The position numbers were made by a program, and so were the translations under genes. From positions 124,001 to 188,000 of the forward strand of contig JAACJK010000177.1 in the NCBI GenBank assembly GCA_013368325.1: a DNA stretch of 64,000 nucleotides, read 5' to 3'. Below, in pieces: positions 1-64,000 of this stretch; position 1 is the stretch's first letter, and each line of letters begins with the position of its first letter. The DNA is from Ephemerocybe angulata (Eukaryota > Basidiomycota > Agaricomycetes > Agaricales > Psathyrellaceae). Under the pieces are notes generated by a model. It ran no database searches. It saw only the letters and a program-made list of their open reading frames with translations, and was not told the DNA's origin.

Positions 1-2
1 CG

Positions 3-592
3 AGACTCGTCACGTCGGCACTGGATTTACCCCAAAGGGAGGAGTATGAATGGAAAAAGGAGTCTAGGAAGCGGTGGATCGCGAGACTAAAGCACGGATT
101 CACGGCGAAAGAGAGTACGCACATATCACCTTATGACCTCAGCGATGGAGATCGAAAGCGAGTCGAGGAATGGAACTACGACGACGACGTTTGAAACTGT
201 CAAGGAGACTCCACACTGGCCAATGAAGGAGGTGGGCGACGAGAGGGTGAACGTAATTAAGCGGGAGGGAGGATGGAAGCAGAAGGCGCCGTACCACCCG
301 CACCATGTACTTATACGCCCATGTGGGATAAACTACTGCGACGACGAAGTCAATCCGCGAAATATAACGGAAAACACACTGTTTGAACCTAATGGTGGAG
401 TACAGAATTATGGAATCCCGGAGTGTCAAGCCCAAACCGGGGCGGCGATTGCGCATGCGGAGCATAGGATGCCGAGGGGCCCGCCCTAGAAGGCTTGCAA
501 GATCAGGTGCCGCCGTCGAAGGCCCCCCTATCGCTGAATGTACGGACGAAGAAGACGATGCAGAGGACGGAGAGGAATGGGTAGTTAGATGA
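3..592 (+). CDS. 3' end of an unidentified gene, probably spliced
   Basis: I do not recognise this product. From position 3 a frame stays open to a TGA at 190-192 and encodes a charged, lysine- and arginine-rich stretch with acidic residues near its end. A second coding-like stretch ends in an acidic tail and a TAA at about 590-592, in another frame. A good acceptor, TACAG, lies just before position 410. The simplest reading is the last exons of a gene that starts left of the window, with one or more introns between about 180 and 410. I could not fix the donor site or the exact joining, so the boundaries are tentative. Nothing seen points to a function. Confidence 0.3.
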
Positions 593-751
593 GATTTTGA
601 GTACAGTCGCACGTATGTAGACATATAGAATGCTATCGAAGACATAAAAGTACATAGAGGTACAAGACATATAAATGGCCTAAGTAAAGGGAAAGCTAAG
701 CAAGGGAAGGCATGCGCTCGTGTCCATGCTCTCTCGGAAACGGCGCGCACT

Positions 752-1273
752 GCGCACATCCACGCACTCTCCCGCATAGAGGAGAGTGCGTCTCCAAGCC
801 GCCGCATCGGGCAGCAAGGAGTGGATGGAGGCGGGGCGCTGCGCACATCCACGCACTCTCCCGCATAGAGGAGAGTGCGTCTCCAAGCCGCCGCATCGGG
901 CAGCAAGGAGTGGATGGAGGCGGGGCGCAGCGCACATCCACGCACTCTCCCGCATCGAGGAGAGCGCGTCTCCAAGCCGCCGCATCGGGCAGCAAGGAGT
1001 GGATGGAGGCGGGGCGCTGCGCACATCCACGCACTCTCCCGCATAGAGGAGAGTGCGTCTCCAAGCCGCCGCATCGGGCAGCCAGGAGTGGATGGGGCCG
1101 GCGCAAAATTGCGCGCATCCGCGCACTCTCCCGCATCGATGAGAGCGCGTCTCCAAGCCGCCGCATCGGGCAGCAAGGAGCGGATGGAACCGGCGCTCAC
1201 GGCGTACATGCAGCACTCTCCCGCATCGAGGAGAGCGCCTATCCAAGCCGGCGCGTCGGGCAGCAAGGAGTGA
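752..1273. repeat. 89-bp minisatellite, six units, each with a hairpin
   Basis: Six head-to-tail units start at 752, 841, 930, 1019, 1111 and 1202. The first three periods are exactly 89 bp; the last two are 92 and 91 bp because of small insertions. The well-conserved units contain a perfect 9-bp inverted repeat, GCACTCTCC and GGAGAGTGC, around an 8-nt loop; units with CGC instead of TGC keep an imperfect stem. Because 89 is not a multiple of three the reading frame rotates from unit to unit, yet several frames on both strands stay open. Long open frames here are therefore a by-product of GC-rich repetition and not evidence of a gene. Confidence 0.92.
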
Positions 1274-4200
1274 ATCGAGAGGAGGAGGGTATGGCGGAGG
1301 GTGGGCATGTGCGGACACTCGAGCGTAGCTATGGTCGTAATTGGAGGGAATGTGACTGAGGGTGGCGACAGTGGGCGCTGAGGATGGCATAACGAGCGGA
1401 AGGGGGTATGGGGGCTAAACGGTGGGGGTCAACGCGAAAGGAGGGAAGTGGGAGGTATATAAACGCGTCAGCGCCCGCAATCCGTGAACGATTCCGGGTG
1501 TGGATTCAAGAGCCGGGGCGGGGCGCTTCAGCGGCTGGCAGAAGGGAAGGGGGGAAGAAAGTAAAAAGTAAGGGCTCACCATTCATTAGCCCCAGCCGTC
1601 GAGTCCTCCTGCACCGCGCCCGAGAGTGTGTGACCAACAAGAGGGGAGGCGGGGAACAGGCCATGGAGGGGGGAGGTAAGAAAAGAGAGGAGAAAAGTCG
1701 ACGTGACGTGACCTTTGTGACGCGGTTTTCATGGGCTACCTCGGATCAAGACCGTAGGGCGATTTCAACCTCCGATTCGGGCTTGACACACCGGCAATCC
1801 ATGCAGAATATTGGAAGGACATGATTTGCGAACCACAAGAGTCACATAGAAGGACCCACAGAGGGTTCGACACCAGACAAGAAGGGTGTTGCGGGCGGGC
1901 GGGCGGCGTAGATAGGAAGGGTAGGTAGGCGTGCATTGGGGAGAAGGCGAGGGAAGAAACACGACCGAAAGGGGGTGTACACATTGATGGATTTGATGGG
2001 AAAGGCTCACAGTGCAGAGAAAAGGAACGAGCTTTCCTTACGTAAAGACTCGTAATCACTACATCGACATCCTCACCAAGGTCTGATTTCTCCCCCTATT
2101 CTGCTTGCGTGTTCTCACCAACGTCAATTTGACAGGTCGTGTCGGCCATTTGTCGATCATCTTCGGCGACATTTGTGATTTTAGAGTTTCTCGGGCACAC
2201 ACAGGTTCGTCATTTTCGGTTGCTTTGACACTTCCCGATTTGACATATACTTCCATATTTCGCCAACTCACCTTCGTCAATTCTCGTGCCATGCACTCTC
2301 CTTTCGACATTCCCGCTGCTCGCGGGATTTATTTCTGTTGCTACATTGCCATCCCAAGTCTCGAACATCGCCGCACCCACACCGTCGCATGCGGGAGTTC
2401 TCGTTTCAGTACGCCCGCTCTCGTTATTCCCCATTTGACATGCTGATGAGGCCGTGTCCTCCGCAGATATTTCGAACAATACGAAGTCTCGAGCATGTAC
2501 GTACGCTCGGAGCTCATTTCCCTCATTTCTCCTTTATTTTATCAGGCTCCCGCTCATCTAGATCCTTTCAGGTGTCCAGGGATCAGCGCCTATTCTTCAT
2601 CGTACGTCACTCTCATTTTCCATTTCGTACAAGATTTTTGACCTTAGTATTTTCCCATTTGCCTCATAGGTTTGCTTGGACACCGGCATCTCACGCTGTC
2701 CATTTCGGTAAGTCCTATTCTCCTCAATTGAGCGATTCGTGCGTGAACTGATTCTCTATTATTCAGGCACACGGCATCGCAAGGGTATCCAAAGAATAGA
2801 TGTACGTACGTATTTACATTCATATTCTGATGTTCATCGGCCTCGCAGGGTTGCTCCTGGACACCCGGGAGCGGGTCTGTATGCCATCAGTTCGGACGCA
2901 GTGTTTCCCAACTGTCGTTGCGAGCCCAAGTCCTGAGGGCTTCGTCGACTTTCCCAGCGCCTCATGAGGCAGTAGTTAGTATGATTAGTCCATCCCTGTA
3001 GTATTAGTCTCTAGGTAGCACACGTAAGTCGGGTATAAGTGACGGGAGGTAGTCCCGCCTCTTCGGGCGCGATGCAGGGAATGTGATATCCCCGGCTCAG
3101 CGTAGTACCGCAGACGACCAATGTAGTAGATAGTCTAATAATATATTCAATTATGCCATCAAATCGACCGGAAAGCCGGGATGTTGAAGTTTCGTGGAAT
3201 TAAGCGCCCGTGGACTTCTATCCTCGTTCTCGCTCTTTCGTCGATTGGTAGTTATTTCTCTGCAATTGAGACCTAGATATAGTCACTCGCAGACCTGAAC
3301 TTGATCCAACTCAGGTCTCTGTCCCTCTCAACGAGAGAAATGGCTTGAAGCCAGAACTCGCTCGCATTCAAGTTGCCGAACTCAACCCAGTCGCCGCCGA
3401 CACCCCACTCACAGGTCAAAGTCTGTGGATATCGCCAAGAACATGCCCTAGAGACCATGGACGTAGTCACGACGTGCGAATAATCCCTTCCCACACACCT
3501 GTCGTAAATTGTAGTCAGGACAGTGAGTTCTAGAGATTCAAGGCAACGACCGCTGTCCTTGCACCGCCGCGAGCGTATTCTGACTTCCCACTTAGAAGCC
3601 TGGTTCTGTTTCGGATCATTGTACCCATTTATCACCTTACCTGGAGTAGATATAGAGGTGTGGGATATGTCAAGAGGACTGAGTTCCGTTCGATTAGTCG
3701 GGTTGACCTGGGCAAGATCCAGGCGATTTTAAGCGCCCACACTCAAATGAAGATGCCATTCACTTCAAACGGGCCTGCACGGTATAGCTAGATGCTTCAA
3801 TATAGTATGTACAACTGAGAGAGACCTATTCTCTCTCGACCATCGTATACCCCGAACCGAGATACAGTGAATGGAACACCGAGACTCATCTTCATGTGTG
3901 TAACCTTCGCATACGTACGCATACTCAAAATGCTTCAAACCTCCGAGGTCTCTCACACCAAGAATAGATTGCCGTATACTGTCTGACAGCTGTCAGAAAT
4001 GCATCAACGGAAAACGCAGGTTCAAACTCATTGGTTCATTGAATGGGGGGAGCGGGAAGAGCACGGCACGTACTCGCCGTTTCTAAATCTAAGTTTCCAT
4101 CTGAGGAGACATGGTTTGAGGAGATGTGGTCACAACCTGACATGTCTGGATTCGCGACTCTCGAGTCTCGATGAGTACTCCAACACACCTCGGTCCACAA

Positions 4201-6167
4201 ACCCCAGTTGTTCCAACTCCCCGCTCGCCATCCTCAACCCGGACTTCCGTACGTTTCATGTTCAGGAGGTTCGTTTTCCGGTACGCGGAGCCTTGCCGCT
4301 CACCTAATTGATTGCACTAGTAGCGGAAATCCCACACACAGCTCGTATTCCGGGCAGCCATGTTCGCTTGAAGTTGCTTGTTTAGGGAGCAAGGCGAAAT
4401 GTTTGATGGTGCGATTCGGTTGTCTGGATGGATCTGTGCAGGTAGATCTGGGAGTCGGGCGTTGGGACGATGTGAGTACGTGAGGGTGCTGTATCTTATG
4501 AATAGCGGTGATGAAGTGCACTAGATAATGCCGAGTTGGAATCGTGGTATGTTGGGGTAAGGGCGGAGGGACGTTCGATGCTCGTGCGGAGACGTTTCAA
4601 ATCGCTCTGGATCGCTGTCTCATGAATCTATCCAGGCGTCTAGCTCACGCTGAAAGCTCTCAAGAGAACACATATAGTCTATCTATCTATCTCGTTGGTC
4701 TTTCTCCACATCAGTGAGTCGCCGAACTCGGTACGTGCGAGAAGAGATCCATCCCTCGTTACTCCCTTACCCGTCGATTGTGAGGGAAGTCTACGCTGCT
4801 CTTCCACGTCTACGCAAGTGCCTTCAGCATGGAATCCACAAGTGAAAGAATACCCTTAGCACTGCAGAACACAACGAATGTGGTTCGTAAATTAGGAACG
4901 GTCTCCACATTCGGTTCCCATGCCGTAGTCGAAGGCATACTCCCTGTCAAACCTGGAATGGACTTACCGCCGTGCCGACATCTTCGCTCCTTTGCTTGGG
5001 CTCGTCTTCCACTGGTCAGTGGGTTTTCTTTACCTAGACAGTCTGTGCGCAGAAGAACCCAGTTATACCACAGTTGACCTCTATACTGTACATTGAGCTA
5101 TAGTAAATGAATAGATACACTACAAACCCTTGCGAGGCGTAGCTCCGTTCGACGTGATGCATAAATCAATACATCCCGCCCCTGCATGGGCGCGATTCGG
5201 CTCGTCCGATTCCGCTGACCTTCCTCGGCTGACTCGGTGGGTCCAGAGAGTCTCGAACGACTCTGCGTTTATTCTTTCATCACCCCCGTTTATTCCCCAC
5301 CTCGGACCTCCCATCTTGTGCTTACTCGTCGCTCGCCGGACGTCGTTCTGTTGTGACTTCGTCTTACACTTCTCCAGCATCGGGCTCTCCACACCGATAT
5401 CCTCCTCCCTTTGACATCGCGTTCTAGTGACTGTGAGCTCGCTCGTCGTGCTCGTCGTCGCGTATACTTACCCCGTTTTCCGGAAGAAGATATATCGTGT
5501 CGGGACGTTCTACGACTTCGAGCACCCGCCCCCACAAACTTCGACGTCGCCAGCTCATTGGTATGTAGTCCTTTACCTCTCGCTTGTTCGTTGACCTTGT
5601 CTATTAGCAGCATAGCTCTCGCCCGAATCATTTCTGTTGCCTCGGCGCAATCGCACCATGCCACGTCAATATCACGAGTGCCCTTCAAGTTCGAGCTCAG
5701 ATCCACGAGCACCGACATTCACGGTACTCCAAACCAGTACGCTCCCTTCTTCCACCTGCAGAGCTTCTGACATGATTCGTTCGCAGCACCCCGCTCGCCG
5801 GAAGCATTTCTGTTGCCTCGGCACAAACGCACAGCACCTCCAGGATTCTCGAGCACCCCAAGAGCATTTCCGTGCGTCCTCTAGCGCCTCTCGCTATACG
5901 ACTCACCTGATCTCTTCACAGGATAGCGCTCGCCGGATCCATTTCTGTTGCGTCGGCGCCATCGCACACCGGCACGTCGATACCGGGACTCGGGCCTCAA
6001 GACTCGTTTCTTTCAGGGGTCCTAACTTACCATGGTACATCACTCCTTCTTGACTCCTTCGCTCGCATATGGGTGGCTTTTTTGGACAAAAATCCGGTAT
6101 CACTTCAGGAGTCCTTGAGAATCAAACGAGCTTGCTTCAGTATCAACCTCCAGCCTTTACGCAGTCA
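1274..6167. other. Long stretch without a supported gene
   Basis: No open frame here has recognisable protein features or a convincing splice pattern. A TATATAAA sequence stands at 1456-1463, but no good gene follows it. Short purine-rich and pyrimidine-rich runs occur near 1500-2000 and 2600-2760. A small inverted arrangement rich in GAGACC/GGTCTC lies near 3265-3330. Diverged copies of a short repeat at 2313-2380 and 5616-5975 are listed separately. The DNA could be old transposon remains or non-coding transcription units; I see nothing that decides. Confidence 0.4.
5616..5980 (+). repeat. Three diverged copies of a short repeat (fourth near 2313)
   Basis: A block containing CGCCNGAANCATTTCTGTTGC, followed by GGCGC or similar, an AT/CA spacer and CGCAC, appears near 5616, 5791 and 5928. 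A more diverged copy with ATTTCTGTTGC lies near 2313-2380. Spacing between the right-hand copies is about 140-175 bp. The copies are preceded by CTCGC and followed by CGA/CGAGCAC-like sequence. They may be old tandem units or dispersed short elements; no coding role is visible. Confidence 0.5.
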
Positions 6168-6313
6168 AGATCAATCGAGCAACCCCTGGTTTCAAACCAG
6201 AAAGGTGTAAGAAACAACAATAGTGGTCAATATCAATCGAGCGACTTGCAAGCGACCTCTGGTTTCAAACCAGAATGGCGTAAGAAACTCGAGGTAGGCG
6301 AGGTTTGAAACCA
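6168..6313 (+). repeat. Two direct repeats with a perfect 15-nt palindrome
   Basis: CTGGTTTCAAACCAG occurs at 6186-6200 and again at 6259-6273, 73 bp apart. Each copy is preceded by ATCAATCGAGC-like sequence and followed by AA.GGYGTAAGAAAC. A third, partial palindrome, GGTTTGAAACCA, lies at 6302-6313. The arms are CTGGTTT and AAACCAG around a single C. The arrangement could be a binding-site array or the end of an inactive element. Confidence 0.75.
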
Positions 6314-6737
6314 CAAATATTACCTGATATGGTAAAGATGGGATTCGGTGACCAGTGGGCTTGGCACCGGCCAAGGCCCCGCCAGGCTGACTAAGGGGCG
6401 GCACCAAGGCCGAAACTGACACGGTCATCACCGATAACGGCGATTGCAGCGCAAATGCCCCACCATCTACCAAGAACCTAGTGTAGTAGGGCCGATGCTG
6501 CGCGCGGCATTGGTCCGAGGCATTTTGCCTCATATCCTTATTTAATTTTAGTTTTTAATAGAGGGAGTTCTACAGGCAGCCGACGGAGTGCTTTCAAATT
6601 GAGATTCCAAGTCAGTCACATGCAAGTCACATGAGCAACGCACGTGTGATGCGGCGGGGGCGACGGCGCGATATACAAACATATGCAAGCAGCAACCGAT
6701 ACGCGATCACTGAGAACAAGTTTCCGGTCCGCCACCA

Positions 6738-6745
6738 TATATAAG
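6738..6745 (+). promoter_or_regulatory. TATA box of the 6786 gene
   Basis: TATATAAG lies about 45 nt upstream of the ATG at 6786, the usual distance for a fungal TATA box with a short leader. It supports the chosen start codon of the following three-exon gene. Confidence 0.6.
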
Positions 6746-6785
6746 GCTAACGAAGCTACTGTGGGCACTGCACAATTTCCTCTCC

Positions 6786-7400
6786 ATGCCGCCTCATTGT
6801 ATCCTTTGCCAGCCTTATGTCGCCAGCGACGAGGACGAAATACGCGATCTAATCGTTGACGCCAGGTATGAAGCGAAGGTAAGTAATGCGCGCAACGGTA
6901 CTGGATAGTCTTGCTGAATCTCAACAAGGTCCTTCGCGTTCCCCTGGTTAAATGCGCCTACTTCGCGCCGAACTCGGACAGGATTCACATCGTTCCAGTT
7001 CCAATGGAACCGGGGGGCGTAGAGGGTGGAGGACGTGCAATCGACCTCCTGTACCGCCACTATGTCGACCTCTGGATCCTCAAGAACGCGTTTGTCTTCA
7101 ACCTGGAAGACCACATGTTCCACGTACCGCGCTATCCTACCAACTCTCCAGTTGCTACCCCCTATCAGTTTCATATATTTCACTCCGGTTATGTGAGTCC
7201 GAATTACTTCTCGTAGCAGCCATCGTCTGACCTAAACGTAGCCTTTCGGCGATTTCAACGAGCTCATTCGGTCCTTCATCGGCGGGCAGAATATCCCGAT
7301 CAGGGGGCCCGTCCTCGTTGTGAAAAGCGATAGGGAAGGAAGAGCGGTTCACATTCACCTGAGTGACCTCCTATTCTTGGAGCGCCTGGTGGTCGAGTGA
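6786..7400 (+). CDS. Three-exon hypothetical protein, 171 aa
   Basis: I do not recognise this protein. The model has exons 6786-6878, 6929-7192 and 7242-7400 with introns of 50 and 49 nt. Both introns start GTAAGT or GTGAGT, end in AAG or TAG, and fall between codons. The joined frame has 171 codons and ends in TGA. The N-terminus has a C-x2-C pair (ILCQ region) followed by an acidic stretch. The middle is rich in aromatic residues and histidines, with an LLYRHYVDLWIL segment. The C-terminus is a compact alternating hydrophobic and charged region. No signal peptide or membrane helix is evident. A TATA box lies 45 nt upstream. The next gene downstream is the broken F-box-like gene. Confidence 0.7.
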
Positions 7401-7653
7401 GTTCGTTCACTATCTGTACATCCTTACATCGCAACTGAAGATCTCTTAGCACACTGTCCAGCAATCATCGTCATCTTTCTTCCGGATATCTTCTCGCAGA
7501 AATCGAGATTCGTGGAGTTGCAGCAGTGTGATACCACAAGCCATAACACAGTGTTCAGATGCTGCGTTCCTGCCCTACCCCTAGGTTATAACAAGTTTGA
7601 AATGGACTCTGTATATTCCTACATCCAATCCATCATTGCATCGCCCCCTTAGT

Positions 7654-7959
7654 ATGCCTGGTACTCGCGCCACCTCCTCCAACCCCTCCACCCCGCGTCG
7701 GAAGGCTGGCCACCTCCTCTCTCCCTTAGCCACTCCTACTCGTTCATCGCCCCGTCTCCAGCGAGCTCACAGTTCAAGCTTCGGTTTGAGCCTGTCACTT
7801 CTTGCCCTCCCCCACACGCTCTTCATGGAATTCCCCGGATCGACTGAGGTCATCCAGTTGCCCGAGGTCGGTGTGCAGATCTTGGCGCATATGGACTGGG
7901 GTACCCTCATGTCGATGTCCAGGGTCAACAGAGTCCTGCGGCGCATGGTCCGGTTCGAA
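7654..7959 (+). pseudogene. 5' half of an F-box-like gene cut by a retroelement
   Basis: The frame starts at ATG 7654 (an in-frame ATG also lies at 7597). It encodes a serine-, proline- and arginine-rich leader followed by an F-box-like segment: LPEVGVQIL, then MDW, then SRVNRVLRRMV. Known F-boxes begin with LP-x-E/D and end with a similar S-x-V/C-N-R/K-x-L/W pattern. The frame then runs straight into gypsy sequence at 7960. The missing remainder, in matching orientation and order, resumes at 18024. The insertion separates the F-box-like part from the rest, so neither half should work alone. The paralogue at 21724-22779 shows the intact layout. Confidence 0.75.
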
Positions 7960-9806
7960 CCCTAAAGAAATGGCGAACCGATCTCATTGGTGTACCGTTC
8001 TTCGTTTACACTGACCACCGCACCTTACAGTTCTTCGAAACCCAGAAGGACTTATCCCAGCGTCAATGTCGCTGGATGGAACTCATGTCCCAATATGATG
8101 CCAAGATCGTTTACATTCAAGGTGACAAGAATACTGCCGCTGATGCCCTCTCGCGCACAGAATTCGTCGAAGATTCTCAGACCGCTCAAGAACGAGCACA
8201 CGATCTCCTGGGTCCCGACGCCGACGAAGATGGCGAATCACTAGACGTCCCCGTCTGCCTCGTGGCGGCCAGCATCTCTCTTGCCTCCGTCGCTAAGTCC
8301 CTCTCTTCAGAAGCGTGTCGCAGCCCCCCAGTCACTGTGGCTGCTGCGGGCCCTCGAACTCAACGCTTGCTTACCGGCATTGACGAATCTTTCTTGCAGA
8401 TGATTCGTGATGGCTACAAAACCGACACATGGTGCCAGCGCATGCAAGCCGGTCGTGTTTCCTTCCCCTCTATCAGGGAACAAGACGGCCTCTGGTTCAT
8501 TGGCGAAAGACTTGTCGTGCCCCGTATCGCTGAGGTGCGTAGTCATATATTCCAGCTCGCCCACGACGCTTTAGGCCATTTCGGTCTCGCGAAGTCGTTC
8601 GGATCCCTGCGTGACAGCTTCTATTGGCCCAACATGCGTCGTGACCTCGAAACCGAATACCTTCCCTCTTGCTCCTCATGCATCCGCAACAAAGACAGAA
8701 CCACCAAAGTTCCTGGTCCACTGCATCCCCTACCAGTTCCTTCCGCAACTTGTGACTCCATCGCCATGGACTTCATCGGCCCTCTTCCCGAGGACGACGG
8801 CTTTGATATGATACTCACTATAACAGATCGTCTCGGCTCCGATATTCGTCTCATTCCATGCAATGTCAACGACGACGCTCGCATTATCGCCGAGAAGTTC
8901 TTCGACCACTGGTACTGCGAAAACGGCTTACCTTCTGAAATTATCTCCGACCGCGACACCCGATTCATTTCCTCTTTCTGGCGCTGCTTGTCTTCCCTCG
9001 CCGGTATCAAACTCGGCATGTCGACGTCTTTCCACCCACAGACCGACGGCGCTTCGGAACGAACCAACAAGACTATGATCGAGTGCCTCCGTTCACATCT
9101 CGACCGCAACCAATCAGGATGGGCTAAGTCCCTCCGTCATGTTCGGTTCGCGATGATGAATACCATTAACTCTTCCACAGGTCTCTCTGGTTTCCAGTTG
9201 CGCCTAGGTCGCTCACCACGCCTCGTCCCCCCATTCGTCCGCTCACACAAGCCCTCCGCTACGGAAAGTGACGTCGCTATGCTGATGAAGCAACACGAGT
9301 TACTTGTCCTCGAGGCTCAAGAAAACCTCATGAACGCCAAATTCCTTCAAGCGGAACAGGCTAATAAACAACGCGGTCAGGATTTGATTTTCGAAGTTGA
9401 CAATATGGTAATGCTCTCTACCAAGCACCGACTTCGCGACTACAAAGCCGGCGACGTCGATCGCGTCTCCAAGTTCTTCCCTCGCTGGGCTGGTCCCTAC
9501 CGCGTCATCGCAGCGAATCCCTCTTCTTCAACATATACACTGCAACTACCACGACACCTCAAAGTTTTCAACACCTTCCACGTCTCTCAGCTGAAGAAGT
9601 ACATTCCTAACAACGACGAGAAGTTCCCCACTCGCGCGCTCTCCAAACCGGGCCCCGACGCCAAAGGAGAACACAAAATCGATCGCATTCTAGATGAGTA
9701 TAAGGTTGGCAGATCAACATGGTACTTAATTCGTTGGGCAGGTTACAACGAAGACGACGACGAATGGCTACCCTACAAGGATGTTAAACCAACGGCGGCT
9801 CTACGA
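7960..9806 (+). pseudogene. gypsy pol 3' fragment: RNase H end, integrase, chromodomain
   Basis: This piece begins abruptly inside the RNase H domain (matching 15549 in the longer copy). It carries the RNase H end (YTDHRTLQFF, then AADALSR), the HHCC zinc finger (H-x3-H, then C-x2-C) and the integrase core with D in MDFIG, D in SDRDTRF and E in SERTNK. It ends in a chromodomain (WYLIRWAGY, then DDEWLP). Known chromodomains of this type direct integration to heterochromatin. The run of six C near 9221 is intact here, so integrase and chromodomain lie in one frame, unlike the copy at 16.8 kb. At 9807 the sequence switches into the inverted copy, and the frame ends at 9875 in foreign sequence. 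Without gag, protease and RT it is only a fragment. Confidence 0.85.
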
Positions 9807-12566
9807 GTCGTCCTCGGGAAGAGGGCCGATGAAGTCCATGGCGATGGAGTCACAAGTTGCAGAAGGAACTGGTAGGGGATGCAGTGGACCAGGAACTTTG
9901 GTGGTTCTGTCTTTGTTGCGGATGCATGAGGAGCAAGAGGGAAGGTATTCGGTTTTGAGGTCACGACGCATGTTGGGCCAATAGAAGCTGTCACGCAGGG
10001 ATCCGAACGACTTCGCGAGACCGAAATGGCCTAAAGCGTCGTGGGCGAGCTGGAATATATGACTACGCACCTCAGCGATACGGGGCACGACAAGTCTTTC
10101 GCCAATGAACCAGAGGCCGTCTTGTTCCCTGATAGAGGGGAAGGAAACACGACCGGCTTGCATGCGCTGGCACCATGTGTCGGTTTTGTAGCCATCACGA
10201 ATCATCTGCAAGAAAGATTCGTCAATGCCGGTAAGCAAGCGTTGAGTTCGAGGGCCCGCAGCAGCCACAGTGACTGGGGGGCTGCGACACGCTTCTGAAG
10301 AGAGGGACTTAGCGACGGAGGCAAGAGAGATGCTGGCCGCCACGAGGCAGACGGGGACGTCTAGTGATTCGCCATCTTCGTCGGCGTCGGGACCCAGGAG
10401 ATCGTGTGCTCGTTCTTGAGCGGTCTGAGAATCTTCGACGAATTCTGTGCGCGAGAGGGCATCAGCGGCAGTATTCTTGTCACCTTGAATGTAAACGATC
10501 TTGGCGTCATATTGGGACATGAGTTCCATCCAGCGACATTGACGCTGGGATAAGTCCTTCTGGGTTTCGAAGAACTGTAAGGTGCGGTGGTCAGTGTAAA
10601 CGAAGAACGGTACACCAATGAGATCGGTTCGCCATTTCTTTAGGGCGCGGATGATTGCGAACATCTCTTTGTCGTGAACGGGGTAGTTGAGCTCGGCGCC
10701 TTTGAAGGATTTTGAATCGAAGGCAACAGGGCGTGCGGTTTCCCAGGTGGGGCCATAAGAAAGCACAGCACCGGAGCGAGTATCGCTTGCGTCGGTCGTG
10801 ACAAAGATTTTGTTGTCTCCCATATCTTCGTGGTTGATCGTCGTGAGGCAGTCGGCGGAGAGGACGAGCTTTTTAATACAGTCGAACGCGACTTGGTGAC
10901 GAGGTGTCCAGACGAATTCCTCCTTTGCCATCTTACTGGACGTCAAGGGATCAAGGACGGATGTGAAGCTGGCGAGATCAGGGAGGAACGCACCGAGGTA
11001 CCGAACGAGGCCGAGGAAAGCGCGAACATGAGAGACACGGGTAGGAATCGGCCAGTGTTCGACCTTGTTCGTCTTGCTGCCATCTGGTCGGATACCATCG
11101 CGCGAGATGTGGTGGCCGAGGAAGGTCATCGAAGTCGTGCAGATTATGGATTTGGCTTTATTAAGAAAGAGTCCATTCTGGCGGCAGGCGTCGAGGATCT
11201 TGCGGACATTGTTCTCGTGTTCCACAATCGAGTCTGACCAGCCGACGGTGTCGTCGATGTAGACATGGCAAATGCGGCCCAGGTGGTCTCGGAGAGCGGT
11301 GGACATGCGACGTTGGTGAACGGCAGGAGCATTTTTGTAACCCATGGGCATTACCGTCCACTCGAAGGCACCGTTCGGGGTTGTCATGGCGAACAAATGG
11401 ATGTCGTCGGGGTGTACATGGGTCTGAAAGAAGGAGTTGGTCATGTCGAATTTGCACCAGAAACGGCCCTTGCCGCAGTCGGCCAGGATGTCGTCGATAC
11501 GAGGGAGTGGGAAGTTATCTGGCACGACGTTAGCGTTTAGGCGTCGGAAGTCTATGACCATGCGGGGGAGGACGACAGGGTCAGGTTTCGGAATGAGGAA
11601 AGCAGGTGAGCTGTGGCGGGAGGAAGAAGGACGAATACGTCCCTTCTGGATATGTTCGTTGAGTAGGATCGTCCATGCTTGACGATACCGACGTGGGGAT
11701 GAGTAGTTGCGGGGATCAAGGGTGAGGGTTTCGTCTACAAGACAGACGCGGCATGGCTCATGGTCCGGCAGGTCGTCTGTGTGAGGCACGGCACCGAACA
11801 TGTCGCTGTATTCCTCCATTAAACGCTTGTTGAGGTCGTCGATTTGCTGTTGTTCGTTCAGCTCGACGATGCGTTGTGAGATCATTGCGACGATATCTGT
11901 GAGTGGGCGGCAGCTGTTGACACAGTCACGAAGCGGGACGTGGTCGTGTTTTCGACGTTCGACGAGGACCGCAGCGAGTTCCCGAAGAACATCGCGTTTG
12001 GTGAGTTGGAGTCGGCGGTATGCAGACTGGGACAGCGGTTTCAAAGGAGAGAACGAGCAGAAGTTGTGACGAGACGAGGGACGTGCTAGATCAATCGAAG
12101 TTCCCTTCACGGTGACACTGCCGGTTTCGTAATCTTGTAAGATACGGTTGGACTGCAGCCACGGTATGCCGAGAATAACATCGAGATCATCGCATAAGGA
12201 GGGAACAACGAGGAGGCGGGATTTATTCGAAGACCAAACGGTATCGCTAGAACAAAATTCAAGCTCGACAAAGTGCGTGTATACAGGCTCATGGACGGGA
12301 TCAGAAACGGACGTGGGGGATACTGCTACACCGATACGGAACGGACGCTTTAACGGTTTCTTGACAAGGTTCATACGACGGATGAATGTTTCACTGGCGA
12401 GCGAGATACCAGCACCGCCATCGAGGAGCGCGTCGATGAGATCATGCGAAGGGAGACCGTCGTCAGCGAACATGCGACATCTCCACCGGAAAGTATCTCC
12501 GGTCATGGGAGGACTCACGTTAACGGAATCAGCACTGGTGTCGAAACCGGCGCCATCGTCAGACGC
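9801..12566 (-). pseudogene. gypsy pol (protease, RT, RNase H, truncated integrase)
   Basis: Read from the gag stop, the frame encodes an aspartic-protease-like region (LLDGGAGISLAS, then ILGIPWLQ). RT follows, with FCKFDM-type and TVMPMGYKNAP blocks and the catalytic YIDD. RNase H comes next (TTDAS, KEMFAI, YTDHR, AADALSR), then the HHCC finger. The frame stops after the first catalytic Asp of integrase (MDFIGPLPEDD) because the copy is truncated at the 9807 junction. It lies in the same frame as gag, separated by a single TAG, so it would be expressed as a gag-pol fusion if the stop is read through. Compared with the forward copies it has scattered substitutions, for example Lys for Glu in the MRRDL-x-TEY segment. 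Confidence 0.85.
9807..12246. repeat. Left arm of a 2,440-bp inverted repeat
   Basis: This arm is the reverse complement of 13948-16387. Both arms are exactly 2,440 bp, and the few differences I noticed are substitutions. They contain gypsy pol from the protease region to the start of the integrase core. The spacer is 1,701 bp (12247-13947) and holds gag and the start of pol. DNA of this shape can form a very large hairpin, and antisense transcripts of the arms could form long double-stranded RNA. Confidence 0.9.
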
Positions 12567-13847
12567 CTACTCGGGGTGGGCCATGTTGACGGCAGCGTGA
12601 GCAGAAGCAGAAGCGACAGAGGCGGAAGTCGAAGCGACGTTCTTCTTGTCAAGGCCGGTGGCAGCCCAGTCATGACCGCCAGACTTGGCGAGGGCCTTGG
12701 CGTCGGCGACGGTCAAGGTCTTGTACGTGGTGCCATCCGGGTAACCAGCCTTGCAGTCCTTGGAGCGATGACCAGCAAAAGGGACGCGGCAGCGGTAGCA
12801 GCCATCGGTGGCGTCGAGAATCGTGCGTTCAGACGGAAGCAAACCAGGAGGGTACTTCTTCTCGGAAGCAGATTTGCCAGAGGAAGGAGCCTTGCCGTTT
12901 ATAGCGCGCCCATCATTCGACTTGCGTCGCTTGTTCGGTCCGGGTTGGGTACGCGTGGCGGCAACGATGTGTTCGTTCTCAGCGCGGAGGAAACCGTCCT
13001 GAGCAGCGACGAGAGCGCACCATTTCTTGAAGTCCTTCTCGGCCTTCAACACCTTGTCGTTGTTGCAACGCTGACGGAGGTGGACATGCATGAGGGAAGT
13101 GAGCAACTTTCGGAATTCGGGATCACCGATCTCCTCGGGGGTTTTAGCGAGCAGAAGGCGCTTGTAGTTCATGTCGGTGAGCCACTCCCTGAAGGCCGTG
13201 GTGCCTTGGGTCTGGACGCGGATTTCGGAATCAAGATGCATGGACCAGTCAGGCTCGAGCCATTCCTTTCGGAAGGTCTCCATGAACTTGTGGAAGTCGT
13301 CAAGTTTGATCAGAGTCTCGCGGTGAGCAGCTGCCCAAGTGGCGACGCGCATGTCCTGGAAGGAACCCAAAATCTTGCTGACCTGCTTGTCGGCGGGAAT
13401 GGGCTCCTTGGCCTGAACAAAGTAGTTCTGCGCGGCATTCTCGAACTCGGCAGTGTTCTTGACAGTGATCTCGCCCGTAGTCAGGACGGGTGGTTTGCCA
13501 TAAGTAGCAACAACCGTAGCGATGCCAGAGTTGGAGGTCATGATAGGCGTGTCAGACGAGGATGAAGACGAGGGCGAGTAGGCACGAACAGGTGAAGACA
13601 AGGGCGGTGATGACAGCGGCGAGCTATCCGGCAAGGGCGGGAGACTAGACGTGGAGGCTTGTTGCAAGGACGGAACAGCGAGAGCCAGAGCGGAGGGTTC
13701 TGAACCAGCTAGGCGAGCACTCGCTCTAAGCGGTACAGCAGAAGATGCTCGATAAGGAGCCAAGGCGGGCGAGGATATTCGATGGTATGCGGTCGCGGCG
13801 ACCTGCGCGATACCAATCAGTACATGCGGAAGGATGTATGCGGTCAT
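12567..13847 (-). CDS. gypsy gag with a CCHC-like zinc knuckle
   Basis: The structural protein of the inverted gypsy copy. The frame opens at 13847, but its first roughly 100 residues read through the palindromic repeats of the inversion breakpoint. The ATG at 13541 is a more natural start. From there the protein is alpha-helical and charged in the first two thirds, has a basic patch (NKRRK), and carries one zinc knuckle, C-x2-C-x6-H-x4-C (CYRC...GHRSKDC), slightly longer than the classical C-x2-C-x4-H-x4-C. It ends in an Ala/Ser-rich tail. The stop is TAG at 12567-12569, and pol continues in the same frame immediately after it. Confidence 0.8.
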   Translation of the reverse strand: MTAYILPHVLIGIAQVAATAYHRISSPALAPYRASSAVPLRASARLAGSEPSALALAVPSLQQASTSSLPPLPDSSPLSSPPLSSPVRAYSPSSSSSSDTPIMTSNSGIATVVATYGKPPVLTTGEITVKNTAEFENAAQNYFVQAKEPIPADKQVSKILGSFQDMRVATWAAAHRETLIKLDDFHKFMETFRKEWLEPDWSMHLDSEIRVQTQGTTAFREWLTDMNYKRLLLAKTPEEIGDPEFRKLLTSLMHVHLRQRCNNDKVLKAEKDFKKWCALVAAQDGFLRAENEHIVAATRTQPGPNKRRKSNDGRAINGKAPSSGKSASEKKYPPGLLPSERTILDATDGCYRCRVPFAGHRSKDCKAGYPDGTTYKTLTVADAKALAKSGGHDWAATGLDKKNVASTSASVASASAHAAVNMAHPE

Positions 13848-13953
13848 TACTGACCTACGCGATACGACGGGCTTGGGCGGGTTCTTGTATGTGGTCGGGG
13901 GACCTCACGATACAAGGCGGGAGAGTGGTATGCGGTCTAGGGACCCACGATAC
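13784..13953. repeat. Four palindromic units at the inversion breakpoint
   Basis: Four imperfect palindromes of about 27-31 nt follow each other at 13784-13813, 13835-13864, 13887-13912 and 13927-13953. The common design is GTATGCGGTC, a short spacer, then GACCTNCGCGATAC. Units two to four differ by small substitutions. The last unit ends in CGATACC, which is also where the right arm of the large inverted repeat begins (13948). The units thus sit exactly at the rearrangement junction. The normal pol sequence at this point contains only a single GATACC. Confidence 0.85.
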
Positions 13954-16387
13954 CGTTTGGTCTTCGAATAAATCCCGCCTCCTCGTTGTTCCCTCCTTAT
14001 GCGATGATCTCGATGTTATTCTTGGCATACCGTGGCTGCAGTCCAACCGTATCTTACAAGATTACGAAACCGGCAGTGTCACCGTGAAGGGAACTTCGAT
14101 TGATCTAGCACGTCCCTCGTCTCGTCACAACTTCCGCTCGTTCTCTCCTTTGAAACCGCTGTCCCAGTCTGCATACCGCCGACTCCAACTCACCAAACGC
14201 GATGTTCTTCGGGAACTCGCTGCGGTCCTCGTCGAACGTCGAAAACACGACCACGTCCCGCTTCGTGACTGTGTCAACAGCTGCCGCCCACTCACAGATA
14301 TCGTCGCAATGATCTCACAACGCATCGTCGAGCTGAACGAACAACAGCAAATCGACGACCTCAACAAGCGTTTAATGGAGGAATACAGCGACATGTTCGG
14401 TGCCGTGCCTCACACAGACGACCTGCCGGACCATGAGCCATGCCGCGTCTGTCTTGTAGACGAAACCCTCACCCTTGATCCCCGCAACTACTCATCCCCA
14501 CGTCGGTATCGTCAAGCATGGACGATCCTACTCAACGAACATATCCAGAAGGGACGTATTCGTCCTTCTTCCTCCCGCCACAGCTCACCTGCTTTCCTCA
14601 TTCCGAAACCTGACCCTGTCGTCCTCCCCCGCATGGTCATAGACTTCCGACGCCTAAACGCTAACGTCGTGCCAGATAACTTCCCACTCCCTCGTATCGA
14701 CGACATCCTGGCCGACTGCGGCAAGGGCCGTTTCTGGTGCAAATTCGACATGACCAACTCCTTCTTTCAGACCCATGTACACCCCGACGACATCCATTTG
14801 TTCGCCATGACAACCCCGAACGGTGCCTTCGAGTGGACGGTAATGCCCATGGGTTACAAAAATGCTCCTGCCGTTCACCAACGTCGCATGTCCACCGCTC
14901 TCCGAGACCACCTGGGCCGCATTTGCCATGTCTACATCGACGACACCGTCGGCTGGTCAGACTCGATTGTGGAACACGAGAACAATGTCCGCAAGATCCT
15001 CGACGCCTGCCGCCAGAATGGACTCTTTCTCAATAAAGCCAAATCCATAATCTGCACGACTTCGATGACCTTCCTCGGCCACCACATCTCGCGCGATGGT
15101 ATCCGACCAGATGGCAGCAAGACGAACAAGGTCGAACACTGGCCGATTCCTACCCGTGTCTCTCATGTTCGCGCTTTCCTCGGCCTCGTTCGGTACCTCG
15201 GTGCGTTCCTCCCTGATCTCGCCAGCTTCACATCCGTCCTTGATCCCTTGACGTCCAGTAAGATGGCAAAGGAGGAATTCGTCTGGACACCTCGTCACCA
15301 AGTCGCGTTCGACTGTATTAAAAAGCTCGTCCTCTCCGCCGACTGCCTCACGACGATCAACCACGAAGATATGGGAGACAACAAAATCTTTGTCACGACC
15401 GACGCAAGCGATACTCGCTCCGGTGCTGTGCTTTCTTATGGCCCCACCTGGGAAACCGCACGCCCTGTTGCCTTCGATTCAAAATCCTTCAAAGGCGCCG
15501 AGCTCAACTACCCCGTTCACGACAAAGAGATGTTCGCAATCATCCGCGCCCTAAAGAAATGGCGAACCGATCTCATTGGTGTACCGTTCTTCGTTTACAC
15601 TGACCACCGCACCTTACAGTTCTTCGAAACCCAGAAGGACTTATCCCAGCGTCAATGTCGCTGGATGGAACTCATGTCCCAATATGACGCCAAGATCGTT
15701 TACATTCAAGGTGACAAGAATACTGCCGCTGATGCCCTCTCGCGCACAGAATTCGTCGAAGATTCTCAGACCGCTCAAGAACGAGCACACGATCTCCTGG
15801 GTCCCGACGCCGACGAAGATGGCGAATCACTAGACGTCCCCGTCTGCCTCGTGGCGGCCAGCATCTCTCTTGCCTCCGTCGCTAAGTCCCTCTCTTCAGA
15901 AGCGTGTCGCAGCCCCCCAGTCACTGTGGCTGCTGCGGGCCCTCGAACTCAACGCTTGCTTACCGGCATTGACGAATCTTTCTTGCAGATGATTCGTGAT
16001 GGCTACAAAACCGACACATGGTGCCAGCGCATGCAAGCCGGTCGTGTTTCCTTCCCCTCTATCAGGGAACAAGACGGCCTCTGGTTCATTGGCGAAAGAC
16101 TTGTCGTGCCCCGTATCGCTGAGGTGCGTAGTCATATATTCCAGCTCGCCCACGACGCTTTAGGCCATTTCGGTCTCGCGAAGTCGTTCGGATCCCTGCG
16201 TGACAGCTTCTATTGGCCCAACATGCGTCGTGACCTCGAAACCGAATACCTTCCCTCTTGCTCCTCATGCATCCGCAACAAAGACAGAACCACCAAAGTT
16301 CCTGGTCCACTGCATCCCCTACCAGTTCCTTCCGCAACTTGTGACTCCATCGCCATGGACTTCATCGGCCCTCTTCCCGAGGACGAC
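13948..16387. repeat. Right arm of the 2,440-bp inverted repeat
   Basis: Reverse complement of 9807-12246 with equal length. The right boundary falls inside the integrase core; the left boundary shares the bases CGATACC with the palindromic array next to it, a possible microhomology used in the rearrangement. Confidence 0.9.
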
Positions 16388-17421
16388 GGCTTTGATATGA
16401 TACTCACTATAACAGATCGTCTCGGCTCCGATATTCGTCTCATTCCATGCAATGTCAACGACGACGCTCGCATTATCGCCGAGAAGTTCTTCGACCACTG
16501 GTACTGCGAAAACGGCTTACCTTCTGAAATTATCTCCGACCGCGACACCCGATTCATTTCCTCTTTCTGGCGCTGCTTGTCTTCCCTCGCCGGTATCAAA
16601 CTCGGCATGTCGACGTCTTTCCACCCACAGACCGACGGCGCTTCGGAACGAACCAACAAGACTATGATCGAGTGCCTCCGTTCACATCTCGACCGCAACC
16701 AATCAGGATGGGCTAAGTCCCTCCGTCATGTTCGGTTCGCGATGATGAATACCATTAACTCTTCCACAGGTCTCTCTGGTTTCCAGTTGCGCCTAGGTCG
16801 CTCACCACGCCTCGTCCCCCATTCGTCCGCTCACACAAGCCCTCCGCTACGGAAAGTGACGTCGCTATGCTGATGAAGCAACACGAGTTACTTGTCCTCG
16901 AGGCTCAAGAAAACCTCATGAACGCCAAATTCCTTCAAGCGGAACAGGCTAATAAACAACGCGGTCAGGATTTGATTTTCGAAGTTGACAATATGGTAAT
17001 GCTCTCTACCAAGCACCGACTTCGCGACTACAAAGCCGGCGACGTCGATCGCGTCTCCAAGTTCTTCCCTCGCTGGGCTGGTCCCTACCGCGTCATCGCA
17101 GCGAATCCCTCTTCTTCAACATATACACTGCAACTACCACGACACCTCAAAGTTTTCAACACCTTCCACGTCTCTCAGCTGAAGAAGTACATTCCTAACA
17201 ACGACGAGAAGTTCCCCACTCGCGCGCTCTCCAAACCGGGCCCCGACGCCAAAGGAGAACACAAAATCGATCGCATTCTAGATGAGTATAAGGTTGGCAG
17301 ATCAACATGGTACTTAATTCGTTGGGCAGGTTACAACGAAGACGACGACGAATGGCTACCCTACAAGGACGTTAAACCAACGGCGGCTCTACGACGATGG
17401 CAGGAACGGTTGCGGTACTAG
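13951..17421 (+). pseudogene. gypsy pol, 5'-truncated, with one frameshift
   Basis: The forward copy starts inside the protease region (TVWSSNKSRLL) and runs through RT (YIDD), RNase H, the HHCC finger, the integrase core and the chromodomain. At 16816-16820 it has five C where the sister copy near 9221 has six. This one-base loss shifts the frame: the long frame ends at 16873 and the integrase C-terminus plus chromodomain resume at about 16867 in the -1 frame, ending at the TAG before 17421. The open frame extends upstream to 13745 only by reading the palindromic junction. With no gag, no complete protease and a frameshift it cannot be autonomous. Confidence 0.85.
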
Positions 17422-17723
17422 TCTTCCTTTTCGATAACCTGATCCGACGATACCTTTTTCCCACTGGGTTTTAACGGTCGCGGTGATTTTTTTCGTCTTC
17501 CACTCTTTCCTCTTCGTATCATTTCACGTTCGATCCACGCGCTTCTTTACGCGCGCCTTTTCTTTTCAGAGGGGGGAGTAGTGTAAGCTCTCGGGCGCTT
17601 CCACAGCCATTTCAGGCTCCGCTTCAATATGCTTTATATATCGTCTACGTACAGATGATCGAGTACTCTACGCTTGTCCGTAACCACGCACAATCCACAG
17701 CTCATTCATCTTCACGTTTGACC
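17422..17723 (+). mobile_element. gypsy 3' untranslated tail, polypurine tract and LTR start
   Basis: After the pol stop comes a pyrimidine-rich tail. A purine run AGAGGGGGGAGTAG (about 17568-17581) looks like the polypurine tract. It is followed at 17582 by TGTAAGC, the expected TG start of an LTR. The LTR is cut off after about 140 bp by the inverted gag scrap at 17724. It contains a TATATA sequence near 17635. No second copy of this LTR was found in the window. Confidence 0.6.
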
Positions 17724-18008
17724 GCGACGGTCAAGGTCTTGTACGTGGTGCCATCCGGGTAACCAGCCTTGCAGTCCTTGGAGCGATGACCAGCAAAGGG
17801 ACGCGGCAGCGGTAGCAACCATCGGTGGCGTCGAGAATCGTGCGTTCAGACGGAAGCAAACCAGGAGGGTACTTCTTCTCGGAAGCAGATTTGCCAGAGG
17901 AAGGAGCCTTGCCGTTTATAGCGCGCCCATCATTCGACTTGCGTCGCTTGTTCGGTCCGGGTTGGGTACGCGTGGCGGCAACGATGCGTTCGCTCTCGTC
18001 GCGGAGGA
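17724..18008 (-). pseudogene. Scrap of gypsy gag
   Basis: A 285-bp piece matching 12706-12991 of the inverted gag copy, on the same strand. It covers the zinc knuckle and the basic region. It lacks one A in a run of four (near 17791) and has a few substitutions. Host sequence of the broken F-box-like gene resumes directly after it. Confidence 0.85.
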
Positions 18009-18023
18009 CGCTCCCGCCTTTGA

Positions 18024-18869
18024 GAAGTCCTTCAAGAGTACTTTGACGTCCACCAATTCAACGTCTTCATTGACATGCTCGACAAGAAAGTTGGTGGAAT
18101 CACTGGATCTGTTGTTCGGTGCCTTCTCTTCATGAACTCGAACTTCTACAATCATTGCGTTGAACTTGGGGAGAAGAGGTTCCAATCCATCTCCGACCTA
18201 AACGTTGTGGTTGAGAACCAGGGGTTTGATGGCGCTGTTGAAACCCTTGGGACGCTTGGATTTGGGAGCTGGGTGTACGACGGGCCAAGGAGGTCATACA
18301 GGGCCGCGGTGTCGAGAGTGGCTTCGGGACACAAGCGCTCCGCCCAGGGCAAGGTGAGTTCAACACTCCGCTTCCTAGCTTGACCACTAACTCAATCGCT
18401 CCCCCTGCAACAGGTTTTCCGCGTTACAGTCAGTGCCGCACCAGGTGGATTGGTCCACGCCGTCTTGTGTTCTCCCATTGCTGCCCAACAGAACCTCATG
18501 ACCGCCTCCCGCATCTACTCGTTCTTCCCGAACCTCATTCATGAAGCCCACAGCATTCGCACTGATCGAGAGCGGCTCATTCCCCAACGCCGACCTGCTG
18601 CCCCTTACAATGCGCTCCACGACAACAGCGGTTGGGTCGACTCGGGATTGTGCGGGTTCAACTGCCCAGCTATCAATCGCAAGACCCATGGCGACAAGGG
18701 CACGGCCAGTTTCGAGTGGAACACCATCGTCAGCACCCCGACTCTGGAAACTCTCGAGGACAAAACCAACTACCTGCTGGCGGAACGTTTGATCGTGTGG
18801 AGGTTCAACAATCGATGCGCCAATATCGCTTGCAAGAACTACACCCCCTACGGACGCAGCATGTACTAA
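18024..18869 (+). pseudogene. 3' half of the cut F-box-like gene
   Basis: Exons 18024-18353 and 18414-18869 are joined by a 60-nt intron (GTGAGT...CAACAG) between codons. The protein part begins EVLQEYFD, which aligns with the paralogue at 21.9 kb just after its F-box-like segment. It has a glycine-serine segment, a DLNVVVE strand motif, a conserved CGFNCPAINRK cysteine/basic motif and a conserved C-terminus, ending in TAA-type stop at 18869. Two paralogues nearby share these marks (CGAWCPIRRRK and CGQHSSCGRTRRK). The GS...D-h-x-h-h-x-P pattern resembles the nucleotidyltransferase-like fold common in uncharacterised mushroom proteins; that is inference. An in-frame TGA lies just upstream at 18021. 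Confidence 0.75.
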
Positions 18870-18894
18870 TTCAGCACGTTTCTGTCGTCGTTCT

Positions 18895-19030
18895 AAAGAC
18901 CTATCCCTTACCTTTCACATTCTAAACATCTATCCTTTCATTCTTCATTCCCCACGGTCCTTACCTTTCACATTTCTAAACATCTATCCATTCATTCCTC
19001 ACGTCCGTTACATTTTACATTTACATAAAC
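18895..19030 (+). repeat. Pyrimidine-rich repeat after the F-box-like gene
   Basis: TTACCTTTCACATT, CTAAACATCTATCC and TTCATTC occur twice in the same order, at about 18908-18960 and 18961-19010, with a third partial copy (TTACATTTTACAT). The unit is about 52 bp. It lies in the likely 3' untranslated region. Confidence 0.65.
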
Positions 19031-19143
19031 TGTGTCGCCTGTATTTCAACCTTTTGCTTCCTGTCGATCTTTCACCATGTACGTAGATTACTTACTTACT
19101 AGGATTCACGTACCGTATTGTTTGAATGTTAAATCATCGTTGC

Positions 19144-20317
19144 TTATGCCTTTTTCATATTGTCTATCAGAGAGTTGTGTATTTGACGGGTGGCCGTACT
19201 TGTTAAGCTACACAGTAACGTACTCACTGCGCTTCTGGAACAAGTCCCTGAACTCACAATGAACATTGTGACATTCCTTCAGCAACATCCATCCTAGTAC
19301 CTCGCCGTAAGTCAGGTCGTCCTCCCTAGGCCAAAAGCGCCCCTCGCGACAAAGGTAGATCGCGTCTCCCCAACACTCATCCCAATTCTGACTGACATCT
19401 CCAGAGTGCGCACCGTCCTTCCTGATCATGGGCATGGGCTCTGCGGTTGGTTTCCACGTCCATCGAGCCACTCCCTCATCTTCAAACGTCTTCCTCCTTC
19501 GGATTGGGCACCAAGCGCCGCATGGTTGAGTCCAGTGGGAGTTATCGACGTAGTGAGTTACTTCCTGAGCCGAAACTCATTTCCCAGGACGCCGAGAGAC
19601 ATCGCGACCTTGGAGTATGATTGATTCATTCCGATATGTGAGCCGTGGGTAGAACGACAGGATGGCGGAGGAAGTGATAGCATTCATGCAGGCGGTCGTT
19701 GGCGCGGCGAGGATGGCGCTGATGGGCTCTTTCTTGCTGACCGTGACGGTGACCTGTTGATTCTATGATGCAAGGTGAGTAGAGCGGAGACGTCATGGGT
19801 TATCGGTGCTTACGCTGCTATTCATCAGACAGTAGTGGGCCTGTACCACCTCCTTGAAGTGTCGACTAGGTCCAATATCGTGCCCCTTGTAGCCCAACTT
19901 CTGAAAGAATGCCATCATATTATCCTCCTTGTTGGCTGGGAACACGATATTGAGGTCGTAGAAGGCTGAATCGCCAAGACCGTTGACGAGAAGGGTGCGG
20001 ACACACCCTCCGACAATTGCAGCCCCTGCAGCATGCAACAGTGTGAAGAAGGGCGGTAGGTCCTCTACAGGGATATACCGGGAGAGGAGGTGGTGAATTC
20101 TTCGGCGAACTTCGACTTCCACAATTTGGGGTGCAGGTTGGGGCAGGAACCTGACTCCCATGAGCTCTCTCCACAGCAGGAACCCAACGAGCACGGCTAG
20201 GACGTCAAGATGGAAAACAGGGGCAGATGAAGCGAGTTGTCGTTGATTCACTGTGTGCATGGTAGTAGGTACGAAGATCGGTACACGAATATCACCAGTT
20301 AGAAGGGAAAGGCGCAT
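19144..20317 (-). pseudogene. F-box-like paralogue with an in-frame TGA
   Basis: Three exons are proposed: 20317-19814, 19753-19228 and 19163-19144, with introns of 60 and 64 nt that keep frame. The protein has a leucine-rich N-terminal segment where the paralogues have the F-box-like motif, then GAAIVGGCVRTLLV and DLNIVFP, matching the GS...D-h-x-h-h-x-P pattern of its paralogues. The conserved CGAWCPIRRRK motif follows. An in-frame TGA at 19577-19579 lies between the FYPRL block and the cysteine motif. Alignment with 18.5 kb needs no intron there, so I read it as a nonsense mutation. The third exon is the least certain part. Confidence 0.6.
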
Positions 20318-20448
20318 ATTGCAGAAGCGGCACCGTCGATCTTTCTACGTTATCTTCCCAGAAACTGACCCCGACAAGATAAGATTAGATTGTACACAAC
20401 ATCATTACTGTCGGACTTGACGACCAACAAATTCCCGTACACGGTCAA

Positions 20449-20963
20449 TCAGGCGTCGGCCTCCTTGAGGCTCTCGTAGATCTGATTTTCTGGCTCAGCG
20501 GTCTCGACCCTCCTCTGCAACACCAATATCAGAAAGACGAGCAGAAGGTGATTAAAAAAAACGGTGCTCACGAGCCACGTTCGATACATGAAGGAATAAT
20601 GGTACCTCTGCTTCCGCCCAGCGTTGATAGGGTACCGCCTCACGCACACTCCTGTCCGCTCCAATCTTCGCATTCCTATGTCGATGATCGGTTCGGGTTC
20701 AAGGTACCGGTCCACATACAGGTCCACATTATGCGGCTTGGTTTCGTAGCCTGGATGAACCAGCACTGTTACAATCGCACCTTTCGGAGCTTGAGCCGCT
20801 AGAACGTGGCATTGTACCGAGCTGAAGAGCCCTTCCTACATGGAGCGCATCAGAAAACAGGGGGGGGCGGTGCCATGCGATGCACCCGTACCTGTTTTGC
20901 CTTGTCCATCTCCTCCGATATCTGGACGATTTCAGGGAGTGTGTATTTCGCAGATAGTGCCAT
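20449..20963 (-). CDS. Three-exon hypothetical protein, 133 aa
   Basis: Exons 20963-20892, 20835-20572 and 20514-20449 are joined by introns of 56 and 57 nt (GTACGG...GTAG and GTGAGC...GCAG), all between codons. The 133-residue product starts MALSAKYTLPEIVQ, has a central VTVLVHPGY and a DLYVDRYLEPEPIID segment, then a basic region (RKQRYHYSF) and an acidic C-terminus. No signal peptide, membrane helix or known motif was recognised. It lies between two F-box-like paralogues and may belong to the same locus. Exon lengths and phase consistency are the main support. Confidence 0.65.
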
Positions 20964-21723
20964 TTGTTCTCGATGGTTGTTGGCTTGTGTCTGTTGATGA
21001 CTTGGAGGGTGATGGCAGGCAAGGGTTGGATGGACTGAGCAAAGCTTGAAGCACTTAATTGCATGCATGTTAGCCTAGGATCAGCAACGTGATGACAGGG
21101 TCCACCCCATATCAGCAAAGACTCTAAACCCAGCCGCATCCCCGGCAATCTAAGTGATATTTCTGTCTACCCGATATCTCTGTCGGAGAGGAGATCCGTC
21201 AGAGCGTTGCATGGGAATGTTGCATGGGAATACGCAAGCGCTGAGCTACCTTCATGCAATTAAGAGACGACTACCCTACCCCTCTGGAGGGCTCGCGCCT
21301 GCACCTCACTCACGAGAGGCGGCGGAGCTGAGCTGTACACCTGAGTCCTGCGATCCAAGAGCACGAGGGTGGGTTGCAAGACTACAGTCAGCGGCGATGC
21401 ACTTTTCATGCCATACGACGTACCTCCCCCCGAAAGAGCATTTCCGCCTAAACATTTCCATAATTCCGGACGAAACGTTCGAGCTGAGATTGCACAGCTG
21501 AGATTGCACATGATGGTGTGCGCTGGTGTCGCAGCATGGTGCATGAATTCGATTTCAACATGATAAGACAGGAAGACAGGAGTCAGACGGGTGGCTGTAC
21601 GGAAGTCGATCAATATCCCAGGACTATGTAAGCATCATCCCGTATGGCCTTGGCCGCCAAAGGAAGAGCCTCAAGCGCCCGTCTCCATCACCCTCAGGCT
21701 TAGGACGACTACGAAGGCATCCG
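20964..21723. other. Intergenic stretch with small tandem duplications
   Basis: No gene is supported. GTTGCATGGGAAT is duplicated in tandem near 21207-21232, and AGCTGAGATTGCAC is duplicated near 21482-21510. Short open frames here lack recognisable features. The segment should hold the promoter of the following F-box-like gene and of the reverse gene at 20963. Confidence 0.5.
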
Positions 21724-22779
21724 ATGAATTCGATAATCATCACACTGCATAGCTTTGACGTGTTTGGTACGTGTAATAGTTGGACTCAGGGACTTACTCA
21801 CTGTTTACACGATCGCAGAGGGGAAGTTGACTTGGATCCACCTACCTGGCGAGTTGCAAGGCAAGATAATGCAATTCATGCCGTTACCTCTAGCTTGGAA
21901 GGTCGGGGCCACCTCTCGCGGAAATAGGCTACTGTATCTGGGTGAGCTGGAGGCACAGATGCGATCTCTTTGCAAGTACTTCATGCTCGACTACGATGCG
22001 GTAATCAAGGCGATGAAGGCGACGAACTCTATTCTCGTTGGGTCCGCCCTTCACTACGTCATCAATCCAAGCAACACTTTCCCAGATTGCCTCACATTCT
22101 ATGTTCCCAAAGGCCTTCATGGTGCATTCTCGGGCCCTGTCCTTGATGGAACCAAATACTGCGCGAGCGCGGTCCCACCGGGGGGATCAGCGTACGGTCC
22201 TCGCTACAAAGGTCCACTGCTGGGTTGTGAGTCCACACAATTTCAAGGGAGCCAGACTATTGACGGTACCTAGACTTCCGAAAAGATGTCATCTACTCGC
22301 ACACCAAGCGTGTGATGCAACTCGCGATACGCGAGACGGCGTACAAGGTGGCGACAACCGCCGTGCTCTTCTCCGACTTCACCATGGAGATGAACTACAT
22401 GACACACAATGCAGTCGTGTCCGCATATCCGAAGATGACATTTGCCCGGTACAGCCTCATCAACACCCACGTCCCTACTCGGTCTCTCGCTATGAGCACC
22501 AAGATGGCTAAGTACGTCAAGGATGGATATCAGTTCCTCCTGACTGGAGAGGGGTGGAGGCACGGGCACGTCTGTGGCCAGCATTCTTCGTGCGGTAGGA
22601 CTCGTCGCAAGGTTAACGATGCATTGACGATGCAGCTTGGGTTTGGCACTGGAGAGATCGACGTTATAGACGGTGATGTAGCATGGGCACTGTCTTACAC
22701 GTTCGACTGCAAAATGCGGCCGAAGCGCGGTCCCCATAACCCGAAGTCAGGATGGGTACGCGCGGGATGGGGGTATTGA
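21724..22779 (+). CDS. F-box-like protein of mushroom type, 318 aa
   Basis: Exons 21724-21766, 21819-22226 and 22274-22779 are joined by introns of 52 and 47 nt (GTACGT...CGCAG and GTGAGT...CTAG), with phases that match. The protein has an F-box-like segment near residues 20-45 (LPGELQGKIM, then GATSRGNRLL). Next come LVGSALHYVI and FYVP, the counterparts of the strand motifs in its two paralogues, and a CGQHSSCGRTRRK cysteine/basic motif. It is the only one of the three paralogues here without a visible break. F-box proteins usually recruit substrates to SCF ubiquitin ligases; that role is inferred from the family. Its stop lies only 23 bp from the end of the Helitron frame, so its last exon may touch the Helitron border. 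Confidence 0.65.
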
Positions 22780-22802
22780 AATCGGTGAGTTGGTCTCAAT
22801 AA

Positions 22803-24215
22803 CTAAGTCGCATCTTTTGATCTCACATACAAGGCTAGTGACGCTGAGCGCATGTCGAGGGTCGACAACCATTCTATGCTTACACTAGGAACGGTGCCCT
22901 CGAATATCACCTTACCTTGCGCCAACATACCGTCGTATCTGTAGATTCTTCCCATGTCATCAACTACCCTTGAAGCGAAGTGGCTGTCATCTTCATTCCA
23001 GTACAATATACCGGCGAGTCGATACAAGTCCTTGTTCATCGTTACTCGAGTACTCAAACTAAGGTCGCGACGGGCAGCGCCAATCAGCATGACAGGTAGT
23101 TGCAGCCATACCATCGCAGGGTAATGGTTTCGTCTCACCAGGCGATCGCCGCACGATTTGCAACTTCCGTGGGTGACTGGATATTCTGGAGGTAATCCGC
23201 TATAACGCACGGTCCGCTGCTCGTGTCATGTCTTACCACTGTATATCCACCTATGCTTTCAAATATTGAGCCTCTACTTTGCTTTCCACATTTAAGGCAT
23301 GTATTCACCGCTATGTTGGAAGGTTTTGTGACATCGATTCCATGAAAGAGTTGTACAAGGCTGTATATGTCGGTGCCAGTGCATCCAAGTGGGAAACAAG
23401 ACAAATTCAAGTCCCAGATAGGTTGACAGATAGTGAGGCGCGCTCGCTCTAGGCTAGTCGCATTTGACGCCAACGCGTAGAATGCAGTGTTTAGCTGGAC
23501 GTAGTATGGACTCAGGCGTGCCAATTCCTCAGACCAACGCTGCGGGTTACTGTGCCACAAGGCCCTTACTATCGTGAACAAGGAGTCGTAGGCGCAACTC
23601 CAATTCTCAGAGTCCCATGCCCAGCTCTCAAGCCAAGTCACCGTGCGGGGGATGCCATCGTCTGCATCCTCCTGATTTGCTGGCTTTGTCTTACGCCTCT
23701 TCGACGGAGTCGCAATCGCGATGTCCTCTTGCATTTTTCTTTTCCTATTGTCTGGGTCCATTCTACTGTCTTCTGGTTCAGATATACCCTGTCCCTTCTT
23801 CCACCTGCGGTACGAGTTCAACGTGGGGTTTCTAAGGTTTTTGATAATTTTGTCAGGTAATTTCCCCTCATACCTTAGCTTGGTGATTTCATCCAGCGTG
23901 TCGATCGCACGAAATTCTTCACGAAGATGCCCTGACAGCCCACCTTGAAGCTTGTATGTCTTGAACTCCCGCAAAATAATTGTATTCTCTGCCGTTTCCC
24001 CCCGAGAAAGGGCGACGTACATTGCTTGGTGCGACTTACTCTTTGTCAAGTCAACGACATTTACCGCCCTTGTCTTCCCCTGCGATACATAGTCAGTCAT
24101 AGAGAAGTTGGGGAGAATGGCAACTTGCCGCCGTGTGATCGAAATCTTTTGGTCGTTGGGAAGCACGGCCGTCACGGAAGTGGACAGCTTCATCAAAGGC
24201 ACGACATTTACGGGA
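22803..24215 (-). pseudogene. Helitron helicase C-terminus plus USP-like protease domain
   Basis: The frame from 24202 gives the last helicase motifs (MTDYVSQGKTR, then VALSRGETAENTII) and a basic linker (KRRKTK). It then enters a domain starting ENWSCAYDSLFTI. The N-x-x-C-A-Y-D-S pattern resembles the cysteine box of ubiquitin-specific proteases. A C-x2-C pair follows. At about 23135 the frame breaks, and the -1 frame from 23210 continues to 22803 with YRLAGILYW and SHFASRVVD, resembling the histidine box. Fungal Helitrons are known to carry C-terminal extensions; the protease assignment here is by motif only. Confidence 0.65.
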
Positions 24216-26430
24216 GATGCGGTAGCTTAACTGGGGTTTTTGGATTGACTAGTTCGATGAAGAGAACCTCCAATGACTGACGACCAGGATGACCTGGTAT
24301 TTCACGTGATGTCCAACCTTTGACCGTGGCTTCCTGCCCCTTCGTAATCGACAGCTCAGTTGCATCGTTATACCTAATCATGACAGGCATGCCAACGCAA
24401 AGAGCGAGACACGCGGGTATATGATCGCTCGTAACCGGCGGTGAGTCCCAGAGAGCAGCTTGGACCTCTGGGGTCAACCTTATCGGGCGTTCTGGTGGGC
24501 CCTTCGCGGATTTTTTCTTTTTCACACTGCCGTTTCGTGGCTGAGACTGCTTATCAACAGAGTAAAAGTGGTGAAGGGTCCTTCCATGCTCTTGGGCGAA
24601 GCGGGCCGAGTTCATGGCATTGATGCTGTCCTTGTGGGTATTCCACGATGTGATAATTGAGGCGTATCTCAATCGCGGGTCGTTGATGTCTATGGTATCG
24701 TTAAAGCTGGGTATGCGGGTACAGAGGAACTGAATGTCCTCATTGGTACACTCTTTGTACCTCATCCGAATGAGAGCAGCTCTAAGAGCCCTGTCTTCCG
24801 CAGATATATTCATCTGTCGCATGTTCTGCTTCAAGACCATGACCGTCACGAAGTGATGCCAGACAAGAAGACCAAGGGTATTTTCTTGGCTTTCAGGGGA
24901 CGCTCGTGGAAGCTGTATTTGAGAAACCTCAGAGCTATACAGCGCGTTCCCTTTAGCAGGTGGGAGTTGCGCAAAATCCCCAGCTAGAATGACGTTCACC
25001 CCTCCGAAAGGTTCATCCTCGACCCTTGTGATGTCTTTCAGTCGTGCATCAATTAGGTATAGATCTTGGCATGATATCATTGAAACTTCGTCTATGAAAA
25101 TATACTCTACGCCCCTCATACGGCCTCGAGCCAGATCAAGCGCCCGGCCCCCTCGCTTGCGTGATTTGCGGCGGTCTCCCGTGTTGATGCCAAGAAATGA
25201 GTGGTAGGTGGACCCAGTGAGTTGTGAGGCAGCAGCCCCAGTAGGTGCTAATACGACGAACCTGTATTTCTCCCCCCGTGCTTCAAACCAAGACCGCAGA
25301 GCGCTGATAACCCGTGTCTTACCTGTGCCCCCCATCCCGGCGATATACATACGCAAAGGATCCGGCGTGACTGAAACGGAGTGGTTGGCCACTATTCTGA
25401 ATGCCCTTTCCTGCTCTTCGTTTAGTGTCCATTCGCTTAAAACACTGGCCATGACCTCGTACACGTCTGTATCCTTTACCTCAAATTTCGCAAGTAGATA
25501 AGCGCCCGGAATGACGCGCGCATCATTTTTTGTTGGGGCTGATCCCTTTGAGCGCTTCTCATCACAAGCATTGAGCGCCGCCTTTCTCGAATCAAGTATT
25601 CGATTTTTCTCCCCTGCCACGATCTTCTTCCAATGAGTAGGTGGGAGTAATTGCTCTGGCGCAAACTCCTGAGAGACATCCATTTCTGTGCCAAATACCC
25701 CTGCAGTCCACCCGGCGCTTTGCATCACGAGCTGAGCATCCTGCATTTGCGCACGCTTCCTCTTCGACCACACTCCCATCGACTCCGGATTGTTGGCGTC
25801 AAACACCAGATCGTCACCGTCGTACTGATCGCCAGGATCAAGATCCTCTTCACACTCTGCGTCTTCTTCGGTCGCATCCGCAATGGTTTCATTATTTTTC
25901 TGAGCTGCCACCCTGAGTTTGAGCTGAGAAAAGTAGTCATCGCGTGCATCATAGCACTCGTATCTGATGTACATATTGTGAATAATGGTCGAGTGATGCT
26001 CGGAAAATTGGTATGCGTCGAACGCATCACACCACGTCTCTGAAGACCGCTTCAAGTCCAAGCCACTCCGCCACGGCGAGAAGAGCGTCAACATGACACA
26101 GCAGTAGTAGTCCCTGTCCTCTGAGTCCTTCCTTGGCAAATATGGCCCGATGAAGTTGGGTACGATACCGTCCTTCCTTGAAATATCAAACACTACACCA
26201 TGCGAGGCATGAAGCGGATGAGCTTCATCATACAGGTAGTACGGAGACCTCCCTTTCTTTAAAACAGACAAGTCCTTCCGAACACTACACTGAACGTAAT
26301 CGTATAGGCACACTGACGACAATGCGGCCGGTCTCATTTTGTAATCGTCCACGTTTGAACGGCTAACAAAATTCCCGTTGTTGCGGGAAATCGTGACGTC
26401 GTCCTCTTCGTCGCCCGATTCGCCATCGTC
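24208..26430 (-). pseudogene. Helitron PIF1-like helicase, main part
   Basis: The frame continues the Rep protein and carries an SF1B helicase. It has Walker A GMGGTGKT, APTGAAASQL, Walker B FIDEVSM and the GDFAQLPPA motif, all as in PIF1/RRM3-type helicases. In Helitrons this unit unwinds the strand displaced during rolling-circle transfer. The region just upstream (about 26352-26430) is acidic and open in this frame without an ATG, which fits a continuation and not a separate gene. The frame ends with TAA at 24208, and the remaining helicase motifs follow in the -1 frame. Confidence 0.8.
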
Positions 26431-28076
26431 TCAGCAGTACGGACGTTGAATGAGGACTGCGATGGCGCACTTTCATTCCTCTCCCTGTCATCGAACCTTT
26501 CCGCTGCCATCTCCCACTCCTTCAAAACATCCATGGCATAGGGTCTCCAGTAAAAGGGGAGGAATGAATGGCTTGAGTATCGGTCAGGGTGCCCGAGAAG
26601 GTAGAGGGCTGCCATGGGCCCTCCAATTTCAATCTTCGAGGTGAGTGAATTAGCCATTTTCAACACAAGCCTTCTCGCGGCGTCCGCATCTGACTTGCTT
26701 TCCTCCCAGATATCGGTGTTCTTTCCAAAGACATCATATATCGACGAAAATATTTGGTAAGTCTTTAAACCCATCTTCACAACGTAGTCTACAATGTATC
26801 CAGCTGACTCCTTTATGGCAGTACCTGAGCACAGCGGCGTGGTATCAGTATTGCAGCCCATGCAGTAGGCGGTAGTCGGAGTGATCGTGTTTATCCTGGC
26901 CTCCATCTTCTTAAGGTGAAGTGTACCCTTCTCATCTACGTAGCTTATCTCGATAATCGGCCTTGGAAATCTAGCAGTGCAAACTCCATCCTTATTTATA
27001 CATCCTTTCCTGCTGATGTGGTGAGTGTGTACTCCATTCACCACCACATTCCTCCGAAGGAAGCAGGTATGTACATTCGAGCCGTACACAACGCTGTCAA
27101 CACGATCGTTGTACTGATCTAGCCAAGCTCGCAAGGATGAACACTCTTGGCAATCGCATGAACTCATTCCGAGAGCAGGGCAAGTACATTTGGGTGGTGG
27201 GATGGGTAAGCACTGTGTGGGGTCCACTGATTTAACAGGTGCATTGGGGCCATGCTTCTCGACCATGTCCGCCATAGTACCAGTAGAAAACTCCCCTACC
27301 TGGCAGCTTTCCAAGTACGCTATCAAGTCACGAACAAAGGCTGAGTCCCCTGACATTAATCTGTCCTTGATGTCCTGCGGTCTCCAAGCGCCCGCAACCC
27401 ATACGAGCATGTGTAAGTGTAAGGTCATTCTTCCTTGCTGTTCTACAGTGCCAAAGTAAGCCGCTGTGTTACCATATATTCCAGGCTTACCATCCCCCTG
27501 CTTCCAGCGCAGGACGTGCTTGATGAAGAGATCAACCAGATACTTGAAGAATCGAGCGCCAGCGACAGGATTCCTAGCTACAAGCCGAGCCCTGTCATTA
27601 TACTCCCGCAAGTCTGGTGAGAAGGTAATCACCTTATCCGCCCAGTATATACATAGCGGATGTTTGTTATCCACCAGCGATATGGTGATAAACCATAAAA
27701 GTGCACCGCGGTAGTTGATTAGAGACCACACCTCGCTGCGCATATTTTTTTTGGAGGCAAGCGAGCCGTGAATGCTACCACCTACGTGGTTTACCTGGTC
27801 CATGACGTCAAAGCACGCTTTCTCCTCATCGGTGCTGGGCTTGAACTGCTCTCCGTCCTGGAGCTTCCCAGCGATGATCTTGAGCGTGTCGGGATTGATG
27901 CCCTTCATCTTTCTTGCGACGTCAAGGAAGTTACCTCTCTTCGCCGTTATACGGCTGCCTGTTGACCCTGCTTTGAGCTGATCATGATTGAAAGCTACGA
28001 TGATAAACTGGGTATCCGTTTGGAACCGTTTATCATGGTACATTAGTAGCCACCGTTTCTGGACCGTCTCCCCCAT
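26334..28076 (-). pseudogene. Helitron Rep, HUH endonuclease part
   Basis: This frame carries the Helitron_like_N region. It shows WLLMYHDKRFQ near residue 9, the metal-binding HLH of the HUH motif at residues 220-222 (GRMTLHLHMLVW), a cysteine-rich insert (CTCP, CDCQEC) and the two catalytic tyrosines Y427 and Y431 (GYIVDYVVK, spacing Y-x3-Y) followed by Lys. In the family these residues nick DNA and form the covalent intermediate. All appear intact. The frame runs into a stop at 26334, while the continuation is in the -1 frame from about 26430. The start at 28076 is the first ATG, not a natural N-terminus. Confidence 0.8.
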
Positions 28077-28352
28077 CCAGGTCGTAACATCACCCCCCTT
28101 TTAGCTTCATTGTCCTCGATGATTTCAGCCTCTCTCCCCCAATCTTACCCCAGAACCAACAACTACAAAACACAAACACACAATGAAGAAAGCGAAGGAG
28201 GTGGATACAGCAACGTTCCTCCCGCACGTGCAGAGTCCGTGGAAGGTCGGCGCGCACGTCTCTGCCGCCGGGGGCGTCGAGAACGCCGTCGAGAACACTG
28301 CGGCCATCGGGTTCGTCTCTCCCCACCCCTTCTCTCTTGCGATTGCTTTCCC

Positions 28353-28403
28353 CCTTCCTTCCTTCCATCCATCCATCCTTCCTTCCTTCCTTCCTTCCTT
28401 CCG
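28353..28403 (+). repeat. (TTCC)n microsatellite in apn1 intron 1
   Basis: CCTT and CATCC units repeat about twelve times inside the first apn1 intron. The pyrimidine run may serve as an unusually long polypyrimidine tract before the acceptor. Confidence 0.8.
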
Positions 28404-30864
28404 TCCCTCTCTCCCTTGCCACCCTCCTTTGACGACCCACAACGACATTTGTCATCCCCCAAATGGGAAGGCCCGCCACTCTCCTCATCCTCCATACGCC
28501 TCTTCAAAGAGCGTATGGAGGAGTATGGCTACGACCCTCCCGCATGGGAACTATCTCATCAACCTCGGGAACCCCGACGCGTACGTCCGTCTCTCTCCCC
28601 TTTCGCGTTTGGCTGGTGTGGCTCGGGGTGGTTGGCAGGAAGGCGCTGATTGTGGGTATTGCAGTGTAGGGCGAAGAAGGCGAAGTCCTATGAGTGTTTC
28701 GTTGATGATTTGAGGAGGTGTGAAGCATTGGGGCTGAATGTAAGCATGGCCATGCTTACGACGCCGACGCCCTTCCATATCTTATCTTATCTTACATATT
28801 TACACATGTTTGTTTCTCAAGCCGAGCGACTTCTTCTTCGTCGCTCGACTCTCTCTTCTTTTCCTTAGTCTACGTTCACCCTCTTGTCGTCCCTTCGTCA
28901 TTCTACGAATACACACGTTGGCAACACGTTGGTCCTATCAATCTCTGGATCGACACCCCCAGTGAGGCTGCATGCACACGGCAGCCTTACACTGAAATAC
29001 TACAACTTCCAGTACGTCCTATCCCCTCCTTCGTTTTCTTTCGGCGTTTCGAGCTTACTGATTTGCTCCTCTCGCTTGTGCATCGATGTTTGAAGCCCAG
29101 GTTCGACGGTGGGGAATGCGACGCCTGAAGAGAGTATCCAGCATATCATGGACTCCCTCAAGGCAGCGCATAAGGAGCCGAAGGGGATCGTGATGGTCTT
29201 GGAGAACATGGTGCGTCCGCTGCTCATCGCATTGGGTCTACCCGCGGAGCACTGTACTCACATTTCATTTCACCCCCCCTACGCTCTCTCCGACACGCCC
29301 CTCCAACCTCCCTGCCACATTCGACCGCTCATGCTCTACCTCTGTTCGCCTTGTACGCCCTTCACGCTGCACAATACGCCCGCCTGCACCTCCGCGCCCT
29401 CATCCCGCTGTGCACGTTCACCCCACTATATCTCATACATCTGCTCACGCAGTACGCCTCCGCACGCATACGCACTCCTACACCTCCACTCCCACGCTCG
29501 TAACCACGCCGTGCACGTTCACCCCCACTCTATCTTACCCTCCGGCCCTTGGCACCCACCTCCCGCTCACTCCTGCTCATCCTCTACGCTTCATGATGAC
29601 CCCCGGCAGGCTGGCGCCGGTAACATCATCAGCTCGTCCTTCGCCCAGATCGCAGCCATCATCGCGCTCGTGGAAGACAAGACGCAGGTCGGGGTGTGCG
29701 TGGATACGTGCCATGCGCACCCTGTGGGTATGATGTTAGTACGCGCGAGGGATGGGAGGATACCAGTGAGTCCATCGTGCTTTTCCTTTGGATGGTTGGT
29801 CGTCGTCTTTGCGAGTTGGTTGTGTGCTTGAATGTTTGCTCTTTGGGGGTCGTCTTCGTTCGGTGCGTCATGTCGCAAAAACCGGTGCCGGCGTTCAAAT
29901 GGACCGTCGTTTGACGGGTGTCTGATGCATTTTAAAGCTTGTTTAAAGCCTAACTGGCGTGCCAGAAAATTCGAGAAAAGCTAGATAATACTCAATTCAG
30001 ATTCTGGTCGAACGGCTTCTCCCGCAAAGTTTATTTGAACGCGATCAAGCGCCGTCAAATGCTGGCCGGGATTTTGCGACACAGTGCTCGGGTTCTACGC
30101 TACCCCTTCAACACTTCCTCGCTCGATACTTCCTCGCTCGGTGCTCGCGTTTTACTGCTCCGTTTCACCCTTCCCTCCTCGTGCTCGGTCTTTCTGGATC
30201 TTCGCCGTCGGGTATACTGATCAAACTGACGATATTTCTAGTGAAACGGTTTGAGGAGGAATTCGGGCTTAGGTATCTATGCGGGATGCATCTGAACGAT
30301 TCTAAGGTCGAGGAGAGATCTGCACGAGAATATTGGGATGTGAGTCATCCCATTTTCCTTTCATCTCTTCTTTCCTTCGTATCCTCTTCTCTTCGGTCTT
30401 CTCTTCTTTGCTCCCGTTCTCCGCTCGTATGTTCGATCGCTTCGGTTCAGTTCGGTTCATTTAGGGAGTGCGAGTAGGGATGTGAGGGTGGGGGGTGCAT
30501 GCAGTATGGTATTACGGGGTTGGGGTCGTTCCTTTGTTTGGGTGGCGGGCGGGTAGCGCAGTGGTGTTCGCATCCGCGTGCACCTCTTCCTGTAATCATG
30601 GCTGTGTGCTTCGGTCGAGCCGCTTGGGGGCTGGCTGTCTTGTCTCGTCTACGTCTTGGAGGAGTGGAGTTCTCGAAGATGGGGATGGGAGAAGGGGCTC
30701 TTGGACGTTGTGGAGCGTGTGGTTGCACGGAAGTGCACGGCTTGCCCATGACTTCTGCGGAGTGGGTTGAAATGATGCCGTTTGGTGCACTTCTTACTTG
30801 TTGGATGGCGTGTTTCTTGTCGAGATTCAGCGTCGAAGTTGAACGCGAGTTGAAGTGTACACGC

Positions 30865-32071
30865 TGATACGACCGTGGACTATTTTCGCGGTTTTATGGT
30901 CGTATGTGTAAGGTCGTAGCACCGACTCGAGCACTAAGCACTACACTGCTTACATTGGCCTCCAAGATCAGAACCTGGGTTGAGACAAAAGGGAGCACTT
31001 CAGACGCCGCTTGAGTAGGGGACACTGGTGATCACTAGTAAGACGGATTAGTACTGAAACCGCCTCAGGGTGACTGAGCGGTTTGACAAGTCGTGTACGA
31101 AAGGTCTTAGAGTCCTGGTGCGAGCGAAACACTTAGGGCGCCAGCAACAACAACCCCTCCTCGCCACCCAAGGGTACCACACCTGGCGAGTCGGATAGCG
31201 AGTCAGGCCATCTGAATTCTCAAACGAAGGATCCCCGCTCAATCGAGCAAGGAAAGGCAAGGTGGCGCAGGGATACCAGGCAGCAGGAGCAACGGCACTC
31301 GCGGCACTCGGAGTTTTCCGACCGCGTCGGCAAAACCCGAAACTCGGCATGGGCGGCTTCAGACTTAGACGTTTCACGCGAGGCGGTCTCGTCAGCCCCA
31401 GGCTGTCTGACCACACACGGAAAAAGGATAACAGGAATAACAGGGGTGAGTCCCTCGAAATGCAAGGGAGCTCCACAACGGAGAGTCCAAGCACAAGAGG
31501 GATAAGCCCGCGTCACTATAAAAGGAAAACTGGGTCATCAATAACGGAGCGGCATCCTCGGCATGCTGCACCGCGTCCAACTTAGCGCGAAACCGCGCAA
31601 CAACCGACTCAAGCCTCGCAACCTCAAGACTCAGCACCCTAGAAAATTGAAGGAAAATCGTAGGCGGCGTGACTGTGACCAAGGGGGTCACACTATAAAA
31701 GTAAAACCGCGTAGCACTTAGTTTCTTCAGCTTGTATACTTCAGATTTAATCTCTCTCTCTCAATCGTACTTTGTGTCTCTTTCATTACGCCACGTCGGC
31801 TTTTGAGGATTCGTGAAACGGAAACTGGAACGCTTTGCTTACTGAGTCGAGACATACTACTTCCTCAGTCCGCTTAGTTAAATAGACTTGCCTACGCCTC
31901 TCACGAGCGTAGTCTCTTCTTGGAGTTGGTTTTGTGTGGTGTGTAACTGTCGAGAATTGTACCCTCCGGCCACGCCGCTCTCTTCCAACGAACTCAGCCT
32001 TTGTGTTTGTGTGGTTGGTTTGGTTGCAAACGATTGTCATCGTTTGTGTCTTTTCTCCGCACATCGCATCA
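30865..32071 (+). repeat. 5' LTR, 1,207 bp
   Basis: Starts TGATACG and ends ATCGCATCA. It is nearly identical to 44139-45347. Two TATAAAAG boxes lie 177 bp apart at 31517 and 31694; the second is followed by a TC-rich stretch. No coding frame here is credible; long frames on the reverse strand are chance. Confidence 0.92.
31694..31701 (+). promoter_or_regulatory. TATA box of the 5' LTR (a second lies at 31517-31524)
   Basis: TATAAAAG follows GGTCACAC, about 30 nt before a likely transcription start near the TTCAGCTTGTATAC region. A second TATAAAAG at 31517 follows CGTCAC. Both are preserved in the 3' LTR (44791 and 44968). Which one is used cannot be read from sequence. Confidence 0.55.
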
Positions 32072-32073
32072 AA

Positions 32074-32092
32074 TTGGAGCCCACCGCGAGGG
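32074..32092 (+). other. Primer binding site
   Basis: Three bases after the 5' LTR end stands TTGGAGCCCACCGCGAGGG; the TGG at 32075 is the expected complement of a tRNA CCA end. I do not assign the tRNA. Confidence 0.6.
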
Positions 32093-32429
32093 AGGTGAAG
32101 AATCGGTTTCACACCTCCTCTCCAACAAAGTAGAACAGGAAAAGGGGTTGCTTTGAGCAAAAGCAACAAAAATCAACACGCCTACTTCAAGCGGGTCGCA
32201 ACCCGTAGCTACTAGGCAAACTAGGAACTCTCAGTCAGCTGGTGCAGTCGACGTTAGACAGTATCCCAGCACGAGAAAAGTAAAGGCAGCAAAGAGTCGA
32301 AGAGCAGATACTCCAGACTCGACAGAACAGGAAACTTTCGAAGAGGCTCTTGAACAATTTGGGAGCCCGCTTACCGAATTATCTTCAGAATCGGAAATAG
32401 AATCGGAACTCTTATTACCAAAGAGAAAA

Positions 32430-33863
32430 ATGGGTGATTCAGACAGTAGCAACTCGGGCAATGCCAGGAGTAGGAAGGATAAGATGCCTAGTCTCTTCTC
32501 CACTAACCGGCCTACTTATGATCCCGCTTCACCCGCAAGCGCGATCAAGTTCTTGAACGGCGTAGAAGTGGCAGCCAAGGCGGCTGGGATCTTAGACAAG
32601 GACCAGGAAGTGGTAGAGCAGGCGTTGGCCTACCTAGACTTGGATATTGCTAGAAAATGGGCACAGCTGACAGGAGGACAAGCTCCCTTTAGCTGGGCAA
32701 ACTGGAGAAAGGCCGTGGAAAGTACCCTACCCAAGACTGTGCGCTATAAAGGAGGATCCATAGAACGGCTTGAAAAGCTCTGTGCTGCGCTAATCGTCCG
32801 TCCCATTGGAAAAGACGAGCGGCCTGGCTATTACGACTTTATGTTGGGGTTCAAAGCAGAGGCAAAGCCGCTCATCGAAGAGGTGCCGCCGCTGGTTTCG
32901 AACCGTGACTTGGTCAAGCGGTTCTTGGAATGTCTGAAGCCCAGCTTCCGGGAAGTGCTAAGGGAAAGGTTGGAGACCAAAGGGGTTGCCAATGGTCGCA
33001 CCTTGGAAGATCCTTGGGGAATCATAGAAGTCATGGAACATGCCACTAAACTGGTTGACGCAGCGGCAGACGGACCATTTGGACTTCTCGCCGAGGAAGA
33101 GTCACAAGCTACATATAAGAGGTCGAGCCCTGGCGGCAAGATGTCAGTAGCTCGTGAAGCTGAAGTCAAGCAGGAAGACTTCTCTTCTCACTTCCAGGAT
33201 GTCTTCGCAGGCATGGATACTTTCAAAACGGAAATCCAGAAATTAAGCGCTAAGTTAAGCACCCTAGAAACAGGAGCGGCTCGCCAGACCTACGTCCAAG
33301 CCCAGAAGCCGCCGTATGCACCTTCAGGAGGGGCGAGCGGCGCGATGAAACCAGGCATGTATCCAAAGCCGCCTGGAGCTAACTTCTCGTGCTTCTACTG
33401 CAGGGTGGCAGGACATGGCATTGGCGAGTGTGCAGAAATGGAAAAGGATAGAGCGGCCGGGAAGTTCACTCAACAGATTCCGAGGGGTCCTATCTACGTG
33501 AATAATACCCTTGTGCGCTCTCGTCACCCAGACGGGTCTACTATGAAGCAAAGAGTGGATCAGGCTTGGGCAGGAGGCGCCTCGGTCAATTATCAGGAAG
33601 AACATACCCCTTATTACGACGCCTATGGACAGGAGTGGGACGACGAGTTGGTGACACACGAAGTCTTCCACCAGACCATCGCAGGCATGACCAACCAGAT
33701 CTTGTCTGCGATGGGAAAGGAGACTCCGGCCCCAGCTGCGCCGCCTCCTCCTGAGCCAACAGCTCGTGATGTTCTCTTAGCGGTCCAGGATCTGGGCAAG
33801 CGGGTTGGTGCCATTGAGCAATACGCGATTAACACGCGCGCCAACCAGGAACGGGATTTTTGA
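32430..33863 (+). CDS. gag of the 14.5-kb element
   Basis: A 477-residue protein starting MGDSDSSNSG. The first two thirds are helical and charged, as in capsid proteins. A proline- and glycine-rich linker follows, then one zinc knuckle of classical form, C-x2-C-x4-H-x4-C (CFYCRVAGHGIGEC, near residue 327). The C-terminal third is acidic and proline-rich. The frame is open upstream to about 32156 but has no earlier ATG. The stop TGA at 33861-33863 follows a run of five T, and the next frame overlaps it by -1. Confidence 0.85.
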   Translation: MGDSDSSNSGNARSRKDKMPSLFSTNRPTYDPASPASAIKFLNGVEVAAKAAGILDKDQEVVEQALAYLDLDIARKWAQLTGGQAPFSWANWRKAVESTLPKTVRYKGGSIERLEKLCAALIVRPIGKDERPGYYDFMLGFKAEAKPLIEEVPPLVSNRDLVKRFLECLKPSFREVLRERLETKGVANGRTLEDPWGIIEVMEHATKLVDAAADGPFGLLAEEESQATYKRSSPGGKMSVAREAEVKQEDFSSHFQDVFAGMDTFKTEIQKLSAKLSTLETGAARQTYVQAQKPPYAPSGGASGAMKPGMYPKPPGANFSCFYCRVAGHGIGECAEMEKDRAAGKFTQQIPRGPIYVNNTLVRSRHPDGSTMKQRVDQAWAGGASVNYQEEHTPYYDAYGQEWDDELVTHEVFHQTIAGMTNQILSAMGKETPAPAAPPPPEPTARDVLLAVQDLGKRVGAIEQYAINTRANQERDF

Positions 33864-35155
33864 AGAGCTCGAGGAAGGGACACCCGAATCCTCCTCGAGC
33901 GAGTGGAAGTAAGCCCCGGGCAGCTTCAGTAGAAACAGAAACGGAGAGCGAAGATGAAGAAGAGGAAGAGGTAGTCAGAAAAATAGGAAAGCCCAAAAAC
34001 AATACAAAACAGAGGCTGGAACCACACGGCTTGGAAATCATCTCGCCGCCTAGGCCGAAGATGTTCCCGTATGTCGATGTTCCCCCTCTACGGTCGCAGC
34101 CTGTACCAGCGGAAAGGAGGGAGGAAGCGCCTGGCGCGCGACCTGATCCCAAACCGCCTAGACAGGTAGAAAAAGGCACACAGCCCAAGTGGACTAGCAA
34201 TATAGACAAAGCAAGGGTTGTGGAGGTGATCAGCGAGGTCTTTAAAATGACTTACCCTGTAACCATCCAGGACCTCTTGTCTTTGTCTCCAGCTGCCCGC
34301 ACGGCGGCGCAAGAAATCATGAAGAAAAGGAGACCGGCTGGAGCAAAGTCAGAATCCGAACGAGACGCCGCGAGAAGACTTCAAGCGGCGTTATCAGAAG
34401 AGCTGATGGAGATCAACTTGAACTTGGGCTTGACGGAGGAAGAGGCTGAAAAGGAATTGCTAGGTATATTCCTAGGGGAGACCGGTTCGGAAAACAGTAC
34501 GGAGGCTACGCCAATGGTGGAAACTTTTGTGCAGTTGGGACCTGAGGATTTACCTCTCGGAGAGGCGTATCAAGCAGACGGCGTGGAACGCATACCCGAT
34601 GGGTCCCTCATTATCCCCGACCCGGTTGAAATCTTCCTGCAGACCGACGACCCCGCTCGGCAGAGGGGCAAGCCCCTGATTACCGCTTCAGAATCATTAC
34701 CCATTCGCGCTTTCTTTCCCCGCATCAACAACGCGAAACATGAAGAGGCCATCTTTGATGAGGGCTCTCAAGTGTGTTCGTGCAGTGAGGAGTCAGCATT
34801 GAAGTTGGGCATTGGCTGGGATCCGGACTTCGTGATTGGACTTCAGTCCTCTAACAAGACCACGGCCTCCTCTTTAGGATTGGCTAGGAACGTGCCCATA
34901 GATGGTGGAAACGGCGTGGTAGCATATGTACAGCTTCATGTTGTACGCAACACTGCATACCGCTTCTTGCTGGGAAGGCCGTTCTTGGCAGTCATGAGAG
35001 CAGTATCGGCCTGCCACACAGACGGTAGCCATACCATCACGCTGACTGACCTGAACAACGAGCGCAGAATCACTATCCCTTCCTACCCTAGAGGGAAGAT
35101 TCCTGCGCAGTTCGAGGCTGAAGCGGGAGAGCATTTTCGGCTCTCGAGGATTTGA
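33860..35155 (+). CDS. Protease-like protein of the 14.5-kb element
   Basis: The frame overlaps the gag stop in -1 position, so it would be made by -1 frameshifting in the TTTTT run, or gag and protease were once one frame. The N-terminal half is basic then acidic (EDEEEEEVV) and low in structure. The second half contains EAIFDEGSQVCSCS, where a retropepsin would have D-S/T-G, followed by a beta-rich region and RFLLGRPFL, corresponding to the usual LG.P/LGRPWL strand after retroelement proteases. So it is probably the aspartic protease with a D-E-G variant. It ends TGA at 35153-35155, and pol overlaps again in the -1 frame. Confidence 0.7.
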   Translation: MKSSRKGHPNPPRASGSKPRAASVETETESEDEEEEEVVRKIGKPKNNTKQRLEPHGLEIISPPRPKMFPYVDVPPLRSQPVPAERREEAPGARPDPKPPRQVEKGTQPKWTSNIDKARVVEVISEVFKMTYPVTIQDLLSLSPAARTAAQEIMKKRRPAGAKSESERDAARRLQAALSEELMEINLNLGLTEEEAEKELLGIFLGETGSENSTEATPMVETFVQLGPEDLPLGEAYQADGVERIPDGSLIIPDPVEIFLQTDDPARQRGKPLITASESLPIRAFFPRINNAKHEEAIFDEGSQVCSCSEESALKLGIGWDPDFVIGLQSSNKTTASSLGLARNVPIDGGNGVVAYVQLHVVRNTAYRFLLGRPFLAVMRAVSACHTDGSHTITLTDLNNERRITIPSYPRGKIPAQFEAEAGEHFRLSRI

Positions 35156-38100
35156 TCGATGATCAAGGAGAGGTCGCACTGTTGGTGGAAATGGACGAGA
35201 GCAGCTTCGCGCGCTCCTCAGGCCTCGCAGTGCCGGGTCAGAAAGAGGGCTTCACAGAAAATGAGTTGAAAACCATATATCTACAACAGGCATTAATGGA
35301 AACGGATGATCAAAAGGCAAGAGACCTGTTCGAACAATACCTCCAGACGGGCGCTAAAACAAGCGCCGAGTCACAACCTTCGGGTAATCCGAACAAAGCA
35401 GGCGGGGTGAAAGGAGTTTCCAAAGGAACCAAGTACAAACCGGTTGACAAGAAAGTGAGGCCGGTATATGGAATAGTTCCGGAGGAGTTCCAAGTGGTGC
35501 GCGAAATTAAGGGAGATCCCTTGGCAGGGATGCCCGAATTGCCTACGCACCCGCCTGAGTTCACACCCAAGGGGCGGTACACGCAAGAAAGGATGGAGAT
35601 GTTTGATAAAGCCCATCCAGGGTTCTGGACGGATGAAGAAAGGAAGCTGGCGCATCATCTAATGGCCGAACAAAACGAGGCTTTTGCATGGGAAGAGTCT
35701 GAGCGGGGTAAGTTCCGAGAGGACTTCTTCCCTCCAGTAAAGATCCCTACTGTCCCGCACGAACCCTGGGTCCTGAAGAACATCCCCATCCCTCCTTTCC
35801 TGTTCTCACAAATCTGCGACATCATCAAGAGCAAAATAGATTCTGGGCTGTATGAACCCTTGTCATCCTCATATAGGAGCCGTTGGTTCTGCGTTCTCAA
35901 GAAGGATGGAAAAAGTCTACGCCTCGTACATTCTTTGGAGCCGCTTAACGCTGTAACCATTGCACACTCAGGCCTCTCACCTCTCACCGAGGAATTGGCG
36001 GCCCGGTTCGCAGGGTATGCATGCGGCACCACCATGGACTTGTACGTAGGATATGACGAGCGGATTCTGGATGAGCGGTATAGGGACCTGACCACTTTCC
36101 AAACACCGTTTGGAGCCATGCGGCTTGTAACGCTACCTATGGGCTGGACTACCTCTGTACCCATCTTCCACGAAGATGTAACTACTATCCTTCAACCTGA
36201 GATCCCGGAGTGGACTGAGCCGTTTGTAGATGATGTTCCAGTAAGGGGACCGAAGACGCGGTAAGAACTGCCAGGAGGCGGCTTCGAGACTATCCCCGAG
36301 AACCCTGAGATTCGAAGGTTCGTTTGGGAGCATTTAACAGTGGTCAATAGGATTATACAAAGGATGAAGTATTGCGGGGGTACATTCTCTGGAAAGAAAA
36401 CGTTCCTGTGTGTGCCAGAATTCACAGTGGTGGGGCACTTGTGCTCATACGAGGGCAGGAAACCAACTGAAGACCGCGTTGGAGTAATCTCCAGATGGGG
36501 TCCTTGTCGCGACGTTTCGGACGTCAGAGCATTCCTAGGAACCGTTGGCACGTTCAGGATCTTTATTCCGGGCTATGCCACGCGGGCTAGTGCCATCCAG
36601 AAACTCACGAAAAAGGAGATAAGGTTCGAGTGGGGGCCTGAGCAGGACGCAGCAATGGAGGACTTGAAAACGGCAGTAAGCGAGGCGCCAGTATTAAAAC
36701 CACTGGATGTCACCTCTGGGATGCCAGTCAAGCTCTCAGTAGACACCTCGTACATTGCAGTTGGATGGTACATCAGTCAGCAGGACCCAACGGACCCCAA
36801 GAAATGGCATTATGCTAAGTTCGGGTCGACCCTGCTGAAGCCGCCTGAAGCTAACTACTCTCAGCCCAAGCGAGAACTCTATGGCTTGGTGAGAGCACTC
36901 AAGGAAAATGAGTACATGCTCATCATGGCTAGGCCGCTCATCGTGGAGACGGATGCGCAATATATCCAGGGGATGCTCAAGAATCCTCAGTTGGGACCGA
37001 ATGCCACCATTAACCGATGGATCGAGCAAGTTCGGAAGTTCCAGTTCGAGTTACAACATGTGCCAGGGAAGACATTCGCAGCGGACGGTCTCTCCAGGCG
37101 GCGTGCACAGCCAGGCGACCCGCCTAGAAAGGAGTTCGAGGAAATAATGGACATAGACCCGGACGAACCTATCACATTCTCCAAACCTAACCCTGAGGAT
37201 CCTGAGCCGCTCGAGTTTGAAGACTTCAAGCACCTCATTGATACGAGGGGAGGTTATCTACAGGAGATTTGTGAAGAGGAGGCATCCGAGACTTGGGTAG
37301 AAACGGGTTTTCATAGTGACGCCGCTCAGATGGCAGCCATCAATATGTTAGAGGCAAATAGACGCGCCAGGGACCCACAAGGTCCCACAACTAGCGATAT
37401 CCTCGTAAACGTAGAGGTGCTGCCGGAACATTCAGATGAGGATTACCCTTCTGGATGGAGAACGGCGTCCGCATTGTGCATGGATGCTTGGTTACCTATA
37501 ATTCGTCTCTGGTTCCTGCAAAAAGACAGGACACGAATGCCGCGAGGCGTGGAAAAAGGGGAAGGGGATAAGTTCAAGCGGGCAGCGCAACACTTCTTCT
37601 TGGGGAAGGACGGTCGACTCTTCAGGAAAGAAAATGGGTACGGTATGCATCAGTTGGTCGTGGGTTCAGAAAAACGCATGTATATGCTTAAAGCGGCCCA
37701 CGATGCTATGGGACACCGCGGGACCTTCGCTACCAAGGGATTACTATTGAAGCGGGTATGGTGGCCGGAGCTGGATCGGGACGTTGAAAACTACGTTAAA
37801 ACGTGCCTGCTCTGTCAACAGCGCCAGAAGCTCTTAGTTAAAATCCCTACAATTGTGACTGAAACCCCGTCGGTGTTCCAGACAGTGCACATCGATGTCA
37901 TGCACATGAGCCCGGCCAGCAACGGCTGTGGGTACATTGTGCATGGAAGAGACCATTTGACATCTTGGATGGAAGGGAGGCCGCTCCGGAAGGAAAATGC
38001 GGCGGCTGTAGGCGCCTGGCTTTTCGAAGACATTATCTGTCGATGGGGTTGCCTGAGGGAAATTGTCACTGACAACGGGAAGCCCATGATTGCGGCAGTG

Positions 38101-38916
38101 GAATGGCTCGAGAAGAAGTATGGGATTAAGAAAATCGCTATCTCAGGGTACAACTCGAGGGCAAACGGGAAGATCGAGCGGCCTCATTGGGACGTCCGCC
38201 AGAGCCTGTACAAAGCCACGGGGGGTGACGCGAGTAAGTGGTATTGGTTCTTCCACCATGTTATGTGGGCGGACCGTATTACTATCCGAAAACGCCTGGG
38301 ATGCTCACCTTTCTTTCTCCTGACCGGCGCGGAACCTGTCACGCCGCTTGACGTCCAGGAAGCCACTTGGCTGACTGAGCCGCCTACGGGAATGATGTCT
38401 ACGGAGGACTTGATAGCCTCCCGGGCCAGAGCCCTGGCAAAGCATCAGACTCACGTCAGTACGGTCATGACCAGGATCAGCAAGGAGAAACGGCGTCGTG
38501 TCGCCGCCTACGCGGAAGCTAACAGGGCTACTATCAAGAACTGGAATTTCAAACGGGGTGACTTGGTGCTGATGCGTAACACGAACATTGAGTCGAGCCT
38601 GAATAAGAAGATGAAGCCGCGTTATCTGGGTCCCATGGTTGTGGTATCACGAAACCTGGGCGGCGCGTATATCTTGGCGGAACTCAATGGAGCGGTGCAT
38701 CAGAGCAAGGTTGGCGCTTTTAGGGTGGTTCCTTACTACCCCAGGAAGGCTATACCTCTGGGAAAGGACTTCATGGAAAACATAGATATTGATAATAATA
38801 CACTGGAAGAAATGGAACTATCTTTGGATGATGGGGAGCAAGAGGAACACAGGGATTTTAATTTTATGGGAATGGGGAAACTACAAACCTCGGATGAAAA
38901 TGCGGAGGAAGATTAG
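35152..38916 (+). pseudogene. pol (RT, RNase H, integrase) with an in-frame TAA
   Basis: A single frame carries RT with LVHSLEPLN, MDLYVGYDE, VTLPMGWTTS and the catalytic FVDD. TAA at 36262-36264 interrupts it directly after PKTR, where the reading continues ELPGGGFETIPE in the same frame; a tyrosine codon would restore the usual pattern. RNase H (VKLSVDTS, ELYG, ETDAQY, AADGLSR), an HHCC finger (H-x3-H, C-x2-C) and the integrase core with D in HIDVMH, D in TDNGKP and E in KIERPH follow. There is no chromodomain; the tail is acidic. The stop TAG at 38914-38916 overlaps the stop of the antisense gene. The TAA inactivates RT unless read through. Confidence 0.85.
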
Positions 38917-40513
38917 GCTGATGCCTCGTCACTTTCTTCGGCAGGGGAGCTGCCATCCTCGTACACTGACACCGACACTGACCCTTCGGGTTCGTCAACG
39001 GACATCGCCTCTTCGTCTTCGGACGTGGGGATTGATACCACCTCATCTGCTTCGTGCAGGGCGGGCTCGGATGGTTCAGCAACGGTGCGAGCGTGGGTCT
39101 CACTGGAGGAGGCAGGTACACCGACCACGGCGCCGCGTGCGGGTGTGGCGGGCTGTACCTTCTTCGACGGGGACCGAGCGGTCTTGGGGATGGGGTCGCG
39201 GCGCGTCCATGCGCCCGGCTTCGACGTCTCTTCCTTCGTCTCCGCGGTCTTGTTGCTCCGCGTGGTTCAGGTGACCTCCTGCTTGGAGGTCTCCTGAACT
39301 TCCCCCTTCTTGACCTCCTTCTGTTGCTCCTTCTTCTCCGTCACCTCTTTCTCGGTCTTGGTACCTTTCTGGACCTCCTTCTTCTTCTCCTCCTTCCCAC
39401 GACGTTTCTTCTCCTTCGCTGAAATCTCCCCGCTCGCGACCGCCTTCCCCTGCTTCTTCGTCTCCTTCTTCGCTTCGACTGCAGGACCTGGCGCGGCCTT
39501 CGCCTCGCGCTGCTCTTGCTGCATCTGCTGAGCAGTGGCGGCGATGGCGGCGTTCATGGCTGCGGCTTCGTTCGCCTCGCGGGCGGCTTGGAGCGTCTGT
39601 TGGCGCGTCTGAGTATCCTCCCACGAGCGTCGAAGTAAGGCGTGGATGCCGAGTAGCTGCTCGATCTCGAACAGCGTCACGTTCATACGTGCGGAGAGTA
39701 AAGCGGAGGCTTGGTGGAGTTCCTCCTCATCCAAGGACACGGAGGGCATCGACGCGGTCACTTTCCCTGCTTCCGCTAGGATCGTGCGAGTATGCGCGGT
39801 GTCGCGCGGCGCTGGGACCGACTCTGGTCATAACAGCGTCGTCAGCGTATACCTGCGTGAGGCGGTACATGGAGAAGTGCGTACGGGGTGGAGCAGGGCG
39901 AGTTGTGGGTGCTGCACGGTTTCCAGCGGCCCACTCGCTCAACTAGGGAGTAATGAGTCAGTTTGGGGGAGGGCGCTTAACCGGCAATCAAATAGGCGCT
40001 CACCGTGCGCTTCTGGGTTGGGCGGCCTGCGTTGCTTGGCCCAAAGTCAGGGAGCGGCCCGAGGTCTGTCATGGTGGAATCAAAGTCGGTCTGACCGGAC
40101 TGAGCAGCGCGGCTTCGCTCACGCAGCAGCTGGATGCGATCCTTGAAGGAACGAGGGAAGTGATTCTCCATGCCGGCCTGCTGACTGGCTGTGTTGAACT
40201 CTGTTAGGAAGTTGTTCACCTTGGTAAGGAACTTCCCAACGTAGGATTCGCGCAGTGTAGCGGCCTCGGACTCGATCCATGCCACCTACAGGGTCGGGTC
40301 AGTCGAGCTGTGTGGAAGTAGCGGGGCGAGACGTACGGCCTCCTCCAGGCCTGCCATCATGCGCGTAGCGTACTCTCTCAGCGCCGGGTCATCGCGCGCC
40401 TCAAAGGCTTGCTGCCGCTTCGAGTATTCTGTTGTCGACGACAGGGCATCATACCCTTTGGTGATAACGGACGTGCTGGGGCACCCGGCGGGTGTACTAC
40501 TGGAATTGGCCAT
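38913..40513 (-). CDS. Antisense spliced gene 2: lysine-rich charged protein
   Basis: Exons 40513-40337, 40285-40004, 39942-39885 and 39775 onward are joined by introns of 51, 61 and 109 nt (GTACGT...TGTAG, GTGAGC...CCTAG, GTACGC...CCTAG); all phases fit. The first 341 residues are helical with a Gln/Ala-rich segment (AAREANEAAAMNAA) and then a strongly charged KK/EK region. A TGA at 39267-39269 stops this frame, but the same frame stays open for another 117 codons of acidic, serine-rich sequence ending TAA at 38913-38915. I think the TGA is a recent mutation. TATAAAA lies at 40558-40564. No function is recognised; the charge pattern suggests a nuclear or nucleic-acid-linked protein. Confidence 0.7.
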
Positions 40514-41033
40514 GTTATCTGAGGCGGTTTGACAGGGCCAGGCGGCGTGGCTTTCCGTTTTATACGGAATGTGAGACCCCGCCTGCCCCAAATCGTGAAT
40601 GTTCCATGGGTTTCTCGAGCGGGGTGTGTCTCGGGGTGAGACGCTGACCGGGGACGATCAGTCTAAGTTTGGGGGAAGGGGACCCGGGTTTGAATTCTCC
40701 TGGAGCTCAACCCGATCAATATTCCCAATACAACTCCAACTCAAAAGGATACAGGTCGTCACTAACCTGGCGATTGACTCAGATCCGGAGACACTTTACC
40801 AAGTCAGACTCGGAGGCTCACATAAGGTCACACAACTGAGATTGGAGCAAGATAGGTGGAAATTGGGTAACAAACAGGACAAGACAATGGAACTACAAGA
40901 ATAGGACTACAAGATAAGGGTACAAGGATGATAGGATACAAATAAAAGGGAATAACGGAACACAAAGTCCAAAACAGACATACAAGGGGCATGAGACGAG
41001 GCCGACTACGAAGTAAGGAGTTAGTTTGGGGGA
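39960..41033 (+). repeat. Polypurine-tract-like motif, internal copies
   Basis: AGTTTGGGGGA occurs at 39960-39970, 40666-40676 and 41023-41033, and again as the true tract before the 3' LTR at 44126-44136. Each copy is preceded by T, C or A after a short non-conserved spacer. The first lies inside an intron of antisense gene 2, the others between the two antisense genes. Confidence 0.8.
40558..40564 (-). promoter_or_regulatory. TATA box of antisense gene 2
   Basis: TATAAAA on the reverse strand, 45-51 nt before the ATG at 40513. It is flanked by CCG and CGG. It suggests that the antisense gene has its own promoter. Confidence 0.7.
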
Positions 41034-41126
41034 CGTGTAACGAGAAAAAGAGTAGAACTCACTGAAGAAAGGGAACGAGATAAGGAGAGGCGGCGTACAA
41101 CGAACAACTACAAACCGACGCCTCCT

Positions 41127-43443
41127 CTATCTAACAACCTCGCGCTCCCCGGACTCGCCGTTCTCACTCTCGACCTCGGTATCGCCCTCCTCGTCGGCAC
41201 TGGCAGGAGCGGCCTCCTCCTCCTCTTCCTCCTTCTCTTCGTCGTCTGACGACAGGTCTCCCCCGATGTAGATCTTCTCGACGACCGACTCTCGTACCTT
41301 CTCCTTCCCCTTGCCCTTACCCTTGGCCGCCTGCTTCTCGCGCTTCTCCCGTCGTGCCGCCTGATGGTTGAGCGTGATCCTCGCGCTTCGAGGATTGAAT
41401 TGACGAGGTGCAGGTGGGGCGGGAGGCAAGTCGTGCTCGAGCACGTCTTGGGAAGGCGAGGCGGTTCCAACACGAGCGCGGGCATCGAGGGTGATGGACT
41501 CGTCCGTGACCCTGGTCAGAAGGGCGTTCTGGGTGCAAGGGTGGAACTCCACCTGGGTAAGCGGGTCGGCTTCGGCGAACACGATAATCTCAGTCAACGC
41601 ATCGAGATCCACCGCGTCGCCTACCAACTGGCGCAAGTGGTTGTGCCAGGAGCTATTGATGTTGCGTCGGAACCTGTTGGACAGGTCCTTCGCGTATGCC
41701 AGAGCCCGCTCCTCAGCGTCCTCATACAGAGCGTAGAGGACTCGAGCGGACCCCAGCTCCTGCATGATCAGGCGGGCCAGGGTTTGGACTCCTAGAAAAA
41801 TGGTTAGAAATTAATAAGAAAGGAGGAAATAAATTAGACTTACGACGCGGCGCGAGCTCGTCTATCAGGGAAAGGGACCCATCTCGTACGGGACGGGGCG
41901 CCGTAAACTGGAACCCACAACAAGCGGCCTTGGTAGCAGCACACTGGTCACAAGGAGTACCTCCCAAGAGGTCTCCGCCTGTGCAGTCGATACCTCGACC
42001 CGCGCAGGTAGCACAGGCGAAGCGATGCTATCAACATAACAGGGAGTAAGAAAAAGAATGGGATAGAAAAACGGAATAGCTTACGCGAGACTCGGGGTTC
42101 TGAACCGCCGGCTTGGTGAGGGTCTTGAAGAACGGGGCGGCGTCAGTCAAGGGACCTTCCCGATACATCTTCGTAGCCCCGTCCTCCCTGATCGTCGCCG
42201 GGTTCTTGTCGGTCAGGTTCCTCTCGGCACCATATGCCCAGTGCCCGTTTGGCAGCTCGTTCCCATTCTGATCCACGAGCCTCTTCTTGAAGTTGTTGGG
42301 GTAAGGAAGGAGGATGTCGGGCGGGGTGATACCAGCTGGGTGGAATTTGTCGTCAGGACGGAACAAGTACATGGCGCGTTTGCGCATCCCCTCGTGCGGC
42401 GTCACCCCTACCGTCTTGACCGGCGTCTCTGGCACCTCGCCCGAGGGGCCCGCTCCAGCACGACCCTTACCCTTCTCACGCTTCTTCCCCTCCTTCGAAT
42501 CGTCGGTCTTGCGCTTCTTGGGCGGCGGAGGCAAGTCGGAAGGGATGGAGATGGCTTGCTGAGGAGACGAGCCCGCTGTAGACAAGCGCAGCTCCCGAGC
42601 ACGCTTGATGGGGGTGACTGGCGACGTGAGGATATTGGAGGGCCCTGCTACAGGTCCACTCTCCCCGGTGGGAGGACGAACCCGACTTGGCACCTCAATG
42701 AACGGTCGAAGCCTGGACACAGCAGCGGCGTCGGCCACTAACGAGTCGTACGCGGCGTCACGCAGAGGAATCCAGGCGGGGTCGTCATAGAGGAAGGGCG
42801 GTCGAGAAGAGAATCCAGGTGGTGGAGATGGTGGTGCAAGGTCGCCATCAGCAAAGTCATGAGGGGGACCGAAAGACAACAGACTTTTGTTTGAGGAACT
42901 ATCGGTCTCTTCAAGCTTGAAAGGAAAAATGAGGTCTGAGACCTGTGAAACCCCATAAGTCAGATCGAAAATCGGAAAAAGGAGAAACAACAGGAACTTA
43001 CGGAGGGGCTCCGATTGGCGCCGGCGAGGACTGGTGGAGCGGGGTCAGGACCTGGGAACCCGAGGAAGCTCACTTGTGGCCTGGGATTGGCTTCGAGCCA
43101 CCAGAACAAGTGTAGGGCCAGGCGGTCCGAGTACGACGCCCCATCGAGTGCTAGCCAGAGGCGAGAGACGTGCTGACGGAAACATTCGAAGATGGGGTCC
43201 TCCCCGAGATCGAAGTCCGCAGCGGCTACAGCCTAAAGCATGGAGCAGCGTCAGCGGGGATCTGTAAATAGAGGAAAACGGACTTACCATCTCATGAACC
43301 ATGCTCTCAAGGTGGTGCTTCATGATGCCGCGCTTGCGATTGGTCTTACCAGGTGGAATGCCGCCGCCTCCGGTGCAGCAGTAAGGTTGGATGGCGCGAG
43401 AGGCAGAGTAGATAGTAGGGAAGCGGGTTGCGAGAGAATCCAT
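41127..43443 (-). CDS. Antisense spliced gene 1: Zn2Cys6-like protein, 697 aa
   Basis: Five exons, 43443-43288, 43232-43002, 42942-42085, 42027-41844 and 41791-41127, are joined by introns of 55, 59, 57 and 52 nt, each GTAAG...AG, with matching phases. The protein has a basic N-terminus, a proline-rich disordered stretch, a nuclear-localisation-like KKRK near residue 271 and GKGKEK near the end. At residues 420-451 lies C-x2-C-x6-C-x10-C-x2-C-x6-C (CATC, GIDC, CDQC, KAAC). This spacing is exactly that of the fungal Zn2Cys6 binuclear cluster (C-x2-C-x6-C-x5-12-C-x2-C-x6-8-C), a DNA-binding domain. The C-terminus is acidic. TATAAAA lies 40-46 nt upstream. It is probably a nuclear regulator; whether it acts on the element or on the host is unknown. 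Confidence 0.8.
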
Positions 43444-43482
43444 GTTGAGAAAACTGGACTTGAACGCATGAGTTGAAACGGC

Positions 43483-43489
43483 TTTTATA
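43483..43489 (-). promoter_or_regulatory. TATA box of antisense gene 1
   Basis: TATAAAA on the reverse strand in GCTATAAAAGCCG, 40-46 nt before the ATG at 43443. The same spacing is seen in antisense gene 2. Confidence 0.7.
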
Positions 43490-43518
43490 GCCTTCGCCCC
43501 TCCTCTACAAAGCTTCAT

Positions 43519-44125
43519 CGCGATGGGATCGTAATAAGCAGCTCAAAAGGAAGAGGAACTAGGAAACATACCTATGGCAAGAAAGAAGCGGCCTGTATGT
43601 CTAGCCGGAACTTGGAAAGAAGCGCGCTAAACGGCGAGTTCGACCCTCGTTCGAAACGGCGACATTAGAACCGACGCTGCGTAGGAACCAGCATGGAAAA
43701 GGAAGAACCTCTCATGTCAGAGCCAACTCTGACATGGAACGGTGTATGTTTCGAGCCACGAACTGGGTAAGAAGAGCGCTAAGAGGGAAGGGTTCGACGA
43801 GAGTTCGAAGCAAGGCGCTTAAACCGCCTCGAACTAGGAAAGAAGCCGGGGACGTGTTTAAACACCGGACCCGCTTCTTTCCGAGCCACGCCGGCCAAAT
43901 TAGCAGGGAAACAGAAGTTGGGCTTGAGCGGTTCTGGCAGAATCACTCGCGCCGGCTAAATGGGACTTGCGAAATTAGGAAAGAAGCAGAAGGCTAAGCG
44001 CCCGAGCGAAACAAGCGCGCGTCGGTAGCCGAGGAAGCGGGAGCAGTTGCTCGGCCGCCGCGCCAAATCAGGCTGGAAATGGAAACCGCGTGCGCTGCAC
44101 ATCTGACTGGGGACAGTCGAGACCT
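43519..44125. other. Segment between antisense promoter and 3' LTR
   Basis: No gene is supported. GAAC.AGGAAAGAAGC-like blocks recur (near 43610, 43830 and 43970), with GTTCGA/TCGAAC pairs between them. A perfect hairpin with 10-bp stem CATGTCAGAG and loop CCAA stands at 43713-43736. The segment may carry control sites of the antisense genes or packaging signals. Confidence 0.5.
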
Positions 44126-44138
44126 AGTTTGGGGGAGA
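44126..44138 (+). other. Polypurine tract
   Basis: AGTTTGGGGGAGA directly precedes the TG of the 3' LTR at 44139, the position from which plus-strand synthesis is primed in LTR elements. Confidence 0.75.
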
Positions 44139-45347
44139 TGATACGACCGTGGACTATTTTCGCGGTTTTACGGTCGTATGTGTAAGGTCGTAGCACCGAC
44201 TCGAGCACTAAGCACTACACTGCTTACATTGGCCTCCAAGATCAGATCCTGGGTTGAGACAAAAGGGAGCACTTCAGACGCCGCTTGAGTAGGGGACACT
44301 GGTGATCACTAGTAAGACGGATTAGTACTGAAACCGCCTCAGGGTGACTGAGCGGTTTGACAAGTCGTGTACGAAAGGTCTTAGAGTCCTGGTGCGAGCG
44401 AAACACTTAGGGCGCCAGCAACAACAACCCCTCCTCGCCACCCAAGGGTACCACACCTGGCGAGTCGGATAGCGAGTCAGGCCGTCTGAATTCTCAAACG
44501 AAGGATCCCCGCTCAATCGAGCAAGGAAAGGCAAGGCGGCGCAGGGATACCAGGCAGCAGGAGCAACGGCACTCGCGGCACTCGGAGTTTTCCGACCGCG
44601 TCGGCAAAACCCGAAACTCGGCATGGGCGGCTTCAGACTTAGACGTTTCACGCGAGGCGGTCTCGTCAGCCCCAGGCTGTCCGACCACACACGGAAAAAG
44701 GATAACAGGAATAACAGGGGTGAGTCCCTCGAAATGCAAGGGAGCTCCACAACGGAGAGTCCAAGCACGAGAGGGATAAGCCCGCGTCACTATAAAAGGA
44801 AAACTGGGTCATCAATAACGGAGCGGCATCCTCGGCATGCTGCGCCGCGTCCAACTTAGCGCGAAACCGCGCAACAACCGACTCAAGCCTCGCAACCTCA
44901 AGACTCAGCACCCTAGAAAATTGAAGGAAAATCGTAGGCGGCGTGACTGTGACCAAGGGGGTCACACTATAAAAGTAAAACCGCGTAGCACTTAGTTTCT
45001 TCAGCTTGTATACTTCAGATTTAATCTCTCTCTCTCTCAATCGTACTTTGTGTCTCTTTCATTACGCCGCGTCGGCTTTTGAGGATTCGTGAAACGGAAA
45101 CTGGAACGCTTTGCTTACTGAGTCGAGACATACTACTTCCTCAGTCCGCTTAGTTAAATAGACTTGCCTATGCCTCTCACGAGCGTAGTCTCTTCTTGGA
45201 GTTGGTTTTGTGTGGTGTGTAACCGTCGAGAATTGTACCCTCCGGCCACGCCGCTCTCTTCCAACGAACTCAGCCTTTGTGTTTGTGTGGTTGGTTTGGT
45301 TGCAAACGATTGTCATCGTTTGTGTCTTTTCTCCGCGCATCGCATCA
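44139..45347 (+). repeat. 3' LTR, 1,209 bp
   Basis: Matches the 5' LTR; it is 2 bp longer because of one extra TC in a TC run. It is followed by ACGC, the target duplication. Confidence 0.92.
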
Positions 45348-45706
45348 ACGCACAGGAGTCAGGATGCTGGGTATGGGTTGATTCACCCGCTGCCTCTACG
45401 CCATCATCCTCGTTACCAACTTAACATCTGTAGTTCGAAACAAGTGCAAATGCGGCTTGGGGGCACTTCCGTACATTTGTGAAGGTGTGCCTCAGATGGG
45501 GTCAGCGGGGGTTGATGTATTCCTGCACGCTTCAGTGCCCTTCGCTCGAGTCAGTTTGTGGCGGCGATCGAGAAGGCGGGGGACTCGGAATGGTTCGTTC
45601 AATGTGGTTATGGCGTCTTGTTCGTGTTCGCTCGTAGCGTCTGTCAACCATCCTCGTTACATGCCAAGTGGAAGTGGTGCTCTCCACGTCTATTCGCCCT
45701 TGTCGT

Positions 45707-45882
45707 TGGATTAGCGCGTCGCGCCGCGGCGCGCCATCCAGACGCCCCTGTCGGAGGCTGACTAAGCATTAGTCAGCCTCCCTGCGATGCTTTTCCGTCG
45801 TTTCCTCCTGTTGTAGACCATCTCATACATCGCTGCGTTCACGATCTCGCGGGGCTCAGCATCTCGGAGTCGCCCCACTCCA
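45707..45882 (+). repeat. Left LTR of the gag-only element
   Basis: 176 bp with TG...CA ends. It contains GGAGGCTGACTAAGCATTAGTCAGCCTCC-type symmetry: GGAGGCTGACTAA and TTAGTCAGCCTCC form a perfect 13-bp stem around GCA. Confidence 0.92.
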
Positions 45883-46024
45883 TTTTGGTGACAACAGTGG
45901 CTTCCCACTCGACGCACCTCAGGACGAAGCAGCCCAACAGCACGAGTTGTTCCGAGTTCGCCAGGTTCCGCACGCCGAACTTGGTTTCACCTTGCAGCAT
46001 CGAAGGATCCCTACGATCACCCAG

Positions 46025-46128
46025 TCGAAGAAGCTCATCGAGTCGAAGTCGAAGAAGCTCATCGAGTCGAAGTCGAAGAAGCTCATCGAGTCGAAGTCGA
46101 AGAAGCTCATCGAGTCGAAGTCGAAAAG
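46025..46128 (+). repeat. 24-bp tandem repeat in the gag leader
   Basis: Four exact copies of a 24-bp unit (TCGAAGAAGCTCATCG plus AGTCGAAG), then a partial copy, directly upstream of the gag ATG at 46165. The unit is a multiple of three and open in several frames, but it precedes the most likely start codon. Confidence 0.9.
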
Positions 46129-46164
46129 TAGTTGGTTTTGGAAGGATAGACGAAGAAGCGAAGG

Positions 46165-47232
46165 ATGGAGCTAGCAGTGCCTTTTTTCACCGGGTCGGAC
46201 TACGACGTCCACCCACACGATTTTCTACGGCTCTTTCGCCGTGTCGAGAAGACCGACGACGCCCGGATCAGCCAGTTCGTCAATTATCTTCAGGCAGGTA
46301 GCGTTGCGGACGAGTGGTGGGACGAGCTGGAGGCTAGCGTAAAGGTGGCGTGGAGTTTTGTGGAGGTGGAGTTTGTGAAACGTTGGCCAAAGGTCCCGGT
46401 GGCGAGGAAGTCGAGGCAGCGGTGTTTGGACGAGATGTTGGCAACAACGCTGCCATACGCGAAGCTGGGGAGGACTGAGAGGTATGCCGGCCGTGTGGTC
46501 TACTCACATGTTGGCTGGGCGAGTCGGATGATGGAATTGGCGAGGGGCGCAGGGATTATGGACTCGGGCGCCTATCTCGGTAACGTTATTCGCAGCCTCC
46601 CATGGCCGGTGCGTCAGCTCGTGCGGCGGAAGTACGAGACGTGGGGAGCGTTCCTCGATGGCGTATGTGCGCTGGAGGTGGAAGTGTTGGAGGATTGGAT
46701 GGAGGTTGGAAAACGGAGGGGCAGGGTGCCGGTCGCTGGCGAGCATCTATCCGCGCAGACTCGCGACAGGTCGCTGCCAGCTACGGCGTTGCATACACGC
46801 GCTCAAGGTTCGCGCAGGCGGTCGCCCGTGGCCCTACAAGAAGAAGATTGCTCGCCGACGCCCGCTCCAGTATTCAGTGAGGCTTCAGAGACGACTCGGC
46901 ACTGGGTTCCTGAGTCGCTCCCCGGGATTCCGAACAACGGGGATGAAAACGTTGCGGCAGTGCGAAGTTCAGAAGGGGACTGTCAGCCTGGGGTTGTTTC
47001 AGCTCAGCTGCCAGCAGGAGGTGATGGAGTGCAGGGTGATTCTGGTTTCGAGATGCCGGGAGCATGGAGGGATGGCGACGGTCGGTGCGGGAAGCTCATG
47101 GACAGGGTGGTGACATGCACGCAGGCTGTTGTTGCTCACTCCGAGGGTTGGGTCGGTGGTTGGAGGTGGAGAGCAGTCGGAGGTTGTGCTTCTCACTCCC
47201 TAGGTCGCTTTGACTTTAGGGATGGGGGATAG
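46165..47232 (+). CDS. gag-like protein of the gag-only element, 355 aa
   Basis: The first 200 residues have the retrotransposon gag (capsid) pattern: PFFTGSDYD, then DFLRLFRRV, then FVNYLQAGSVADEWWDEL, then a W-x-x-V/F-E-x-x-F-x-x-R-W-P segment. The rest is low in order, rich in Gly, Ser and Trp, and has no zinc knuckle. It is probably the shell protein that packages the element RNA. It shares no obvious similarity with the gag of the neighbouring 14.5-kb element, so its helper is probably another family. The frame is intact. Confidence 0.75.
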   Translation: MELAVPFFTGSDYDVHPHDFLRLFRRVEKTDDARISQFVNYLQAGSVADEWWDELEASVKVAWSFVEVEFVKRWPKVPVARKSRQRCLDEMLATTLPYAKLGRTERYAGRVVYSHVGWASRMMELARGAGIMDSGAYLGNVIRSLPWPVRQLVRRKYETWGAFLDGVCALEVEVLEDWMEVGKRRGRVPVAGEHLSAQTRDRSLPATALHTRAQGSRRRSPVALQEEDCSPTPAPVFSEASETTRHWVPESLPGIPNNGDENVAAVRSSEGDCQPGVVSAQLPAGGDGVQGDSGFEMPGAWRDGDGRCGKLMDRVVTCTQAVVAHSEGWVGGWRWRAVGGCASHSLGRFDFRDGG

Positions 47233-47268
47233 GCGCGTCGGGACGACGCTTTGTTTTGGGGGGCCACA

Positions 47269-47444
47269 TGGATTAGCGCGTCGCGCCGCGGCGCGCCATC
47301 CAGACGCCCCTGTCGGAGGCTGACTAAGCATTAGTCAGCCTCCCTGCGATGCTTTTCCGTCATTTCCTCCTGTTGTAGACCATCTCATACATCGCTGCGT
47401 TCACGATCTCGCGGGGCTCAGCATCTCGGAGTCGCCCCACTCCA
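47269..47444 (+). repeat. Right LTR of the gag-only element
   Basis: Same 176 bp as 45707-45882 with one G/A difference. Confidence 0.92.
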
Positions 47445-47924
47445 TCGTTCCTCGGAGTATTCGTGTTGCATTTTTCTCGACCCCGCCTCGGTCTCTGCGC
47501 TGACTATATGCACCTATCACTAACTATTGCTGACCATCTATACTTACCTGGTGTAAGGGAACACTTGGTCTTCCTGCCTTCCACGCTATACTAACAGACA
47601 AGCGTACAAAGGATATCCCGCTCATTTTGGAGACGGTGTCGTTTGAGAGACCCGTGGAGGTGGGGGGTGTGACGTGTCGAGATTGTGGTTTTGAATGCGC
47701 TGTCAGAGTTGGGTCGGTCAGTTGACTCGGCTGCGGATACTGGGGACGTAGGAGTGGGGATGGGAGAGAGAATGGAGGTGTTGGGTGGGCGGGTGAGGGA
47801 GGTCGTTGGACGGATATCTGAGGAGGTGGAAAAGGCGAAGAGGGCGAAGGGCCCGAAGGCGAAGGGTGTGAAGAGGAGGAGGAAGAGCGAGGAAGACGAG
47901 GATTATGAGCAAGAGGAAGATTAG

Positions 47925-48910
47925 GAATGGGATTGGGGAGGTGGGGATGGAGTTCAAGTCAGAGTGGACCCTCAGTTCGAAGTTGGAGGACCGTCGTCGA
48001 ACAACACTCGGATTGTGCTTGAGCCGGCGGTCCCAGCATATGTCTCACCTGAAACAGGAAGTAAGTGTACCTCCCTGCGTACGAACCGTGGGTGGGAGGT
48101 TGTTGAACATGGAACTTGCAGGTAGTAGGTATGTAAGCGCATTGAGGGGTCGCGAGTCGAGTCTATGGCACAACGCGGTTCTCGGAAGGGACAGACTGAG
48201 AGACCAGCAGGAAGAGAACTCACTGACTTATGTTCGGTGGACTATCCGTCGGTTCAATAGTGTACATGTGCTCCACGTACCTTCTAACAAGGGGATCTTT
48301 CATCCAGTAAGTTGATCACATATGGACGAATTGACTCCGTTCCCCCAAACCATGGGTAGTCTCACCGTCGCCTTCACCTTCACCATTGCATCATGTGCAA
48401 CTGGGAGGGGCGTATTCGTTGTGCATGCAGTTTCTCTGACGTTCAAAGAAAGAGATGGCTCAGCCGTTTGAATGATATTCAGGACGACCACACTTGATTG
48501 AGAGACACTATGTGCCAAGCCTGGTTTGGCGTTGGCAGCAACGCGGCGTTGCTGTCAGTTGGGATGCACAAGGGCAGTCACATGGTGGTACGCGTCGTAA
48601 TACATCGTTTTGAGCATGCTTGAAGCACATTTAAGGGGTACAACAATACCTCTCGGTGCGAGGACTACACGGTCAGTTCTGTGCGGGTGGAACGTCACCG
48701 ACGATCACTCAATAGCCCTTTTCTAAGCTAGCATCGAGGTTTTGGGGCCGCAGCCGCTTTATTGGATGTCAGCGTCGCGTCACAATTGTGCCACCCTGTA
48801 TGAGCGGAGGCCAATGTGTGTGAAACCATTGAATCCACTCGCAAAGCAGGTCGTGCAGTATATGGCTGTATACTTCTCATCTGGGTCGTCGTTCGATAAT
48901 TACATGACAA
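47925..48910. other. Stretch after apn1 without a supported gene
   Basis: Frames are short and lack recognisable features. Candidate donor and acceptor signals (GTAAGTGT near 48060, GCAG near 48118) exist, but I could not build a convincing protein. Part may be the apn1 3' untranslated region. Confidence 0.4.
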
Positions 48911-48912
48911 TA

Positions 48913-49294
48913 GGGGAATTCAAAGTAAACGCAACAGCTGTTTCGAAACAACGATTTCGTTTCAATTCCTAATCTCCGGGGAAATCCGAGAAATCACCAG
49001 GTCCCATCAAATCTAGAGATTATGCCGCTTGCTCGCCGAACATACCTGAAAGGCGTTTTAAGAGTATATACCATTCTTCTAGGCCTAAAATTTCGTATTG
49101 CAGCTCCTGTAGTGTTATATTAGCTATATCCTGCCCTCTCGTAGCTCACAAGCTTGTGTGCATGCTTAATGGTTATCTTCGTCTTATCTCGGAGCGTCGG
49201 AGTTGAACACGGCTGAGCCACACAGCCCCCCTTGGCGAAAACCAAAACGAAATCGTTGTTTCGAAACAGCTGTTGCGTTTACTTTGAATTCCCC
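48913..49294. mobile_element. MITE, 382 bp, perfect 50-bp TIRs
   Basis: The first 50 bp (48913-48962, starting GGGGAATTCAAAG) are the exact reverse complement of the last 50 bp (49245-49294). TA flanks both ends (48911-48912 and 49295-49296), as for Tc1/mariner-type elements, which duplicate TA. The inside has no coding frame, so it is non-autonomous. Identical long TIRs suggest recent movement. Confidence 0.9.
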
Positions 49295-49296
49295 TA

Positions 49297-52200
49297 ATAC
49301 GAATGGGGTGATGATTTCCTGATTCATTCTTTGGACACTATCCGCCACTTCCTCGTGTTGAATGTGCACCACAAACCGCTTTTGAAGAAACTCATAGGAG
49401 TTCTGTTACCGAGGCATGTGTATTCCATATCCGTAATCCAAGAGATGTGGATATATTAGACAGCCACCGGTGGCTCCTAATTCCAATTTACGGTAACTAA
49501 AAATGATATTGTGATGTCCACAAGTCGCTCGCTAAGCTGTAATATGTCTATTCGCTGGCCGTTCGTTCTGGATACGACGAGTTCTCCGCTAGTCTGCAAC
49601 GCATATATCTACATGTGTACCTTTGACATTGAAACTAGGAGCGAATGAATACTCGTTGAACTGCAAAAAACAAAGAGGTATCGGACATCTTTCTGTGATT
49701 ACTTCGTCATACATGTCTCTAGAAACGACTCACTTCTCCATCATGACTCTGTTCCTCGTGGTTATCATTGGCCCAGCCAATGTGAGTGCGCTCGATGCGC
49801 TTGATATGCTCATCGTCGCTTCGCCTTACCCTATTTCTCAGAAGAAAATGTGTTGTGGCAAGATGTTCCGCGACCTCAACAACCCAGCGCCCGGAGATAC
49901 TATTTGACGACTGCAAGCTCACCAGTACGTACCTCTTCCCCTCTCTTGATGTGATTATCTCTTCGAAAACCCACCCGGGAGAATCATTTTTTGCCTCGTG
50001 CAAACGCATGACGCTTGCATGACGCGTCACTTCAGGTACGAAGCCCGAGTACTTCAAGAATCATAACCACGGGCATCAGTACTTGGATAAGGAGGCTGGT
50101 GCAAAAAGCGATATTGCAGAAATTGGGGTGTAATTCGATTCACTTCTACGCACACAGTCGAGTTATTCCAAAATGAAACCCACCATGAGTCGTCATCCCC
50201 CACTGCTGTGCGTTACGCTCTGACATTTGTCGAGTAAGTCGACTCATTCACTTTACCTAATACCAGCGTGCTCAGGGAGTGAATATCTTCCCTCAGGCAC
50301 CTGCAGATCCACCTCGCTCGCACTCTGCGACCACGTTCAGCGCGCCAGCATCCCGCCACAACCAGAACCTCAAGGGCTCACTGTCCAACATTGACACACT
50401 GCGAAGACACGCACTCGCAATCATCAACATCATTCTGGTCCGTCTCCTCATGCGCCCCGCTTACCTACTTGAGGGTGAGTATCATCTCCACTTATGTCTC
50501 TCATCATCCACATATTCTCTTTTCATCATAGGTACAGCTCATCATCTCGGAAAATAGCTAGATGTGATGCCGAGTGTTCAGCTCAAGGGTGAGTTTTGCA
50601 GCGTGACTTTCCTTACCTTCGTACGCTAGACTATCAAATTCTGGGTATCACGCCTGCACTTCGAGATAAGACGGGTTAATACTACCTATGGCGGGTATCT
50701 AGTAGTTTAACGCGCAAATCACTTAGGCTGTATACACTGGAGTGTGAGTATCGAAACATGGGGAATGTGGACTTACCCATTGCAAAGATTGAAATACGAC
50801 GGCCCAAGAGTGCGAAGGTGAGCTGATACCAGCATTCGTCAGCAAATTATTGAGTGACACTAGCCCAGTTGAAATCGTGCCGGCCAGGCCCTGCATCTTT
50901 ATCCACAACCACGTCGCACCAGCCGCCCACCTTCGAGTTACGGCCCCACATCATGGTGAGCCCTTATTGGCATCGTGTTCCATCACCATAAGGATTATTC
51001 TGCCTGTAGTATTGCCAGCCGTTGCCTCGCCCAGATTCAAGAGTCTCCTTCTAGTAAGTGTCAGGTGGACTATGGATATGCGGCCTCGAATGTCGGTCAA
51101 CCACTTTTCCTGACTGGGAGATGAGATGTTTATGGCACGAATAGATGGACAGTATTATTTGGAAAATTGACATGTGTTATTTTGCTACACGTTCAAAAAT
51201 GATACATGTTTTATTTGAAATAGGTAAGAGATAGAAAAACGAGTCCAAGGTCAAATTGGAATGTGGGACATGGCAAACCGACTCCTGCGGAATTGATACA
51301 GGGCAAATATATAATTGGTACATACCTAAATACCTTGGTGCATGCAGGCTATCGGTACTCCGACAGCCGTACATGTGAGGACTCTGCGTCGCTCACAGCT
51401 CGCTCAAGCCTTCCGCCTCCCGCCGCCCGCTGCCCGCCCGACTGGCTCGATTACATTGAGTCAATACAAGGCTGCACTTGTTGATCGATAATCACCTACT
51501 ACTACAATCACCCTGACAGTTCCGCTTTAATGTCACTTTCTCTGTGATACGCACTGGCCATCCCCCATGCGCGGTCGTCCAAGCCAAAGTCCACGTCTGC
51601 CCAAACAACCCGAGCTTCTGCAATGTAGTCGTCCTCATTAATGATGATATTTGCATTATACATTAATGCCATCATCCAGGCTAGCAAATGTGTCAGAGGG
51701 CAGGGCAGTTGGTATTCACCCAGCGCAGCTCCTTCCCCTAAGCTTTATTACCTGGTTTAATTGTCAAATATCCCGGCCGGCGGCGCTGATAGCGATTTGA
51801 CTGAGCTTGTAAATTTCCAGAGGAGTCTTGAAATGCTCGATTGGAAGTTGATTGGAAGGGGGTGGTTGTTCCAAGCTGCTTCGTTTTTCGTTAAGAGTGA
51901 CCTCTAGATACACTAGTGGTAGATGAAGTAGAGAACGACGAGGTAAATCATGCTGTCGGCCCGGTTGGCGGTCGAGGATCAAAAAGGTGACGCGGTCCAG
52001 GCACTGTGGCAGCATGGCAGCGCCCAAGTCCCCATTAATTTCAATTTTATAACTTGTACTAGATTCTGATATCTGTAAGTCCCACTTCGAGTGTCAATGC
52101 TGTAGGTGTACTAATTTATTTTTAGAGCATGTACGACTTTAAAGTGTAGGGAGTATCAATTTGTGTCATTAGTGGGGCGTGAGTACACATGCAGTCCTTC

Positions 52201-52969
52201 CCCTTGACGGCATACAGAGCTTCGATGGGGAGAAGGTGAGTCAATATAATGAGAGGCACGGATATCGGCGTCATACTCAGCCTCAGAGCGGCGCCAATGA
52301 AACGGCCCCGACAACGGCGTCGACAACTCGGACAGCGACTGGAGTCTGCGTAAGGCCGTGATGCCGTCGGACGATGGACGGGTAAGGCTTTGGCGGCGGG
52401 GGATGCTGGCACGCTGGAGGTGGTCAGGAAGAGCGAGCGAGGTGAATACGTTGTGATGTGGGAGTCTGAATGGGATGCTCACGGCCTGTGGCCGATGTAC
52501 TGAGCGAGATATACGATGCCGGTAGTGAGCAATGGATGAATGAAGGTGAGCAGGCGAGCGACTTACCCGAGGCGATGCTAACCGTGGCATGAGGTGTCGA
52601 CAGCTGTCGAAGCCAATGGCATAGTGAAAGAGGGACACGCTGAGCAAGGAGTGCGACATAACAGGTATCGTCATTGTCGTCCATCGACAGCACCATACAA
52701 CGAGGGAGAGAGAGGGATAAGAGAGGGGGAAGGAGAAGAAAGGAACGTCACGCATTATGGTGGACGTTCGGCCATGCACCGAGTTTGGAGGGTCTCCGGT
52801 GTCAGGAGCAAGCAATACATAGATTATGTACTAAGTGAGACTAGGCAGATACAGAATCGGTACGTATGAGGCCGCCCCCGGCCATTGACAGTCGGTACGC
52901 ATCAGGGGTCGGGTGGTAGCTGCATGTTCATTGGAAGTTGAATATTCGGAAGTCCACACGAGGCGTAAG
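49297..52969. other. Gene-poor stretch, tentative small exons
   Basis: Nothing is firmly supported. A coding-like piece at 50297-50474 (basic, with NIDTLRRHALAIINIILVRLL) ends at a good donor (GTGAGT), with ATCATAG before GTACAGC at 50532, giving a short C-terminus. Another piece at 49743-49907 begins with a hydrophobic MTLFLVVIIGPAN and also has GTGAGT...TTCTCAG inside. A serine-, arginine- and proline-rich reverse frame of 219 codons at 52156-52815 has no recognisable domain. An AT-rich segment covers 51120-51330. Confidence 0.35.
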
Positions 52970-53693
52970 CTAGGCACGACACGAGTGCACATGTTTAGCC
53001 AGCTATTAATGTAGCACTTTAGTTCACACTCGCTGAGTCAGAAATTTTGTAGACGTACATCTCTATCGAAATACTGTTTACACTTACTGCACGTCCCTCG
53101 GTTGTGGCTCTGCCTATTGTGAGATGCCAACTAGGACACCGCATCCTTGTCAGAACCCCCTATCCTGGGCCTCACTGGTAGTTGCATGCATGTTTACTCA
53201 CCATGTTTGCCGAACCGGACGACATCTTGCACCCTGGGTAATCGCAATCAAAGTGTTGAGAGAGTGGGAGACCCCTACGTTCCAGCTCGTCCACGAGCTC
53301 GCGCATACTGAGCTCGGAGAGGAGGTCGCGGGCTGTGTATTTATCAGGCTCCAAACCAGCCTCTCTCTGCGAGAGACAACCGTAATCTGAGGGTGAGGAG
53401 GAGAGGACAAATAGATGACAAATTTGATGAAGGTGATGGAACAAACAAATCTTGCGGAAGTCTCTCGCGTGGTTTGGAGCCTGTGTATTCATGCGGCAAG
53501 GTGTCTACATTGTGAAGTTCCCTGGCGTACACTTCATTCTGCTGCAGTGCGAAGTGGAGGAAGGGGTGAGTTAATATAAGCCATATGTGGCTGCAAGCAT
53601 CGCTTCCCGTACCTCATCATAGCTGTACGCATTTGCATACGTAGACAAGTAGATGGCCACCGAGAGTGTAGTAGGGAAGGTAGACATCCGCAT
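52970..53693 (-). pseudogene. Secreted C2H2 zinc-finger gene, copy B, broken by a MITE
   Basis: Exons 53693-53613, 53541-53202, 53130-53059 and 53002-52970 reproduce the exon plan of copy A (59169-59744); exons 1, 3 and 4 have identical lengths (81, 72 and 33 nt) and intron 2 is also 71 nt in both. Exon 1 encodes a signal peptide (MRMSTFPTTLSVAI...YANA). The rest has ARDLLSELSMRELVDELERRG, a first finger C-x4-C-x12-H-x4-H and a second, C-x2-C-x10-H-x3-C. A 139-bp element plus a 9-bp duplication sits in exon 2 and shifts the frame. Unless the insert is spliced out, the copy is inactive. Confidence 0.75.
53345..53483. mobile_element. 139-bp MITE inside copy B exon 2
   Basis: The ends are CAGGCTCCAAACCA and its exact reverse complement (14 bp). 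The flanking 9 bp are TGTATTTAT (53336-53344) and TGTATTCAT (53484-53492), a 9-bp duplication with one mismatch. A 9-bp duplication is typical of Mutator-like elements. The inside is non-coding. Confidence 0.85.
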
Positions 53694-54268
53694 GATGGAA
53701 GTGGGTGGGAGGTAGGTGCTAGCTAGGTGAGTGCGATCCGGGTATTATTCACATTCCTCTGACTGCTTTAAATATATATATATTTCGTAACGGCGGAATT
53801 ACATACGTGAAATGGTCAAGTCCATCCTATATCCGGGACAAATATGCTGCCACTCTCCCACTGTGGGGATATCTTTGTCACCTTGGCAAAGAGCGGGTAA
53901 ATAGCAAGTCTGGATTACCTCTGTTCAGATCCCTTTGTTTCAGGGCAAATATATCCCAATCTCGCAATATGATCACCGTGCGCCAAGCTAATACTTACTG
54001 TACGCTTTCGAGCAGTTCGACACCTGGTGTGACCTGTGACATTTTATGGTTTCAGCAAGGAGGTCCGGGACGTGTGACATAGGCCCGAATTACTATATTT
54101 GGTGCACGCGCCGTAGGCGCCCAGCCAAAATTCGCCTGTTTTTGGGAAAATCGATTCGACAGTACCTGAGTACCCGTCCTCGAACCATGAAACCCGAACT
54201 TTGCTCCGAGTTGCTTTGTCAAATGGCTTAGTGTTCTGATGTATGTATAGCAGCGGTACTGCGCAATC

Positions 54269-54356
54269 TGGCCATGACGCCCGGTGAGCTCGTTTCTTGG
54301 AGACCTCAATTATGGCCATGACGCCCGGTGAACTCGTTTCTCGGAGATCTCAATTA
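54269..54356 (+). repeat. 44-bp tandem duplication
   Basis: TGGCCATGACGCCCGGTGA and the following bases to CTCAATTA occur twice, at 54269-54312 and 54313-54356, with a few substitutions. Confidence 0.8.
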
Positions 54357-54548
54357 CATAATAGCCCCTTTGCTTTGCTCATGATCGTCGCTCTGGCGCT
54401 CAAAAATATTACGTACTAAGCCGCCGTGAGGACATCAAGGTATGTTGCATCTGGAACGAACTTCTGGGGATGTCACACTGCAGGTAGCCCATAATCTACG
54501 AGGGGAATGTGATGTCCGTTAGATGGTCTCGGGGATTTAAAATCTAGG

Positions 54549-54577
54549 ATACCTTGTATTCTCGGAATACAAGGTAT
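54549..54577. other. Perfect 13-bp hairpin
   Basis: ATACCTTGTATTC and its exact reverse complement surround the loop TCG, in an otherwise AT-rich gene-free stretch (53694-55831). No U-run follows, so it is not a bacterial-type terminator; it may be the end of an old palindromic element. Confidence 0.7.
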
Positions 54578-55831
54578 GGGTGATACTGAATATAAGAAGT
54601 GATATGGCCGGAGTATAAGAAAACATGCTTATGTAGAATATCTCTGCGGTGTGTATCTTATTTTTTTGAGGGAGTAGCCATGGGAACAGACCATCCCCTC
54701 AGTGGTTGAATCTTAAATCACTGACAAGCGATCCATTTTATGGGCATACTGTTTTTCAGATTTTCGATGACTGACAAGCTACATCAACAGTGCAGGCATG
54801 ACGGTGGATTTAGGATACTCAATCAAATCCTGAGGAGAATAAATTCTCGGGATGTATTCCACCCTGCCTGCAGTGTCAGGTAGCGCCGCTCTACAAGTGC
54901 AAACGACAATTTAGAAATCAAATATTGCCCTGAGTTTGTATTAATCGTACCTCGTTTGATTGGATGCAAATAATAGAATTCATCATACTGAGCAAACGAG
55001 AATGAATAAGGGTGAGTTCAGTCTAGGGCGTCCGGAAACTCGAATCCTGAGTAGTCGCCCACAATGTTGCTCAGTTTGATATGTGCGCATGTCCACTCGC
55101 AATGTCGGAACGTTGAACGATGATATCCGGGGTTCGATGTTCGAGATGCATATTCTACCGCGAGTATATTTGGTGTATCAGTCGCAACGCGAGCGTAGTG
55201 AGTCAGTCATACACACCATAGACGCGAAAATGGTGCTCTGAGTCGCCCCCCGTGTCCCATTATCCATATCATCTAACCTTACCATACTCAGTCTGTCGAA
55301 TGAACAGACTGATTCACTGAGTGACAGTCAGATCTGTGCGGCAAACTCAGAGAAATCAGGTCACAGGCACGAGTAGTGCTGGCTTACCGATGCCCGGAAA
55401 TGCGAATGCATGTTCATAGTGTCGGTGTCTCTACGAGATAGGCCAAGAGCTGCATTCAAATGCTCACGCGGAAATAAATCGGACGTTCGCAAGGTGGGTA
55501 TTCCATCCCGAGGTCTAGCTAAGCTACACTGAACATATACCATGTACAGCTCCGAAAGAGGGTGGATGGGTACCTAGGAGGAGCAGTGCACAAGCCAGAG
55601 CACGAGGGGATGGGACGAGAGAGCATATCGAGTGGGAGGAACGCACCGAATATGGAAGGAGCACGCCTGATCAAGCGAGCGGAGGCGCGAAGGGAGGACG
55701 CTCGTTGGAGGGAGGACATTGTGATGGGAAGGGAGAGGGACGGCGGTGGGATCTCCAACGCTAAGACCAACACAGACCCCGAACACTTAGTCATCAGATC
55801 GAAGATCCGTTCCTTGTTGGCTCCCACCACC

Positions 55832-57251
55832 ATGTCGTCGTCCCCAGAGCCCCATCGCTGTGCGTATCTCCCTCTATTTGTCTGTATTACGCGCTAGCGG
55901 AGCTGCAGCAGCACCCATCTCGCCGTCTTCAACGACGGATCAGCTCCACCACATGTCGAGCTCGCTGGCCTCGCCCACCCAGCGCCCGCACCGCCGCACA
56001 TCCGCACCTCCGACGCCCGTCTCGGGTCTCCAAGCTCGATCCCCTCCTCGCCCACATCCATGTACGCATTGCTCCCCACCCAACTGACGTACTCTAACAC
56101 CCCACAGCCACTCGTCCTCCTCCGCGATCTTCGAACGCGACATCGAGCCACTGCTGCTCCCGCCCTCGCCACCGCACCCGAACCGGCCTCTAGACCCACA
56201 CCGCATCCCGCGCGCCCGCGCGACGGAACAGCTCGAGTCGAGCGTGCCGAGCGTGCTCGACAGCGCCGCCGCCGCCCTCACCAGCGACACGGAGATCGCC
56301 GTGCTCGCGCCGCTCTCCCCCGCATCCCTCTTCGACGGCCGTGCGAGCGGCTTCGCCAGCCCGCTCAGCTTGAGGAGCCGAAGCCCGAGTCCCAGTCCGC
56401 GGCGCCCGGATAGTATGTTGCTGTCGAGCGTACAGCCCATTGCGCGATCTGTGAGCGGTGGATCGCAGGTCGCTTCGTCGCCGCCGTCCGTAGGTGGGAG
56501 TGTGCGATATGATGTGACGGATGAAGGAGGAGGGAGAGATACAAGGGGTTGCCGGCCGGGCGGGTGTGTTGTGAGTGTTCTCGTTCGTCGTTCGTCCACT
56601 CTATTCGGTGCTGTTCGACATCTCGGCACCTTCCATTCGAGGTTCCATCCCCGCCCTTGACCTCCCCTTTCCTTCGTCGACCCAGATCCTCCCAAGTTCG
56701 CACTCGTTTACTTATGTCTTCGCATCGCTTTGCCTCTGACCCTTTGATATCCGTTTCGTTTCGTTCCCGCATATGACCTCTACCCAATTACCACCCCCCA
56801 TACATACCTTCTATCATAATGCCGGGCGTCAGCGCAGGAGAGATCGGTGATCGTCAGCATCGTCGTCGTGTATCCAACGCTGCAACCGACGTCGTCGCCG
56901 TTCGTTCGTTCCACGACTCTCAGTCGACTCGCGATGCTCGATCGCATGTCGATTCACCCGCGCTCCTGCGCCCGTGACGAGCGGGAGGAGTTGGGTGGGG
57001 GATTTCGGGATCCGTGTGAGTCTTTTCGTTCGTTCGTTCGTCGTCGTTCCGTTTCCCCCGATCTTCGATATTCGACATCCAAGCTGCCCTCCGACCCTCG
57101 TTCGACGTTTGAGCTTCGACCACAGGCCCACGCACCCCAGCTTCAACGAAGATCGACCTCGAGCCTCTCGCGTTCGTACTCGATTCCTCGCACCCATCAC
57201 GTTCGGCCCTCCCCCTCTTTCTTTCAGTTTTCCATCTCGTTTCGCTCTTGA
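55832..57251 (+). CDS. Multi-exon gene of unknown function
   Basis: Proposed exons are 55832-55863, 55909-56061, 56108-56570 and 56838 onward; introns of 45, 46 and 267 nt keep phase. The protein is low-complexity (Ser, Pro, Ala, Arg) with a more conserved-looking core: AIFERDIEP, then RIPRARATEQLE, then SVPSVLDSAAAAL, and later a hydrophobic segment VIVSIVVVYP followed by REELGGGFRDP. The frame then stays open to a TGA at 57251, or a further intron (57016-57338) would end the protein at once. I do not recognise the family. The third intron and the possible fourth resemble each other in sequence. Confidence 0.5.
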
Positions 57252-57287
57252 CTCTGACCCCTTGATATCCATTTCTCGTTTCATATC

Positions 57288-58190
57288 TCATATGACCTCC
57301 CATACATATTTTATATCATAATCGCGGCGTCGGCGCAGGAGGAACGAAGGGCGGGGAAGCGGTGTATGTAGTCGAGGGGTGGATGGGGCTAGAGGTAGTC
57401 GGGAGGTGTGGTGGATGGGGGCGAGAGTCGAGAGGCGGTGAGGATGGGGTTGGATGAACGGGCAGCCATGGGTAGGAGGACGGCGGGTTAGTGGGACGTG
57501 GCCACACCGAGGAGAAGGCCGACATACCACGCCGACGATGGAATTAAGGCGGGGGCGGTTGGAGACGGATGATGCGATGATGTGGCGGGTAGTATCTAGG
57601 GCAGCGTGCGCGCTGAGGAAAGTGAGTTCTTCCATTTCGTATGCGTTCGTTGCGTTGGCGAGGTTTGCGCCGAGCATGACTTACATGCAGTATGCGACAA
57701 AGTCTGGGGTTTGCGACGAAGGGGATGGAGCGCTTCACCGCTAGCTGATCGTTTCTTCGCTTCCCATTCCGTGCGTCTCCTTCCGTTTGCGTTCTTCTTC
57801 TCCCCTCCGCGTCCCTCTCTCCTCTCTCGTCTCTAGAGCTGGTGATCGCCGCATGCCCCTGCGCCGCCCGTCTGCTCTAGATGCGCGAGAGGGAGGGCGA
57901 GTACACGTACTTGGGGCGAGTAGGTGAGGAGGACTGCGCGACAGTTTGGAGGCGAGGCTGGTGAATGAGACTGTGGGGAGTCTGGGAGGTCGTTTGAGGG
58001 GTGTGCGGAGGTTGTACTGGTCGTTGTCTGAGGGGAGGTGTGGGTGGGAGGAGGAGTGACGAGGGGAGGTGGGTTTGATTGGGGATTTGGTTGCTGAGCT
58101 CGAGTAGGCGATGGACCTGACTAAGCCTTTTCGAGTCTCCGCTGTGCGATGCCTAAGATGATGACGGTTGATTGGGTGCGTCGGGTACAC
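57288..58190 (-). CDS. Tentative reverse-strand gene, Ser/Pro-rich
   Basis: Coding-like pieces on the reverse strand include a serine- and proline-rich segment (about 58150-57905) ending near a GTACGTG donor, a short exon near 57738-57690 (KRSIPFVANPRLCR) followed by GTAAGTC...TTCCTCAG, and a further piece near 57610-57530 (DTTRHIIASSVSNRPRLNS) ending at GTATGTC. I could not join them into one verified frame. No domain is recognised. Confidence 0.25.
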
Positions 58191-59107
58191 ACCATCTTCC
58201 TTTGACCATTGAATCCCACACCGTCGCGCATACGCCCTTTCACTGACTTTAGTTCATTTCACTTCTTTCTTGCTGCTTAAATTGGTTTGTTTGCGATGGT
58301 GGGATGGCTACTGTGTAGGGACAATGCGCTGGAGGAGAATGTACCCCGACGAGCCCCTTTTGTTAATGCAATATATTCAAGTCCATTTAGAGCAATGCAC
58401 ATGCCGTATCCTCGCGAGAATGAGATCAGCTCCGCATACTATTAGAACCCTAAACACCCTCGCCGTTCTCCACTGCCTGAGTCGCTCCTGCCCCACCCCG
58501 CGAAGCGACCTCAGTTTCCTTCCTTGCGGCGCCCTCCTTCGTCCGAGGCCCTCATAACGCACCATCTCGATTGACCTATCCCCAAATCCCTCGTCGTCGG
58601 CTTCGGAGTCTTCTCCTGGGCGGGTGGATCGAAAAGAATTGATGAGACCGTCTTGCGTACGCCGGGATCCTCGGTCCTCCACATGTTGAGGAGAAGACGG
58701 TTTGCGAGGGTGGGGATAGTAGCGCAACCACTGCGGGTGCAGTTTGATCCTTGCAGCCGAGGGACCACCGCCGCCATACCCGCAGGATATGTCGCGCTCA
58801 CAGGGCGGTTACAAAGGACCCTGAGATATCTGTCGCGCACGCACAGAGCCTCGACCCTGATCAATGTTGATGAGCGCCGGGCCGTCGTGTGAACGGGTGC
58901 CGAACTGGCCAGCTCCACATGTGATAGCGTCGGCACTGGTGTATTATCTGGAAAGCTTACTGCATACCCTCGGGTAGGAGGGGAAGGGGTTCAGCCTTCA
59001 TACCCGTACATGTCCTCAGCCGATGCAGCGGAGCTCTGACCCTGAGCCTGCCAGTGCATCCGCGCGGCCAAGGCTCACCAGGCTATACTTAGTGGAAGCT
59101 CCATCAC
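58191..59107. other. Stretch with one weak reverse coding signal
   Basis: On the reverse strand near 58620-58440 a frame reads like a protein end (RPGEDSEADDEGFGDRSIE, then basic). No start, splice pattern or domain could be fixed. Otherwise I see nothing. Confidence 0.3.
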
Positions 59108-59108
59108 A

Positions 59109-59114
59109 TATAAA
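59109..59114 (+). promoter_or_regulatory. TATA box of secreted C2H2 gene copy A
   Basis: TATAAA about 55-60 nt before the ATG at 59169, in CACATATAAATAATACC. Confidence 0.55.
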
Positions 59115-59168
59115 TAATACCGCTCACCCTGCTAGGAGTGTACTTCCCCCTCCCAACTTCCTTCCGTC

Positions 59169-59744
59169 ATGCGGATTTCCACCTTCCCTACGATACTCTC
59201 CCTCGCCCTTTTCTTGTCTTCGTATGCGAATGCATACCGTTATGATGAGGTATGTGAATCGACACTCCATCTAGAAGGTATATATTAGCTCATCTCTTCC
59301 GAAATGTGCATTCGTGCCACGCATGTACAGCAGAACGAACTTGTCTACGCCAGGGAACCTCACTACGTGGACACCTTGTCGCACGAAATTTCCACCCGCG
59401 ACCTTCTCTCCGAACTCACTACGCGCGAGCTCATGGACGAGCTGCATCGTAGGGGTAACCCGCTCCCTAATTATTGTCCTTTTTGCGACGCTAAGTTTAA
59501 CAGCCCCTCATCGGTGAGTGGGCGTGCAATTAAACTTTTGGCGAGGCCGAAGATACTGCGGGTGCTGACTATACATAATACCAGTTAGCAGTCCACGTTA
59601 TGTACGGACACGGCCAAGGCACCTGCCTCAAGTGTCATCGGCATTTCGATCGGGATGTACGTCCACACCATCTTTTCGACTCGGTGAATATGAATTAAAG
59701 TGTTACCATAGGGGCAGAAACATTTCAATGAGTGCCGTGGTTAA
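59169..59744 (+). CDS. Secreted C2H2 zinc-finger protein, copy A, 122 aa
   Basis: Exons 59169-59249, 59331-59513, 59585-59656 and 59712-59744 are joined by introns of 81, 71 and 55 nt (GTATGT...TACAG, GTGAGT...CCAG, GTACGT...ATAG), all between codons. Residues 1-22 form a clear signal peptide (hydrophobic ILSLALFLSS, then YANA before the cut). The mature part has a helical, acidic-basic segment (TRDLLSELTTRELMDELHRRG). A classical C2H2 finger follows (C-x2-C-x12-H-x4-H, YCPFC...HVMYGH), then a second finger-like C-x2-C-x10-H-x3-C. Zinc fingers are normally nuclear, so export is odd; a host-acting effector or a processed peptide is possible but unproven. The exon plan is shared with copy B, which supports the model. 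Confidence 0.8.
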
Positions 59745-60479
59745 CATAGCTGCAAGAACACATTGGCGCCATTGTCCCCACCTGTCGCTTAGCTCTCGGG
59801 TGGACCTTCGAATACTTACGCAACTTCCAATGAAACTGTCGGACAATGTAACCCAGTTTTCTTTTCTGAACTCGTTGTATCAGGCATCCACCGCGATGTA
59901 GCATGTGTTAAACACCATGAGCAAGTCGATTCTACAGCTGGAATCGGTCGATGACATCGTACTAAATGATGCAGTCAAGGCCTAATTCATCATATTCGAC
60001 GAGAAAGTGCGACCTATCTCTGGAGCACATTCTCCCCTATAAACCCTGCAGTCGCGCAGGCACCTGCGTACTCCATCAAACAACGGGAGCACGGACATTA
60101 CCCACTTGCAGGGTTATTTCACAACCATGATGATGTTTCCAAAACAAGAGCCACACTAGCTGTATGCCTTATGTCTATGCACGAAACCTAAGCTTTGCAC
60201 CAAGTCTCGATTGAAATCTCGCGCTCACATATCTTACCTTTCCTATGAACCCTAAACCGCGAACCTTCCGTGTGTCCGATCGATTCTCAGGCCATCACAC
60301 GCTTGAAGGTACGGAGAGGATGGTACAGCTCGGGATACACCCCAAATTACAACCCACACATACACTGCGGTTGTAGCGACAGCCAGGAGGAAGTGAGAAA
60401 CCTACTGTGGCCTATATTACCCCATCCCTCCCCCCTGTTTCACTGCCGTGGACGTGATGCGGACGCACATTGGCAGAAT
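59745..60479. other. Intergenic stretch, nothing recognised
   Basis: AT-rich, short frames only. Copy C of the secreted zinc-finger gene begins after it, but its signal-peptide exon was not found here. Confidence 0.4.
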
Positions 60480-60512
60480 GAACTTGTTAATTACGCCAGG
60501 GAACCTCACACG

Positions 60513-61845
60513 CTATTTTTAGGAAACATTACGATGATAAAGCTTCGAAAGCTCAAAGAGTCGGTCGGGTCATCTGTGGACTGGAATCTCTCGTTGGATA
60601 TTTCCAACCGAGAGATGCGATTAACTTATATATGGCCCTCGTCGACCCGCATCTAACACATGGCTGTGAGATCACACTCGACACAAACGCCACCGCACTT
60701 GGACTACTCGAGAAAGTCCAAATTGCATTCCTGCGGCGCCTCCTTGGGCTTGGCCAGCGTTCAATCCTGTCGGTCCTGTATACCGAAACAGGTATCCTAC
60801 CCATCCGCTACAGAAGAATTCTCCTCGCGCTGGGCTATCTCAAGTATGTCGTAGGATGCGACGATCACCAGCTGGTCAAGGTCGCGATCCGCGAATGCAC
60901 CCAACTCACAGCAGCCAATCAACCAAATTGGCTCATGTCTCTGCGTGAGGTACTGGGAAAACTGCCTTTCCAAATGCAGATTCCTATGTTCCATGTCCTA
61001 CCATCCGCAGACGAGATCGACGCACTTATTGGTAGTGTGACACGAGGAGTCCACGGATTGCTACTTCAGGAAACCGAGGCCTCCGAGAAACTCTATCTTC
61101 TTCGGGGCCGAGTGGATCCAGCCACGGGCCTACCTACCGCGTGCAAATTTCGAGATTACCTCAATATCCGAAATGCACAGCATCGAAAGGCAGTTACCAA
61201 AGTGCTCACGTCAAACCACTGGTACGCGATCGAGTCCCTCCGCTATGCGAGAACCCCAGTGCCGCCCGAGATGAGGAGATGTCGCTTATGCCGCCAAAAA
61301 ATCGAGACCCCGGAACACGCAATGCTCGAGTGCGATGGTATCCCAGAGCTCGTTACACTCAGGCGGAGCTTCGTCCAAAAACTCATGCTACATTGTACTG
61401 AGACAACCACTCGTCGAATATCGGACATCCATGACTCCGCGCGTCTCCTGACGACGCTAATCAGCCTCCCCGACTCCATGAACGTGACAGCAGAGTATCT
61501 ATGGGACGTTAATGCATTATTCGACGAGCACCCAATATACGTACCCACCTAGACTCCCCCAATCTGCTAATTCTCATGTTCACCAGTCAAGGTCAAACAA
61601 TGGCAGGCATCGATTAGTAGATACAGTAGCACACTAGGTAGTCTGTTGTTACATCTCATGTATACTAGTAGGACTCCACGCCGGCTCGGCTTCTGAGGGA
61701 TGGACAATCCAAGGGATCAGTCGCCCTCAGCCCCGTGTCGGTACCAGGCTGATGAGGTTGGAGGGTCCCCTCATAATCAGCCTGGGGGCCGATGGTCAGT
61801 AGTGGCCCCCTGTCGACCTCAGAAATATACACACACACACACACA
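60513..61845 (+). mobile_element. 5'-truncated LINE (non-LTR retrotransposon)
   Basis: The insert begins CTATTTTTAGG inside copy C and ends in a run of AC repeats (61829-61850). CACACG occurs on both sides (60507-60512 and ending at 61851), a probable target duplication blurred by the AC tail. 5' truncation and a simple-repeat tail are the usual marks of target-primed reverse transcription. Confidence 0.75.
60617..61552 (+). pseudogene. LINE ORF2 C-terminal part with CCHC motif
   Basis: The frame encodes the region after the reverse transcriptase of a fungal LINE: NLYMALVDPHLTHGCE, then LGLLEKVQIAFLRRLLGL, then the terminal zinc motif C-x2-C-x8-H-x4-C (CRLC...EHAMLEC) near the end, and a stop at 61552. 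The RT core and endonuclease are missing because of 5' truncation. The remaining frame is intact, so the insertion is not old. Confidence 0.75.
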
Positions 61846-61850
61846 CACAC
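61829..61850 (+). repeat. (AC)n tail of the LINE
   Basis: Eleven AC units at the junction between the LINE and copy C. Confidence 0.9.
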
Positions 61851-62279
61851 GTCGATACCTTTTCGCACGAATCACCGCGCGCGACTTGCTCTCCGAACTC
61901 ACCATGCGCGAGCTGGAACGCAGGTCGCAAACAATTTGCAATGATTGTGGTCATAATGGTATTCGCAAAGCGAGAAAACGTGAGTAAACATGATGCATGC
62001 AGCTGTTGGTGAGGTCGACGATACTGCGGGTGCTGACAAGGGTTCTGTAGCCCAGCCCTCGCATACCTAACTTAGCAGAGGCGCACCTAAATAGAGTCGC
62101 GTCGTAGCGACCAGAACGGCGACTCTCAACGACCACTGCTCTCTGCGCCGACGCCGACACCGACATTATGGTATGTATAAGATACGTATGATGTGGTGTT
62201 GGGTTGAGGATACGTAGGCGTGAACGATCCTCCCAGCCGCCTCTCTGGCTCTAATACTCAAGTCCCAAACCACCGTGTT

Positions 62280-63600
62280 CTACGAGTACGTACATAGATG
62301 GGTGCGGCGTGCAGCGAGGAGGGCGTACAGTGCTCTGTAGCCATGTAGTATTATCGCCGTAGACCTCCGTAACTTAGTACATACTTCACACTTCGCCCGT
62401 ACCTTGCCCGTACCGCCATTTCCCGCACAATCCCAACCTGTCCGCCCTGAGTCCATACCTACCTCGCACACCGACATCCCCAAATGCACACCCACCCAAA
62501 TTCGACAATCCCCACAACGCCCTCGATCCAAACGCGATTCAATTGTATACAGAGTACGACTCGATCACCCTTCAAACTTCGCTGGAACCAGAACCCCTCT
62601 CCATCGTACAATCCCAGACCTCCCGCACCCAACTTCTCATCCGACATCCCGGGCCAAAACGCACATCAACCCGAACCGACGACCCACCACACTTTCAGCC
62701 CACCTCGGTACTAACCTCCGTCTGAATCCAATCCAATCCAAGATGAACATGAACGCACTCAGTCTACATTATGATATAAGATACGTGTGAGGTGGAGGTG
62801 GTAGTTGGGTTAACTTGGCTATGTGGGGAAGATATGCATAAATGCATTCAGCCTGCCTGCAGCTAGTGCAGCAGACTCAGGCTGCATGATCGTCGTAGAC
62901 GTCGGACTAGTCCCGATTGAACACCGGACCGTCGAGAAGGGTTATGTGCATAGATGCATTCAGCGTGCAGCGAGGAGGGGACGTACAGCGCACTTCAGCC
63001 ATGTACAATCGTTGTAGACCCTCGCCCCTCCGTAGACTCCACCCTGCATCCAAATTCACACTTCGCATGTACCCCACTCTATCCTACACTCCCAAACCCC
63101 CCATACCCTTCCTCACACCGACGTCCCCAAAGCCCACCCACCAGAACCGAGTCACGCCCCACCACACCACACCACACCGCGACCTCAATCCAATCCAAAG
63201 CTCGATTCAATTTAGACTAATACAATTGCCAAATTCACTACCATGTATAATTGTCGTAGACCTTCACTTCATACTTTCGCCCCTGTCCCTCTCCACCACA
63301 CAATTCCAGCCCTCCCACCCCTATCCACCTCCAACTTCCACTGCACCGACACCAAACGCCCACCTACCCGAACCTCGACCCAAACTTGATTCAATTAAGA
63401 CTCGTAAGGAGGATGGACATATATGAATGCGCGTATTCAGCGTGTTCCCAGGAGGACGGACGGACGGACGGACGGACGTGCAGCACGCAAATTCGCCCGT
63501 GTACTACCCGCAAACCCGACTCGTATAATACTATCGTACCTATACTTGACTCAATTACATATTCACACTTCGCTGTACCATACCACTCTGGCGGAGGTGG
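62280..63600 (+). repeat. Diverged long repeat units near the right edge
   Basis: A block with ATGCATTCAGCGTGCAGCGAGGAGG, an AGCCATGTA segment, TCGTAGACC, C-rich sequence and GATTCAATT occurs near 62300-62560, 62940-63215 and 63420-63560. A shorter relative (GCATTCAGCCTGC...GTCGTAGAC) lies near 62840-62910. Spacing is about 480-640 bp. (GGAC)n lies near 63456-63478. No reading frame is shared among the copies. It may be a subtelomeric or satellite-like array. Confidence 0.55.
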
Positions 63601-64000
63601 TGCGACTCGAGAGGGTGTGCGTCGATGCGGGAGTGGAGGTGAGGAGGTCAGAGTAGGACATGAACGAGAGCCGCTTCGTTGGCCCGTGGCTCGGAGACGG
63701 CGGGCTCGACAGCACACTCGCAATCTGCGATCCCCGCGGAGAGGAGGACATGTACACCACACTGTACCATCCGACGTCCGTGTACTATGTATCATCGCAG
63801 ACGCCGATGTCACCGCTGTCTGTTCCGAACCCCGCTAAGTAGCAAATGCGGTGCTATTACTGGGGCGAGCGAAACCACCATTTGAAATGGATTTTTTCGA
63901 TGCGATTAATACATCCTGGAAATCGTGAACAATCATTACTCACTGAACGAAGAGTTAGTCCATGCTTGACTAACGAGAAATCACATGTAGTTGCGATAGC
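63601..64000. other. Right edge, nothing recognised
   Basis: Short frames only; no motif, repeat or splice pattern that I can support. Confidence 0.4.

Follow-up and report, generated by a model that had tools for sequence, protein, structure and literature searches.

An intron-bearing antisense gene pair between pol and the 3′ LTR of a Ty3-type retrotransposon in Ephemerocybe angulata

Structure of the element and its antisense genes

The window, a stretch of 64,000 nt from contig JAACJK010000177.1 of the mushroom Ephemerocybe angulata, contains a 14.5 kb Ty3-type LTR retrotransposon, which is the reference copy of family A. Window coordinates are used throughout. Two genes are located on the reverse strand between pol and the 3′ LTR. 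The element comprises the following features:

30865..32072, plus strand: 5′ LTR, 98.9% identity to 44139-45348, first bases TGATACG
32430..33863, plus strand: gag-like ORF, from the ORF call
33833..36264 (33833-35155 and 35122-36264), plus strand: pro/RT frames, ORFs
36265..38916, plus strand: pol, with RNase H and integrase zinc-binding domains (Pfam RT_RNaseH_2, RT_RNaseH, Integrase_H2C2)
38913..39823, minus strand: gene 2 exon 4, with an in-frame stop in the reference copy
39885..39942, minus strand: gene 2 exon 3, one among several open models
40004..40285, minus strand: gene 2 exon 2, from the model and the copies
40337..40513, minus strand: gene 2 exon 1, from the model and the copies
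40558..40564, minus strand: TATAAAA upstream of gene 2, 51 nt before the ATG
41127..41791, minus strand: gene 1 exon 5, starts with VQTL and ends in an acidic tail
41844..42027, minus strand: gene 1 exon 4, holds the six-cysteine cluster
41920..42015, minus strand: C-x2-C-x6-C-x10-C-x2-C-x6-C, residues 420-451, in gene 1 exon 4, with a counterpart in family C
42085..42942, minus strand: gene 1 exon 3, holds KKRK at residue 271
43002..43232, minus strand: gene 1 exon 2, from the spliced model and the copies
43288..43443, minus strand: gene 1 exon 1, from the spliced model and the copies
43483..43489, minus strand: TATAAAA upstream of gene 1, 46 nt before the ATG
44139..45348, plus strand: 3′ LTR, from the LTR alignment

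The two LTRs differ by 11 mismatches and 2 gap columns, and the sequence ACGC on both flanks of the element is a possible 4-bp target duplication. The LTR pair, the gag-like ORF and the position of RNase H ahead of the integrase zinc domain place the element in the Ty3 (Gypsy) type. The Pfam search of the split frames returned no match for the gag-like ORF or the pro/RT frames. The gag-like ORF has a counterpart with 33% identity inside a family B element (at C121). The stop at 36262-36264 that ends the pro/RT frames in the reference copy was not seen in the other copies covering this site (9 of 10).

Gene 1 consists of five exons and encodes a product of 697 aa. Its four introns of 55, 59, 57 and 52 nt have GT...AG borders and phases 0, 0, 0 and 1, and the model holds across the copies. 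All four gene 1 junctions recur as predicted in P0001, a separately annotated E. angulata protein whose model differs elsewhere; the structure model of P0001 has a mean pLDDT of 33.7, too low to bear on a zinc-binding fold. Gene 2 consists of four exons separated by introns of 51, 61 and 61 nt. The chosen exon model is one of 11 that stay open, and GT...AG borders are present at its three introns in all 11 copies. In the reference copy the gene is stopped at codon 358 (39267-39269), while it is open to the terminal stop in 8 of the 11 copies. The TATAAAA motif of gene 2 is found in all 11 copies; that of gene 1 is exact in five of the nine copies holding the site.

An earlier note on this DNA had described two spliced antisense genes inside an LTR retrotransposon, and the LTRs, frames and gene models bear this out. 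Its account of gene 1, with five exons, GT...AG borders, consistent phases and a KKRK motif, is retained, as is the TATAAAA box that it had placed 40-51 nt ahead of each ATG. The four-exon structure that it had given for gene 2 also stands in its exons, introns and borders; the in-frame stop of the reference copy had been overlooked.

Directly 5′ of the 3′ LTR lies a polypurine tract, which recurs inside the region of the antisense genes:

44126..44136, plus strand: polypurine tract AGTTTGGGGGA, directly 5′ of the 3′ LTR
39960..39970, plus strand: internal polypurine copy, within gene 2 intron 2
40666..40676, plus strand: internal polypurine copy, between genes 1 and 2
41023..41033, plus strand: internal polypurine copy, part of a 30-base block identical among copies, between genes 1 and 2

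The internal polypurine repeats of the element are TCCCCCAAACT. Three exact internal copies were observed against 0.0025 expected, but the conserved 30-base block is only modestly unlikely (P 0.04). A family C copy at C149 also shows an internal 12-base match to its own polypurine tract (L036 275). In the copy at C121 the exact 12-mer is missing and the same place carries one extra G.

Copies in the host genome and selection

The same antisense pair, whole or in part, is present in 11 copies of the element in the host genome. One further locus, L029, which adjoins LTRs 73% like those of the reference element and has other inserts inside, was left out. The reading frame is open in 6 of the 11 copies for gene 1 and in 8 of the 11 for gene 2. 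Pooled over 6 sequences, gene 1 has a dN/dS of 0.24; gene 2 and pol, with 8 sequences each, give 0.13 and 0.08. Gene 1 has 49, 43 and 114 polymorphic columns at codon positions 1, 2 and 3, and gene 2 has 19, 15 and 74; between the genes, counted in an arbitrary phase, the numbers are 39, 27 and 34. Half of the 12 indel events in exons are multiples of three and the remaining six break the gene in the copy bearing them; none of the 10 indel events in introns is a multiple of three. Four of the six cysteine codons of the cluster alternate silently between TGT and TGC among the copies, and the cysteines themselves are kept except in L021, which bears a stop. Genes 1 and 2 are intron-bearing coding genes under purifying selection among the copies. 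This selection suggests that the retrotransposon uses both genes, which perhaps serve its self-control.

The six-cysteine cluster and related element families

The spacing C-x2-C-x6-C-x10-C-x2-C-x6-C reported earlier for residues 420-451 of gene 1 was found and is beyond chance: 100,000 shuffled versions of gene 1 did not produce it once, and none of the other ORFs among the 502 six-frame ORFs of at least 60 codons in the window contains it. Fungal Zn2Cys6 proteins follow the consensus C-x2-C-x6-C-x5-12-C-x2-C-x6-8-C, with x6 between cysteines 2 and 3 as a rule, and known members carry basic residues in this loop for DNA contact. The consensus spacing is present in family A, while the first loop of the family C cluster is x8. 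In each case one arginine is found between cysteines 2 and 3 (AGRGID in gene 1 and IARGALPE in family C). Pfam Zn_clus (PF00172) was not reported for the whole gene 1 protein at E 1, and the cut-out regions of gene 1 and family C score 10 and 11.2 bits, below the curated cut-off of 21 bits. The best solved-structure match of gene 1 is PUT3 (E 0.063), aligned across all six cysteines; its score was reached by none of 120 cysteine-fixed shuffles, a comparison biased upward by the selection of PUT3 after the structure search. GAL4 gave no good match to the cluster of either family. The Zn2Cys6 label of the earlier note is therefore only partly supported by the sequence: the spacing and the conserved cysteines stand, and the Zn_clus score and the loop poor in basic residues do not agree with it. 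Gene 1 shares its cysteine spacing with fungal Zn2Cys6 factors such as PUT3 and differs from them in the mid-protein position of the cluster. The KKRK motif, the acidic tail and the PUT3-like cluster would fit a nuclear DNA-associated protein.

Family C is a separate Ty3 family with pol 58-59% identical, in which an antisense gene with a similar cysteine cluster and arrangement of exons occupies the corresponding site. This gene is located downstream of the opposite-strand pol at all 26 loci, at 22 of them within 2.4-2.7 kb, and the intron ahead of the cluster has the same phase as in gene 1. In the two copies examined closely a separate exon carries the cluster; as in gene 1, its flanking phases are 0 and 1 and its residue 5 is cysteine 1. 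In a divergent copy at C13 the acceptor is six codons ahead of cysteine 1 instead of four. Upstream of the cluster gene of family C there is no clear TATA box, only TATAGCC at -81; gene 2 of this family has a TATA motif. A third family, B, with pol 64-67% identical, carries one antisense gene with a TATA motif in all seven copies. The cluster is absent from these seven copies, which a second search with a broader pattern and positive controls confirmed, and gene 1 is therefore not essential to all such elements. Automatic splice search gave no model in any of the seven copies, and putative exons were assigned by eye. The single copy of family D (L035) has no gene of this kind within the stretch examined, in which no LTR was located. 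When genes 1 and 2 were compared by profile across families A, B and C, mostly with single sequences, the similarity was not significant, the cluster of A and C included. Because of this, the case for homology of gene 1 between A and C is built on the spacing of the cysteines, the positions and phases of the introns, order and strand. For gene 2, the putative homology between families is positional only.

It is quite possible, at a little short of an even chance, that the gene 1 protein is not a sequence-specific transcription factor and acts as a nucleic-acid chaperone, a chromatin tether or a silencing suppressor, its cysteines only holding the fold. The sub-threshold Zn_clus scores, the lone arginine in both families, the x8 loop of family C and the poor match of GAL4 point in this direction. 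The match to PUT3, a true Zn2Cys6 factor, argues against it.

Possible role and relation to known antisense genes

We propose that genes 1 and 2 are accessory genes of an agaric Ty3-type lineage, antisense and spliced, which act on the element's own chromatin or transcription; we consider this reading fairly probable. Their products are probably nuclear regulators. Each gene would have a TATA promoter of its own that drives transcription against the direction of gag-pol, and the antisense transcripts would be spliced. The introns would survive transposition because the sense genomic RNA keeps them. The gene 1 product is predicted to enter the nucleus, its six cysteines may fold around zinc, and together with the gene 2 product it may act on the chromatin or transcription of the element in the manner of accessory regulators such as maize Grande GENE23 or HTLV-1 HBZ, a bZIP protein of an animal retrovirus. 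Candidate steps for this control are transcription, silencing, or the import or targeting of cDNA.

A more far-reaching reading, which is speculative and rather unlikely to hold in full, is that of an old fungal Ty3 lineage with a spliced antisense regulatory cassette, in which a multi-exon gene stands by pol in three families and the zinc-cluster gene was added beyond it in two. The element would have grown outward at its 3′ end, and the internal polypurine copies would be the seams, one of them supplying, on the other strand, the polypyrimidine stretch for an antisense intron. The protein with the zinc cluster would bind the element and set its activity, as a fungal counterpart of HBZ.

A role of the antisense transcripts instead of the proteins, by pairing with genomic RNA and limiting copy number through RNA interference, has been raised for plant antisense ORFs in a review (PMC7264820). 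The two promoters would give convergent transcription. Nevertheless, both genes are under selection on amino acids and reading frame, which is needless for RNA pairing alone, and we regard this explanation as improbable, although it may co-occur with a protein function. Capture of host genes that are carried as passengers is more doubtful still. The introns, which we take to be of the ordinary short fungal kind, would agree with it, and gene capture by LTR elements is known (PMC7264820). Against it, no relative outside the elements was found: at a threshold of E 0.01 the host genome gave nothing beyond copies and fragments of the elements and one degenerate relative (C218), and in the protein database gene 1 matched only two E. 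angulata proteins and gene 2 matched none, in searches that need exact shared words and score about 8,000 candidates each, so that distant relatives may be missed. Purifying selection after capture and the presence of the cluster gene in two families also oppose the passenger idea. Chance reverse frames opposite env-like ORFs are extremely improbable: sense-strand stop-to-stop ORFs of 162-224 codons do overlap the region, but substitutions concentrate at antisense third positions, and the indel pattern, the kept splice sites and the shuffles, which place the cluster far from chance, exclude this explanation.

The accessory-gene reading bears on a general question, as the review PMC7264820 describes the antisense genes of LTR retrotransposons as being of unknown function. 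Here a mushroom genome provides two intron-bearing antisense genes under measurable purifying selection, one with a cluster common to two families; selection, introns and shared cluster make the question of their function testable. The case also illustrates how genes with introns can be carried by an LTR element and keep those introns.

HTLV-1 HBZ is likewise an antisense gene within an LTR element and has a nuclear product (PMC11963269). Its promoter is inside the 3′ LTR (PMC7264820), whereas the mushroom element has internal TATA motifs, and a cysteine cluster in place of the bZIP. Closer in position are the plant aORF-3R genes, which comprise maize Grande gene23, rice RIRE2, Silene Retand and bean PvRetro13 and are described as lying antisense in the interval from pol to the 3′ LTR and as retained in most copies (PMC7264820, PMC11963269). 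Genes 1 and 2 share this orientation, position and presence in most copies. For Grande gene23, transcription from a promoter of its own has been shown and the product is nuclear (PMC7264820), and DNA binding is predicted for Retand TRP28 (PMC7264820, PMC11963269). Other protein families are named for the plant genes, and neither PMC7264820 nor PMC11963269 uses the word 'intron' in its main text; the mushroom element is distinguished by two genes, seven introns and the six-cysteine cluster. Among fungi, Boty/BcGypsy1 of Botrytis cinerea carries the antisense gene brtn (Zhao et al. 2011, as cited in PMC7264820, PMC8365987 and PMC4227169), located between pol and the 3′ LTR according to the review (PMC7264820). 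Like the present pair, brtn is an extra antisense gene of a fungal LTR element in this interval; it differs in being a single gene of an ascomycete element, a likeness drawn from its description in citing papers. Antisense genes at this site are thus already known from plant elements and Boty, and the mushroom pair is a variant of them.

Structure and integrity of the antisense genes

Two genes of the Ty3-type element in the window, both carried by the minus strand and antisense to pol, separate pol from the 3′ LTR. The features are as follows:

30865-45348: Ty3-type element, LTRs 98.9% identical
38916 (end of pol) to 44139 (start of the 3′ LTR): region holding the two minus-strand genes
Gene 1, minus strand: five exons, 697 codons
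Gene 2, minus strand: four exons

All seven introns of the two genes display GT...AG borders and are 51-61 nt long in the window. The coordinates, exon counts, TATA boxes, cysteine spacing and KKRK signal given in the earlier note are all correct. Its structure of gene 2 is also retained, with the addition of an early stop at codon 358 of the window copy (39267-39269), which had been overlooked together with a pol stop at 36262-36264. No internal stop occurs in the nine other copies whose gene 2 is in frame. The pol stop is absent from nine of the ten other copies, those that cover the site. With its stops in pol and gene 2, the window copy may be dead despite the open gene 1.

The integrity of the genes was assessed in the family of this element, family A, by comparing the window with ten other copies (L017-L026) from the same genome (58.7 Mb); two further small gene 1 pieces (C28:566566 and C47:963029) were left out. 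An uninterrupted gene 1 frame, ATG to stop, is present in six of the 11 copies (window, L017, L018, L020, L022 and L024), L017 and L018 being near-identical neighbours that are both counted. L022 has an open gene 1, yet its intron 4 donor is non-GT. Among the six copies with an open gene 1, the closest agrees with the nearest named protein, from Ephemerocybe angulata, at 634 of 654 residues. In L019, L021, L023, L025 and L026, gene 1 is interrupted or truncated. The frame of gene 2 runs intact to the terminal stop in 8/11 copies (L017, L018, L019, L022, L023, L024, L025 and L026); the defects are the early stop of the window, a frameshift in L021 and loss of the terminal stop in L020. All gene 2 introns are GT...AG in every copy, and introns 1, 2, 3 and 4 of gene 1 are so in 9, 10, 11 and 10 of the 11 copies, respectively.

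Further features were observed alongside. L017 and L018 are the two near-identical internal regions between three family A LTRs in an LTR-sharing tandem array (C152, 1009158-1040801). Part of pol is inverted in L019 (C47) at 6871-9401. At 1760-3220 of L028 (C218), a degenerate gene 1 relative (tail 49-53% identical) precedes a piece of gene 2, the order being unchanged. The window itself also contains Ty3 pieces with a chromodomain (Pfam) at 7960-17394, 99.6-99.8% identical and in inverted and direct arrangement, minus-strand Helitron-type ORFs with Helitron_like_N and PIF1 helicase domains (Pfam) at 24211-28100, and a perfect 52-bp inverted repeat at 48911-48962 and 49245-49296.

Selection on the antisense genes

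Pooled over non-independent pairs, dN/dS was 0.24 for gene 1 (15 pairs, 6 sequences; without L019, L023, L025 and L026), 0.13 for gene 2 up to 39275 (28 pairs, 8 sequences; without L023 and L026) and 0.08 for pol (28 pairs, 8 sequences; without L019 and L023), with L018, a near copy of L017, excluded everywhere and the broken L021 retained. Without L018, L019, L025 and gene 2 exon 3, the polymorphic columns at antisense codon positions 1/2/3 number 49/43/114 in gene 1 and 19/15/74 in gene 2, against 39/27/34 in arbitrary phase in the stretch between the genes (8 sequences each). Inclusion of L019 and L025 gives 113/108/193, a count blurred because gene 1 exons 1 and 2 of these copies hold unrelated sequence. 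Relative to the window, and with L018 excluded throughout and L019 and L025 above 42800, six of 12 exon indel events span 3 to 18 bases in multiples of three; each of the remaining six disrupts the reading frame of its gene, in L020, L021, L023, L025 or L026. Nine of ten intron indel events are single bases and one is of 4. Silent TGT/TGC switches occur among copies at 4/6 cluster cysteine codons. Cluster cysteines are lost only in L021 (two positions), which also carries a stop.

Related families and the nature of the cysteine cluster

In the pol search for related families, 57 of 424 candidates were scored, and the family counts are lower bounds. The search revealed family B (at least 8 copies, pol 64-67% identical), family C (at least 24 near-full copies, pol 58-59% identical) and more distant families. 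The stretch between pol and the start of the LTR was read in seven of the eight family B copies, the LTR start being placed by the polypurine tract and a TGATACG motif, and in the C121 copy by the identical LTR pair. Their gap of 1.9-2.1 kb contains the exons of a single gene in antisense orientation, and the ATG has a TATA motif 66-86 nt upstream in 7/7. A wide pattern that matched the family A and C positive controls found a six-cysteine cluster in none of the seven gaps.

The family C copy L036 (C149) has a gap of ~5 kb with two antisense genes, of which the one nearer the LTR encodes a C-x2-C-x8-C-x10-C-x2-C-x6-C cluster. In L036 and the family C copy at C121, the cluster exon is 205 nt long. 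A phase-0 intron ends four codons upstream of the first cysteine, and the intron on the other side of the exon is in phase 1. Both phases and the offset equal those of gene 1 of the window (HRFAC vs PPPPC). Close to its beginning, the next exon encodes QTL in both gene 1 and L036, and QML in C121. All six cysteines are present in the seven family C copies read (L031, L036, L041-L045). The most divergent copy, at C13 (cluster exon 54% identical), keeps the spacing with different loops, and its splice acceptor is six codons upstream of the first cysteine. Third positions account for 36/77 of its cluster-exon differences to L036, and for a majority in each of the five closer copies (14/24, 16/24, 15/24, 3/3 and 3/5).

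The family C cluster gene lies downstream of family C pol on the opposite strand at 26/26 loci (E 1e-9 or better), at 2.4-2.7 kb in 22 and at 9-22 kb in four. The distance at C121, one of these four, is long because a family B element of ~19 kb (213254-232408; 1,666-bp LTRs 100% identical) is nested in the family C element; it is a very recent insertion. Among the 24 pol copies of family C, the one at C147 had no cluster gene in the genome search.

Zn_clus (PF00172) was not reported by Pfam for the whole gene 1 product at E 1. The cut-out regions scored 10 bits (gene 1) and 11.2 bits (family C), short of the 21-bit cut-off, which at least 19 stretches of the same genome exceed. The best two solved-structure matches to gene 1 were both the Zn2Cys6 factor PUT3 (E 0.063 and 0.073). 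Pairwise profile comparison with PUT3 gave probabilities of 93% with the window sequence and 86% with the variant found in other copies, and 0/120 cysteine-fixed shuffles reached the window's score, PUT3 having been chosen after the structure match. The probability was 1% against GAL4. The family C cluster gave 10% with PUT3, 7% with GAL4 and no match in the solved-structure search; between the family A and C clusters it was 1%. On these results, the gene 1 cluster is best described as a Zn2Cys6-like six-cysteine cluster rather than a proven member.

Polypurine repeats, proposed role and known elements

The tract AGTTTGGGGGA before the 3′ LTR (44126) recurs in three internal exact copies (39960, 40666 and 41023; 0.0025 expected), all on the plus strand and intergenic or intronic for the antisense genes. 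The core TTTGGGGGA is conserved at these sites in 10, 10 and 11 of 11 copies. The 29-nt blocks at 39942 and 41005 are 86% alike. The family B 3′ LTR begins 416-616 bases past the antisense ATG; the corresponding distance from the gene 2 ATG to the 41023 copy is 510 bases. These similar offsets suggest that the internal copies could be former 3′ ends retained within the element.

The antisense genes are under coding selection, their splice and TATA motifs are conserved, and a cluster gene of like exon layout is present in two families. We propose that the genes would be transcribed from the antisense promoters and spliced, and that their products would act in the nucleus. The introns, being antisense and hence unspliced in the sense genomic RNA, would escape removal and be copied along with it; the family A copies holding the region retain them. 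The genes most probably serve the element as an accessory regulator. An effect of the antisense RNA alone, as an alternative, leaves the amino-acid selection unexplained.

Among the open-licence papers searched, none was found that reports a pair of spliced antisense genes in a basidiomycete element, and the word antisense is absent from the main text of a survey of fungal LTR elements (PMC3248453). In plants, genes in antisense orientation that lie between pol and the 3′ LTR have already been described (PMC7264820), Retand elements harbour TRP28 genes in antisense orientation (PMC11963269), and the Boty element of Botrytis likewise has an antisense gene between pol and the 3′ LTR (PMC7264820, PMC8365987, PMC4227169).
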